Below are positions 1 to 64,000 of a stretch of 64,000 nucleotides of DNA, piece by piece. The DNA comes from Hydnum rufescens UP504 (taxonomy: Eukaryota; Basidiomycota; Agaricomycetes; Cantharellales; Hydnaceae), in NCBI GenBank assembly GCA_014904985.1, contig MU129036.1, forward strand, positions 119,749 to 183,748, in the 5' to 3' direction. Made by a program: the position numbers and the translations under genes. The first letter of the stretch is position 1. Every line of letters starts with the position of its first letter. Below the pieces are notes generated by a model. The model saw nothing but the letters and a program-made list of their open reading frames with translations, ran no database searches and was not told where the DNA came from.

Positions 1-1008
1 GTGGACGATCTCCTAGCCGCAACAAACTCAACAGCTTTCTTAGCCAATGTAAAAGACCGATTAAAGGCCAGCTTCAATATCACTGACCTTGGAGCAGCAC
101 ACTTCATCATCGGCATGGAAATAATACGCGACCGCCCAAACTGGACAATCACCCTGTCCCAGCGATGCTATATCCAAGACATTTGTGAGAGATACGGAAT
201 GGCCGACGCAAACACTGTACGCACCCCCCTGGATCCAAACACCCCCCTCTCCCTCGCCCAATCCCCACAAAATGACACTGAACGTGCTGAGATGAAACCA
301 ATCCCTTACCAGAACATCACCGGATCTCTACTCTATGCAGCCATGGCCACCCGGCCAGACATTGCTTTTGCAGTCGGCTCACTCTGCCGATTCAACTCAA
401 ACTATGGACATGAGCATTGGCTCACTGCCAAACGAGTCATACGCTACCTGAAAGGGACACAAGACCTATCCATAATATACGACGGAAAACTCAACAACGA
501 TTTGTCCGTCATTACTCATGGTTTCAGTGATGCAGACTGGGCCGGCAATATTGACTCTCGCAAATCCACGAGTGGATATGTATTTATGATTGCAGGTGGA
601 GCACTCTCATGGAGTAGCAAGGCACAGACATCCCCTGCACTCTCATCCACTGAGGCTGAGTATGTCAGCTCAACACGCGCCGCACAGGAGGCAATCTGGA
701 TACGGAACTTACTTACGGACCTTGGTTTCAAACCGACCCAACCCACAACCATCTGGTGTGATAACCAGAGTGCCATAGCACTTGCCACCAACTCCACTGA
801 CTCCAGTACGCGCATGAAACACATTGATGTGTGGCACCATTTCATCCACAACACAATAACAACGAAACAAGTGCAGATTCAATGGTGCTCAACCGAAGAT
901 CAAGCCGCTGATGTACTTACCAAAGCTCTTCCCCGCGTAAAACACGATCAATTCGTTCAACTCCTAGGCATAGTCCCTAGATTGCGGGGGGGTGTTGAGA
1001 CGCGGTAA
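1..1008 (+). CDS. Ty1/copia polyprotein, C-terminal RT-RNase H part (5' cut by window edge)
   Basis: The first codons read VDDLL, the second half of the reverse transcriptase catalytic YVDD motif, so the gene begins left of the window. Next come the copia RT thumb region (LGIQ-like GMEI at about residue 37, GSLLYAAMATRPDIAFAV at about 108-125) and RNase H with DADWAGN, STSGYVF, SSTEAEY, WCDNQSA, the KHID block and ADVLTKALP. This order and spacing are typical of Ty1/copia Pol, which copies element RNA into cDNA inside virus-like particles. The frame is open to its stop and codons look unmutated, with normal CpG content, so this copy is younger than the DNA to its right. Whether the whole element is intact cannot be seen. 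Confidence 0.95.
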   Translation: MDDLLAATNSTAFLANVKDRLKASFNITDLGAAHFIIGMEIIRDRPNWTITLSQRCYIQDICERYGMADANTVRTPLDPNTPLSLAQSPQNDTERAEMKPIPYQNITGSLLYAAMATRPDIAFAVGSLCRFNSNYGHEHWLTAKRVIRYLKGTQDLSIIYDGKLNNDLSVITHGFSDADWAGNIDSRKSTSGYVFMIAGGALSWSSKAQTSPALSSTEAEYVSSTRAAQEAIWIRNLLTDLGFKPTQPTTIWCDNQSAIALATNSTDSSTRMKHIDVWHHFIHNTITTKQVQIQWCSTEDQAADVLTKALPRVKHDQFVQLLGIVPRLRGGVETR

Positions 1009-1216
1009 GGCACCACGAACCAATCCGGTACATGCCGAGGCAAGCCCTCGGCTCTTTCCCTCAGTTGTCTATCCCATCTTGGGCGACACTGAGGTAAAGT
1101 CGCATTCGCCACAACCCACGTTATATATCACTTATACATACCTTGTATAGTTCCCGCCTCATTAGGTAATATACAATACAGTTGTCTATCCCATCTCGGG
1201 CGACACTGAGTTCCCA
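993..1216 (+). repeat. Putative 3' LTR of the copia element (right end uncertain)
   Basis: A G-run (polypurine tract) at 985-992 is followed directly by TGTTGAGACGCGG, the expected LTR start, overlapping the last codons of pol. The motif GTTGTCTATCCCATCT occurs twice (about 1065 and 1181). CpG is frequent to about 1210 and almost absent afterwards, which suggests the element ends near there. No 5' LTR lies in the window for comparison, so the right end is a guess. Confidence 0.5.
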
Positions 1217-2841
1217 CCTCATTAGTGCAGCATGAGTGGGTATCTATATTTGCAATCTCTCTACATTGGGCATAGGCCAAATTAAGAGAGCAGGCTGCAT
1301 TGGTGCAAGCCAATTGCACCCTGGAGATCATGAATAACATAGGAGGTGACAGGAGAAAAAGCAGGCACCAGATGGTGGCTTTTTTTTTATGAACCCTGGA
1401 GATCATCAATCTTGGAGAGACAAATTCCTACTACATATAATTCTCCTTTGAGCTTGATTCCCCCGGTAAGCTCATTGTGGCTGGCTATTCAACTTGCTTT
1501 GCTTGTTCAATTGTCAATCCATTGTACATTTATCTGTGGCCTTAGAGGCATATAGAAGCTATGATTATGTAAACAGGCTCATGCAAAACCACTGACCAAT
1601 CCTATGATTAATAGGGGTAAATGTGGCTCTCTGAGAGTGTAATTATTAATTTTCTCTACCAGTTTTGATAGGATCACCTTGAAAAGATAGTGCACAGGAA
1701 GCCACAATTTTTACCTATCAGAGGATATCAAATACAAGCTGAGTAAATAAAATTTCAGTTCCTGCAAAGATATTAATGCAGATCTTATAGTCTCATGGTG
1801 TGTTTTTTTAATTTTCTCAGTCAATTAACATGTGTTTCATTTTCAATAACTACACCTGGAAAGCTGTTGAAAATTCTCATTGAATAATACCCAGGGAACA
1901 ATCAGTGGATAGGAACTCCACTTTCCACAGTTATGCATCTTCATGGCTCAGTTCATGAATATTACCATTTTCCTGATTACTAACAGCAATAATGCACCTG
2001 CTGCCCTATGTCTGATGAAGAGTATATTCAATGCTACTGCATCCATTATTTCTCAAGGGAATTTGTCCAGAAGAAGGGGACAAATAGCCTTGCAATGTCA
2101 TACATCCTTGTTCTCACTTCATTTTTGAATATCTCCTTTAGTTTTAGAGCTTTTGACTTCAAATTTTTTTCATCATGTTTCTGTAATTCCCACCAGTTAC
2201 CTTTTGGGAGAGGGGTCATGCACAATGTATATTAAGAGTAAGAAGAAAGAAATTTGATTGTCATTTCCCTCATCCCCAATCTGGATCATTGAAGAACTGC
2301 TGCTAGTTTTATGGTAAACTCCACTACAAAACTCTCTCTAATCACAGTTTGGACACACTTTCAACAGTAGAACTTTGGATGTGGTTTCAGACCATATTAA
2401 CACTTTTATTAACTGCTAGGAAGAGGTCTGTCTAAGCAGTACATTTTTATATCCAAAGACCATTCCTTCTGTTAAACCTGAAGATTAGGATTGATTCTGT
2501 GGCTCCCTCCTTTTATTCTCATTTCCATTTCACAGACTGTGTGAGGATTGCTCATTAGATTTGTCCATACACCATATATGTCAACATTTGTAAAATCAAC
2601 CTAAACAAGAAGTGTAGTCCATTGTAAATGTGTAGAGGACTATAACAATCAGAGAAGATGATACAGATGCCTATTGTACATTATGGAGAATGTATACAAA
2701 CATAGTGGGAGACTGGTTACCAAGATGGCAGAGGCCATCCATCTGTAGTTGATTATATATGTCTAAGTGACCTTCATATGACATCATGCCATTGTTCTGC
2801 ATACCATCATAAGACCACATTGACAAGTTAGATGAGATGAA
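1217..2841. other. AT-rich, CpG-depleted tract without recognisable gene
   Basis: Only short frames without recognisable domains are present. CpG is almost absent, as in the decayed Helitron to the right. The Helitron 3' terminus (a CTRR end with a hairpin, reading on the minus strand) should lie here or just right of it, but I could not identify it convincingly. Confidence 0.5.
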
Positions 2842-3683
2842 TCATGCTGTGTAGTGTGCTGCACCAAAGTACATAATAGCATGCAAGTCATAGTAAAGAG
2901 TTTGTGCTGTATTAGCAAGGCAAAATGAAATAGATGGTTTTGGGGACACTTTGCAGTATTGGAGTGGATCAAGGCATAAGAAGGGAGTAAACTCTACAAT
3001 ACTCTGATCAAAGGACCACAGACAAGATGATGGGCAGTTTGGGCATGAAGCATTTAGAGATACTCTTTGCTGTGTTGTAAATGGTGTGGTCAGTAGGGCA
3101 GGATACCAAATGTCCCATGAGATGAGTGAATTATTAAAAGGGGTCTGCAATTGTGGTCCAAAATTCAATTCAAAGATCTTCTTCAGGTTGCTGGTGTGCA
3201 GACTGTGGCATGCATAGTGGGAGAACCAGTAGTTTGGACATAGTTGCAGTTGATGCATCAGATTGAAGTGGTGACAATAGGATTGCATCCTTGAGTGAAA
3301 GCCAGCCAGATCAGATCCATGGGTGCCATGGAGTGTCCTCTTCTAAGGTGCATGAAGGTGGATGCTGTGGATGGGGAGGAAGCTAAGAGGTCCCGTATGT
3401 CATCACAAAATTTTTCCAAGGAAACCTGAGATGGAGGTGATAGATGGCCTAAACCTGAAGACAAGACCCAAGCAGAAATTGTGGAGCAGATGCCACCTTG
3501 CATTACAATCATGTCAAGAACATGAGGGTCCATTTCTGTGATCATATGTACAAGAGGAACTAAGGCAGAGTCATAACCACAGGACCAATCTGTAGCATCC
3601 CATCTGCAGACTAGGAGAGTGGACAAAGGTGGGTGGACATTGGAATTGTAGGAGGCTTCCATCTTATGCTGTTTTGTGACTGG
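2842..3683 (-). pseudogene. Helitron C-terminal extension, downstream of the solo LTR
   Basis: Directly left of the solo LTR the minus strand reads TQPVTKQHKMEAS, then CRWDATDWSCGYDSALVPL. This continues, in frame, the helicase frame that stops at the other side of the LTR (NDNVTQ). The frame runs to a stop at 3258, and a second overlapping minus frame (3288-2842) then continues with CPNCPSS and similar cysteine pairs, suggesting a frameshift or an intron. The WSCGYDS stretch resembles the cysteine-containing segment seen in C-terminal extensions of some fungal Helitron proteins. A protease-like role is only an inference. Confidence 0.6.
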
Positions 3684-3688
3684 TTGAG

Positions 3689-4535
3689 TGTCAGGGCGAC
3701 ACTGCTGTCGAAGCCACAAACAGAAAGAGGAAAGAGATTAATTAACCACACGCTATCGCAGTGGGAATCCTGAGTATACACCACACAACAAGGGACACAC
3801 AAGTCTCGCACCTATCGCAGTGGGAATCCTGAGAGATTGAAACTGGTGATCCCCTGACTGCGAAGGGCTATAAATACTATTTCCTGCACACAGCCTCCAA
3901 CCTTCCAGAGCCTTCCGCCGTCTTCCATAACCTTCCGGATCCTCCTAGAATGCCAGCTCCACAGCCCATCAGTCAGCCTCCACAGCCACCATCACTAAGC
4001 CTCACTAAGCTGACGCAGCCGTGTTACGAATCCTGTGCGCACCTCCACATGGCTATGCCCCAACTTCCATATGTATCCCCCTTAGCGTATGTACTTCCAA
4101 GGCAGTGTACGCCTGGGTACTCCAAAGGTGTCCAAAGTGTCAAATGACCGTAATGACGTGGATGGAGTACGGATTGGGACAGGTGATGTGGATTCAGGGA
4201 CTGGGGGTAGAGGAGGAGGAGGGGGAGTCTGGATTGGCAACTCCATGGACTCACGTGGGGAGCAAGGGAACGACAGGTGCTGACAAGGGCGCCAATGCTG
4301 CCACTGGTTGACTACCCAGCCCATAGCCCGCTGGCCGAGGCCTGATAGAACAAGGGCAATAATAATAAGAGAAATGCCAATAATGGCAAGGATGACAATA
4401 ACCCTCGTAGTGAATGGAGGGAGAGAGGATACAAGAGCATTTGAGGAAGTAGGCGCCATATGATAGAGTCGATGAAGAATGATACTCTGACGGGTAAGTC
4501 CTTAGGTGGAAGCAAATGTCAATTTGATCCTGACA
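3689..4535 (-). repeat. Solo LTR (847 bp) inserted in the Helitron, TSD TTGAG
   Basis: The ends are TGTCAGGGCG at the left and GATCCTGACA at the right, so termini are TGTCAGG/CCTGACA. The five bases TTGAG stand on both sides (3684-3688 and 4536-4540), a perfect 5-bp target duplication. A TATA-like TATTTATAG on the minus strand (about 3870) and the repeated motif AGGATTCCCACTGCGATAGG give the minus orientation. CpG is normal inside and nearly absent outside, showing a later arrival. A truncated CpG-depleted relative lies at about 63330-63723. Confidence 0.9.
4082..4459 (-). CDS. Small ORF with one membrane segment inside the solo LTR
   Basis: A 125-residue frame starts at 4459. After a short N-terminus, residues about 20-42 (VIVILAIIGISLIIIALVLS) form a strongly hydrophobic membrane-span candidate. 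A proline-rich tail follows (PPPPPLPPVPES, about 85-100). There is no recognisable family. It lies wholly inside the LTR, between the TSD-flanked ends, so if expressed it would be LTR-encoded. It may be a chance frame; the clear amphipathic layout and the lack of stops in a CpG-rich segment are the only support. Confidence 0.35.
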   Translation of the reverse strand: MAPTSSNALVSSLPPFTTRVIVILAIIGISLIIIALVLSGLGQRAMGWVVNQWQHWRPCQHLSFPCSPRESMELPIQTPPPPPLPPVPESTSPVPIRTPSTSLRSFDTLDTFGVPRRTLPWKYIR

Positions 4536-4540
4536 TTGAG

Positions 4541-5138
4541 TGACATTGTCATTTAGTGTAGAAGTCATGGCCTTATGTTTATTTTGCACTTTAGCAAGAA
4601 CATTGATGGTGATGCTATAGGCATTGGCATCAAGGGCACACTCAGGATCTGGTACTATCATGAGTGGAGAATTGAGACCAGTGTGGTGAACTAATGTATT
4701 GTGAGCCAATGCATCAAGCCTATTGACTTCCTTGACAAGGTAGTGGTTCAGCCTTGGATAGTTTAATTGACCTAATGATAAAATCTCCTTTGTGATAGCC
4801 AGACCTTGACGGGATGTTGCCCGAGAAGCTGAAACATATGATGCTGTGCCTCCAGCTGTCAAATCTGTTGTCACTTGTAGAAGTGTCTTCCCCTGTGCTG
4901 AATGACTTGTGACAGCAAATGCAAGCTGAATGGGGGGTTGATGCTGATGAACCTCTAACTGGAAACTGTTTCCTGAATCTTTGTGGATCATCATTCGTTT
5001 CACAGTACATTGCATTGGTTCAATGGGAAAGTATCCAGTTGGCAAGCCTTCAAGTTTCACAGGACTGTCTGGGAATTCAACAAGTAAGACAGATGCAAAG
5101 TACTGACCATGGCCTGTGTATATTTCTTCAAGGTCCAT
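4541..5138 (-). pseudogene. Helitron helicase C-terminal motifs
   Basis: This segment carries the late superfamily-1 helicase motifs: FAVTSHSAQGKTL (motif V-like) at about residues 75-88 and YVSASRATSRQGLAI (motif VI) at about 100-115. Then RLDALAHNTLV follows, a block common near the end of the Helitron helicase. It is in the same frame as the 5172-5621 piece, separated by a TGA at 5172-5174. The frame runs on into the solo LTR at 4535, where the real protein is interrupted. It would have been part of the PIF1-like DNA helicase that unwinds the donor strand. Confidence 0.8.
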
Positions 5139-5171
5139 TGCACGAAGTATTCCTTGACATCCATTTGTTAT

Positions 5172-5621
5172 TCACAGCTCCTGACATACATTCTTGTTCC
5201 ATAGAATGACAGGAGCCCCAATGTACAGGTCAAGAATGGGAGGAAGATCAACATCAATAGAGTCATGACAGAAATGCTTATGGATATCATTATCAACTAG
5301 GGTCTTTAAGCTTGATGTGTGTGTATGTTTTGCAAAACACTGGATGAGGGGGTGGTCATGTACATTGTTTGCAGCCACCTTGTCAGAATTCAGGATTTGG
5401 CGAGTAGCATTGGTATTTACAATAGCTGTAGTGTCCCTGAAAGCTCCTGATCCTAGGTTGACACCAGCAGGGTTGAGGGAAGATTTTATGAGTCGTGAGT
5501 TGAAGAGTTCCATATCAAGAGATGTGCATTTATGCTCATGCAGGTTCAGGACAGCCTGTGCATACTCTATGTCTGCCCCCATGCGTTTCTGCTCTGTCAT
5601 GTTTATGAGTTTATGACACAA
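5172..5621 (-). pseudogene. Helitron helicase, middle portion after a frameshift
   Basis: The frame continues the PIF1-like helicase after a one-base shift near 5620-5630: the upstream frame ends ...WKTVDCVINS, while this frame reads ...CHKLINMTEQKRMGAD. It contains TNATRQILN and GAPVILWNKNVCQEL, corresponding to the stretch between helicase motifs IV and V in Helitron proteins. It ends at TGA 5172-5174, after which the same frame continues as ITNGCQGILRAMDL, so the stop is a point change. Confidence 0.75.
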
Positions 5622-7456
5622 TCAACTGTCTTCCATGCTATCCTTCCTAGTCTTGCCTTAGCTTCTTCTGTGGATCTTGCTTTATCAGTTGACATAACTG
5701 GCATGTACAATGAATGAGCTTTGACAGGTGGGTGTTGATAGAAGTCACCACAGAAGATAATGTTGATGCCTCCAAACCAGTCATCACACTCCTTTGCATA
5801 TCTCAAGACAGCATCAAGTTCACAGAGCAGTTCAGCACTCAACATTGATACCTCATCAATTAGAACAAAGTCAACATTCTTCCACTCAGCTTGTAGTTCA
5901 TCCTTCTTGTGGAAAGGGATGTCAAACAGAACATCTGTACCAGATTGATTATGGAGATCCCATAGGTCTTTTTTTGATTGATGTATTTTAATGCCCAGGC
6001 CAGTGTGGATTGTCTGACCATCAATGAGAGCAGCTGCCCCACCAGTTGGTGCAAGGAACCTGATGCAATGACCCTGCCCATATCTGGTCATGAGACCTTT
6101 GAATGCTTTAACAACATGTGTTTTTCCAGTACCACCAGGACCAGTCATGAGCATTCGTAATGGTGGGGACTTTTGTATCAACAGGGTCTCCTCCATGACT
6201 GTGTGGAATTGATGTGCTGCAATGCGAAAAGCAATAAGCTGTTTTGAGTTCAGCTTCCAGTCTGTCTCTATGGTTTTTACTATGTCTTCAAAAGATTCAG
6301 ATGCTATATTGACATTGTTACAGAGATCATTGATGTTTTTTGTTGGTGGGGCACCCTCAGTGAAATTGACATTTAGAAAAAGATTACCACTAGATGTTTC
6401 AGATGCTAAAGGATTGGTCTCTATTTGGTGTGTGGGATCCAGTAATGCACGTCTTGTATTGGTTACCAGGACACTTTGATGAGCAATCTGAGACTTCCAA
6501 TGTTTCATGTTGTGAGTGATATGATATTTATCAGGATTACTTAAAGTTCTATCACCAGATGGTGTGATGTCCAAAGGAACAGAAATTGGTGGGTCCATCC
6601 AGCCAGATTCCAATAAAGCAGCACGCATGAGCAATGTGGAGGTGTCAAGTTTGCTCCTTGTTGCATTAATGTCAGCAACCTGAAACACTGAGGCATCATC
6701 AAGGAACTCTTTTGGTATGTTCTCCTTGGCATAATGGTACATGCTCTTAGTCTTCTTGACATTTGACTCCTTCTTCTTCATTCTTTCAGCATCATGTTCA
6801 TCCTCACATTCATGGATAGCATCCCAGTTTAGCATGACAACCTGGCTAAGTGATGAGAAAGGAAAAGAGGTAAATGTGTGCATCAGGTCTCTGTTGAGAA
6901 TCAGTGGCAAGTGTATTGATGAAAAAGGGCTGAAATGTGCTAACATGAAGAGGAAGAACTTGTTCTGGTCTGTTGTACGTCTTGGAATTGAGGTACCAAT
7001 CACACGTGGCACAACTTCTGTACCAGGTCTAGAGATGTCAGGATCAAACACCCTCAGAAGCATGTGGGTTGATGAGTCTGTATGTGGTGGAATCAGTTTG
7101 AATCGAAGATATCGACCCTGTTCTTTGAAATGACCACCCTGCTTTTCCTTTTGAAAGCAACGGACAAAGTCATAAAATGTAATAGTGGCCAGGTCTGGAT
7201 CACGATAGAAGTAGTCATCTGCCTGGTTACTGCAGTAAAGGTTTCCATCATTGTCTGTTGCAATACGGACTTCTGCAGGCTCAAAGTCCAGTGGTTCATC
7301 CTGATGTTCAGTATGTTGTGCATGTTTAGGTGGTGAGTCATTATCATCAGTCTCTTCATTAATGGGGGAATGTCCAGACAAAAAACTGGGATGCATCTTT
7401 TGGAACAATGCTGTAATTGCAAGTGACATCATAGGGACAGTTGCATGAGTTTTCAT
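5603..7456 (-). pseudogene. Helitron PIF1-like helicase domain (Walker A and B intact)
   Basis: A 617-residue open stretch. Motif I (Walker A) is GPGGTGKTHVV at about residue 438; motif Ia is FLAPTGGAAALI; motif II (Walker B) is FVLIDEVSML at about 530; motif III is FCGDFYQHPPV at about 565. This is the PIF1/RecD-like SF1B helicase fused to Rep in Helitrons. The upstream part (about residues 1-400) is the Rep-to-helicase linker found in fungal Helitrons. It is in the same frame as the Rep piece at 7472-7987, separated only by a TGA where related proteins have arginine (RYLRGF). Confidence 0.9.
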
Positions 7457-7471
7457 ACCATCACTGAAACC

Positions 7472-8777
7472 TCATAAGTAACGAACTGCTTGTTGTGCAT
7501 GGATGTTCTGACTTCTGACCATTGCAGCAAGGCATTTGTGCAACAGTTTATGAGCATGTAGAGTAGAATCACACTCTGTCCCTGGTGGTGGAACTGCAGC
7601 AACAGCTTTTGAGAGCATTGTGAGTACTTGATGCATTTTTTCATCATTCTTTGTAATATAATCAGATATGTAGAACATTGCAGCTTTAGCACTTTTCCCA
7701 GAAAGAATACACTTCAGGTCATGATTATGACGTCCAAACACAAGTAAATGTGGATTGAAATAATTGACAGTTGCATCATGACACTTGAGGACAACAGAGT
7801 TAGTGTCCTTGTCAAAGTAAGATGATTCAATGACCTCATGAGGATATTGGAAATGACATTCAGAGCTCCCATATTTATAGCACACTTTCCTATGAGTATG
7901 ACATTGCAAGGCTTCCCCACACAATTTCACCTCAGCCAAAAAGTTATTATCAAAATCAACATCATTGCAATCAGGTGGACATTGTGTTCATGGTTCAAAG
8001 CCAGGGGGAACTATATCCTCAGTGTCTGGAAGATGATGATGAATAATGTCCTCAAAAAAGTCAAAGAACTGTCTCTGCCACTTAGGATCTGTCTTCATTT
8101 TTGTGTGAACATCAGTTGGATTCAAGCCACCATCAAGCCAAATCAAGAAATGTCCATGCAGAACTCCATGATCTGTGAACTCTGCTGTTCCATAATGTGC
8201 TCTAAGCTTTCCAAATAGGCCACCTTCAGGAGTGCTCATGGCTTTTTCATAATCCCAGCCTAACAGATGTGAGAACATGTTATTTATTGAGAATTCAAAG
8301 AAGTCAGCACCAGCAACAGGGTCAGATGCAAGACAAATAGCACGCTCAGAGGCATTAACCAAAGAGGGAAAGTGGTCATCAAGATTTACAAGAGCATCAC
8401 CATACATCACTTGGAAAATGGGGGAATGGCTAGGATTAGGATTCATTGTGAGGTACAGGTGTGGTAGGCCAAAGTATGCAAAGTAAGAACAAATCTCATT
8501 ATGAATCATCAATTTGGAAGCAGTTGAACCTGGGATCTTTGCAGAGATTGCTTTGACTTCTTCAACAAGCTTGAATACATTATGCTGTTGAGGTGTGAGA
8601 TTTGCAATTTTCCCTTCATTTTCAACATGTTTAGCAACTGATAGGAGTAGATCTGGTGTAATTGAAGTCAAAGTTGGGGCAATTGCTTCAAATCGAGATT
8701 TTTTAATTGTGAGGGCACTGTGCAAATGAGATGCATGGCATTGATATATGTTGAGGATGACAAACATGAAGGATCGG
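7472..8777 (-). pseudogene. Helitron Rep (HUH / two-tyrosine) endonuclease domain
   Basis: From 8777 leftwards the frame has the Helitron_like_N features: SYFAYFGLPHLYLTMNPNP, then the metal-binding HUH motif in GVLHGHFLIW, and after the in-frame TGA at 7988-7990 the catalytic tyrosine motif FYISDYITK. Such Rep domains nick and join single strands to start rolling-circle transposition. Both catalytic motifs look preserved; the two TGA codons (7988 and 7472) are what break the frame. The 5' side is cut by the gypsy element at 8778; the frame resumes at 21840 as ...CSFRYH joined to RSFMFVI. Confidence 0.9.
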
Positions 8778-10160
8778 TGTTGGAGGGATAAATCCCTACA
8801 CCATAGAAATCCTCATCCGAGGCCATTTTCCCTACGAACGAATCAATTATATGTCACCGCGCTCATTTAATTTTATCGCCATTCGTTTATTCAAGAAATC
8901 AATTGGATTCCTACCCCTTTCCAACCCATAATATCGCCTCATTCCTTTACCATGTCTACCAGTCAATTTATTGACTATCCATCGGACTTCAACAGTCCTC
9001 ATCAAAAAGGGGCAGTTTATGCCCTACTTCAAGTCCATTTTCTTTGGACAAGGCAATTCAACTTGCCATCTTTCTTCAAGTCTGGATGACTTGCCTGCTC
9101 TTCCAAGCCATCCTATTGCCTTAAGGGCGATGAATTGTGATTATGTAACGACGCGGACCAGGCCTAGTTCCAATTCTGGACTCGCGGATCCATCACATGA
9201 TCCAGATAGGGGCTGCACTACTCTGAAGGAGTATTTTTCGAATTTCTCCGTCATTTTTGATCGGATCGACTCAAAACGACCGCGCCCAGAAAGATACGAA
9301 TCGTACCTATCGAACGGTACCAAACACGAAACGAACGGATCAAAAATGCGGTCCCTGTAACAATATCTTGCCATGATTCATACTCTGAAGGAGTATTTTT
9401 CGAATTTCTCCGTCATTTTTGATCGGATCGACTCGAAACGACCGTGCCCTGAAATCTGTTAAAAATGCGCATCGAACGGTACCAAGGGCAAAACGAGCGG
9501 ACGCGAACTCCATTTTTCACAAGACAACTCCCTCCCCATGACTCCCCCTTTGCTCCACCATTCAAAATAGTGAATTACTTCCGGCCCTCTTATGTCCGAT
9601 GGAGAAGACCCTCAGGGCGACCTATTCCACTTTTCCTTAAGGGAACTTGTCCAGGTTTGAAGGAGGAATAGCATGTAATGTGTCAATCTCCCCTTTTATC
9701 TTGAAATTGGAATATCTCCATCAGTTTTGAAGATTTTAACTTGATTTCTTTTTCTCTGTGTGTCCCTTAAGTCCGACTTTTTCACTTTCTATTGAGTCGA
9801 AGTCTGGATTGTATATTAGGTGCAGCTAGCACACAAATTCAGTAGTTCTCCCCCTCCCTCCAGTTTGAAGCTCCTTGAACAGCTGCTGGTCCCTGGGTGA
9901 TTTCTCACTACAAAAAGCGAATTCTAACTACACTTTGACTAAGGTCTCAAGAAGAGATTCTTAGGGTGTGGTAATTTGACTGAAAGACACATTCTCACTT
10001 AATTGCTTGGGCTTTGTTGGCTCACTGCAATTTCCCCTGTTCAAAAGACCTTCCCCCACTCGAACCTGAACATCCGGATTAGATCTGTGATCCCCTCTTT
10101 CGTCCCCGGCTCAACATCGTGGACAGTAGTTGGATTGGTTTAATAACCATCCTGCTTACA
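8778..10160 (+). repeat. 5' LTR of gypsy element (1383 bp)
   Basis: It starts TGTTGGAGGGATAAATCCC and ends CTGCTTACA, matching 20457-21839. A cassette beginning GAATTTCTCCGTCA and continuing through TCGAACGGTACCAA occurs twice inside (about 9238-9357 and 9397-9530), and related cassettes recur in the internal region. Directly after the LTR, TGGTGGTCCTTACA (10164-10177) is the candidate primer-binding site. Confidence 0.95.
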
Positions 10161-10245
10161 AATTGGTGGTCCTTACAGGGGATCTCAAGTATCTCAATTC
10201 GGACCCCTATTACCAACACTTGCAACAAATTCCCACGTCTCAACA

Positions 10246-10935
10246 ATGTCTTCACCGGCATTCACTCGCATGCCTGGACCTCGTTCCAGAGACGCCCCCA
10301 GGTTTACTGGAAAACGGATTCTACACTTCCTTGCGGAATATGAATTCTGTATGTCCGCAACGGGCCTTACACCAGCCCAGACGGTCCACCAAATCACTCG
10401 TTACTGCGACACAAAGTCCGAGCGATTCATTGAAACACTTGATGAGTACTCGGGCGACGATTGGGCAGATTTTAAGACTCAATTACTCAAGTACTATCCA
10501 TCTGAAGAGGAAAAACCGTATTACAAGATCGATCACCTCATCAAACTAGCTAAGAGGAGTCATAATTTAATGTCTATCCAAAAGTTTGATGAATATATCC
10601 GCCAGTTTAAAGTTATCGCAAAGGCGCTTGAAGATTGCCGGTCTCTATCTGAGACTGATAAACACGACTATTTTTGGAGAGGTCTGAAGCCTCGTACCTT
10701 TTGTGAAAATGTCGCTAATGTCCTCATGAATCTTGAATTGTGGACGGACTTGACGAAACCTCCGCCTATGAATGAGGTTATTAGTACCATGAAAACTCGT
10801 CTCAAACGAGACCTTTACCGAGTTGTTGATGATGATGAAAGCCCGGTGTGGAAGATAAAAACATCCAGTATCAGAAAATGCGAAATCACACCACTTCCAG
10901 CCATTGGAGGATCACATGACCAATTACGAAATTAA
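10246..10935 (+). CDS. Gypsy Gag, N-terminal (capsid-like) part
   Basis: The 229-residue product begins MSSPAFTRMPGPRS and contains APRFTGKRILHFLAEYEFC, then DWADFKTQLLKYYPS and IQKFDEYIRQFKVIAKAL. These are the FxG...F and W..F...L...Y patterns of retrotransposon Gag capsid domains, which pack element RNA. It lies 86 bp after the 5' LTR, as expected. It lacks the CCHC knuckle, which appears only at 12786, after about 1.5 kb of unrelated sequence. Gag therefore looks split by an insertion, or it is joined by splicing. The last codons (about 10850 on) may already be foreign. Confidence 0.75.
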   Translation: MSSPAFTRMPGPRSRDAPRFTGKRILHFLAEYEFCMSATGLTPAQTVHQITRYCDTKSERFIETLDEYSGDDWADFKTQLLKYYPSEEEKPYYKIDHLIKLAKRSHNLMSIQKFDEYIRQFKVIAKALEDCRSLSETDKHDYFWRGLKPRTFCENVANVLMNLELWTDLTKPPPMNEVISTMKTRLKRDLYRVVDDDESPVWKIKTSSIRKCEITPLPAIGGSHDQLRN

Positions 10936-12425
10936 TTACGGCTACGCGCGGAAATCAAATTCGTTCTATAACTCCGTCAGTTTTGATCGGAGAGGTACGC
11001 CCATATAACTCTTAGAAAGCTACGATTCACACCTTTCGAACGGTACCAAACACAAGTCGAACGGACCAGAACTGCACTCTCCAGGCCAATTTTACTACCA
11101 AAATCCGGAATTTCCAGTAAAAAACGAATTTCTCCGTCAGTTCGCATTCAATCTTTTCGGAACAACCGCGCTTAGAAAGATATAAAAAATCCGCATCCGA
11201 CGGTACTGAGCACGCGAAGAACAGATCAAAACTGAACTCTACAGAGCGATATTACTATCAGAATCAACACCCATCAGTAAAAAACGAATTTCTCTGTCAG
11301 TTTACACCGGATCTTCTCGGAACCACCGCGTCCAGAAAGCTGTGAAAAATCCGCATCTAATGATACCAAGAACGTCTATTACGGATGCAAACTGCTGTTT
11401 CTGCATCGAATCCCATCCTATGCACTTGTTCCCATTATCAACCAACAACAAAACACCTTAACCACTGGACTATGCTCAAATTAATCTCCAAAACCCGGAG
11501 ATATCCTTTCATTTCGCCTCCAGAATGCTCCACATGGTCAGTGACCACATGCTCCAAGCATTCCACATGCTCAGCAAATTGGTGACATCACCCCCCCTCA
11601 TGATTCCTTTTGTTCTCCTTATGAATGACATCACTATGACATCACCCCTCATGATTCCTTTTGTTCTCTTTATGAATGACTCAGCTATGACCGCATTATT
11701 ACATCATCTTGTTATTTTTCTTTTGTTCTCACCTATGACTCACATATGACTCACCCATGGGGGAGTCATATTTCTTAAACACAGCCACCTTCAGAAAGGT
11801 ATAAAAGCTGGTAGATTTCCTGTACCCACACACAATCATCTCCTCTCTGGAAATCATTACTGTCAACCACTGTCAACTTTTCTGCTTGCCTCTAAAGAAC
11901 AGTCTATCTATAAGCCATCTGGAGCTAAGTCATCTTCAAGGTTGTTGAGACAAAGCCACTGGTAGCCCTCTACGCGAATCACTAAAGCCAAGGATAGTTG
12001 CAGGACCTAAGGTTAGAGTTGCTGGACATCCAAGGAAAAGTAAGCATAACGAAATATGTATCAGGTTTTGAAGAAAGAAGAAAGAAACATACTAACAAGA
12101 CTAACCAAGCACTGACCAGTCTATAGCCCACAGATATCCGCATTTTGACCAGGAGAACATAAACAAGAATACACAAATATCAGTAAACAGACCAACACAA
12201 CACGAACGACGTATAAGCCTTTCTACAAGCATCCCAGATGACGTATAAGCCTTTCTATAAGCATCCTACACGATATATCATTGACTACAGCTAGTCCATA
12301 TCCCTTCCTATTCTCCACTGAACACCATACATGTCTTACAGAGTGTGATCAACCATTGAAGCGAACCAGCCCAACGAATAACAACAGAAATACAGTCTCC
12401 CATCCACACACTGGCTGATCCAGAT
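10936..12425. other. Non-coding block splitting gag: three LTR-like cassettes plus LTR-like promoter segment
   Basis: At about 10960-11090, 11130-11260 and 11280-11370 the motif GAATTTCTCYGTCAG recurs with downstream similarity to the cassette of the flanking LTRs. From about 11520 to 11960 the base use changes: CpG is low, and CTCATGATTCCTTTTGTTCT is repeated at about 11598 and 11648. A TATA box (GGTATAAAAGC) stands at about 11800, which looks like a foreign solo LTR. At about 12210-12270 GACGTATAAGCCTTTCTA occurs twice. No matching ends or target duplication could be fixed. Confidence 0.5.
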
Positions 12426-12431
12426 TTTGAT

Positions 12432-13580
12432 TTGACAGTCATCGGAGCTCCCAACCCTTCTTCTATACTGGAGGTCTCGAGCGAGACGGGCGTACCAAGT
12501 TCATCGGATTCGGACGAAGAGTCCTCAATTTCAGATTCGGACGTTGAGAAAGATACTAGTCGTCCTAAGTCTAAGAAACGTCGCATTAGACTTGAGTCCA
12601 AGGTCAAGAAAGAAGAACCTACCACGAAGCTTCAACATGAAGCCAAACCCCAGGCGCAGGAGCCCGGGGACTCGTCTAAGTCGAATATCGACGATCTTGT
12701 TGAAAAGATCGGCCGTTTGACAATTGCGATTGAAGCGGATAGGCCTACAAAAAGGTCTCCTAGGCCCTCTGGATCTTCAATCAGATGTTTCATGTGCACA
12801 GAAGACGGACACTCACTAAGAGATTGTCCGGAAACCAAAGCCTTTATCGCGAAGAAAATCTTGAAGTTTTCGCACGAAGGTCGACTTGTGAAATTCGATG
12901 GTTTGGATTTGCCTCGTGGAGATGTTGATAACGGTGGTGTCGCTCGGGTTCTGCAAGAACAGATAGCAAATGCGTCAAATGTGGAGACGGACTGCTTACC
13001 GAGGTTTGACTCCCTTAACCAAGAGTTTGCTACATTTGGAGAGTACGAATACGACGTTTTTCCTGCTGAGAGAGCGCAAAATCGTCCGCAGAAGCGATCC
13101 GAACCGTATGACAAAGACGATACCAAGGGAAAGCGACCTGAACGGCCTAACCGAGCCTATGTGGAGGTTCCTAACCAAGGCCATGGTCAACAAAATCTGA
13201 TACCAACGCTGAGAGACTCGCCTACCACGTCTAAATGAGATGTTAAGACTCCAGACCAGGGTGGCCAGTCGAGTTCTGAAAAACAACCTGTGACGATCTT
13301 GAAGCGTGATGCGCAGCTGCCAGATGAAGACGTAGTGATGGGGGATGGCTCCCCAAGTAATCCTCGAGTCCACGAACCCCTGGTTACTCGTAGAGAGAAG
13401 ACTCATCCTAAAGCCAAAGAAACGCATAAGCCCACACTCGATGACGTTGTAGTTCATGAGAAGAACGATCCGGCAAGGAAGAGAGCCTCACCGGCTTACC
13501 GATTCGCTAGCGAGCTTCAGGAATCCATCAATATCGAGGATTTGTACAAGTCCTTGATGGACAAAGAAGTTACTGTTTGA
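12432..13580 (+). pseudogene. Gypsy Gag C-terminal part with CCHC zinc knuckle
   Basis: The frame holds an acidic, serine-rich segment (SSSDSDEESSISDSDVEKD), a basic patch (SKKRRIRL), then RCFMCTEDGHSLRDCPE, a perfect C-x2-C-x4-H-x4-C knuckle at about residue 118. Nucleocapsid knuckles bind element RNA. Further on, FASELQESINIEDLYKSLMDKEVTV is the conserved segment before protease in this fungal gypsy group. A TGA at 13236-13238 and another at 13578-13580 interrupt one continuous frame that carries on into the protease. Both could come from CGA. Confidence 0.85.
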
Positions 13581-13691
13581 CTCAGCGATGTTCTTGGATC
13601 TTCATTCGAGCTTTGTAAAAGGCTTCAGATCGCAACAAAGACGCAGAGGATTCCAGTTGTTACGGAGGTTCCACAGACAAAGAATGCCAAG

Positions 13692-14642
13692 GTGTTAGCC
13701 AGTTCGGTTGAACATGGAATCAAACCGCTTGAAGCCAAAAAGGGACCTAAGCGCCCATATGTCAATCGTCCTCCAAAAGACATACGTACTATTGGTTTAA
13801 TCCAAGTCGACTCCGATGACGAAACATCAGATGAATACCTTTCTGATGATACCGAATATACATTGAATACCGATGATCAAGCTGAGGAATATTATAAAAG
13901 ACAGCTTGAAATTGAACATGACCACGTCTTCAATATGAAAAATTTGGATTATTCGTTTAGCCCATCCTTTTTGGCTATGGTAATGGCTAAAATTCAAGGC
14001 ACAATTATGGGTCGACCATGTACAATGTTAATCGATAATGGAAGCGAGTTGAACATGATGGGACAGGCGACTCAAGTCAAATTGGAGCTCCCGATGGATC
14101 CTTCAGGAAAAGACTGGTATCTGCGCGGAGTTTCTGGCCACCAAGTTAATCTTGTTGGGCTTTGTCGTGACGTTCCGGTACACATTGGAGGAGTTCCACT
14201 CCACCACAATTTCTTTATAATGCCCGATGACATTGGGTCCAAAGAAGTAATTCTAGGACAACCATGGTTATTTTCGTACTCGGCCAGAATCGATTACACT
14301 CACAGATCTGGGATGAATCTCCAAATATGGCAAGACGGAGATCGAGACACCGGACATTCCGTTAAAGTGACATTGCCAATAATGTCGGCACCTAGGAACA
14401 TCCTTCCTATCAAATTAGTCAAATGTCGTGCAAAGTCCACTTCAAACAGCTGTTCTGCTGAAGTGGAAACCTTTGAAGAAATTCCGGAATTTCCTACAAA
14501 TATATCTTCAATTCTGTCGGACATGGGAGGCAAGCTTATAAAGCTGAGGCCTGTTAACCACGATCCAGACATTCTTAATCAAGCTTTACATGCACCTGTC
14601 ATTCTTGACGCCCTCCAACAGCGTATCATGTTCAAAACTTGA
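13692..14642 (+). pseudogene. Gypsy aspartic protease region
   Basis: The frame is the same as the Gag piece upstream. After an acidic linker it reads IMGRPCTMLIDNGSELNMM at about residues 110-128. This is the retropepsin active site with DNGS in place of the usual DTGS or DSGS, a variant common in basidiomycete gypsy elements. Downstream EVILGQPWLFSY corresponds to the second conserved protease block. The protease cuts the polyprotein. The frame ends at 14642 through a one-base shift, and the continuation (MIQDNQLEARLMKAL, the linker to RT) lies in the next frame to about 14884. Confidence 0.85.
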
Positions 14643-14898
14643 TCCAGGACAACCAATTGGAGGCTCGATTAATGAAAGCCCTTATAAATAACAGTCTTTC
14701 ATTCGCCCGTACAATAGGTCCGGCCGAGGAGATCGCAAGATATATCATGGGCAACCGGAAATACAAACCTGTTGGGAAGAAAGTCCATCCAGTAGCATCG
14801 TATAATCCGGATTTTCGCACCTTAGTCTTCAATCCATTGAAACTGGGGAATTTCCATCCCTGCCAACGAATCCTATCAAGCTAGAGGATATTCAATAT

Positions 14899-15876
14899 AT
14901 GGAACGAATAACAAGGGAACGTCTTACCTATATTTTGGACAAGATTCCTACGGGTTTCCTAACCAAACCGGAAACTGAGCTTATTGCTCACTTGATCGTT
15001 ACACACGGCGATGCCTTTGCGTTTGAGGAACACAAAAGAGGAACCTTTAATACGGAATATTTTCCTCCGTATGAAATGCCGACCATACCTCATGAGCCTT
15101 GGATGAGGGAAAACATAAGAATTCCTCTCAGTCGAATGGACGAGGTTTCGAAATTGCTCCAGGAACAGTTTGATAGCGGAAAGTATGAGCGATCCGCTTC
15201 ATCCTATCGTTCAGCTATCTTTGCAGTCGAAAAGAAGTCCGGTTTCTTGCGACTGGTGCATGATTTACAGCCCCTGAATGCTGTGACTATCCGTGACGCT
15301 CGGTCTTCCACCTCGTATCAACGAAATGATAGAACAATTCACGGGACGAACCTGCTACTGTATTTGTGATCTTAAGAGCGGATATGACAGCTATTTATTG
15401 GCTGAGAAATCCCGCGATCTAACGACCTTTCATGGATACGCTCTGGGGCCGCTTAGACTTACAAGATTACCTCAAGGCTACACCAATTCTATGCAAGTCT
15501 TTTGTCGCGCTGACCTCACATATGATCGGATCTATGGCACCAGATCGTGCCAATCGTCTTTGTAGACGACTGTGCGGGAATGGGACCCCGGTCTGACTAT
15601 GGCAACGTTTCAATTCCCGAGAACAAGCAAATTTGCCACTTTATTTTCGAGTTTGCTACGATGTTACAAGAGCTTTTAATACGAGTTAAAGTCTCTGGTG
15701 CTACTATCGCAGGCCAGAAGGCCATTATTGCTACACCCCGACTTGCGCTTCTTGGAGCTGTCGTCTCTAAAGAAGGAGCCCATGTATCGCATGAGATTAA
15801 TGCCAAACTTCGAAAATGGCCCACCTGTGCAATTCAACGGAAGTTCGAGGATTCCTCGGAACTGTTGGAGTCGTAA
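14899..15876 (+). pseudogene. Gypsy reverse transcriptase, broken by two frameshifts
   Basis: Three overlapping frames together make one RT. Frame one (14899-15310) has SSYRSAIFAVEKKSGFLRLV, then HDLQPLNAVTIRDA. Frame two (about 15300-15545) has GLPPRINEMIEQFTGRTCYC, ICDLKSGYDS, then TRLPQGYTNSM. Frame three (from 15547) has the catalytic IVFVDDCAGMGP, then AGQKAIIATPRLALLGAVVS. Each break is a single-base shift. The blocks and their order are those of Ty3/gypsy RT; the enzyme makes cDNA from element RNA. Confidence 0.9.
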
Positions 15877-16832
15877 GACGTTGGATTAAAGACTTTGCGA
15901 TAATAGCAAAGCCTCTTACGTTGTTAACTCGGAAAATGGCACCTAGCGAGTTTGCTTGGAGCCAGGAAGCACAGTGCTCCTTAGACGAGTTGAAACGACT
16001 AGCCGCGACGGCTGTACCAATTAAGGCAATCGACTACGATCTTGCGCGAGCTGTCGTATCGAAATCGCAACGAAATGACGACTATGGCCTTGTTTCCATC
16101 GCAGTGGACTCGTCTACTACGGGATGTGGCTGGGTAGTCAGCCAACAAGTCGATAACGTTGATTATCCGATTAATTTCGGATCACTTACCTTCAACAATA
16201 CCGAGAGTCGCTATTCACAGCCCAAATTGGAACTGTACGGGGTTTTTCGTGCCTTGAATGCCGAACGATACAGACTACACGGAATCCACTTCCGCCTTGT
16301 GCTAGACGCAAGCTACATAGCAAAGATGATCAACAATCCGGGCTTACCCAATGCTGCAATGACAAGATGGATCTCGTACATATTGCTTTTTGATTTTGAA
16401 GTGATGCATTCGCCTGCTTCAAAACATCGAGGCCCAGACGGTTTATCGCGACGTCCACAAGCGAGTCAAGATTCGGACGAATCTGAAGCAGAGTCTGATA
16501 TTAGCGAGACTATCAAGCTGGTCAAAGTACCAAAAGACGACTTATCTGAAACCTCAGACACTGTGGAAGACCCGATCTTGCGATTTACGACCTTGAATCG
16601 ATTATCGGGAGAAAGAAACTCTCTTGAAGTCGATTGGGTGCAACCCGATTGTGTGTCTAGCGAAACTCCGGATGATGAATTCTCGCTCGAAGCCTTTGAG
16701 GGCGAAGCATTCGTACCTGCTGAAGACGAGTCAACAAAGAAGTTAACTCATAAGCATAAGATCTATGAGTACGACACTTCCGAATACTGGGATGAAATCC
16801 TAGGCGTACCTTACGAGTCTAAAGCTTCCTGA
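15816..16832 (+). pseudogene. Gypsy RNase H and tether to integrase
   Basis: It starts in the RT connection (VRGFLGTVGVVRRWIKDFA) and then holds RNase H: SIAVDSSTTGCGWVVSQQ (first catalytic Asp), RYSQPKLELYGVFRAL (catalytic Glu), LVLDASYIAKMINNPG, then ASKHRGPDGLSRRP, the block ending RNase H in chromovirus-like elements. A long acidic linker follows (residues about 210-330). The frame ends at 16832 by a one-base shift; the next frame reads LPEDRKRRNHIANQ and leads into integrase. RNase H removes RNA from the RNA/DNA hybrid. Confidence 0.9.
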
Positions 16833-16852
16833 GGATCGAAAGCGAAGGAACC

Positions 16853-17624
16853 ACATAGCCAACCAGGCTAGGCACTTCTTTATTCTGGAGCAAATGCTTT
16901 GGCGATGTAATGGTGACAAGCCACCTCTTCAAGTTGTATTGAGCAAAGAGATCCGTACTAGGATTTGTCGAGACGCGCACGACGAATCCGGACATCGAGG
17001 GCGAGACCCGACCTTTCGTAAAGTCAGAGACTCATACTGGTGGCCTAACATGTACAATTTTGTCGCTCAGTACTGCCTGACTTGCCATGAATGCCAAATG
17101 CGATCGACTTACAGGAATACAATTCCTATTCAACGCAGTATACTCGCACGTTACTCAGGCGATTCGATATGGACTCGGTCCATATGCCTAAAGGGAAACA
17201 TGGGTTTAGATATGTTGTCGATCTTGTTGACAATCTTACCGGGTTTCTCAAGGCTACGAAGCTGAAAGCTTTATCATCGGACAAGATCACGACTTTTTAT
17301 TCAACATCATGTGTCGATACGGCTGCATTTTCAGCTACAATCGATAACGGATCTGAGTTCAAAGAGCCGTTGGGCCTCATGCAGAATATAAGGTGCCTGT
17401 GTTAAAATACCCTTTAATCCTCAAGCAAACGGAAAATCCGAACGTGGGACATGCCGTATGGATTAACAGCAATGGAAGATAATTGTCGATCCGAATCTAT
17501 GATTGGCCCGACTATTTAGGCCATGCTATCTGGGCTGATCGGGTGACGGTCAAATGAAACATGGGATATACTCCCTATTATTTGCTGTATGGCCAGCACC
17601 CGCTTAAATGCCCCACACGCGTTA
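16853..17624 (+). pseudogene. Gypsy integrase, first copy (left of assembly gap)
   Basis: The zinc-binding H2C2 module is seen as HDESGHRGRDPTF ... CLTCHECQMRS at 16980-17105. The catalytic core follows in another frame: RFDMDSVHMP (first Asp), GFRYVVDLVDNLTGF, and TIDNGSEF (second Asp). The third catalytic residue should lie in the garbled stretch 17400-17460. Single-base indels break it near 17100, 17260 and 17400. The same segment is repeated from 17650, so most of these breaks may be sequence error. Confidence 0.85.
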
Positions 17625-17649
17625 NNNNNNNNNNNNNNNNNNNNNNNNN
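17625..17649. other. Assembly gap (25 N)
   Basis: A run of 25 undetermined bases lies inside the gypsy integrase. The sequence on its right restarts at the position matching 16914, so the gap marks a join between overlapping contigs rather than missing sequence of known length. Confidence 1.
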
Positions 17650-18340
17650 GTGACAAGCCACCTCTTCAAGTTGTAATGAGCAAAGGAATCCTACTAGGAT
17701 TTGTCGAGACGCGCACGACGAATCCGACATCGAGGGCGAGACCCGACCTTTCGTAAAGTCAGAGACTCATACTGGTGGCCTAACATGTACAATTTTGTCG
17801 CTCAGTACTGCCTGACTTGCCATGAATGCAAATGCGATCGACTTACAGGAATACAATTCCTATTCACTGCAGTATACTGCATGTACTCAGGCGATTCGAT
17901 ATGGACTCGGTCCATATGCCTAAGGGAACATGGTTTAGATATGTTGTCGATCTTGTTGACATCTACGGTTCTCAAGGCTACGAAGCTGAAAGCTTATCAT
18001 CGGACAGATCACGACTTTTTATTCAACATCATGTGTCGATACGGCTGCATTTCCAGCTTACAATCGATAACGGATCTGAGTTCAAAGGAGCCGTTGAGGC
18101 TCATGCAGAAATATAAGGTGCCTGTTGTTAAAATATCACTTATAATCCTCAAGCAAACGGAAATCCGAACGTGGACATGCCGTATGGATTAACACGCTAT
18201 GGAAGATATTGTCGATCCGAATCTATGATTGGCCCGACTATTAGGCCATGCTATCTGGCTGATCGGGTGACGGTCAAATGAAACATGGGATATACTCCCT
18301 ATTATTTGCTGTATGGCAGCACCCGCTTATGCCCACGACG
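17650..18340 (+). pseudogene. Integrase segment repeated after the gap (probable assembly duplicate)
   Basis: This segment repeats 16914-17610 almost base for base, but with many one-base gains or losses, mostly in short homopolymers (for example GCCAAATG against GCAAATG, GGGAAACATGGGTTT against GGGAACATGGTTT). Both copies are worse than the other in places. It holds the same H2C2 module (CLTCHEC) and IDNGSEFKGA. After 18340 the sequence runs on into the integrase C-terminal part without repeating. I take it as the same locus assembled twice. Confidence 0.85.
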
Positions 18341-19549
18341 TTAAAGACCGCACTTTCCACTCTTTGGATTGGCCGTCTGTAAAAAGTACTGAAGACCTTC
18401 TTGCGTTAAGGATTTTGCAGATCAGCAAACGAGATGATCTACTAGACGAGGCCGTGTTAGCAAATGAAAACTCGCGAAGGAAAGCAGCTGCTGCCTTCAA
18501 TCGGAAACACGCAGCGTGAATGAGATCCGGGGAATATCGCCCAGGAGAATGGGTTATTGTTTATAACGAGCCTAGATACTCAGCATGGTCAAAAAGGAAT
18601 GGCTAAATGGTACGGACCATTTATAATCGTTCAACGAAGGCTGTCTGGCGCATATATCGTACAACAACCCGATGGTGTCGTCTTGCGCAAGCCAATAGCC
18701 TGGAAAAGATTAAAGCTTTACCATTTTCGAGAAAACACGGAACCTATCGTTACGAAACCCGTATGGAATTATTATGAGGAAGATCTTGTGATATCCTCTG
18801 CAGCCAGACTGGGTGACCAACACAGGCTTAGGCCTTGGGAGATAACGGATCCAGACGAACAAATCGAGTTCTGGAAGTCAAAATACGAGGTGGCCAAACA
18901 TCGCGCCTTAGGTTATGAACCTATAAAGGAAGAAGATGACAATCTAGACCCGTTTATCGAAGAAGAACGCAAGTTATGGGATTACAGCCACGGAAAGCTA
19001 AACGAGGAAAACGATCAGACCCGATTCCCGAATGGGATTAACTTCGTACCTGAGCTGTTTAACTGGTTGCCTTGGGGCACGACATCGAAGTGTCTTTGTG
19101 CGAATCTTCGGTTAGGAACTCCGATGATGCATACTGAAGTATCGAGTTCTGTGAAATCGGAGCATTCCTACATTGAAGGAACACATCGACTAATTGGGAA
19201 CGATGGGTTAACTGAGATCATAATGATGACTAGTGATTTAACAAACCCCGAATTCCTTACCTTCGACTGCAACATGGCAGAACGTTTTCCGCCCCATTGT
19301 TTCAACTCGTACAGGCCTAGTGAGAAGAAAGGATCTTCACATCGTACATCGGAACGTACGTCGGATAGAGCGACTAGCTTCGAGAACTGGCGTTCCTGTC
19401 TGCCTCCGAGTAGGGGCGTGGAAAGCGCTCAAGTAGGAACGCAGATAGACATTCGTCTAGTAAGAAGCCGGTTTCGAGGTCCGATATGCCTGAACCGTTG
19501 GAAGGCCAGAATCTTCTGTTCCAACTGTGGATCGTACCAAGCTTCTTGA
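18313..19549 (+). pseudogene. Gypsy integrase C-terminal region with GPF/Y module
   Basis: The first frame (18313-18519) carries HDVKDRTFHSLDW and LLALRILQISKRDDLLDEAV, then NENSRRKAAAAFNRKH, as in integrase tails of fungal gypsy elements, and ends at a TGA. The second frame (18557 on) has KGMAKWYGPFIIVQRRLSGA, the GPF/Y module, then a long acidic extension. The module helps integrase multimerise and select target sites. I see no clear chromodomain. The frame ends at 19549, overlapping the last frame by a one-base shift. Confidence 0.8.
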
Positions 19550-20375
19550 AGCCTTGAAAGACTTGAGCAAAACCGGCAATATTAACCTCGGGTTGCCAAG
19601 TCTTCCTGAAGAAAGGCCTGAGAAGAGACCAGAAATAAGACCCGAGACATCGACTGAGGATAGAACTACCTCAGTTCAAATCGTTAAACGCGACCCGTTT
19701 ATTAGCATATCCGACCAAGTCTTGAAAAACATCGGAATTGTGGGTTCTCGATTGGCATTCTACAAGAAGGAATGTCACGATCTCCAGGAAACAACCAAAG
19801 ACGCATTGGAGATCCTGAATCGAGAACTTCTGCATGTGCATGACACGGTGGATGTTCTTATGAAACGAACGGAGGATCTAATCAAAGACTTCAAAAGGAC
19901 AACATCCGGGGTGTACAAACGATTTGATTCCATTAGCGTTCAGCAAATGCATGCAGTCGAGACGACTCACGCATTAAAAGACGTCCTATTAAGGATCCAC
20001 TCTGATTCCTTTTCAATGGAAGATTATTACCTCGTGATCAACGAGTTATTTTGTGGGGCACTCACTTTGATGTCCGTTAAAGTCAACAACGAGGACCCGA
20101 GGTTCCTGGCTTTGAAGGCTGAGATCCAGAGTGTTTTTCACCAATGGAACTCAATAATTCCAACCACGCCGAGTCACGCCATTTGGATGGCCAAAATAGC
20201 GAATATCATTGGCCAGAAGAAGAAGGAACTGTGGAAGGAGCCATATTTGGCAAACAGACCTACGCCACTTGTGTTTAAACAACCGGAGGTCTTAGTCGAA
20301 GAACCATCTTCCCAGTCGAACGAACAAGAACGAAGCGAACCTGTTGTCGTCGGCAATGCCCCGTCAGAGCTTTAA
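19527..20375 (+). CDS. C-terminal extension of gypsy Pol (coiled-coil rich)
   Basis: A 282-residue frame with charged, helical content: DQVLKNIGIVGSRLAFYKKE, DALEILNRELLHVHDTVDVL and EDLIKDFKRTTSGVYKRF have heptad-like hydrophobic spacing, suggesting coiled coils at about residues 60-140. Then SMEDYYLVINELFCGAL and IWMAKIANIIGQKKKELWKE follow. It ends at 20375, 82 bp before the 3' LTR, so it belongs to the element. I know similar tails on basidiomycete gypsy polyproteins, but their function is unknown. It probably joins the previous frame and is not a separate protein. Confidence 0.65.
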   Translation: MDRTKLLEALKDLSKTGNINLGLPSLPEERPEKRPEIRPETSTEDRTTSVQIVKRDPFISISDQVLKNIGIVGSRLAFYKKECHDLQETTKDALEILNRELLHVHDTVDVLMKRTEDLIKDFKRTTSGVYKRFDSISVQQMHAVETTHALKDVLLRIHSDSFSMEDYYLVINELFCGALTLMSVKVNNEDPRFLALKAEIQSVFHQWNSIIPTTPSHAIWMAKIANIIGQKKKELWKEPYLANRPTPLVFKQPEVLVEEPSSQSNEQERSEPVVVGNAPSEL

Positions 20376-20456
20376 TCACATGACGGCGTATTGTACAACG
20401 AGAATATATTTTTGGATGCCTGTCGCGAGGGACCACGACTTAGCTGAGGCCTAATA

Positions 20457-21839
20457 TGTTGGAGGGATAAATCCCTACACCATAGAAATCCTCATCCGAG
20501 GCCATTTTCCCTACGAACGAATCAATTATATGTCACCGCGCTCATTTAATTTTATCGCCATTCGTTTATTCAAGAAATCAATTGGATTCCTACCCCTTTC
20601 CAACCCATAATATCGCCTCATTCTTTCACCATGTCTACCAGTCAATTTATTGACTATCCGTCGGACTTCAACAGTCCTCATCAAAAAGGGGCAGTTTATG
20701 CCCTACTTCAAGTCCATTTTCTTTGGACAAGGCAATTCAACTTGCCATCTTTCTTCAAGTCTGGATGACTTGCCTGCTCTTCCAAGCCATCCTATTGCCT
20801 TAAGGGCGATGAATTGTGATTATGTAATGACGCAGACCAGGCCTAGTTCCAATTCTGGACTCACGGATCCATCACATGATCCAGATAGGGGCTGCACTAC
20901 TCTGAAGGAGTATTTTTCGAATTTCTCCGTCATTTTTGATCGAATCGACTCAAAACGACCGCGCCCAGAAAGATACGAATCGTACCTATCGAACGGTACC
21001 AAACACGAAACGAACGGATCAAAAATGCGGTCCCTGTAACAATATCTTGCCATGATTCATACTCTGAAGGAGTATTTTTCGAATTTCTCTGTCATTTTTG
21101 ATCGGATCGACTCGAAACGACCATGCCCTGAAATCTGTTAAAAATGCGCATCGAACGGTACCAAGGGCAAAACGAGCGGACACGAACTCCATTTTTCAAA
21201 AGACAACTCCCTCCCCATGACTCCCCCTTTGCTCCACCATTCAAAATAGTGAATTACTTCCGGCCCTCTTATGTCCGATGGAGAAGACCCTCAGGGCGAC
21301 CTATTCCACTTTTCCTTAAGGGAACTTGTCCAGGTTTGAAGGAGGAATAGCATGTAATGTGTCAATCTCCCCTTTTATCTTGAAATTGGAATATCTCCAT
21401 CAGTTTTGAAGATTTTAACTTGATTTCTTTTTCTCTGTGTGTCCCTTAAGTCCGACTTTTTCACTTTCTATTGAGTCGAAGTCTGGATTGTATATTAGGT
21501 GCAGCTAGCACACAAATTCAGTAGTTCTCCCCCTCCCTCCAGTTTGAAGCTCCTTGAACAGCTGCTGGTCCCTGGGTGATTTCTCACTACAAAAAGCGAA
21601 TTCTAACTACACTTTGACTAAGGTCTCAAGAAGAGATTCTTAGGGTGTGGTAATTTGACTGAAAGACACATTCTCACTTAATTGCTTGGGCTTTGTTGGC
21701 TCACTGCAATTTCCCCTGTTCAAAAGACCTTCCCCCACTCAAACCTGAACATCCGGATTAGATCTGTGATCCCCTCTTTCATCCCCGGCTCAACATCGTG
21801 GACAGTAGTTGGATTGGTTTAATAACCATCCTGCTTACA
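20457..21839 (+). repeat. 3' LTR of gypsy element (1383 bp)
   Basis: It matches the 5' LTR along its whole length. Most differences are C-to-T or G-to-A at CpG (for example AACG to AATG, CTCGCGG to CTCACGG, ACTCGA to ACTCAA). It is followed by TTGGTGATAAC, which resumes the Helitron. Confidence 0.95.
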
Positions 21840-23543
21840 TTGGTGATAACGGAATGAGCAGTCAGCAAGATCAAAACAGTAATCAGCATGTACACATAAT
21901 GAGATTGGGACCTGATGTGTATCATCTTCAAAGCTGCCAATACCAAATGGATACAACTTAACAAACATGCCAGCAATAAGATCTGGGTTCTTATACTCAG
22001 GGATAGCATTTGAACTGCGGTGGATGGAAAGGTCAGGCATAACTTTGTCTTTAAGCTCTGGGTTAAGATTTTGTAGAGCAGAGCCCATCATGGTTCAAGC
22101 AGGGATGGTGACACCATCAGCATCAAAGATGCCAGTTTGTTCTAAGAATACAGAAGTCTTGTCCTCAAATTGAAGTGAGTCAGTGTACAACTGAGAAGCA
22201 GGATGGGGCTCAAGGCCTGCTGTCTCCTCTTCAAACACTTCATGAGCTTTGTCAGTCTGGTTAAAAATCACATGCTCATCTACCCCTGGCAGTGAACCAT
22301 CATCATCATACATGTCCAAAGCAGTAGAACTGAACCTGACATTAAGTGCATGGAAAATGTGGTTGTTCTCAATCAGCCAATGCAAGAATAGTCTAACCTT
22401 TTCCTTTCTGATATGGAAAACTTGTTTCAGACATTTGGGTAGCACCTTTGTACTTGAACCAGTAAAAATAACTGAGAGTGAGTCATTGACATCAGAAGGT
22501 GTGCATGGCAGTATCAGGGCAGTAGATAAGACATTTTGACTGTGAGCACAAGTATTTCCATGAAATACATGAGGGTTGTTGGGATCATCAATGTGGTATA
22601 GCCGAGTAACATGAGCAGTGGAACAATATGGTGAACAGACAAGCTCCTCAACCCAAGTAATATCATGAAACTGTGCAGGGAGCACCCCACGATAAAGTTT
22701 GTTCTTCAGTGCAAATTTGGGCAGATGGGGATATGGAGTAGTTGACAGAAATGTATGACAGTGGTCACAAACATGTATGGTTGCATGACCTGTGTCTTGA
22801 TCTATCAGCACACCCAATTTGTCAAGCATGAGACCATCAATTGCAGGAGCACCAGATGTAAATTCTGTGGATGATTGATTCAGCATGCAATATTGCAAGA
22901 TGAAAGACTCAGTGACACAAAGAATGTGCAGACCATGTGGTGGCTGTGATGCAGACTTGAGAACAGTGTATGTTTGCATCTTTGCCTTGAACTGCTCTTG
23001 AGCACATACTGCACAACATTGAGGTTGCTTCCATTTCATTGCTTCAGCATAAGATGAGCACACATTCTTGATCAGGTTGCGTGATACAACTTGAGGCCAA
23101 CTTGGATCACAGTCATTGTCAATGCTACCTTGCCTTTCTGCTGGCATGATAGGGCTAGGAGCCAATTTGCCAGTTTTGCCAGTTAAGGAGACAAGTATTG
23201 GAAAGCAGTCAATGCCCATGTGGGCAGAAAAGAAATCCATGAATTTACTGACATTACCTAATGCTGTTGTCTCATGTCTAAGATCATGAAATATCAAGAG
23301 TGGGCTGGAGATAAGATTGCCATTTAAAATAGCAGAGCATGAGTCACAAAAAACATGGACTATTGCATCAGCTAGTACAGCTTTACATGTTTTTGTTGTA
23401 ACTTTTGTGCACTGCTCTGATGACCTATTAATTAAGAGCAGAGCAGAAACAAGCAATGTCTGAGGTAGGCACATAAGAGAATATGCCTGGGTGTCATGTT
23501 GAATTTTGAGCCATGTGGAGACCAATATGATGACTGCAACCAA
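21840..23543 (-). pseudogene. Helitron N-terminal region, DUF6570-like
   Basis: Read leftwards from 23543. It holds cysteine pairs (CCAVCAQEQF, CDHCHTFLS) and the diagnostic series LPKFALKNKLYRGVLPAQ, ITWVEELVC, VFHGNTCAHSQNVLSTA, LPCTPSDVNDSLSVIFTG. This is the DUF6570-type domain placed before Helitron_like_N in basidiomycete Helitrons. A TGA at 22095-22097 breaks the frame, which then goes on as TMMGSALQNLNPELKDKV to CSFRYH, where the gypsy element cuts it. The conserved order shows that it belongs to the same Helitron as 2842-8777. The domain's biochemical role is not known. Confidence 0.85.
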
Positions 23544-23906
23544 AGATCATTATGTAGACAATAAGAGGGCATGGGGATATCAGGTTTATTACACAAGAGA
23601 TTACATAGTGGATGGATCATTGAGATATTGGGAAGTTACAACAGTATGTTTAGGTCCATTATAATGATAATCAATAGTAATGTTTGGCCATTAGGTGATA
23701 CAAGACATACACCATCATGGGTGTTTTTAATTGGAAGGTATGAGTAAGCTATCTGGGAGCCCCTAGATCAATGAAGGCATGCACCATCACCACAAGCTAT
23801 AACATTTGGAGAAGTCAGAGGAACATTCTCCACCTCAATTGGTTGTAAAGCACATGATGAACATGGCTGGGGACCATAAGTGATGGGGTGCAGAGCCTGT
23901 TGTGTA

Positions 23907-24170
23907 CTATGGCAATTTACTGCATCTATTAAGCCATGAGGTCAACAAAGATGGGGTATTATACACTGTACCCTTGTATTTGGACATACGTTTGAGGATA
24001 GGAGAAACTAGCTTATGGTTTTGTGTGTGGATCCCAAGCAGCCTCTGAGATGTACTAGCGGAATGGCAGGCAGTCTCCCGATCCCGCTTGCGGGTCTTGC
24101 GGAGACAAGTGATTATACCCATAGTTGTCTGAGATGAGATACCAACAAGTGCAAGCTCTGGAAAGAACAA
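23907..24170 (-). pseudogene. Possible first exon of the Helitron protein
   Basis: An 87-residue minus frame with a basic stretch (LRKTRKRDRETACHSASTSQ) lies about 360 bp upstream of the DUF6570-like part on the same strand. Helitron proteins of fungi often start with a basic, low-complexity region, and the position fits. I see no conserved motif, and the link to the Helitron is inferred only from strand, distance and low CpG between the two. Confidence 0.35.
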
Positions 24171-26070
24171 GAGAAACTAGTGATAAGCCAATAATGAATA
24201 AGTCACATGATCAGATACCCCAATATAGTGTCACAGACATCCACACATCAGAAAGCTACAGAACTGAAGAAAGACACAACTAGACCATTGCATGAAACCC
24301 TTAAATGTATCAGAAAAACAATGATAATCGCAGTCTCAGCGCTATTGGTGACACAATTTTGGGCGGAACTCAATTGATCGGAACCAAAAGCATGCTCGCC
24401 ATAACCCTTCTCTTTCAGAGTCAGGGATATAGCGTAGGTACTGCATGTAAACCCTCACTGGTTTGTACCTCTGCAATCATACTGCACCGAGGTTCTTTTA
24501 TCACACAAACTGTCATGTCACAATTTTTTTTCTTTGCTAGACTTTGTGTGCGTACAGTATAGAGGACCGCTCACAGATGATTTGTAAGGCTATGAACATG
24601 CTGAGGTGCTGAAATTTGTTGTAGATTACAACAACCTATGACAGAGGTGCCCACTTGAAAAATGGGCAGTGGCCGTGAGGGCGGGAGCTTCCTAAGATTT
24701 GCCTTCAGGATTGAACAGATTCTTGTGACCTTTGTTTGGTGGTCCTACGCAAGTTGCCAGTTAACTCATGGTGCTCCCGTCATTGCAAAATGCTCCCGGA
24801 AAATGACATCACCACATCCCTCAATTGAGCATGCTCACAGAAAAGAAGCTTTTGTTGGTCAGGGACATCTCGGAGCCCCCAGCACTTCCTCGGGCTGTGG
24901 GAGTACAATTACCTGGATTGTTCAAGGCAACGGCTTGCGGCTGTCTATTTGAATCCTCCCAGAGATGCTTTGAATTGAACGGGGGTGAATGGATCAACAA
25001 TGATAAAGTAGTAGAGTTGTATTTATGTGTAAGCACACACCAACTCAATGAATGGAATATCAGGACATCCTAGGGGCTCAGAGCCCATGCCCACCCTTTT
25101 CTCCAACGCAGCATTCCATGCCCTATTAACTTCTCTCCATATTGTGAGATGAGATAGCCCACCTTCTAGGGGAGCAACGGGAGGGTTATCATTATTGAAC
25201 CCTGATAATATCTGTCTCCGAAACTCGTGAAGAGGGGAGGTCAAGTTGAGGTACGAGACTGGGAGGCCCCGTGAGGAGGAATACAGTATCTGTGTATTTA
25301 TACCCCAGTAGGCCGCCGGAAGGCGCGAAGAACGGTCTTGTACTGAGCACAGGAGTGATCAATCTGGTAGGTTTTTCCCGGGGGTAGTAGCTATAGTGAC
25401 TTGTGGATGTGCGGGGAAAGGTTTAGTTAGGTTTGTGGTCGGGTTCACATCACGTGAATCCCAAATGCATTAATATTGTCGTCCCAGGTCACGAGACCGG
25501 TGGAAAGCTCTTCAGAGAGCAGCCTGTCTAAGCCTACAATGTCAAGGAGCCCTAAAACTAGTGAATGAGCCATGCTTACAAAGCGGGAGAATGTCCATAA
25601 TGTTCTGAAAATTAGTTCCACTGATACACCTTCGTCTCCAAGTCTGTTGGGCCATTGTGTTTCTCCAAAAACATTCTTCTTGAATGTCTGATTGTACTGT
25701 AGCATCCCGTGTGTATTAACCCTATCCTCCTGCTCATGTGAATGCAAGGTGGACTTCTTGCCTTCTCAAGTTGCCCTCCTCCCTCCCTATTCTCCTCCTG
25801 TTTTACTTTCTTTGTGCCATGTTCTCCTCAAATCCAATTTCTCCGGGGGGTGTCATAGAGGTCATCATCATAAAACATTCGCATTGTATGAAGTAGAAGG
25901 GAAGTGTCATAGCTAAACTACCAAAATATTTAAGGTTGAACGACGGGCTACGGGGGCGATTTAGAGTGGAGAACGATTCGATGTGAATACATGTGGGCTG
26001 CCTCAGCAGGGATCGGATATGTTTCTAAGATGGGATTGGGAAAGGACCGGCTCCCCCAAAGTCATTGTGG
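24171..26070. other. Host-like DNA without a firmly recognised gene
   Basis: CpG content returns to normal from about 24300. Minus-strand frames at 25023-25244 (SPLHEFRRQILSGFNNDNPP; TIWREVNRAWNAALEKRVG) and 25445-25747 look protein-like but match nothing I know. At about 24576-24600 the motif GATGATTTGTAAGGCTATGA matches the 3' flank of the kinase copies to the right, so a piece of that duplicated segment is present here without its kinase. Confidence 0.4.
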
Positions 26071-27593
26071 TTACATATCTTCAATTCCCAAGGCCTGACA
26101 AATCTTTGTGATGGTCGGGCGGTGAGTGGGCTCTGGATTCCAGCAAGACTGCAAGAAACCTAGGTCGTGATTTGAAACAATGCTGTCAACCTTGTATGGG
26201 GGGTCACCCTGACAGATAGCTCGGATTATCGGAGGGGCTTTTCTGTACCAAGAAAATGGGAGATCTCCGGTCATAATCTACAAAGAGCGAAATGGAATGG
26301 GGGTTGTGCCACAGTTTCAGAAATTGTTAAGTGCAAACCTCAGCGTATAGGCATCCGAAGGCATATACATCGCTTGGGGGACTTCGGGATCCTTGGTCAT
26401 CGGATAACTGTTCCGGGGCCAAGAATCGAAGTGTACCCCCAATAATTGAAGATGTGAAGCCAGTCGGACCGCTATCTAGTATTACAGAGAGTCCAAAGTC
26501 GCACAAGGCGGCGCGTCCATCCATTGCAACGACAACGTTGGCCTACGAGGGCAAGTTAGAATGGATGGAGTGTTCGGGGCATTGAAGGATCGAACCGCTT
26601 TCAAGTCTCCGTGTACAATCGGTGGGTTTCGCTCGTGAAGATACCGGAGCCCGCTTGCCACATCTTTGCACTAGGCGCTTTCGTAAGAATACTAAATTTA
26701 AAGTCCTGAAAGCACTTCGGCATTACCAACGGTTCCCGGGGCACGTTGGGAAATCGTCGAATATACTGAAGAACATCGCCATGTGAGTACCAAGGTGAAA
26801 CCAGACCAGGCCCTAATTCTGCTGAGACGAAGCCTAGAAGAGGTACGATGTTCGGATGATTCAGCAATATCCACAGTCGGGCTTCCCGTTTCAACCTCTA
26901 CGGAACAGTCGTATCAATGGGATCCAGCTGAAGATCGCTCCATGAATACCTTGATAGTTTTATCCCCGTACCCAATCTCCTGGCCTCGAATCCGAAGTAT
27001 CTTCACAGCAACCTAGGTCAACAGGAGGCTGTAGCGGTCCCAAAGATTCATAACACCCTTTCGCTCACGTTGGCCGAGCCCCCTTGGGACATCTTCCAAA
27101 GAGCGCGGTACACTCTGGAATATCCACCACTTGCCACAGAGGTCTTGTCATATATTTCGTGAGTGATATCAGGAACCCCGGAGTCCGTTTGGAATGGCGG
27201 ATTTCTCGACGGGAGCGCGTCTCTGTCTTTTTGACAAATTCAGCCCCATACATCCTCATTCGGGTGGATACCATCACGCTTACTGGGAAAACGGGAGGAG
27301 GGTCTAACAGAGGGGATAAAGGGGGTGCGATCCGATACAAGGGAACTTCTCCCCAGGCCCGGAGAGGGATCCCATTGTTCACGAGAAGTATTGATGGTAT
27401 CAGGGATGTCATCACCTGGGTTGTAGACCTCAGGTTCATGGATCCAAGAAGTGCTATTTGCGAATCGACCGGAGGAGCCTTGGCGCATGGATGGGGATCG
27501 TGGATTTGGCATAGAATTTGGAAACGGAGGGTAGCTTCCGGCCTCAGTGCCCATCCCTACGCGTACGGTAGGGAATGAAGGAAGTCCTTCCAT
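26071..27593 (-). CDS. Protein kinase (TKL-like, HGD type), seven exons, apparently intact
   Basis: Predicted exons on the minus strand: 27593-27284, 27226-27069, 27012-26950, 26897-26727, 26670-26596, 26542-26339, 26277-26071; introns are 52-61 bp and every join keeps frame (about 395 residues). Kinase features in order: glycine loop ASGGYSRVYRALWK, VAVKIL with the ATP lysine, REARLW with the helix-C glutamate, PGLVSPWYSHGDVLQYI hinge, HGDLKAANV (HRD changed to HGD, Asp and Asn kept), CDFGLS, LRFLAPEQL (APE), DVYAFG, and RPTITKI at the end. It should phosphorylate Ser/Thr or Tyr; the target is unknown. The first intron uses an AAG acceptor; without it a TGA at 27240 would stop the frame. The N-terminal 100 residues are low complexity. 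Confidence 0.75.
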
Positions 27594-28652
27594 TGCTGCG
27601 GAATGAAGTAAGTTTGTCTACGAGGCCTCTCGGGGAAGATTCAACGCTGAGGTGGGCACTGACATGAATGAATCTTGATGGTGATCAGTCTCCGGAACTT
27701 GTGAAGAGAGACGACCGGGACGGCAGAAGGAGAGGGAGAGGATTATGACGAGAAGGGGATATTGAGGTGACTCCTCTATGAAGCCCTGCTGCTGGTGTGC
27801 GGGTACATGAGGCTCGCCCAAATGAGGGCAGGGGGGGTTGATCAAAGTGCAACGAGGCGCGCTTGTTGCACGATTACAAATTCGATCGAGGGGTGGCAAC
27901 AGCGATGAGGCTGGCAAGGACGTTTGATGCGCCTGCGGACCATCATAATGACGCCCATCCCCGACTTTGCATTGGATGGTGTCGCCCCAGTGAATACTTT
28001 TTCACGACTGACAGTTAAAGTGATGGGATCCAAAGCGGCTGGGTCAAGCAAGGTTGGAGCAAGAGACCAAGGGCGAACTGACGCTGGGTCCGCCAACACC
28101 CACTCTACCATTCGGAGCATAGTCTTGACACACAAACACCAGTTCTGATGCACACAATAGAACGTGTTGAGTCCAAGGCGTCCATAATGGGCCTCATGGC
28201 CCTCATCCCCCTATCAAGCGTTGCCTCAAAGAGAATCTTCTACTCATCCGGGGCATGGCGTCGGTCCTTTCCTGGTCAAACCCATTTGGAAAAGGGCATT
28301 GCCAGGAAGCAGCATGGTCCAGAATATCAACGTGACATACAAATATACCAAATATACATCATCAAGTTCAAAATTCCACGAGGAGCGCTTGTAACCAAGG
28401 CCCTTACCCTACAGATTCTCAGGGGTTCTTTTATGATGGAACGAGGTCTGCCTCACCGCACTTTGATGAAAGCCCCTATTGCTCTCATTTGGGAGCCTGT
28501 CCCCTTGCCTGCAGCAAGGACAAGGCGTGTAGGTCTTCACGTTGCCTTCATAGAGTGAACCCCCCCGGTTGTACCGTCCTTACCACCATCTTCATCATCA
28601 CAGCCACCATCTGCAAACATAGGCCTCCTTCTGCCAACGCTGTCAGTCTCTG
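27594..28652. other. Spacer between divergent kinase copies
   Basis: A plus frame at 28148-28558 and a minus frame at 27842-28153 (PWSLAPTLLDPAALDPITLT) are open but unrecognised. The spacer lies between the 5' ends of two kinase copies on opposite strands and probably holds both promoters. Confidence 0.35.
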
Positions 28653-30264
28653 ATGGTTTACTCGTCCTCCGTGTTCGGGGTCTGCACCTTGGAGACCACC
28701 ACCCCCCCGCGGGAACGGAGTCTATTCCACTCGTCAAGTCGCCCAGCATCTACGAGGCTTTCTGATGTGCCACCTTTGCCCGAGGAAGACATGACACCGC
28801 CGGGCATTGAGGCGTTACACCTCAATGATCTTACATTCCTTTTCCAAGATAGTTCCTCAAAGTGCGTTGTGCACGTCAATTCCAGTCCATTATTTATCGT
28901 AGTTGATCCATCCATTCACCAGCCCCTCTTCGTTTAATTCCGAATGTCCCCGAGAGGATCCCAGTCCCGAGGCACAAATATTTGCTGCGAGTCGTGGAGG
29001 GGGTTCCAGCCAACACTCTAGATTGACCATTCATCGTCAGGCCCCACCTATTTGTGATCTCTCGGTCCCCATTAGTCTCTTCTCAAACTCCATGGACGGG
29101 ACCGACGCCCGATCATGTCGTTCATTTGGTCTCAAAGGCGGAAATAACCCTCACTCCTTCTCGCTGCGGGAAAATATGAACTCCCCGTCCGACTCTGTGG
29201 TTCCTGACCTCACTGGTGAAATATACAACATGACCTCGATCACACGTGGAGGATATTCCTCGGTGTTTCGGGCTGATTGGAAGATGTCCAAAGTACGCGC
29301 AAAAGTCTCGTCAGCCTTTGGGACTGCTACAGCTTTCCTCTTGAACTAGGTGTTCGTGAGGATCATACGGCGTGAACATGGGGATAAAACTATCAAGGTA
29401 TTATGGTATGATCATCAGTGGGATCCCATTGACACAACTGTTCCATAGAGGTTGACACGGGAAGCGCGAGTGTGGAGGTCGCTGAATCATCGAAACGTCG
29501 TACCTCTTCTTGGCGTCGTCCCAGGGAAATTAGGGCCGGGTCTTGTCTCGCCTTGGTACTCAAACGGCAATATTCTCCAGTATATCCAGCAAGTTCCCAA
29601 TGTACCACGTGAAGCATTGGTAATGCCGAACTGCCGTCCTAACTTCCCATTTGGAATTCTTACGAAAATGCCTAGTGCGAAGATGTTGCAAACGGGCTCC
29701 GATACCTCCACGAGCAAGATCCGCCGATTGTGCACGGAGACTTGAAAGGGGTTCGATGCTCAGATGTCCTGAGCGCTGTATACATTCTAACCTGTCCCTG
29801 TAGGCTAATGTTCTTGTTGACATCAATGGGCGCGCTGCCTTGTGCGATTTTGGCTTGTCGACAATATTGGACAGTGGACCGACTGGTTTCACGTCTTTCG
29901 TCCTCGGCAGCACTCTCCGTTTCAAGGCTCCGGAGGAATTTGCGGACGATCTGGATGGTGGGAGTATTCCAAGGGATGTTTATTCATATGCATGCGTCTA
30001 CGGTCAGGTCTGTGCTGTTTATTCTGTTGCGACTTGTTGCGATTCTCATTTTCGATCTCCATAGATCATGACCGGAGACCCCCGTTCCACTGGTATAGGA
30101 CCGACCCTCTAATAATGCGTGCCATCTGTCGGAATGAACTTCCGTACAGGCCTGATTCCATTGTTTCCCGCCATAATCTTGGGTTCCTGGAGCTCAGCTG
30201 GGATGCTAATCCTGCTTGTCGCCCCACCATGTCAAACATATGTCACACCTTGGAAGTTCCGTAG
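28653..30264 (+). pseudogene. Protein kinase copy 2, inactivated
   Basis: The intron pattern matches the intact copy. Predicted exons: 28653-28861, 28923-29292, 29350-29397, 29449-29619, 29676-29750, 29804-30007, 30065-30264. It reads ITRGGYSSVFRADWK, then VFVRIIRREHG, where the VAVK lysine is an arginine and about five codons are missing. REARVWRS, GLRYLHEQDPPIVHGDLKG, CDFGLST and FKAPEEF follow. In the last exon one C is missing from a C-run (GGAGACCCCCG), which shifts frame, and the kinase tail (MRAICRNELPYRP, CRPTMSNIC) goes on in the next frame to 30264. With no ATP lysine it would be a pseudokinase at best. Confidence 0.75.
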
Positions 30265-33200
30265 GATCATCCTTCAGCTCCAAAACCCGTTGGTCTCGTT
30301 GCTGGTAAACATGGAGGCTCACAATTTCCTTATTGCTGGAAGAACCTAGTTCTCTAGTTCTCTTTTTTAGCCCATCCTAGTTCCCTCGGGTGATAGGGGT
30401 CTGCCCCCAATTTCTTCCCGATGGGTGCTAATTATTTCCTCACATGGTGTCGTTATACAAATTAGAGCGGATACCCATTGTATTGACATTTGTTGAAATG
30501 TCATTTTCCATAGGCAGATTGGTACACTCGGGGGCTGCACCCAGATGATTTGTGAAGCTATGAGCACGCGCTAGCGTTGACTCATGTTAGATAGCTCAAG
30601 CTTGCTGCAGATTAGAGTGCGTATCTATGGTAAAGATGTGCAGGCGTGCTTGATGGGTGGTGAGAACAGTACTGCAAGGGCGGGAAGGGTTAAGAAGGGA
30701 GCTATCAAGAATGGATTGAGCGGTAGGAATGTGTAGGCCGAGCTTTGCGGTCTGGCTGCCCAGACTGAACACGGTTAGTATCCTGGTAAACTTTAATGCC
30801 TGGACCTCGTTGCTCCTGTGAAGCTGGGAGAAGTAATCCTACTGGCGATCGCCTCTTCGTGGGGATCGGACTTCGCTGTGATCCGACGATGATGGAACAA
30901 AGTCTGACACAGCGTGAAGATTTTGGAGCCGACGGGGGCTACAGGAAGAAGACAGGGTGAAATTCGGAGATAGCGATCGACAACAGGGGAAGGGAACTAC
31001 GAAATTCGATTGCGAGACAGAGCAGACGGCGGAGGGAAGAAAGGTATTTTCTGAACGGGGATAGATGAACTTGAAAGAGATGTGGCGCTTGTTTGCCTTG
31101 AAGACACTAATGACGTCCATCCGAGCTATCGAGAGGACTTTCGGCCTTAAAGACTGTCTGCGAAGGACAAGCACCATCATCGCATTGTTCCCGGCGTCAG
31201 GGTGATGGTTCACCGTATTGCAGACCGATTTGTGGGAGGTAGCTGAACGTGGGTCCCGGTGCCGTCAACGGTCTCGATCTCTACACTGCTCTTGCGAAAA
31301 GGCAAGGCACTGAACAGAGACAAAATGGTCCGTGAGTTGGGCAACAGGTGTACCCGGACTTGCCATCTGACGAGATGATGAGTCCCCGGCGTTCCAAGTC
31401 GCAAGCCGTCTGGAAATTTCCAGACACACACCCCTCAGAGTACACGGATCAAATCGTTCACTTCTATGAAATATGAAGACCACAAAGTATAAAACACACC
31501 GAGATATACCCATCCGAATAACGATTCCCTACGATACAAGACAACCCGCCGACGAAGGCTGCTTCCAATCTCGGTTACGATCCCGTCGACGAAAGTGTGA
31601 AGCGGACACCATGTAAATGAGGACTCCGTTTGGTATTGAGTGTGGTATCTCAGGTCGAAGGGTCTGGAGGTCTGCGGTCATGGACGTTTTCTCTATTTTT
31701 ATTTCCTCTTCAGTGTATGTACGATACCCCCTGGACCTTCGGTCCCCTGCCCTTGGCGCCCCTCGGGAGCAGCCGGTAGTTGCAGGCTAAATATCGAGAT
31801 ATTCATCATCATCACACCGAGATATACGCAGTGCTGTCTTATGATTCCGTTGCGAATAAGAATGAATCGATGGACATCAGCTAACATAGTAACAAAGATC
31901 CCGTTGAATTCTGAGCTTGGCTGTTGACGCAATCATTAGCCAATGGGTGGGTGATTCAAGGTGAACAATAAATACACATACTGCACATCGGGATGAGTCT
32001 TGCATGCACCTCGCAGCGGCAGAGATACTCCCAGCCAGGCTCCTTGGTTACCTCGAAATCAACCATGTCAAGAAGGCCTCCAGCGCTTGCATTATGATCT
32101 CATTTCCAAGCTCCACATATCATAGAGATGATGCCCATACCGACACGCATATCGCGCCTCAGAGAGAAGAACATCCTTGACTTTCTGTTTAAACCCATCC
32201 CCCCTGTTGTTCGGTATTTACGGATCCAAGAATACAGCGATATTCCGTGTCGAATGGCTTGACTTCATTCTCGGATCGCGATCGGATTATCATGTAGGGG
32301 TGGCCAGGTGATAATTCTCACATCTAAAATGATACTGCTTCGCCATAGTTTCAGACTATAGGACTAGTAATAGGCCTGGTCAGTGAGATCAGTGTCCTGT
32401 CGTTACAGTCTGGGTTGTGCGGAACCTGAGATGGACCTCCCGCCGTCGTAAGGAAATGCCCGAGCTGTCGGAGCATGACATGAGAAAAAGTCTGTGAAAC
32501 GACAGGTAGGGAGATCACGTGCGATCACTCTCTCATACCCAGATTTGGGGCAAAGGGGTACTTTTTCGATGCCATTTTTCTTTAGGCCTCGCAAAAACCT
32601 TTTGTAATCCTCCATAAAGCCATCCTACCCCCTTTCGTCCATCCCATCATGGACTCGGAATAAGTGTTCACTTGAGAGACTTCAGCGTCGATATTTAGAT
32701 CTGACCTCCCCAAGTAGGCATTGTTTGACTCAGCGGAAGCGTTGTTGACAAGGAGGCCAGGCACTGGGTCTGGCCAAGCCAAACAGTTTAGCATACCCCA
32801 AACACGATCCGGAATGCTTTCTAGTCATCCTTCTGGCACAACCTCGAACTAGGCCAATGAATCAACTGGACCTATGTTTCGCCAAACTTTCGTCCGAAAA
32901 TCCGTCAAAGAGCTAATGGGGGATCCTGGTTTGGCCAGCTCGCCGAGTTAGAAGGCTTAACTGATCACTCGCGTACGGACTAGTAGCTCACAACCCCGGG
33001 GTTGCCCTGGGAAAGTGTCAAGAAGATTCCCCCTGAAGGAGACGAACAGAAATCTGAAACGTCAGGAGGAGAGAGAGGAAGGGAGGTTTCGAGGCCTCCA
33101 TGTGACCTTGGGGAGGGGGTGTTCTGAGTGACAGAGTAAGATTACACGAGGCCGAGTAATAGAATGGATAATAGAGGTGATTGAGGTAGTAGAGAGTATA

Positions 33201-33539
33201 CTTATGAGATGTGGAGGCGGGTGGTGGAGATGAAGAGGCTGATAGTGGTGGTGGTGGGAGAACAAAGGAAAATCCGAAGCGAATTATCCAACTTCTACTC
33301 AGATCTCAATGAATTCAGAATTGAGACGGTCCAAAGCCTGCTTCGCTGCCTCCTCTTGAGCGCATGAGTAGAAGGTCGAGTTGCCGCTCCCGTAAGGAAT
33401 CCCATTCACTAAGCCAAAGATTTATCAGGTATGGAGGGACCCAAGATTATATCTTGCATGTACCTAAGACTGTGGCTGTCCACACGAGAGCCGCAGGCGA
33501 TAGTGCACTAGGGAGGTTTTGCTATGATACACATACAAA
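30265..33539. other. Duplicated kinase 3' flank and unrecognised DNA
   Basis: The first roughly 500 bp is the shared kinase 3' flank, including GATGATTTGTGAAGCTATGAGC at 30543. Minus frames at 31513-30839 (GVCLEISRRLATWNAGDSSS; MVLVLRRQSLRPKVLS) might belong to an intron-containing gene, and minus frames at 32794-32403 (MEDYKRFLRGLKKNGIEKV) to another. I could not join either into a known protein. CpG is normal throughout. Confidence 0.35.
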
Positions 33540-33983
33540 TCAACGTGAGGTCCGAGAAGACCAAGAATGGTAACACACCCAATCTAGGCACCAGCCGAAA
33601 CGGGCAATCCATTCCTCGAGCTGGGTGATGCTGTCTTCCCCAAGTATATTGTATACTTTCACTGCTGCGGCGTCGCGTGCACGCCCTTTCTTAGAGCCTT
33701 GGCCCCGGGCGTATTCCCGACCATTGACTGAAAGGTTTGTGTATCGTAAGAAAACACCCATGTGATATCGAGGGAAAGGTCATACTGATCGCACACGCAG
33801 TCCATTTCTTGTCAGGTGCCACACTGTTGTCCTCCCTATCGTCCTGTAGTCAGAACAGGAAGAGGTGAGCAAGTCAATCAATCTCAGCAATGAAGCCCTG
33901 GGACTTCCCCAGGTGATCATCCAACGATGGCGTCGGCACTTGTTATTCAGCCATACGGCGGTTTCCCTTGGTCCCTGACTCAT
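33540..33983 (-). CDS. Small double-stranded-RNA-binding-motif protein
   Basis: Joining 33843-33786 to 33727-33540 across a 58-bp intron (33728-33785, donor GTATGA, acceptor TTTCAG) gives KKWTACAIINGREYARGQGS followed by KKGRARDAAAVKVYNILGED. This is the second half of a dsRBM, with the beta strand, the KKxA..AA box and the final helix. Upstream, MSQGPRETAVWLNNKCRRHR (from 33983) fits the first helix (LNN...) and ends in MITW. The junction between that exon and 33843 was not settled. Such small, single-dsRBM proteins are common in agaricomycetes. A role in RNA binding follows from the fold; partners are unknown. Confidence 0.55.
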
Positions 33984-34560
33984 AAGAGTAAATGCCAGGC
34001 AACTCTGTATGGAGGGGACGCAGGGGTTTGCGAGGCGATGCGGGGCGATGCGAGGCGATGGGGCGATTCTATGGAGGGGAGGGAGGGGTTTTCGAGGTGA
34101 TGTGGGGTGGCACGAGGCGATACAATGCGAGGTTCAGTGGAGAGACCATCATCCCCGAATAGCGTGGGTCCGGTCCCAGCCGGATCTGGATGTGGAGGCA
34201 AAGACAACTGCAACTCTTCACGAGTGCCAAGCCGGCCCTGGGGCTCCACCATCATCAATCCATGCCCCGAAGCCCGTGCCTACTGACTACGTTGGGGTCA
34301 TCCTCGACTCGACTTGACTCGACTACTCCGCGCCACGTCGGAAAGACTTGGCTTAACTCCGAAACCAAGCTTCAAGCCATGACCCCACTACTGTACTGTA
34401 TGTCACTGAACCTTTACTAATCAGCCTAAATCAAGTTGTGTTCCTTAGTATACCAGTAGCCTTGCTCAACTCTCCACGGCGGATGCTGGATGTGCCGGCA
34501 ATTAAAACATCCCCCTCCCCACCGGATCTTCGTCTACATCTGAATCCACCACCCGGAAAG
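33984..34560. other. Upstream region with GGCGATG-rich repeats
   Basis: The sequence around 34020-34130 repeats GCGAGGCGATG/GGGGCGATG imperfectly. No gene was recognised. The minus frame 34258-33980 is low-complexity (Pro/Ser/Arg) and is probably a by-product of the repeat. Confidence 0.4.
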
Positions 34561-35700
34561 TTAGAAGACATTGGTGAGTTGAGATATGCTCGCGCAGGGA
34601 AGGGTACCGACGGGGTTTGAGCCTCTAGTAATATGCAATGTTCCATTCCGGGATTGTATCTCAAGCCGGTGCGTGCTGCACGCAAATATAACTCCGATAT
34701 TTTATTGTCTTGATCCAGGAATTAACCAGCCCTCCCCGTTCAATTGTCAACGTCCCCGAGAGGATTTAGTCCCGAGACGCATGTCTCTGCCGTGAAGCAG
34801 CCGTATTGTTCATTGAAACGGGAAGCGCGAGTATGGAAGTCGCTGGATCATCAGAACATCGTGCCTCTTCTCGGCCTCGTCTCAGGGAGATTGGGACCTG
34901 GTCTTGTTTCGCCTTGGTACTCACATGGCAACATTCTCCAGTACATCCGACGGGTTCCCAACGTGCAACGCGAACCATTCGTAATGCCGAAGCCCTTTCG
35001 TCACTTCTCATTTGGTGTTCTTACCAAAGTGCTTAGTGCGAAAATGTGGCGAACGGGCTCCGATATCTCCTCAAGCACGTTCCCCCGATTATACACGGAG
35101 ACTTGAGAGGAGCTCGACACTTAGGCTCCCGAGGATAGTATCGATTTCAACATGTCCTTCTAGGACGTTGTTGCAATGGACGGACGCGCTGCTTTGTGCG
35201 GTTTGGGCCTGTCTGTGGTACTGGACAGCGGTCCGACTGGCTTCACGTCTTTCGTCGCTGGCAGTACATTCCGTTGTAAAGCTCCAGAGGAATTTGCCGA
35301 GGATCTGGAAGTATTCCTGCAGATTCACTCTACGCGCATTTACGCTCAGGTCTGCACTCCCTAAACTGTTGCGATTGGTTGCGATTCTCACTCGCTATCC
35401 ATCTCCTACATGATGACCGTTCCATTGGCATAGGACCGACCTCTGATATCTGTGGGGGCGAACTTCCGTACAGAACTGATTCCCTCATTTCCCGTCATAA
35501 TATTGGATTCCAGGAGCCTAGCTGGATGCTAATCCCACTTGTCGCCCTACGATGTCAAACATATGTGACGCCTTGGAAATTCCAGCTGGAGCTCTGCACC
35601 CTAGACCCCTCCATTTCCTGGGGACTTAACTCGCGTTCCCGGCTGACCCAGACAGCCGCTGTGCGGATTCCTCATTGGTCCAGGATGACCTGAAGATTTC
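34561..35700 (+). pseudogene. Protein kinase copy 3, decayed
   Basis: The N-terminal part (INQPSPFNCQRPREDLVPR, about 34720-34790) matches copy 2, but the exons with the glycine loop and the ATP lysine are deleted. The sequence jumps straight to LKREARVWKSLDHQNIVPLL. GPGLVSPWYSHGNILQYIRR follows; then HGDLRG (Lys to Arg) and CGLGLS, where DFG has lost its Asp. The donor after HGDL is GC instead of GT. The rest (FKAPEEF-like CKAPEEFAEDL, LPYRTDSLISRHN) is broken by shifts. It cannot make a working kinase. Confidence 0.8.
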
Positions 35701-36540
35701 CTTTACTTGCGCCCGGGTATTTTTATTGATCTCATCCCTGATTCAGCGCTGCGTCACCCCCGATGCGGCGCCACACGTAAAACTCGATTTTCCCATGATT
35801 GGTTTCCAATTAAATTCCTCCCTTCCCTAATAAATTTCGGCCGTATCTCCTCACAGGGGACTTCTCATATTAGTCATACAGTACAGCGATTTAGAGCGGT
35901 AAGGAGCCCTATGGTACTGACATCTTGGATTAATGTCATGATTTCTCATTCTCTAGGAGGCTCGTAAATAGGTTTGGTACACTTGGGTGTGACCTAAGCC
36001 TCGTTTGATTAGAAGACCGCTCCGAGATGATTTGTGAAGCTATGAGCATGTGCTAGCGTTGATGAAAATCGAGGATGAATGTTACATATGCTGAAACTTG
36101 TTGCAGCTCTTGAATGGGTATCTAGTAATCTATGGCGAAGAAGCTCGTCTCTTGTATGAACCCGAGATAGCAACAAAATTCGAGTCCAGAGAATTTTACA
36201 TTTCTATCAGAAAATTGATCCTAGTAGAGTCGCTAATTTCTCGTAGTGTCTTCTCGTCCCTGGCTTCCAGGCCCATACGACATCGCAAGAGGTCAGGTAC
36301 AAACAAATGGGCTGTTGGCATAGGGGACTCCAGCCTTTACAGCAGGCCACCATTGTCATATTTCATTAATTATGTGACTTTGGGGCGGCAAATGTAACCG
36401 TCTGGGGCGTTGTGCTTGTGCGGGTACTAGCTCGTGTGACCAAAGACTCGTTTGTCGCTTAAGTCGAAAATATACATTGAACAGTTGACACCAAGTTATT
36501 GTTACGCCGACTTGCACTTGCTACATTCTGTTTTCAGCTT
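35701..36540. other. Kinase 3' flank (duplicated) and spacer
   Basis: The flank includes GATGATTTGTGAAGCTATGAGC at about 36024, as after copies 2 and 4. Beyond about 36150 the sequence is unique and holds no recognised gene; it lies downstream of the questin oxidase-like gene on the other strand. Confidence 0.45.
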
Positions 36541-38377
36541 TCAATGATTCTGCCCCGGCCTGGCAGCGTGTACACGTGCCGGGATGCCTGGGGGAAGGGA
36601 ATAGTCCCATTTACCTACGTCCTGTCCTTCCTTTGCCCACCCAAGTTCTCCCACAGTCAACCCCGCGACGCGGAGGAACAGGGTCCCATCCAGCACCTCG
36701 ATGCCCTCGAGTGCTTCTTTCCCTCCAGCCCAATAACCCGCAGGTCTGGATCCAAACAGATTGGCCCAATGCATCAGAGAACGCGTAATCTTACACAAAT
36801 GGTCGTCGGGATGCTCGAGGACACTGGGGACGATGGCGACCCACGGGTTTGGGGTCACGGTCTCTGGCGTCAAGGTGTCCTTCACGGGTTTGTGTGATAG
36901 TTTCAGGGTGGCACTGGGATCCTGGGGCGAAATAGAAGTGGACTTCATGAATTCCTTGATGTGAAGGACGGGCTTTTGTTTCGTGATCCACAATGCCAAC
37001 ACCGTACAAAGATATGTGCGGAATAGGAGTTGAACGGCATGCGGAGGGAAGTGGGCCACTATTGCAGGGAGGAAGAGCGAGGATGTAACCAAATGCATAC
37101 TGTGAATGCGAATCGTAGGAGTGATGCGGTAGAGAGAGAGAGCGGGAGGAACCCACGTACAAGAAAAAGTCTGCACGGAAGGGCCGCTCTTCGTTAGGGC
37201 TCCACCTCCCAACTCCGTACATGAGAGTCACGGCGAAGGCGAATTCTTCAATTTTACGCTCAACTTCGCGATCGACAGCAGTGCTCCAACCGCTGTTTAA
37301 AGTCCACATATTGGCATACCTGTAATGATGCACGACAATTCAGCCACAATCAACGAGGGCAGGATCCTGAATAGTACTTCCTTTAGTAATGGCTCCTGTA
37401 ATTTTTCCACAACTTCGTCATAGCTCGTCCTGGTAATTTCAGTAATTCCGACGGCTTGGGTGGTCATGGACTCATCTCGCTGTATCATTGCGAGGATATT
37501 GAACAAGGAAATTTTCTCCGTGCGCGACGACGGGGTAGGAGAGACATCATTCAGTTCAGGGGCCGTATGGCCTAAGCTCAGTGACGTCATGCGAGAGGCG
37601 AGGCTAATTTCTCCAAGGAGACTTTCATCATTCCAGGAAGAGGCCGGGATGAGAGGAGATGTATGGGTCTCATGGACAGCCATTTCAGCCAAGGCTGCCC
37701 CAATAGCTTGATGAGTAGTGGTTCGCGACTACGAAAAAAAATACGGTGCTTACCTCCTGCTACTACACCCACCACGCCAAATTCGAGACCATAGCCGAGG
37801 TGAATCATGGGATGGTAGAGGCCTTCAAGGAAACGGCTGAACATTTTCGGCTGGTTATTTCCATGCTGGTCGTCATAGTTGGCCTTCCTGGAATAGAGGT
37901 ACATCTCCAAAGTCTTAGAGACACCTTTCTCCTGCAGGCGTGAGGCGAAGAAGGCATAATAGGATTGGTAGTACTTCGGGTCACCGAGATGGCCGATATA
38001 GTTCTCTGGGGTGATAAGACCTGGAGAAGGGATCGCCGGAAGCACCATTGCTTTATCATGTTCATAGATGGCCCTCAGTAAATTTGAGTCGGCTCCCAGG
38101 GCAAATTTGGCAAATAGGTGATGTAGCACGTGACTATAGGATTGCTCATGAGTGATTCAGGGAAGTATAAAGAAAGAGCGAGCGAGAGGGACTTGTGAAA
38201 ACCAAGCGCGTTTATGAAGATGTGGTGATTTTGGAAGTTGAGTTTGAGAAGGGTTCGGAGGGTCTGAACAGAGTCATCGGTATGACCCGCGAGAGTGGGT
38301 GGACAAAGCGGGGAAGGTGGGGAACGAGAAGGCTCAGAGAAGAGCCAGTCAAGATCGAGAGTGGAAACCGAAGCCAT
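36541..38377 (-). CDS. Questin oxidase-like protein (DUF4243 / AflY-like), about five exons
   Basis: Exons on the minus strand: 38377-38193, 38133-37754, 37706 to about 37340, about 37330-37161, 37099-36541. Introns 38134-38192 (59 bp), 37707-37753 (47 bp) and 37100-37160 (61 bp) join in frame; the junction near 37330 was not settled. Diagnostic segments: FHNHVLHHLFAKFALGA at the first junction, PENYIGHLGDPKYYQSY, EGLYHPMIHLGYGLEFG, AIGAALAEMAVHE, then RADFFFMHLVTSSLFLP. These are the conserved blocks of the questin oxidase family, whose best-known members carry out oxidative ring opening (Baeyer-Villiger type) in fungal secondary metabolism. About 550 residues is usual. No polyketide synthase or other pathway gene is seen nearby, so the substrate is open. 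Confidence 0.85.
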
Positions 38378-38900
38378 GGCTGAGCACAGCCAAGTAACGA
38401 CGGTGAACTAGTTGCCAAGGTGGCAACTTTCAAGGAGAACCCCGAAACGCTCTGTTTACAATTCCTGGCATGTTTCGAGGCCCTCGTTGTCAAGTATCGC
38501 CCAATCTAACATGAAACCAGCATCTAACTATTCCGTACTACTATAGTGTACAGTTACTTTGGTTAAAATTCTTGGAAGTTGTTACCCAAGTGTCCCGATC
38601 CTGTTTACAAACAAGCCACCTGGAGAATGAGAAATCATGACATCAATCCGAGACGTCAGTACAGCGCGTTCTTTACGGTGGTTATACGTTACGCCGACTA
38701 CGTCCCTGGCAAATAGATTCCATTAGTAGCCAACCACGGGAAAGAGCAAGGGCGCTGTATGCAGACGCAAGTACGGAATACCTTCAGTCATCCTGGACCA
38801 AGAAGGTTGTTCCCATACGACGACGGCCTGGGGGGCGGAATCAATTACTCATTTCGATGTTCAATCCATTTAATGTGTACGTTGCAATTCCCAGCTGAGA
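38378..38900. other. Upstream region of the questin oxidase-like gene
   Basis: There are no convincing frames. The first 150 bp left of the neighbouring elements is the likely promoter of the minus-strand gene. Nothing else was recognised. Confidence 0.35.
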
Positions 38901-38923
38901 AAGCAGCCGACCACTTGCTGAGT

Positions 38924-39160
38924 TTATTTCAAACTGACTGGGGGAACGGCGATCAAGACTTTTTGTGATGGCAGCGGAACCGTGGTGTATAATTCAACGG
39001 AAATCCCCATTGCAGTTGAGAGGGTCTGGTTACCTAGGGTGTCGTTCAGCCAGGGCACGACCTGGGACTCATCGACTGTATACTCGACCTTGGTATTCCA
39101 AGGTATACGCAATTCCTGCCGGACTTCGTAGTTCCTGACATCAATGGTGAAACACGCAAC
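38924..39160 (-). CDS. Possible isolated exon, unknown family
   Basis: A minus frame reads FTIDVRNYEVRQELRIPWNT, continuing VEYTVDESQVVPWLNDTLGN and ELYTTVPLPSQKVLIAVPP. The alternation of polar and hydrophobic residues looks like beta strands of a real domain, and codon use is like the host genes. No start or partner exon was found, and the next kinase copy begins just to its right on the other strand. It may be the remnant of a gene cut by the kinase duplication. Confidence 0.3.
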   Translation of the reverse strand, partial: VACFTIDVRNYEVRQELRIPWNTKVEYTVDESQVVPWLNDTLGNQTLSTAMGISVELYTTVPLPSQKVLIAVPPVSLK

Positions 39161-39189
39161 AAGCTCTTAGTCGCCAGCGGAGCATATTC

Positions 39190-40252
39190 TTGAGTGTTCT
39201 GTGCTGATAGGAAAAAGTCTCGAGGGAGCTCGGCCAAAGCAAGGTTCAAGAGTCTTGCGAATCTTTGGGACCACTACAACCTTCCTCCTGAGCTAGGTTG
39301 CCGTGAAGATCCTTCGAATATCACGTCTGGTGAACGCGGGGATAAACCTCCAAGGTATTATGAAACGCTTATCAACTGGGACCCCATTGATACAACTGTT
39401 CCGTAGAGGTTAATGCGGGAAGCGCGAGTGTGGAAGTGAATCATCCGAACATCATGCCTCTTCTTGGCCTCGTCTCAGGGAAGTAGGGGCCTGGTCTTGT
39501 AACGCCTTGGTACCGCATATGGCGCTGTTCTTCAGTACATCTGACCAGTCCCCAACGTGCAATGCAAGCTATTGGTAATGCCCAAGTGCTTTCCTGACTT
39601 CTCATTTTGTGTTCTTACGAAACTGCTTAGTATGAAGACGTCGCGAGCGGGCTCCGATATCTCCACGAGCAAGATCCACCGATCATACATGGAGATTGGA
39701 AAGGGGTTTGATACTCAGATGCCCCGAGTACTATATACTCTCTAACCTGCCCTTGTAGGCCAACGTTCTTGTTGCAATGGATGGACGTGCTGCCCTGTGC
39801 GATTTTGGCCTTCTATAATACTGGACAGTGGTTTCACACGCTGCGTCGTTGCCAGTACACTCCGTCGCAAGGCTACGGAGGAATTTGCCGACGATTTCGA
39901 AGGCCAAGAGATGTTTACTCCTATGCGTGCACATGCGCTCGGGTCTGCACTCCCTACTCTGTTGCCATTGGTTGCGATTCTCGCCCTCTATCCATCTTGA
40001 TAGATTATGACTGGGGAGCCCTCGTTCCCCTGGCATAGGACCGACCCTCTGATAATGCGCGCTATGTGCGGGGGTGAACTTCCGTACAGAATTGATTCCA
40101 TCGCTTCCCGTCATGATCTTGAATTCCTAGAGCTTGGCTGGCATGGCAATCCCGTGTCGGCCCAAACATATGTGAGGCCTTGGGAATTCAGGAGGACTCT
40201 CCTTCATCCTCAAGATCCGTCCGTTTATAAATCTCCTTGGGCAGGTTTCTAG
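39190..40252 (+). pseudogene. Protein kinase copy 4, decayed
   Basis: The segment retains the exon with VAVKILRI after the acceptor GAGCTAG (about 39297) and the next intron (donor GTATTA, acceptor TTCCGTAG near 39407). A deletion in the following exon turns VWKS into VWK plus a stop. Later blocks survive only in pieces: LRYLHEQDPPIIHGDWKG (Leu to Trp), CDFGL followed by a stop, and LPYRIDSIASRHDLEFLELG. The order and intron sites are those of copy 1. It is non-functional. Confidence 0.8.
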
Positions 40253-41500
40253 CAGGCTCAGGCTCTCGCCGTACGGATATCCTTGTTGGTCCAGGATGAC
40301 CCGAAGAGTTCCTTCATTGGCGCCGGAGTATCTTTATTAATTTCATCTCTGATTCGGCCCTGCATGATCTTTCCCGTGGTTAGTTTCTAATCAAATTCCT
40401 CCCATCCCTTGATCGTAAATTTTCAGCCCCATCTCCTCACAGGGGATTTCTCATACTAGTCCATACAGCGATTTAGAGCGGTAATGAGTCCTATCGTACT
40501 GATATCGTCGTGATTACTCATTCCCCAGGAGGCTCGTAAACAGATTTGGTACCCTTGGGCGAGGACTAAAGCCTCGTTTGATTCGAGGACTGGTCCCGCA
40601 TGATTTATGAAGCTATGAGCGCGCGCTAAAACTGTGTTACATAAGTGGGTTGTCGCAGACTTTGAGTGGGTATACCTAAGAATCTGTGGGAAGGAGGCAC
40701 CCGCATGCTTGAAATTGGGGGAAGAATGCTGGGGGGAGAGTTATCAAGAATAGAGTAAGCAGTGGGGTAGGTGATTTGAAAGCAGTTTCAGGGTGAGAAC
40801 GCGGAAGGGACAGTCACGGTGCACATGTCTCACTTTCTCCTCAACCTCATGTTCCGACGATTCTGGCGCTCCCTTATGACGACCAATGCTTCATCTCAGG
40901 CAAGTGATGTTCCACAGAACCAGGATTGCTGGCCTTGTCTTCAAAACACCCCTTGTTCTCCGGAATCTGGATCGACAAATGGTGTCTGTTCAGCTGAGTC
41001 TGTCAAACATTCAACATGAAATGTGTAGGAATGCTCGGGCTTAAAGCGAGGAGCCAAGACGATACAGCGGTGGATCGCCCATCCCGCCAATCGCAATTCC
41101 GATGTTCATCCGCTGGATTCATCATATCTGTGAGATGTTTCCAGTTCAATTCTCCTGTATCTACTCAGAAGGATCTAGCATCATCACTCTCGAAGTTGTG
41201 GCTGCTCAGGAGGAATTGGAGAGACACAGAAATCCACCAAGGACACTTATTGACTCTTTCAATCTCGTGTGGCACATAGCAAGGGAAGCACAGGACTTGG
41301 GGAGAAGTTTGGTGCCCCACTAACATCAATCGTGAACTGTGCATGCCGACTCCTGGTGCTCCGCGTGCCTCCAGATGGAGCTCTTTTTCCATCTCATCCC
41401 ACTGAACAAGATTATCATAATGCATCTGTCCTAACCAGTGGTTTGGTTGTTTTATCCATGTAAGAGCTGCACATTTCTTATCCCACAGCGTCTTTAATAT
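40253..41500. other. Kinase 3' flank, then unrecognised DNA to the CpG boundary
   Basis: The shared flank ends with ATTTATGAAGCTATGAGC (about 40602). Plus frames at 40819-41019 and 41102-41323 (LEVVAAQEELERHRNPPRTL) are open but unknown. CpG is common to about 41500 and nearly absent after it, marking the edge between host-like and decayed repeat DNA. Confidence 0.4.
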
Positions 41501-43134
41501 GCCATTTCCCCCAAAGAATACTTCAGCAGACCTCTGAGCTGCTCAAGGGACCCTTGGAAGACACAAGTCCAATGGGACAGGTGCTAGAAATAATCTTAGC
41601 TTGCATCACATGGTTGAAGCAGTCCTTCAAAGAAGCCAGAGCTGTCAATATGGCTCATAGAGTGGAGGACATCAACTCCATTCTTGGTGTCATGAAGACT
41701 GCATTGCATGACTTCAGCACAGTTGAAGGAGATGGTGTGGACATGGACTTGGACCCCAATATCATGATGCTGGAGCCCCAGGGCTGAGGATGTTCAACTT
41801 GGCCTTGGAAACTCATGAAGATGAGGCAACCATGTGAAACTTGGAGTTATCTTCACCATCCATGACTGGTGATCAGGCTAGGATTGGGTCTGGGATATTT
41901 GGGGATGGTGGTCTCAGCAGTGAGCCTCCTTATGATACCTGTGAGTACCACCCCGGGATTTGATCTTTCTCATCCATACATCAAGATGTGCATACTCTTG
42001 GGGCTACATGCAAAAAGAATATCCAGCAGCTTCAATGGTAAGTACAAGACACACCTTTCCCAGACCAATTATTTGAATGAGCTGTACTTAAAGAGTACCC
42101 AGGAAGCCAAGAAAATCAAAGAATGCTCTCCAATATTCTGTGGTCAATGATGTGCTTCCCAACATATTGGCCTATCATCAGGTGGTACTCAATGGCCAAA
42201 TTCCTCCTGTAGTAAGTGGTCCTTGTTGTATTTGGGATGTTGTAGACTTCAAGCCTCACCTATATCTTCAAGGGATCACTTTACAGCACAAAATATCTCA
42301 ACTGCTCTTTGTGATCAACTTCCACTTGATGCTAACATTACATTAAACATACCAACAATCACAGGTATGCAAATGATGGGACCATGTGGGAGCTTGTCAG
42401 CCCAACCCAGCCCTTGGGGCAGCTGCAACTGAAGGAGTTGTATGTGGTCATGACAGGCCCTTACACCTGGGTGCTCTTGGCCATGAGTGGGGGTGGGGAT
42501 TGGATGGAACCCAAGTCCTAGGTAAGGAGAACACTCCATCACCATCAATATCTCTGTACTATTGTTCATTTTTTGAACATCTCCCTGTGTATGGTTGTAG
42601 ATTGTGACATAGCCCAGTGCTCCCTGGAGGGTATCAGACTCAAACCATTTCACCAGAATGAGGAAGTGGATGAACATGGTTGGCCACTTGAAAGTAATCA
42701 CTACCACTGCAATGTGTATGGACAAATAAAATTGCTATGTCAAACAAGGTCAATGCTGTGTAATATTAGGCAGGTTCTCAATAAGCCTCTATATAGAGGC
42801 TGGGACCCCTTGAATAGGGCTCTGTACAGGCTGGTCAGACAATTCTGGAGACTTTAAAAGGTATGTCATTTTCATGTTACCATAGAGCCCAGGAGGCTTA
42901 TTATCAGTATTTCATAGTGAGAAACATGGGTTTTGATCTCAATTTCAGGCTGGTCAACCACATTGACTACCTATGGTAGGTACCAAATCTGAGCCATGAA
43001 TTGGTACCTAAGTAGGTCCTATAATAATGGGGCCCCACTGGAGCCCAATTTGGGCCCCAAGCACATACCTTCACACATCATACTTATCTGCATGTATTTT
43101 AGTTATGCCCCAATGTGGAAAATACATCAAGTAC
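41501..43134. other. CpG-depleted tract, possible remnant of an intron-containing gene
   Basis: Plus frames at 41554-41787 (GQVLEIILACITWLKQSFKE) and 41869-42346 are broken; GTAAGT-like donors occur at about 42039 and 42213. No domain could be named. CpG is almost absent. Confidence 0.3.
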
Positions 43135-44395
43135 ATCCACCCATTGTCCAGTTCACTCCCTTAAAATGCATGGATTGGGCTAATTTTTGGTACACCATTA
43201 ATACATCATGCCACTATACTCTGAGCAAATTTTCAAGTTTCCAGCTGTTCTGTAGGGGGGGGGGAAATCAATTTTCAATGTCCAGACTTGTTTGCCTCAT
43301 ATCTAAATAACCACATGATGGATCTGGCTGAAATTTAGATATGTTTTTGTCAGGGTTTGCCCCCAACTCCGGTCTACTCCGGTCTACTCCGGTCCTCGTC
43401 CGCCCACCTCCAGTCCGGTTCTCCACTTATTTCCCTCGCCCAAGTCCACTTTGCTTCCGGCTTGATTCCGGTTTGACTCCGGTCCAACCCTATCTTGGTT
43501 TCATTTCCTTTTCATTTCCCTTTCATTTCCCATTGCTTCCGGTTCACCCCCTGGCCGAGTTCCTGTTCCTGTTCCTGTTCCTGTCCCCCTTGTAACCACC
43601 TCCAGTTTAGCGATCACTCCCCGTAGTATAGTCATCATGTATAAGTAGTCCGAGAGCGAAGTCCAGAGACCCCAGCTTTGGTCTCTCAGGATTTCCGCTG
43701 TTACTCCGGACTACAGGTCAGCCTTCATGTATTCCGTATTCGTATTACATAATCTCAGGATTTCCGCTGTTACTCCGGACTACAGGTCAGCCTTCATGTA
43801 TTCCGTATTCGTATTACATAATCTCAGGATTTCCGCTGTTACTCCAGACTACAGGTCCGAGTATTTTCCAGTTGACTCCGCGAGCTTAAGGACCGCTGTG
43901 CTCGTTTCCGCCTAGTCCCTTCCGGGCTGCTGGATTGCCTCTCCGTCCCCTCCTATCTTCGTTATCTCATTCCTGCCCGGATTCTCTTGGACTTAGCCGG
44001 ACTTACACCGGACTTAGCCGGAATTATCTGTGTTTATATTTGTTTGGTGCTCTCGTCGCAGCGTGGCCCTGACAGTTTTGTATCTAGATAGTCTCTAATC
44101 ATGTGCCTGATTTCAGATCAATCCACCCAGCACTTATTCTTCAGCAATTTCTGGTAGTTCTGGAACTGTTTTTACTGCTCTCATTGTTTCAGACACTAAC
44201 CATTGGGCCTGGGCCTGGTTTTTCCACTTTATCAGGGCCCCCATTGGGCTGGATGCCAAAATTTTTTTGGATGCACTTCATCCAATTTCCACATTTAGGC
44301 CTTTTTAAATGGGAAATACAGTGTTATGTAATGGACACCATTTAGGAATAATTCTATAATATTTGTACCAAACCCAGACCCATTTCAATATTTAT
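43135..44395 (+). repeat. Dispersed repeat (filled copy) carrying a solo LTR
   Basis: The two flanks 43135-43347 and 44075-44395 are together the reverse complement of 53175-53735, with moderate divergence. The solo LTR 43348-44074 sits between them. The nature of the host repeat is unknown; its weak ORFs are probably not coding. Confidence 0.75.
43348..44074 (+). repeat. Solo LTR (727 bp), TSD GTTTT
   Basis: It begins TGTCAGGGTTTGCCC and ends GGCCCTGACA, with GTTTT directly before (43343-43347) and after (44075-44079). A TATA-like TATAAG (about 43641) gives the plus orientation. A 69-bp unit starting TCTCAGGATTTCCGC is repeated about 2.5 times at 43684-43859. It is rich in CpG inside CpG-poor DNA, so young. 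A partial inverted copy lies at 63813-64000. Confidence 0.93.
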
Positions 44396-44699
44396 TAAAT
44401 CAAAGATACATCTGAAAATCAGTATAAATGGACCTTAGTCCCTTATTTTTTATGTAGCAACATGAAGCAAAGCATGTAGTTATGGGTGCATGTAACAGAA
44501 GAAAAGTGGTGCTCTAGTACTATTGGAGTTAGTGTAGCTATACTACCCTCTGGCTTCTGGGGGCAAAGCCCTGGATCCCCATGTTGCAATATTTCAATAC
44601 AATATGTAGCTACATTTCAGATGGATGGAGGACCACCTAAAAACACATTCAATCTGACCTTAGGTGGGTTACTATAGTACACAACCCACCTAACAAGGT

Positions 44700-46213
44700 T
44701 CAAAATTTGGGGGCCTGAGGTGTTCCAATTTCACACCATTGCACTAACAATGGATCTTGCCTGTAACCATCTCTGAATCCTGTGCTGACCAAGAATTGCC
44801 ACCTCCAAGATTCAGGGGACAGTGAGGAGAAGTGGAATGTCTGGCCAAGTGTCCATTGGTCCTCTCCTGGGACAAGTGAATTGGCCTTGATTATTTTCTC
44901 TGTGGAAACAATAAGAAGGGCAGTCACAACAAATGTGGTGAGGAGAATACTGATTTGTTGAGTGATTGCAAGTTTCTGTCAAGAGAGAGAGAAGAGCAAC
45001 CCCTACTCAGCTTTGCTTGGACTTCCTTGTGCATCTTTACTATGGTTGCCAAAGTCAGGTTCAGGTTAGGTTTTGCCCCATTTGGGCAAAACCTGAACCC
45101 AATCTGAATGGAACCTATGTTAGGTTAGGTTCAGGTTTAACCCAGGTTCAAATGTGAAGACATGAGAAATATCTGAGCTGAACACTGATTTTAACCATAA
45201 TCTAGAATGAGTCATCAATTCTGGTAAGTTCCAGAATTATGTAAGCAGGTTCCTTGGTGGAGAAATAGATTACTTTGAAGTGAAGTTAAACATAAAACAT
45301 CATGCAAAGCTTATATTGACTATACATAGTCCTTAAAACCAACAACACACAGCCTATGACTCATTAAAGAGCCTGTTCCATCTAGTGTTAAGGCTACTAG
45401 AGGTTCAGGTTCAAACCCAGGTTTGAACCTGAACCTGAAAAAATGGGGCCCAAAACCACCAAAACCTGAAATCACCCATTTGGGCAAAACCTGAACCTGA
45501 CCACAGGTGAGGTTCAGGTTTGAATTCAGGTTCTGTGATTTTGAAACCTAACTTCAGCAATCATAATCTTCACAAGAAAGGCTGACAAGCAGAGGATTGG
45601 TGAGAGGGAAATGATAAGAGCAGTGATGTTGAGTCCAGGGACAACAGTAAGGATATAAAGTGCCTTCCATAATATTTGGAATGCTGCATCAAATACATGG
45701 AAGCACTGACCCAAATAGATCACCATATAGGAGATGCAATTCATTGGCATAGTGTCAAAGAATTTCAGCTGAAAGACCCATAGCCCAAAGATGCTGGTAA
45801 AAGTGAAATGGAGAATGTGTGCAACAAGGATGTGGTGGAGGTGCTCTCTCATGCAGGTCCTGTTTATCCAGGGGAGGACAAGAGCCAAGGGAACTGAATA
45901 GGGATGGAGACCAATGCTAATTGTGATCCAGCTGATGTGGAGAAGGATCAAGGTATGGAATACAGTTAGTCCTATGGTCTTGGCCTACAATGGCCAAAAC
46001 AGGAATGGTAAGTGCAGTCAGAAGACCTTGTTGCCCTAGCCTAGAGAGATTGTTGTGAACTTCAGAAGCATCAAGATGTGCCTGAAGAATGAAGGAGATC
46101 CAGAGGTGTGCTTGAACATAAACAGAAGCATGGACTCCAATGCCAGATACATCAGCATTCAAAGCAATCATATGGGTTGACATGATTAAGTTGGAGGACA
46201 AGAGTTGGTGCAA
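44700..46213 (-). pseudogene. Fungal multi-pass membrane protein pseudogene, split by a MITE
   Basis: Read leftwards from 46213: NADVSGIGVHASVYVQAHLW then SEVHNNLSRLGQQGLLTALT is the start of a basidiomycete membrane protein family I know by pattern (start near N-D-x-x-G-I-G-V-R). Further hydrophobic segments follow at 45951-45570, ending LSAFLVK. A fold-back MITE occupies 45043-45563; left of it the sequence resumes with KDAQGSPSKAE, later ISILLTTFVVTALLIVSTEK, and the family's end block EDQWTLGQTF. Several stops and shifts are present and CpG is absent. The function of the family is unknown. Confidence 0.6.
45043..45563. mobile_element. Fold-back MITE, copy 1 (TA target site)
   Basis: The ends are TGGTTGCCAAAGTCAGGTT and AACCTAACTTCAGCAATCA, imperfect inverted repeats flanked by TA on both sides (45041-45042, 45564-45565). 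The interior is made of AGGTTCAGGTT/AACCTGAACCT repeats in both orientations. It is non-coding. The TA target suggests mobilisation by a Tc1/mariner-type transposase. Confidence 0.75.
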
Positions 46214-46254
46214 CTCAACTCAACTCCAGGTGATTTTGAGCAACTTCAAATGAG

Positions 46255-47195
46255 TATGTGTGAGTGAAATTGAGTACAGGTGAGTGTGATCAAGTATGAG
46301 AGCACAATAGAGTACAAGGGAGTATGATCAAGCACAAGGGAGTACAATAGAGTACAAGGGAGTATGATCAAGCACAAGGGAGTATGATCAAGCACAAGGG
46401 AGTACAATAGAGTACAAGGGAGTATGATCAAGCACAAGGGAGTATGATCAACTACATGGGAGTGTGATCAACTGAAAGGGAGTATGATCAACTACAGGGG
46501 AGTGTGATCAACTACAGGGGAGTATGATCAACTACAGGGGAGTGTGATCAACTACAGGGGAGTATGATCAACTACAGGGGAGTGTGATCAACTACAGGGG
46601 AGTATGATCAACTACAAGGGAGTATGATTGACTACAGGGGAGTATGATTGACTACAGGGGAGTATGATCAACTACAAGGGAGTATGATCAGCTGCAAGGG
46701 AGTATGATCAACTGCAAGGGAGTATGATCAGCTGCAAGGGAGTATGATCAACTGCAAGGGAGTGTGGTCAACTACAAGGGAGTATGATCAACTGCAAGGG
46801 AGTGTGGTCAACTACAAGGGAGTATGATCAACTGCAAGGGAGTGTGGTCAACTACAAGGGAGTATGATCAACTGCAAGGGAGTGTGGTCAACTACAAGGG
46901 AGTATGATCAACTGCAAGGGAGTGTGGTCAACTACAAGGGAGTATGATCAACTGCAAGGGAGTGTGGTCAACTACAAGGGAGTATGATCAACTGCAAGGG
47001 AGTGTGGTCAACTACAAGGGAGTATGATCAACTGCAAGGGAGTGTGGTCAACTACAAGGGAGTATGATCAACTGCAAGGGAGTGTGGTCAACTACAAGGG
47101 AGTATGATCAACTGCAAGGGAGTGTGGTCAACTACAAGGGAGTATGATCAACTGCAAGGGAGTGTGGTCAACTACAAGGGAGTATGATTGAGTAC
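46255..47195. repeat. 20-bp minisatellite with 40-bp higher-order unit
   Basis: About 47 tandem copies of AGTRTGRTCAACTRCARGGG. From about 46720 to 47170 the array is an almost perfect alternation of AGTATGATCAACTGCAAGGG and AGTGTGGTCAACTACAAGGG, a 40-bp dimer. The left 200 bp are more diverged (AGTACAATAGAGTACAAGGG). Open frames across it are artefacts of a repeat whose period, 20, is not a multiple of three. Confidence 0.97.
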
Positions 47196-47754
47196 AGCCA
47201 AGTACAAGTGAGAACAACCAGGCACAAGTGAGAACAACCAGGTACAAGTGAGGATAATGAAGTACAAAGGAGTATGTTCAAGTATGCATCAGGAAAATCA
47301 AAAGCCACTTTGAAGACTTCTGAAGCTCTGAAGTTCTTGAAGTCCAAACACAAAGGTCCCTTTTTTGAAGCCTTCTGAAGTGAACTTGGGATGTCCTCAG
47401 AGGCTTCAGAAGCTTCAGGCAGTTGCAGAAGCAAAACAAACTTATGTAAGGTGCCATGTATAAATCTATAACAGAATGGACTTGGGTCAAAGATTACCTC
47501 ATCTTTGGAGTTTCAATTTTGCTTAGCTCATCTGCAGAGTTTGAACTGGGCAGTGACTGGCACATCCCATGCAATGAGAGCTAAGGTGCTAAAAACAAAT
47601 ACTCTTACTCAGGTTTGAACATGGGACCTTTCAATGCCACTACAGCAGCAATCCACCTTAAACAATAAGCCTAAAGAGATTGCACATTTACTTGGTAATT
47701 AGAATCCTATGTACTGGCACTTCTAAGTGGTACCGAGTGTAATCATTCCACTTG
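47196..47754. other. Spacer between satellites
   Basis: The stretch is CpG-free. It begins with a few AAGTGAGAACAACCAG repeats and then holds no gene. GGTACCGAGTG near 47730 precedes the G-rich satellite. Confidence 0.4.
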
Positions 47755-48940
47755 CCCGGGGGGGTTGTTAAATGGGGGGGGGGGGAGGGGATTATTACCT
47801 TCAGAGGGGGGAGGTCTAATTCCAAGGGGGGGTTTGTTAGGGGAGGTTGGTAACTCCAGGGGGGGGGTATTACCAGCAGGGGGGTATTACCAGCAGGGGG
47901 TATTACCAGCAAGGGGGGGTATTACCAGCAAGGGGGGGTATTACCAGCAAGGGGGGGTATTACCAGCAAGGGGGGGTATTACCAGCAAGGGGGGGTATTA
48001 CCAGCAAGGGGGTATTACCAGCAAGGGAGGGGGGTGTTACCAGTAAGGGAGGGGGGTGTTACCAGTAAGGGAGGGGGGTGTTACCAATAAGGGGGGGGTA
48101 TTACCAGCAAGGGAAGGGGGGGTGGTACCATAAGGGGGTGGGGTATTACCAGCAAGGGAAGGGGGGAGTGTTACCAATAAGGGGGGGGGTATAACCAGCA
48201 AGGGGAGGGGGAGTGTTACCAATAAGGGGGGAGGTATAACCAGCAAGGGGAGGGGAGTGTTACCAATAAGGGGGGAGGGTATAACCAGCAAGGGAGGGGG
48301 GTGGTACCAATAAGGGGGGGGTATTACCAGCAAGGAGGGGGGAGTGTTACCAATAAGGGGGGGGGTATTACCAGCAAGGGGGGGGGGTGCTGCCAATAGG
48401 GGGGGGGTATTACCAGCAGGGGGGTGGTACCAGCAAGGCAGGGGGTTACCAGAAAGGGAAGGGGGAGTGTTACCAATAAGGGGGGAGTATTACCAGCAAG
48501 GGGGGGGGGTGTATTAGCAGGGGGTGTTTAGCGGGGTGTATTAGCAGGGGGGGTGTATTAGCAGGGGGGGTGTATTAGCAGGGGGGTGTATTAGCAGGGG
48601 GGGTGTATTAGCAGGGGGGTGTATTAGCAGGGGGTGTATTAGCAGGGGGGGTGTTTTAGCAGGGGGGTGTATTAGCAGGGGGGTGTATTAGCAGGGGGTG
48701 TATTAGCAGGGGGGGTGTATTAGCAGGGGGGGTGTATTAGCAGGGGGGTGATTGCAGGGGTGGTATTAGCAGGGGGTGTATTAGCAGGGGGGTGTATTAG
48801 CAGGGGGGTGTATTAGCAGGGGGGGTGTATTAGCAGGGGGGTGTATTAGCAGGGGGGGTGTATTAGCAGGGGGGTGTATTAGCAGGGGGTGTATACAGGG
48901 GGGGTATTAGCAGGGGGGGTGTATTAGCAAAGGGGGCACT
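47755..48940. repeat. G-run satellite, two related arrays
   Basis: From 47755 to about 48505 the unit is about 17-22 bp, TATTACCAGCAAGGGGGGG and variants such as GTGTTACCAATAAGGGGGG. From about 48505 to 48930 it becomes a 15-18-bp unit, TGTATTAGCAGGGGGG. All G-runs (4-9 bases) are on the plus strand. Their regular spacing makes G-quadruplexes possible along 1.2 kb. The C-rich strand gives a proline-rich chance frame on the minus strand. Confidence 0.97.
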
Positions 48941-49964
48941 GGGTGAGAATATGGGCATATTCTGTCACATGCATATGGGGAGCATTGTCTTGATTCCACA
49001 TCTGAATTTGACATCCTCAGAAAACAAGTGTATTGGCCCCAGAGTCCCAAATGCTATTCTAATATGAATATATGAATTTCCATTTAAAATACCTTGATGA
49101 AATGCACTTCAATTTGGCATAATCAATTTAGCATAATCAATATGGTCATCTCATAAAAATACAGATTATTTCATTTTTTAAATGCAGGCATACAGACTTA
49201 TGGCTGTTAGTGAGAGAAAAACTTAATAGGGGGTCAGGGGATCCTGAGCTATATACTGTACATCATGTGGATTACATAATCAAGATGAGACTGATCCAAT
49301 CCCAACAGCAGAGGACAGGTCTTGATCAGAATAGAAAAAAAGTCCACCAGGAACAAATGAAAAAAAAAAGAGTGGCAGGGTTGGTTACATAAGGGATATC
49401 TGCACTGGCAGTACAAAGGAATGGAGGGTGTGCATGTGATAGGTGAAGATGGGGTGTAACAGTGTCATGGGTTATGGATTACAGTCATGGGTTTGGGTTA
49501 TGGGTGCAGGTCAGCCACAATACAGTCAGGTAACTTTTTCAGGGTACAGGTATGGTTTCAGTTTCAGTTGCAGGTTAGCCACAGGGGCCATGGTTGCAGG
49601 TTACAGCTTCAAGTCAATACAGGCTATACTTTCAGATACAGTGTCTGGGGTTGAATATGAGTTTGGGTTTGGTCATGTGATGAATCCACACACATGGTGG
49701 GATTCATGGACATGAGGAGGGTGGTGCATGCAGCATGGGAGCATTAGAGCCAGGGAGACAGGAACACCACTTCACTGTGGGTTAATCTCCAGGTATCACA
49801 GAGCTTAATTGGGGCCCATAGCCTGTTGGCAAAAGAAAAACTTGATAGGAGATCAGGAATTCCCAAGCTATATACATCATGTGGAGTATGTAATAAAAAT
49901 AAGATTGATCCAATCCTCTCATACTAACAATGGGAGGCTCAAAGCTGGCACCATAGGCTCACAG
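48941..49964. other. CpG-depleted spacer
   Basis: No gene was recognised. At 49440-49640 short motifs such as GGTTATGGGT and CAGGTTACAG recur irregularly. The remainder is AT-rich. Confidence 0.4.
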
Positions 49965-50115
49965 CAGCCACCTAAGGCAAGAGTAAAAGCCATGTATGGA
50001 CAAAGCAGCCAGCTAAGGCAAGAGTACAATTCATGTATGGACAAAGCAGCCACCTAAGGCAAGAGTACCAGCCATGTATGGACAAAGCAGCCACCTAAGG
50101 CAAGAGTACAAGCTG
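49965..50115. repeat. 41-bp tandem repeat, about 3.6 copies
   Basis: The unit contains CAAAGCAGCCACCTAAGGC and AGAGTACCAGCCATGTATGG; starts of CAAAGCAG are at 50001, 50042 and 50083, giving a period of 41. Confidence 0.9.
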
Positions 50116-50740
50116 GCATGCACAGGTGACAGCCTTTACTCATTATGACATAAGCCATAAATAAAAATCTTACATAAGCTACTAATATGAAAACTGATGT
50201 AGTCACATGAGAGAAATTTTCCATGGCATTGCATAAGCAACCACAAAAGAAAATATTACATAAGAAATCATAAAAAGTATGCTATATATAGTAGCTGATG
50301 CAACATTTCATTTTATGGTGTTATGGTGTCTTATGTAATATTCCTCTGAATAAGTTGCCATTTATAAAAGCTGATGTAATACATTGAGGCATAATTGCTT
50401 ATGTAATACTACCATATATAGAAATTTCTATATGTGTGTTAAGGGTTGTTTGTAGTTGAGGAATTGATTATGTAATCAGTTAAGTATGACAAGTAACCCC
50501 TTAATGTGAGCAGGATGAGAAGAGAGAATCACAAACATATATTCTCAATCTTCCAAGGGATTGAGAATACAGGGGTAGCTACTTATATACTAGAGCTGGG
50601 AGTATTGCTAATGGGATTATTAAGGAGGCTGAATGGTAAGGACAAAGAGGGGTAACAATGGTAAGTAATCTGGGTAGTGAGGAGGAGAGGTAATGTGATG
50701 AGGTTATGAGTACAACTTGTAACAATGTGGTTGTTCATGT

Positions 50741-50930
50741 CAGATTTTCATGTATAGTTGCTTATGTCAGACCTCCTTATATAATTGCTTATGTAAGCTT
50801 CCTATATATGGTTGCTTGTGTAAGATTTCCCTATATGGTTGGTTATGTAAGCTTTCCATATACAGTTGCTTATGGAAGTTTTCTATATATGGCTGCTTGT
50901 GTCAAGGTCTCCACATATGATAGTTTATGT
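50741..50930. repeat. 27-bp tandem repeat, seven diverged copies
   Basis: Each unit ends in the core TTGCTTATGT after an A/T-rich TATATA segment. Units begin at 50741, 50768, 50795, 50822, 50849, 50876 and 50903. The region left of it (50140-50470) has the same core in the opposite orientation (ACATAAGCAA), spread irregularly. Confidence 0.85.
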
Positions 50931-52570
50931 CATATTGCTATCCAGGAATTTGAACTTCCACTCCTGGCTTCCAGACCTTCCTGGTCCAAGTGTCTTCTGA
51001 GAACTTCTGAGCCTTCAGAGCCTTCTGAGCCTTCTGAGATACACCCAATCTTTGGAGGAAATGATTTTTCCTGATGTTAGAAACAAAATGGCAATTACCC
51101 AGTGGCAGAAATGAGGGTGATGACTAACAGTATTCACTGAGCAGTCCTGTGTTCCCACTTGATTAGTAATCAGGGGGTGTATTTGTCTTAGCATGTCACT
51201 TTCACTAATAACAAGGATTTTAGCACAGACACTTTTAATTTCTATCAGGAAATTGATCCCAGTGTAGAAGAGTAGAAAGTTAAGCCTATAAAAACCCAAA
51301 TCCTTGCTCTTTGGACCTTAAGTCCCTTGCTGTGGCTTTGGAAGGTGTATATCTGACTTAGCCACAGATGGCCAACAGTGACTAAAAGGCTATGAGTCAC
51401 TTGAGTCACCAATGGCATCTGGACCATATAGGACTGACTGCATATGTCCATTGGAAATTCTTGGAATCCAGATGGGCCTCTGGACTCCATGGGGCCTTCC
51501 ATAATAGGCAAATCTAGGCCAGTCTGGAACCTTCTTAAAAATAGATTTGGAAATAAGGTTTCACTTGGATTTCCAGGTCACCATATATATACATGTGGTT
51601 ACAGCTCCATAAAAATAACAACTCTTTCCCCCTTACCACTACAAGCCTGACAGAGCTTTGTGAAGCTGTGTGAAGGTGTTCCCTGGTCACTGACTAGACC
51701 TTGTAAGATCTCTGTGGACTCAGCTTGGCAATGACCAGCTGGCACAAGAAGAGTGAACTCTGAGACATATCTGACTCATACCTTGAAATCTGAGGACCAT
51801 CAAGTCCTATGGCTTTCTGACATGAACTGATGTATACTAACCATCTTGAGGACTGGCAGCTCCTCTCTTCTATCATCCAGCACTGCTTGCAGACAGTATA
51901 ATCCTCTCTACTGAACCTTACTCACCTAAGTAGACCTGAGACAGCTAGTCTCAACCCCAAAATTTTCCAGGACAAGTAGCTAGTCTATTTTTGTGCTGTA
52001 TTAAAAGCCAGTAGGATCTACAACTAAGTCTAGGAGGAAGTACCTGTCTCCCTTGTCATATTAAGGCTAGGTTCTGAGCTCCAAACTCAAACTTGCCCTT
52101 GGTTTCTCACATCCCACATAGAAGGAACCCCTACACCCAGTGGAGTTGCTAATGGCCTATAGTGTCTTCTCATCATACCCCTATGACATCACAAGAGGCA
52201 AGGTCCCCAAACACTAACAACTGGACAGTTGGCATAGTTTCTATAGGGGCCAGTACCATTCTTATATTTCATCAATTTATCACTTCACATTTCCACCAGT
52301 CCTGTACTCACTTTTTCAAGGGGCAGAGGATCTGGAGTGGGAGCTATGACTGACATCCCTCAACCATGTCAAAGAAGGCAGAGATTACAGCACTGTCATG
52401 GGATTTCAATGAGATTCACTTGGTGTTTTATGAGATGTTAAAGTCCTGCTAATGATTTTTGAAAGGGTGTTGTTATCTATTAGGTCTGCTCAATTCAAAA
52501 TTTGAGCTTGCAGAACACTGAACATTTGAGATCAATGAATGGTTTTTCTGTCCAAAATTATTGCCACAGT
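50931..52570. other. CpG-depleted DNA without recognised gene
   Basis: Frames are short and broken. A GAGCCTTCTGAG motif recurs near 51010-51040. Nothing further could be supported. Confidence 0.4.
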
Positions 52571-52760
52571 GTTGGAGGGACAAACCCTTATTACATACAG
52601 ACTGCATCCAAGCCCAACTACCTCCTCAAATGAATTCATTATATTCAATTCCATTGCCTCCATTTCCTGTCATTCCTTTCATTAGTAAATGGCACAGATT
52701 CCCCTTCTCTGAAAACCATGGCCCACTTGTTCTTCCTCCACTTTGTATCACCTAACATAC
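52571..52760 (+). repeat. Diverged fragment of the gypsy LTR family
   Basis: It begins TGTTGGAGGGACAAACCC, followed by similarly placed matches to the LTR start (AATGAATTCATTAT, CATTCC). Similarity fades after about 190 bp. It is CpG-free and truncated, hence old. Confidence 0.5.
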
Positions 52761-53174
52761 CCTCAAAAAGGTACCTCCTGGGTGGGTTCCAGTTGCATTG
52801 GCATTTGACCTAAGAGGTGGTTTTTATATAGGCATGTCTAGACAGTGTCTAAAGGTGTGTGTAAGATGAAAAAAAATAAAGTCCACTAGTGATATAGGTA
52901 TGGGTATGTGTGCCTGCCATGGGCACTGCTCCAGGGGTCTTACAATGACTGGATGGACACCCTGCAGTTGATTTAGACAGGTGATTTAGGCATGCCTAAA
53001 TCAGCTGTGTCTAGTCATGTCTAGAGCTTGCTATATCTCATTAGAGTGTGTTGCTTAGTCTCCTGGTGTGTCCATGGGGGCCAGTATGCAGTGTGTCTAC
53101 TAGTGGATAAATTAAAACAGGTTGACCATCACCAGGAGGTGTCTCATGGTGTCTAGTTGTGTCTGGGTGGGTGA

Positions 53175-53735
53175 ATTGGGTCTGAGTTTAGTACAAATAT
53201 TATATAATTATCCCTAAATGGTATCCAGTTACATAATACATGTTTCCTATCTTTAAAAAATGCCTAAATGTGGAAATTAGATGAAGTACATCCAAACAAT
53301 ATTTAGGCATCAGCCCAATGGGGGCCCAGGACCAGGGGGAGGTGCCTGGAATGGATGGATGGACCCCTAGGGACCCTGATGAAGTGAACAAACCAGGACC
53401 AGGGCCAATGGTTAATCCCTGAAACAATGAGGGCAGGAAGAACAGTTCTGGAACCACTGGAAGTTTCTGGAATCTAGGTGCTCAGTGGATCAGTCTGAAA
53501 TTTGGCATATGGTTAGAGACTATCTGGGTGCAAACCATATTAAAATTTCAGCCAAATACATGCAGTAGTTATTGAGATATAAGGCAAACAAGTTTGGATA
53601 TTGAAAATTGATTTTATCCTCCCATAGAATAGCTGGGGACTTGAAAATTTACAGGGAGCATGAAAATATAGTGTACTAATTATGTGCCAAAAATCATCCC
53701 AATCCATCCATTTTAAGGCAGTGAACTGGACAGGG
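53175..53735 (-). repeat. Dispersed repeat, empty-site paralogue of 43135-44395
   Basis: The reverse complement of this stretch aligns with 43135-43347 joined to 44075-44395. Where the other copy has the solo LTR and its GTTTT duplication, this one reads straight through (AATATGGTTTGCACCCAGAT on the minus strand). Confidence 0.75.
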
Positions 53736-53929
53736 GGTACCAGAACCACTGGAAATTCCAAAAAAGAAGCACTGCACACTTGGGAGGGCCAGCTTTGCAG
53801 CAATGACCTTGGGGGAAATGTGTGTTGCAATGGATTTCTGGGAAATTTCTGAGTATCTTGGATATGTGTCTTTTTTAGGTGGCATAGTATGTTATACATG
53901 TAAAAGTAGGAAGAATACATTGAATTCAA

Positions 53930-54185
53930 GCATTATATAGTTGCTTTTCCCTTGCCCTTTTATCTTTCTTGCTGGAAATGGAAGCTAAAAGAAAGACTCT
54001 TGATTTCAATTGTGAGGTATGAGTCCAAAAATTTGGTACATACCTGTATCAGTGGGGCTTGTTTCCTGTTGTGGGATGTGCTTTGTGCACTTCACATTGG
54101 GGCTAGAGTCATCTGTGGGTGAAGAAGCCACAGGCAAAGAAGCTGCTGCATTGATTCATAATGTGAGTAATGAGGAGAATGCAAT
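53930..54185. other. Spacer
   Basis: AT-rich, CpG-free, no gene seen. Confidence 0.4.
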
Positions 54186-57100
54186 TTATTGAGATAGAGA
54201 CACACTTTCCAAGTTCAAAGTCCAAGGAGATTCCCTGGCTGGACCACAGCCTCTTTTGTGTTTGTTTGTGTGTTCAGGAGGTGTGTTCAGCTTGCAGATG
54301 ACTATGTCCACAATGCAGGCTACACATGAGTTGAAAGTAGTGCTTGTTTGTCTGTCAAATATAGTGTGATGAATGAGGTTAAAATTGACTTTGACAACTG
54401 CACAGTCTAGGGCTTCTTCTAATTGGGTAGGTTCAAGTGTTTCATATGTGGTGCTAAGCACAATTTGATGATAAACATCAATGGGATGAATGGTGAAGCC
54501 AGCCATAGCCTTGTTCAGCAGGTCCCAGAGTGAACCATTTTCCATCATTTCAGGCCAGTTCTCAATGTTGTAGGGTAGTTCTGCAGAATGTAGATTTGAA
54601 TCAGTCCAACCTAATGTGTTGTCAAGGCATACCATCATCTGTGTCATCTGATTTGTTTTCTGGCCAAACCATTTCATGAGCTGATAGAGCAGGTGGATAA
54701 CTGGCAATAATTATCTTACCAATGAGAACAGTTTTGATGAGAACCTAATCTTGTCACCAGAAGCCTCATTTGTGATGAGGTGGAAATGTTCTTGACCAGC
54801 TTTGCTTGCAAGAGCTTGCAATTGAGTGAGATTATCAAGACACTTGGTATAAGGTTTACCAATGCATTCATTTGGGCCCCAGGATTGTTCCCCCACAAAA
54901 TGCTGAGTGACTTGTTTGATTGCATCATTGGGTGGTATTCTCCATTTGGTGACATTGTGAAATTCTTTGGGCTGATGGACACATATACATGCAGAAGGGC
55001 AGGCTCATTAGATTCTTTCAAACAGATTTTAGATGAACTATCCTTGAAATCACACCACACTAAATGTGACAAGGCATTGTCATTGCCCAAAAATCCACAT
55101 TGCATTTTCAACCAAGCAAGGTTCTCTGGGGTGTTGAATGGCATTTTTTTTGGCAAAGGTTACATCTATATTTGGTCTTATACTGCTCAACAAAGGGGAA
55201 CAAAAGGTTGTGTTGGGCACAGCAGCATAGCTGCTGTAAGTGCCACTGTGTGACTGTGGCCCCAGCAGCAGTTGTGGAAGATGCCAGAAGTGTTATGGCC
55301 TGTCTTACCTGTGGTAGTGGGGTCATTGCATGCAATCAGAAGTGCCACCAAAGAGATATGTCATCTTGCATGGTGATGAAACAGACCTCTGACAATTGCC
55401 TCAGGCACCAATTTCCAAATTGTGCCATGTTTGGCATCAGGCCACAGACTCATGCTCTCTAGAACACCAAGACACCATGTCCTGTATTGGTATAGCAGCA
55501 GCACTCAAGCCAATATGAACTGTCATAGACAAATTGTTATGTGTGGAAGTGGTTGTGGCAGTTGTTGTCATGCCACCATAGTCCCAAATCCAAGATTGAA
55601 ACACATAAATTCAAGGGATTTGGGTACTTGTTTGAGATTGAGGGCAGGCATTGTTGGAGGGATGAATCCCTACACCATAGAATCTTCATCCTGGGTCCAT
55701 TTTCCTTATGAATGAATCAATTATCTAATCACCCATTCATTAAATTCTCTGTCATTTGTTTATTCAAGAATCAATTGGATTCCTATCCCATATCAATCCA
55801 CAATTCCACCTTACTCCTTTACCATGAATACCAGTCAATTTGTTGACTATCCATCAGACTTCAACAGTCCTCCTCAAAAAGGGGCAGTTTATGCCCTATC
55901 TCAAGTCCAATTTCTTTGGACAAGGCAATTCAACTTGCCATTCTTCCCCAAGACTGTATGACTCACCCATTCTCCCAAGTAATCCTACTGCCTTAAGGGT
56001 GAAGGATCATGATTATGTAACAACACAGACTGGACCTAGTTCTGATTCTGGACTTGTGGATCTGTCCCATGAAAAGGGGCTACACTACTCTCAAGGAGTA
56101 TTTTTCAAATTTCTTCATCAATTTTGATCTGATCAACTCGGAACGACAGCTCCCAGAAATATATAAATCGTACCTATCGAATGGTACCAAACACGCAATG
56201 AACGGATCAAAAATGCGGTCCCTGTACCATTATCTTTCCATGATTCATACTCTGAAGGAGTATTTCTTGATTTTTGAAGCCAGTTATTATCTGATTCACT
56301 CACAAATACCACGCCCTGAAAGCTGTTAAAAATGCGCATCGATAGGTACAAAGGGAAAAGTTATATGACATGAAATACATTCTTCACAAGACAACTCCCT
56401 CCCCATGACTCCCCCTTTTCTCCACCATCACAAATAACAAATTACTTCTGGCTCTCTTATGTCCAATGGAAAAGACCTTTAGGGTGACCTATTCCACTTT
56501 TTTTAAAGGGAACTTGTCCAGAATTGAAGGAGGAATAGCATGTAATGTGTCAATCTCCCCTTTTATCTTGAAATTGGAATATCTCCATCAGTTTTGAAGA
56601 TGTTAACTTCATTTCTTTTTCTCTATGTGTCCCTTATGTCCAACTTGTTTATTTTATATTGAGTCGAAGTCTGTATTGTATATTAGGTGCAGCTAGCACA
56701 CAAATTAAGTAGTTTTCCCCCTCCCTCCAGTTTGAAGCTCTTTGAATTGCTGCTGGTCCCTGGGTGATTTCTCACTACAAAAAGTGAGTTCTGCCTACAC
56801 TTTGACTAAGGTCTCAAGAAGAGATCCTTGGGTGTGGTAATTTGACAGAAACACACATTCTCACTTAATTGCTTGGGCTTTGTTGGCTCACTGCAATGTC
56901 CCCTGTCCCAAAAGACCCTTTTCTTTTGAGCCTGAACACTCAGATTAATTCTGTGGTTCCCTCCTTTGTCCACCACTTAATGACACAGACTGTAGCTGGA
57001 TTGATTCCTTTCTTCTCTGCTTACAGCATGTAGACATTCAATTTCAAAGACATGTGTGAGCAATTCAATTTTCTTGCACATGTGTCCCCAGTGATAACTG

Positions 57101-57437
57101 TGGCATTTTGTACAGGGTGTAAAGAAATATGCAACTTGTAGAGACACTGCATGGAGGACATAGTTGCACCATTTTGCCAGTGTAAGCTCATTTTTCTCCT
57201 TGTTTTTCTTTCCCCTTCTTGGTCTGGGCATATACTGGACTAAATTTTGTGCATTGGATAGTGGAAGATGTGGATTCCTATGTTGATCAATATGGTTTTG
57301 ATAGACATGTGCCAGCCAATGATCACAGCTTGGCACAGCATGTTAATGTGAGTACATCCAGGAATCATGTTTGGTAACAGGAATACTTGATTGAGTGGTC
57401 CTAGGTTGAATCCATGTATTGGGTATGTGGTCTCCAC
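54186..57437 (-). pseudogene. Unknown degenerate gene interrupted by a solo LTR
   Basis: Minus frames 57437-57026 (HPLPLSNAQNLVQYMPRPRR-like; CTKCHSYHWGHMCKKIELLT) and 55651-54186 (WLKMQCGFLGNDNALSHLVW; NIENWPEMMENGSLWDLLN; DVYHQIVLSTTYETLEPTQL) lie on both sides of the LTR at 55652-57025. Taking the LTR and one GCAT copy out joins ...HVFEIECLHA to CPQSQTSTQ in one frame. The pieces look protein-like (CxxC pairs, regular hydrophobic spacing), but no domain could be named. It may be another transposon-encoded protein. CpG is absent. Confidence 0.4.
55652..57025 (+). repeat. Decayed solo LTR of the gypsy family, TSD GCAT
   Basis: About 1374 bp, aligned end to end with the LTRs at 8778 and 20457 (TGTTGGAGGGATGAATCCC ... 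CTGCTTACA). GCAT stands on both sides (55648-55651, 57026-57029). CpG is lost over most of its length but kept in one block, 56136-56340, which holds the cassette GTACCTATCGAATGGTACC...AACGGATCAAAAATGCGG. Confidence 0.92.
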
Positions 57438-57524
57438 ATACTTGTCTCAAAAGACCACCTGCCTCAATACATTTATGTTGGGTTGAAGGTCACATACAGC
57501 TCGGATTGACAATGGACATCCAGA

Positions 57525-57860
57525 GTGTGGCTTCACCCCTTTATTAAAGATTGTTTCCAAGTACCTCAGGTACAGATGAGTGAAAAGAGCTACCTCATGG
57601 CCTCATCTTCATTTGGTAATGAGCATCAGAATACCTGGATCAGTTACCCATTGGCATGGTGGGGACCTTGGGTTGGTGATGTAGTTGTGCTTGAAGAGGA
57701 TGAAGTGGGTGAGCTGGTGAGTTTACAGCAGCTTGGGACAGGATGCAATATCATTCAGGCACTCATGCATTACAGTAATTTTAACAGGATGGAATTATCA
57801 ACTGGGGGCTATTGTCCTGAGTGGAGAGATGTTTTGTACATTCAAAGTACACTGAAGTAG
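57525..57860 (+). CDS. Unrecognised ORF left of the palindromic array
   Basis: A 111-residue plus frame containing WISYPLAWWGPWVGDVVVLE and EDEVGELVSLQQLGTGCNII. No family was recognised. It sits in CpG-free DNA 80 bp left of the array's terminal repeat. It may be a surviving piece of a mobile-element protein or a chance frame. Confidence 0.25.
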   Translation: MWLHPFIKDCFQVPQVQMSEKSYLMASSSFGNEHQNTWISYPLAWWGPWVGDVVVLEEDEVGELVSLQQLGTGCNIIQALMHYSNFNRMELSTGGYCPEWRDVLYIQSTLK

Positions 57861-57936
57861 TTTGCACAAATGTATGGATTCATTGTATCATTGTGGTTAT
57901 ATCACATCCACAACTCAGTCAGCCACAAATGTAGGT

Positions 57937-58015
57937 CTAGTTAGATATTATGAGCCTTGCATTTATATAGTCTAACTAGAGGTTTTGATGCTGGGGCTCC
58001 TGGGGCTTCTGGGGG
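57937..58015 (+). repeat. Left terminal inverted repeat of the array
   Basis: CTAGTTAGATA, then GCATTTATATAGTCTAACTAG and CTGGGGCTCCTGGGG match, in reverse complement, 63225-63295. The segment also has its own short inverted repeat (CTAGTTAGA/TCTAACTAG). Confidence 0.6.
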
Positions 58016-58548
58016 TGATTTTGGACCCTGACACAGGGGCCCCTGCCTCCCACCTTAGAGTGCAGGGGAGCTGGCAAATATAGTATTGGGGGGGATCAAA
58101 TAACCATGTCAGTGGAGGCAGATGGGTATCTTTGGGTGGGGGTATCTGGTTGGTGCCTTGAATGGGTGAGTGGGCTATATGGGCTTATCAGTAATTGGGA
58201 TTGTTTACTGTTTGTTACACATAATTATTCATTTATTATTATTATTATACTCATGTATTATATAGATTGATCCCCCTCCCAGATTATAGCACATAATTAT
58301 TCATTTATTATTACTATACTATTATACAGCTTATTCCCCCTCCCTCCCTTGGTATTCAATGGGGGTTGCTGTTTATATTCAGTGGGGTCATGGGTTTTTA
58401 TTCAGTGGGTTGCAGGTTTTTTGGTTGGTGGATTTGCAGATGGTGGATCATGTTCACAAGGGGGGATTGGTTGGGGGTAGGTGCAGGCCATGGGGTCAGA
58501 GAATATGTAGAATAATAAACAGTATGTTAGTGAAAAAAGAAAAGCCAT

Positions 58549-60810
58549 GCAAAAGGAGCAGCCTGTGCTGCTCCTCTTGTGCAATTGTGCTTCTAGCTTA
58601 AAATACATACCTTAAAAAATTTCCACACCTGCTTCAGCAGGTGTGGCTTGTGTGGGTTCTTGGCATTGTGTCATTTCATGTCTTCATTGGGTGTGGTTTC
58701 CATCATGTGTGGGGGTCTCATTCAGCATGAGGTCATTTGCAGGTCATTGTTCATGGGATTTGAGTCCAGGGGGAAGGGGATTGATGGAGGTTGGTGTGGG
58801 CCATGGGGACCTTGACAGTACATTAGTAAAAAAAAAGAAAAGGTATGCAAAACCTGAGCTGCTCCTTTTGTGCAGTTGTACTTGTAGCTTGAAATACTTA
58901 CCTTAGAGATTACCACACCCACCAAAGCAGGTGTGGCTCATGCAGGTTCTTGGCACTGGGTCATTTTGTGTCTCCATTGGGTTTGGGTTTTGCCATGTGT
59001 GGGGTCTTGTTTGGCACAGGTCTTTCACAGGTCATGGTTGGTGGGCTGTTGCTTTGGGGGGGGGGGGGGTTCATTTGATGGTCTCCATTTGGCCATTCAT
59101 TCTTATTCCATGGCTCTTTGTTTTGTTGGTGGAGGTTCAGGTGATAACCTAGAAAAATCAAGCGTTAGTTAGACATTAAAACCCATGCAAAAAGAGCAGC
59201 ACTTGCTGCTCTTTTTTCATGGTTGTGTACACTACATCAACTTACCTTGCATTACCACACACCTGCCACAGCAGGTGTGTGATTTGTGTGGCTTCCTCAT
59301 TCCACCAGTTTTCAGTTGCAGGGGTTTTCATTGGATGGGTCTCTTGTTGGCCAGTTTTGATTTGGTGGGTTCTGCTTGGGGCTTGTGTGGGTGTTGGTTC
59401 AGATCATAACCTAGAATAATGAAAGATATGTTAGTTAGAACTTCAAAACAGCACAAAAAGAGCATCTTTTGCTGCTCTTTTGCACCACAGTATGTATAGA
59501 AACTCACCTTAAATTACCACATGCCTGCTGCAGTGGATGTGTGGTTTGTTTGGGGCATTCACAGTTCATGGTTTACACCTCGTTTCAGTCCTTATTGGGT
59601 GGGTTGCACTTTGGGGGTTATGTTTGGCCTGTGTCTGCATGGTGGTTTGTTGTCTTGGGGATGGTGTCTTGTTTGGTGGGTCTTTACTTTGTGGGTTCTG
59701 GGTCAGGTGATCACCTGGGAGAGTACATATGATATTAGTTAAAAATTAAAATGAAAGCCAGCACAAAAAGTGCAGCAAATGCTGCACTTTTTGTGCCATT
59801 GGGTGTATTGAATCACTTACCTTATATAGAACCACACCCCCACCATGGTGGGTGTGTGGTTTGTACTGCCACTTGTTGGGCACATTCCTGCCTATTGGGG
59901 TCTTGTGGGTCACCATTTCATTCATTGTTTTTTCATTTGTTGTGTTTTTGTCTCATGTGTGTCTGTTTGGGGTTTGGCTGTTCACATGCCCATCATTGGG
60001 TGGGGTCCCACTTCTATGGTTGCTGAAGTCAGGTTACAAACCCTGGAAACCTGAGTTTGAACCTGAACCTGACCTGTGGTCAGGTTCAGGTTTTGCCCTC
60101 ATGGGTGATTTCAGGTTTTGAGCCCCCATGTTTTCAGGTTCAGGTCAGGTTCAGGTTTAACCCAGGTTCACACCTGAAATCATGAGCCCCTTCAGACATG
60201 AGAAATATCTGAGCTGAACACTGATTTTAACCATAATCCAGAATGAGTCATCAATTCTGGCAAGTTCCAGAGTTATGTAAGCAGGTTCCTTGGTGGAGAA
60301 ATAGGAAAGTTTATATTGACTATACATAGTCTATACATAGACTATGTATATGTATAGTTAATATAAACATTGCATGAGGTTTTATGTTTAACTTCAGTTC
60401 AAAGTAACCTATTTCTCCACCAAGGAACCTGCTTACATAACTCTGGAACTTGCCAGAATTGATGACTCATTCTGGATTATGGTTAAAATCAGTGTTCAGC
60501 TCAAATATTTCTCATGTCTGAAGGGGCTCATGATTTCAGGTTTGAACCTGGGTTAAACCTGAACCTGACCTAAACCTAACCTAAGATAGGTTTTCTTCAG
60601 GTTAGGTTCAGGTTTGCCAATTGAGGAGATTCAGGTTTTGGTTAAGTTCAGGTTTTGCCCAAATGGGGGGCAAAACCTGACCTGAACCTGACTTTGGCAA
60701 CCATACCTGCTTCATGCCCCAGATTAGGCCATGACCTAAGGTAATAAAGATTTGTTAGTAAAGAAATTAAAGGAGTGCAAAAAGAGCTGCTTTTGCTGCT
60801 CTTTTTGCAC
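58549..60810 (-). other. Left-arm introns and A hairpins (six units, minus strand)
   Basis: A hairpins: 58549-58582, 58847-58873 (weak), 59185-59220, 59451-59484, 59761-59796 (perfect 17-bp stem), 60775-60810. Minus-strand introns: 60736-60840 (GTAAGT...TTACTAAC...TTAG), 59715-59820, 59411-59507, 59149-59245; the two outermost units keep donors at 58901 and 58610, but their acceptors are doubtful. B hairpins, in exon ends just upstream of each donor: 60850-60877, 59831-59860, 59516-59545, 59256-59281, 58912-58937, 58623-58646. Splice sites are inferred from consensus only. Confidence 0.7.
60017..60703. mobile_element. Fold-back MITE, copy 2, inserted in the left arm
   Basis: TA stands on both sides (60015-60016, 60704-60705). 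The ends are TGGTTGCTGAAGTCAGGTT and AACCTGACTTTGGCAACCA. The two halves are nearly perfect inverted copies meeting at CTATACATAGACTATGTATA (about 60340), so a single strand folds on itself over more than 300 bp. It is homologous to the MITE at 45043. Confidence 0.88.
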
Positions 60811-60894
60811 TGTTGTATCTACTACAACTGAAAAACTTACCTTGTATGGCCACACACCTGCAGTAGTGGGTGTGTGGTCATTAGCTTTGCCTGC

Positions 60895-61095
60895 TCAGTG
60901 GGTATTGCAAAGAGACTCAATGCTGGCAATTGCTGGCACCCAAAAAGCACCCAAGTGCCAGCACCACAAGGACAATATGAATAATAGAAAGTATCTAGAC
61001 ATAAAATAAATACTATATAGTACTATTTTCACCAAGAAAAATAAAAAGATGATCATAATAAGTATAATAAGTAAGAGCCCAATAAGGCATGACAT
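60895..61095 (-). CDS. Left-arm first ORF (mirrored)
   Basis: A 66-residue frame beginning MSCLIGLLLIILIMIIFLFF. The first 20 residues form a hydrophobic, signal- or membrane-like segment; WHLGAFWVPAIASIES follows. It is the mirror copy of the right-arm ORF at 61397, with a small insertion and a stop after about 66 residues, before the first intron donor at 60840. Because both copies derive from a palindrome, shared sequence alone does not prove coding. No known family. Confidence 0.3.
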   Translation of the reverse strand: MSCLIGLLLIILIMIIFLFFLVKIVLYSIYFMSRYFLLFILSLWCWHLGAFWVPAIASIESLCNTH

Positions 61096-61598
61096 GCCTA
61101 CATTGGAAAGTGGATTCAGCCATGTCTATGGGTCAGAATTGGTCCAAATTCACATATATTTGTGGTATATGTGCACCCTATGTGGGCAACTCACCATATT
61201 GGATGATCCTTTGATTTTTTGATTTTTCACACCCTCAATTCCCTAATTAGGGAATTAAGGGTGCAAAAAATCAAAAATCAAAGGATCATCCAATATGGTG
61301 AGTCACCCATGTAGGGTGCACATATACCATAAATATATGTGAATTTGGACCAATTCTGACCCATAGACATGGCTGAATCCACTTTCCAATGTAGGCATGT
61401 CATGCCTTATTGGGCTCTTACTTATTATGATCATCTTTTTCTTTTGCTTTGCAAAAATAGTACTATATAGTATTTATTTTATGTCTAGATACTTTCTATT
61501 ATTCATATTGTCCTTGTGGTGCCAGCACTTGGGCACTTTTTGGGTGCCAGCAATTGCCAGTGTTGAGTGCATGTCTTTCTTTGCAACTCCACAACCAC
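60895..61598. repeat. Central palindrome of the array
   Basis: Arms of about 340 bp meet at CCCTAATTAGGG (61241-61252) without spacer; close to the centre the match is nearly perfect (ATCAAAGGATCATCCAATAT on both sides), with a few small indels further out. It carries the first, mirrored ORF of each arm. Confidence 0.9.
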
Positions 61599-61981
61599 AA
61601 CAACAAACCACCTGGAAGGGCAAGCAAATGACCACACCCATTGCTGTGGGTGTGTGGTCACAAGGTAAGTTCTTTTATTAGTAGATACAATGGTGCAAAA
61701 AGAGCAGCAAAAGCTGCTCTTTTTGCACTGCTTTGAACTGGTTTACTAACATCTCTTTTATTATTCTAGATCAAGACCTGCTTCAAGGCATGACAGAAGC
61801 CTGTGAAACCACAAGGACCCAAACAGCAAGGGCCCAGATGGCAATGCACCAAACAGCAATGCACCAAACAACAATGCACCAAATGAGGATGTGCCAAACA
61901 ATGATGCACCAAACAATGGCATGCCAAATGAGGACCCCAGGAACCACACACCTGCTGCAGTGGGTGTGTGGTACTATATAA
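61397..61981 (+). CDS. Right-arm two-exon ORF (predicted)
   Basis: Exon 61397-61664, intron 61665-61769 (105 bp; GTAAGT, branch TTACTAAC, acceptor TTCTAG), exon 61770-61981. The join keeps frame and gives about 159 residues: a hydrophobic N-terminus (MSCLIGLLLIMIIFFF), WHLG/QHLGTFWVPAIASVE, MTTPIAVGVWSQ over hairpin B, then a repetitive part with MHQT units. It ends at a TAA at the last bases of exon 2. Without further evidence it could equally be a non-coding spliced RNA. No known family was recognised. Confidence 0.35.
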
Positions 61982-63137
61982 GGTGAGTCCTCCCCCCCAG
62001 TAGATACAGCCACACAAAAAGAGCAGTGAAAGCTGCTCTTTTTGTGCTGGTTTTACCACTTAAGTACTAATTTAAAAAAATAAAATTCTAGGTGTTCCTA
62101 AACCCCTGCACAAGACACCACAGTACACCCCCTGCCCTGTGTATCAATTTGAATGAAACCCCATGTGACCCCTGTGTGAAAACCAGGCACAAGCCCAGAT
62201 GGACATGAGGGACCCAATATGAGTACCACACACCTGCTGGAGTGGGTGTGTGGTACTAAAAGGTATGCTTTTTAAAAAAAATTAATTCTCTATGTGTAAG
62301 TGGTGCACAAAGGGCAGTGCAAGCTGCCCTTTATGTGTCACTTTTGACTTATTCTAGATCATCTGACAGACACCACCCACCAAACCCCCCACACCTGTGT
62401 ATTGACCTGAACAGAACCCCATGAGACCCCCATACAAAAAGCCAGGCACAGGCCCATACAGACCCCACCATTGAAATGAACAACACAATACAAGGTACCA
62501 CACACCTGCTGGGGTGGGTGTGTGGTACTAGAACATAGATTTTGTTTTTATTAATCCAATCTAATTTCTATGTATGTGGCACAAAAAGGGCAGTGCAAGC
62601 TGCCCTTTTTGGATCACTTCTGATTTATAGATCTTTTGATTCTAGATTGCACAACAGAGATTGCCCACACCCCTGAATAAACAACCCCCCAACAATGAAC
62701 ACCCCCACACCTGCACATATTGACCCCCAAATGGAACCCTGTGCAAACCTGACAAAACAGTGGACATGAGCCTGCAGACCCCACTGTCCACATGATGGGT
62801 GCACCATGAGGTACCACACCTGCCCCAGTGGGGGTGTGGTACTAGAATGTAGGTTCCCCCCCCATAATGACAGTCATGCAAGAAGAGCAGACACAGGCTG
62901 CTCTTCTTGTGCTTTTTTGAATCTTAACTGACATATCCTTTACTCTAGGAACCAGGCCCCATGCAGACACCCAAATGGGACCCCATGCAAGCATATGAGC
63001 CAGGCCCCAAGCAAACAATGTGAGGGGAGAAAGGAGTAACACCCACTGCAGCAGGTGTGATCATTTTAAGGTATGTATCTAGTCATTTTGCTGCAAGCAT
63101 GCAAGAAGAGCAGCCTGTGGCTGCTCTTCTTGGGTGC
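61631..63137 (+). other. Right-arm introns and A/B hairpins (six units, plus strand)
   Basis: B hairpins: 61631-61658, 61943-61972, 62225-62254, 62497-62526, 62813-62840, 63040-63059. A hairpins: 61693-61728, 62013-62046, 62306-62337, 62583-62610, 62878-62912, 63101-63137. Predicted introns: 61665-61769, 61983-62091, 62263-62357, 62853-62948; acceptor TTCTAG also at 62640-62645; donor GTATGT at 63071. In unit four the donor after hairpin B looks lost (GAACATAGAT where the others have AAAAGGTATG). Exons between them share phrases (CAAACCCC, CACACCTG, GACCCC) but no continuous frame. Confidence 0.75.
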
Positions 63138-63224
63138 ATGGGTGCCCCCACTTGGTGAGCCTATCAATGTATATAATAATATAATAATAATAATAATAAA
63201 TAAATAAATAATAAACAATCCAAT

Positions 63225-63295
63225 GGCTAGGGGCCCCCTGGGGCTGATATCTAATTAGACCATATAAATGCAACCTTTGAAGCACCTAGTTAGAT
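63225..63295 (-). repeat. Right terminal inverted repeat of the array
   Basis: The reverse complement aligns with 57937-58015 (GCATTTATATGGTCTAATTAG; AGCCCCAGGGGGCCCC). No target duplication was recognised outside either terminal repeat. Confidence 0.6.
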
Positions 63296-63329
63296 ACTGA
63301 TAATCAGCTGACCAGGCTGCTATGAGCCT

Positions 63330-63723
63330 GGCATACTTGGAAGTTGGGCATGGGACATGTGGAGGGATGCATGAAGGCTGAGTAAGGGTTAGTCAGTAGA
63401 TGGATCATGGTTGATAAGTGGCTGGGTAAGCTTAGTAAGGGTTAGTCAGGAAGTCTGTGGAGGCTGTGCTTTAGGAGGATCCAGAAGGTTATGGAAGTTG
63501 GTGGAAGGCTCTGGAAGGCTGGTGGCTGTGCAGAAGGAATGCCCTTCACAGTTGGATGATCCTCAGTTTCAATCTCTTAGGATTTCCACTGTGTGAGTCT
63601 TGTGCATAGCTGTTTGGTTGTTGCTGTATGCTTAGGATTTCCACTGCAATAGGCATGTGTGGTTAATTCACCTCTTCTCTCTCTCTTTCTGTTTGTGGCC
63701 TCAACAGCAGTGTTGCCCTGACA
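63330..63723 (+). repeat. Truncated, CpG-poor relative of the 3689-4535 LTR
   Basis: It is the reverse complement of about 3689-4075: GGAGGATCCAGAAGGTTATG, AAGGCTCTGGAAGGCT, TTAGGATTTCCACTG, and the end GTTGCCCTGACA at 63723. The left part of the LTR is missing. Almost every CpG of the young copy is TpG or CpA here. Confidence 0.8.
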
Positions 63724-63812
63724 GAGTGGGGTCATTCTTTTAGAGATCACTCAGCCTTGCCCTCTTGCACCAGCCATTTTGGGACCATGTCCCTGTGTTA
63801 CAAGTGAGACTT

Positions 63813-64000
63813 TGTCAGGGCCATGCTGCGACGAGAGCACCAAACAAATATAAACACAGATAACTCCGACTAAGTCCGTGTGAGTCCAGCTAAGTCCGGG
63901 AGAATCCGGGCAAGAACGAGATAACGAGATTGAGACGGAGAGGCAGTCCAGCAGCCCGGAAGGGACTAGGCAGAAACGAGCACAGCAGTCCTTAAGCTCA
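63813..64000 (-). repeat. LTR of the 43348 family, cut by the window edge
   Basis: It begins TGTCAGGGCCATGCTGCGAC and runs as the reverse complement of 44074 back to about 43884 (GAGCTTAAGGACCGCTG...). It is CpG-rich. It may be a solo LTR or the end of a full element to the right. Confidence 0.9.

Follow-up and report, generated by a model that had tools for sequence, protein, structure and literature searches.

An element in the analysed stretch of 64,000 nucleotides of Hydnum rufescens UP504 (the window) is probably an old, decayed member of a family of non-autonomous transposons, and its cargo would be two divergent, spliced, non-coding transcription units (Table 1). A description made from the letters alone had placed a 5.4-kb palindrome at 57937..63295 and called its centre perfect; the feature is real, yet larger and less perfect than that. 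These bounds were too narrow, as aligned copies placed the ends at 57911 and 63319. The inverted repeat covered only 60726–61779 (82.5% identity, 1,098 aligned columns), with a perfect core of 20 bp (61237–61256) and an axis 0.6 kb away from the geometric middle of the element. The terminal inverted repeats in the same description were confirmed by the inverted match of the right to the left end. Subtracting the nested insertion, together with one of its two target duplications, leaves an element of 4,710 bp. The window copy has lost its CpGs (2 found vs 252 expected), but the family also includes young copies that are rich in CpG, for example in C56.

Units of the window copy

Twelve units with hairpins A and B were confirmed; the six of the left array lie on the minus strand and the six of the right array on the plus strand. 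The alternation of the hairpins stood, with the labels of the sequence-only reading swapped: here hairpin A precedes the donor and hairpin B lies inside the intron. A strict unit scan detected nine units in the element, none elsewhere in the window and none in 50 shuffles; L3, L5 and parts of L1, L2, L6 and R3–R6 were read by eye and then checked on the sequence. The GTAAGT-like donors of the sequence-only reading were, by our reading, intact in 10 of 12 units, those after 62528 and 62842 having been lost. Acceptors were located in L1–L4 and R1–R5; that of the outermost left unit had decayed to TTCTAC. No acceptor was seen in R6 and no clear CTAAC branch site in R3. The junctions proposed earlier at 61664/61770 and 60840/60736 matched ours.

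Table 1. Features of the window copy (window positions; ~, approximate).
Feature	Position	Strand	Hairpin A	Donor	Hairpin B	Acceptor	Remarks
Whole element	57911..63319	.					5,409 bp; termini set from aligned copies
Left terminus and subterminal repeat	57911..57989	+					CAACTCAGTCAGCCACAAATG...; genome-wide match
AT-rich tail of left array	58218..58345	-					AATAAA-like runs, read from sequence; possible poly(A) region
L6	58507..58646	-	58646-58623	58610	58579-58550		acceptor decayed
L5	58810..58937	-	~58937-58913	58901	~58874-58846		degenerate; by eye; tandem similarity to L6
L4	59149..59281	-	59281-59256	59245	59222-59183	59149
L3	59411..59545	-	~59545-59516	59507	~59485-59452	59411	by eye; similarity to L4, L1
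L2	59715..59861	-	59861-59830	59820	59796-59761	59715	acceptor by eye
Nested palindromic insertion (60015-60705) with target duplications	60007..60713	.					absent from related copy L011
L1	60736..60881	-	60881-60846	60840	60811-60774	60736	acceptor by eye
Palindromic centre with both first exons	60882..61628	.					axis 61246.5; putative bidirectional promoter
R1	61629..61769	+	~61629-61659	61665	61693-61728	61769	branch ~61746
R2	61943..62091	+	61943-61972	61983	62013-62046	62091
R3	62222..62357	+	62222-62257	62263	~62303-62338	62357
R4	62495..62645	+	62495-62528		62582-62611	62645	donor lost
R5	62811..62948	+	62811-62842		62879-62909	62948	donor lost
R6	63039..63132	+	~63039-63060	63071	63102-63132		terminal unit
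AT-rich tail of right array	63161..63216	+					AATAAA runs; possible poly(A) region
Right terminus	63241..63319	-					CAGCCTGGTCAGC... read inward; genome-wide match; inverted match to left end

A high-copy family of mobile elements

A genome search for copies with the same ends, allowing up to three mismatches, returned 211 left and 161 right ends, which excludes that the element has no copies elsewhere. The intron hairpin, hairpin B, occurred 6,408 times, and the reversed-pattern controls gave no match for any of the three patterns. The ends considered further came from 100 of the 211 left and 100 of the 161 right ends, and the loci studied were similarity or pattern matches rather than a random sample. 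The hairpin-B pattern was absent from viral contigs.

The suggestion of a mobile element was borne out by 8-bp target duplications. Among ten further two-ended copies, eight had a perfect duplication, one had a duplication with one mismatch and one (C135) had none; none of 90 non-partner flank pairs agreed within one mismatch. In an earlier set of seven copies, duplications were present in two (L017 and one C56 copy) and absent in the window copy and in L011, L015, L016 and L029. With a target duplication of constant length and defined termini in many copies, the family is, judged by its sequence, a high-copy cut-and-paste DNA transposon. A multi-copy family with target duplications also excludes an assembly artefact as the cause of the inverted arrangement. 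Inverted repeats in other copies reached 98.7% identity over 2.4 kb (L023) and 95.4% over 2.8 kb (L020). For hAT elements, which also have 8-bp duplications, the genome gave 90 matches; the few near listed ends of the family that were compared by eye lay outside the paired element.

Foldback and long-TIR elements (Tm1, MULEs) have a target duplication of about 9 bp. They share large inverted repeats with the present family (PMC3169594, PMC3310237), whereas the elements described here combine an 8-bp duplication with regular splice sites and outward arrays.

Splice signals and hairpins

Each unit ran from an exon closing with hairpin A through AAG|GTRAGT, hairpin B and ACTAAY to YAG, and the units had a period of approximately 290 bp. 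In 132 units found by their hairpins alone, a donor was present in 120 (11% in shuffles) and a branch site plus acceptor in 111 (17% in shuffles). The proposed link between splicing and hairpins thus held at the sequence level, the splice signals co-occurring with hairpins found independently of them. After removal of 33 of 162 hairpin-chosen units as near-duplicates, the remaining 129 had donor GT at 93% and 98%, donor positions +5 and +6 at 94% and 98%, branch ACTAA at 85–97% and acceptor AG at 99% and 89%, compared with a mean of 73% (range 36–85%) in the exon columns after the acceptor. Donor position +3 was either A or G, as splicing allows. Among 82 hairpin-A ends, 65 led directly into a donor; most of the other 17 met a donor that had decayed or shifted, and at least one of them (in L028) was unclear. 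No intron-less genomic copy was detected (0 matches to one consensus spliced junction), which counts against the spliced reading.

The hairpin stems were the most conserved columns, which would also be expected if the hairpins worked at the DNA level, by forming cruciforms or binding proteins during transposition, replication or recombination of the arrays, with the splice signals incidental. In favour of the spliced-transcript reading, 11 of 25 pairs in the hairpins had changed in both partners, and not one shuffle in 500 reached any of the five measures, the rows of this test having been chosen by hairpin. Self-templated repair can also yield matched changes in both hairpin arms. In the existing copies, CpG decay indicated no upkeep of hairpin A, whose CpG sites decayed regardless of RNA pairing; for hairpin B it left room for no more than a weak wobble bias (18 of 158 units fell outside the pattern in the hairpin-B count). 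A device of this kind is nevertheless unlikely: donor, branch site and acceptor kept a fixed order and strand relative to symmetric hairpins and were 85–99% conserved, and donor position +3 varied as splicing permits.

Repeated hairpin-bearing introns could also be introner-like, each single intron being the mobile unit and inserted repeatedly. The unit sequence was common to differently bounded elements, such as C5:71500-86000 with its 1.14-kb inverted repeat, and TIRs or TSDs occur in 49 of 130 and 72 of 177 introner families in PMC9860276. However, the target duplications flanked the whole element and not the introns, and the exons were part of the unit. In addition, four of four sampled, apparently lone hairpin-B sites sat in arrays, so that in this small sample no intron had itself been inserted inside a gene. 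We consider this explanation very unlikely. Introners, too, are spliceosomal introns in repeated copies, some of which have inverted repeats or hairpins (PMC9860276, PMC7789003); they are single introns in genes, whereas here introns and exons form arrays inside a larger transposon.

Palindromic centre and nested insertion

The centre was conserved over the 24 arms of 12 aligned centres, which had been picked for likeness to that of the window copy, and at all 12 the arrays ran outward. Some other arrays were one-way or pointed toward other inverted repeats (L021, L022, C5 and C20); in L022 and C5 the units pointed toward their inverted repeats. The centre is presumably a bidirectional promoter.

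The nested insertion (691 bp) was flanked by 8-bp duplications, CCCACTTC (60007-60014) and CCTGCTTC (60706-60713), which differed from each other in a manner that fits CpG decay. A second palindrome (60136-60577) belonged to it. Since the copy closest to the window copy, L011, did not contain this insertion, it is foreign to the original element.

The sequence-only reading had offered a double-stranded-RNA-producing locus as one interpretation, in which the inverted arms would be transcribed through and feed Dicer, as at hairpin-RNA loci. Long inverted repeats, some of them near perfect (L023, L020), are consistent with such a locus. It is unsupported, however, because outward arrays of the same sense would give transcripts that are alike rather than complementary; double-stranded RNA could form only if transcription continued through the centre. 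Moreover, hairpins A and B were only about 10–18 bp long, and all 44 Rfam matches, 34 of them to miRNA models, were below the gathering scores. We regard a double-stranded-RNA locus as improbable; this and the introner-like explanation fit less well than a transposon with a spliced non-coding cargo.

Coding potential

Exon lengths were not multiples of three (remainders 0, 1 and 2 in 24, 27 and 16 exons), and stops per codon were 3.6–3.7% in all three frames. When 13 arms were spliced in silico, the longest ORF exceeded the 95% shuffle length in two (the window right arm, 159 aa, and L017, 160 aa) and did not in the other 11. The L011 arm matching the window right arm had a different longest ORF (111 aa). 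An array-derived peptide had no homologue among 18 candidates. By these measures there is no favoured reading frame and the predicted transcription units are non-coding; protein coding was rejected on the lack of frame preference and on the 11 arms. A captured protein gene with several introns, of which a remnant survives, could account for the canonical GTRAGT/CTAAC/TAG introns and for the two longer ORFs, but on the same frame and ORF evidence such an origin is extremely unlikely.

Probable relationship to KDZ transposons

The 15 nucleotides of the right terminus also occurred downstream of several KDZ (Kyakuja-Dileera-Zisupton) transposase genes in the same genome, which makes mobilisation of the family by a KDZ transposase likely. 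An inward-pointing 15-nt terminus lay 1.5–3.2 kb downstream of 8 of 59 examined KDZ domains, compared with 0.46 on average, and never more than 4, in 2,000 trials of a shifted control. The terminus was seen at seven loci, and the KDZ domain was confirmed at two of the eight. The terminus of the KDZ-encoding elements was CAGCCTGGTCAGCCA, and the window copy retained 13 of the 15 nucleotides.

The link is drawn from these 15 nucleotides of the right end and from the duplication length: PMC12730594 gives 8-bp duplications for Zisupton, as here, and 7-bp duplications without TIRs for Kyakuja. In contrast to KDZ transposons, the family has no transposase and an interior of intron and hairpin arrays, so that only terminal nucleotides are shared. 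The element contained no ORF of at least 150 aa and does not encode a KDZ transposase; it is at best non-autonomous within KDZ. No autonomous KDZ partner with both ends was seen, and a search of the stretch around the KDZ element L058 did not find its left end. Two candidates were discarded: the KDZ-like end at L024:3770 as an end of the L024 array, which its orientation places outside, and C5:71500-86000 as an autonomous partner, seven of its open frames giving no Pfam family.

Proposed model and implications

We propose that two divergent transcription units begin at the palindromic, presumably bidirectional promoter. Each arm would be transcribed as a row of units, each with an A/C-rich exon that has hairpin A at its end, followed by a spliceosomal intron of approximately 105 nt in which hairpin B separates the donor from the branch point. 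Looping out of hairpin B would shorten the intron to about 71 nt and draw the donor close to the branch site. After splicing, the RNA would form an A/C-rich chain of weak structure with a hairpin A beside each junction. The arms probably lengthened as units were duplicated in tandem, and an inverted duplication would have enlarged the whole.

What the element gains is a matter of speculation; well-spliced transcripts might escape the silencing that is set off by badly spliced RNA. Equally tentatively, the family could represent a class of transposons with splicing as its main cargo, in which thousands of hairpin-A/hairpin-B RNA units, directed outward from a palindromic promoter, are selected for splicing and processing without coding, perhaps to yield a structured RNA by which the element, or its KDZ partner, would be protected against silencing.

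No description of such hairpin-intron arrays was found in the open-licence literature, among the matches listed. As the comparison covers those papers, we call the outward layout of hairpin-intron arrays undescribed provisionally. About 6,400 hairpin-B copies at approximately 290 bp each would amount to roughly 1.9 Mb, or 3% of a 63-Mb genome, taken up by non-coding sequence in which canonical splice sites are retained. To judge from the family, a palindromic element is not necessarily a source of double-stranded RNA. Should the family be transcribed, it would offer a very large natural set of similar introns, and a ready test both of the effect of intron hairpins on splicing and of good splicing as a protection of transposons from silencing.

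Extent, age and surroundings of the element

The genome searched comprised 63.2 Mb in 539 contigs. Alignment of copies placed the limits of the window element at 57911 and 63319, with short inverted termini (CAACTCAGTCAGCC / CAGCCTGGTCAGC). It contained twelve units, six per side, all reading outward from an inverted repeat (60726-61779, 82.5% identity) with a perfect core of just 20 bp. Since only 2 CpG were found versus 252 expected, the window element is an old copy, with CpG decay like that of methylated repeats. Loci such as C56 and C20 are younger (CpG observed/expected 0.68 and 0.64). CpG was nearly all gone in 44001-63319, with a ratio of 0.00-0.14 in 2-kb intervals, and this block is probably an island of silenced repeats; the ratio was 0.7-1.2 across most of 10-40 kb. 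An insertion nested in the element was flanked by two 8-bp target duplications, differing only as expected from CpG decay, and was absent from the related copy L011. Features of the window are listed in the table.

Features of the window other than the element itself
Feature	Position	Strand	Remarks
Helitron-like element, broken	4251-8812	-	named by eye
PIF1-type helicase domain	5603-7471		in the broken Helitron-like element
Gypsy-like LTR retrotransposon reading frames, interrupted	10147-20375	+	named by eye, as were zinc knuckle, protease and RNase H/integrase-like stretches
Open frame with DUF6570	22095-23546	-	CpG-depleted
Adjoining minisatellites	46315-48929		units of about 40, 20, 44 and 16/33 bp
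Nested palindromic insertion	60015-60705		691 bp; left arm of the element; ends TATGGTTGC

Hairpin and splice units

A strict scan for hairpin pairs recovered nine units in the element, and none in the remaining window or in 50 shuffles. Genome-wide, hairpin B occurred at 6,408 places with up to three mismatches (control 0), and hairpin A followed by the donor pattern at 2,287 (control 4). Splice signals were assessed in 132 units from 19 loci, selected solely by hairpin A then hairpin B. The gap between the hairpins contained GTRWG in 120 units (11% in shuffles), and 111 had a branch site and acceptor (17% in shuffles); the branch points of family introns were CTAAC. In a larger set from more loci, donors were present in 141 and acceptors in 131 of 158 units. 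Here the median unit period was 292 and the median intron 105 nt, or 71 without hairpin B, with median distances of 84 from donor to branch and 21 from branch to acceptor. Across 129 dereplicated units, donor, branch and acceptor columns were kept at 85-99%, versus a mean of 73%.

Both-sided changes were observed at 11 of 25 hairpin pairs, and none of 500 shuffles attained any of the measures; as the rows were pre-selected for hairpins, the evidence is the covariation and not the pairing percentage. Under CpG decay, a sense-strand C-to-T change gives a G-U wobble and an opposite-strand change an A-C mismatch. Hairpin A decayed neutrally with respect to pairing (109 distinct sequences; 15 double wobbles versus 17 double mismatches, single changes 21 versus 15). 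Hairpin B (129 distinct) had a weak wobble bias (double changes 17 versus 7, single changes 21 versus 12; p = 0.06 and 0.16 separately), in counts that are not independent because copies are related. In our reading, RNA structure is maintained in source lineages and not in scattered copies, which is the pattern that a transposon should show.

Exons were rich in A (0.33) and C (0.31) and poor in T (0.14); intron composition was the opposite (T 0.37). Exon lengths by remainder were 24/27/16, and stop codons were equally frequent in all three frames. The longest open reading frame was no longer than in shuffles in 11 of 13 arms spliced in silico, the exceptions being the window right arm and one arm of locus L017. 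As far as tested, the units thus appear non-coding.

Arrangement of the arrays

Units pointed outward at the 12 palindromic centres aligned, and the centre was conserved over 24 arms. AT-rich tails with AATAAA lay directly inside both termini. Centre and tails together have the layout expected of a promoter acting in both directions and a pair of poly(A) sites, and may function as such. Within the stretch examined, L021 and L022 were one-way arrays. In L022 and C5, units that lay near other inverted repeats faced toward those repeats. The C20 locus (L018/L019) was a palindrome of ~13 kb (arms 88-96%), with flanking hairpin units directed inward. A differently bounded element (L035/L036; C5:71500-86000) had an inverted repeat of 1.14 kb (98.7%) and also carried the family's intron/hairpin units, directed inward.

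Mobility and probable relation to KDZ transposons

Left and right ends of the family were found at 211 and 161 places genome-wide (control 0 for both). Among the ends listed, paired by eye, two-ended copies were mostly 4.4-5.5 kb. When both flanks of ten two-ended copies were compared, eight had perfect 8-bp target duplications, one had a duplication with a single difference fitting CpG decay, and one had none; no non-partner pairing of these flanks came within one mismatch. In a separate set of seven copies, duplications were present at L017 and one C56 copy, and absent at the window copy, L011, L015, L016 and L029. The element is a transposon. Independent insertions and target duplications bounding the entire element exclude an assembly artefact.

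KDZ (Kyakuja-Dileera-Zisupton) domains had 154 matches in this genome and none in 14 control genomes; together with the CTAAC branch points, these mark the source as a eukaryote, probably an agaricomycete-like fungus. The right end of the family contains the 15-mer CAGCCTGGTCAGYCA, of which the window copy retains 13 positions; exact occurrences numbered 232 genome-wide (control 0), many being right ends of the family itself. The first 100 of these places listed were compared with the KDZ matches on contigs up to C114, which number 59 out of 154. An inward-pointing terminus lay 1.5-3.2 kb downstream of at least eight of the 59 (position-shifted controls: mean 0.46, maximum 4 in 2,000 trials); three further termini close to KDZ matches were wrongly oriented. 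For two of the eight terminus-bearing genes, KDZ identity was verified and CxC1/CxC2 clusters were present; one of the CxC2 matches scored under the cut-off. Seven KDZ-side termini shared the 15 nt with the window element and had different subterminal sequence. The position of this terminus downstream of KDZ genes makes a non-autonomous KDZ-type element likely, though not proven. A stretch of ~770 bp adjoining a KDZ gene (L057:3071-3839), perhaps a separate small transposon, recurred in L011, L013, L017, L020 and L024 and partly in C5.

Proposed mechanism and significance

In the most probable scenario, a KDZ-type transposase acting in trans would mobilise the element. Young copies would transcribe two non-coding RNAs from the centre outward and, judging from the distances, folding out hairpin B would bring the intron to normal fungal length. 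Tandem duplication would alter unit number, and the near-perfect palindromes of L023 (98.7%) and L020 (95.4%) suggest that inverted duplication recurs. The carrier, the surrounding transposon, is of a known kind. Its cargo of intron/hairpin arrays is new as far as we can tell, with no description found among the matches listed in the open-licence literature. In Cryptococcus, poor splicing is known to set off silencing; our guess is that the cargo may benefit the element by protecting it against silencing triggered in this way.
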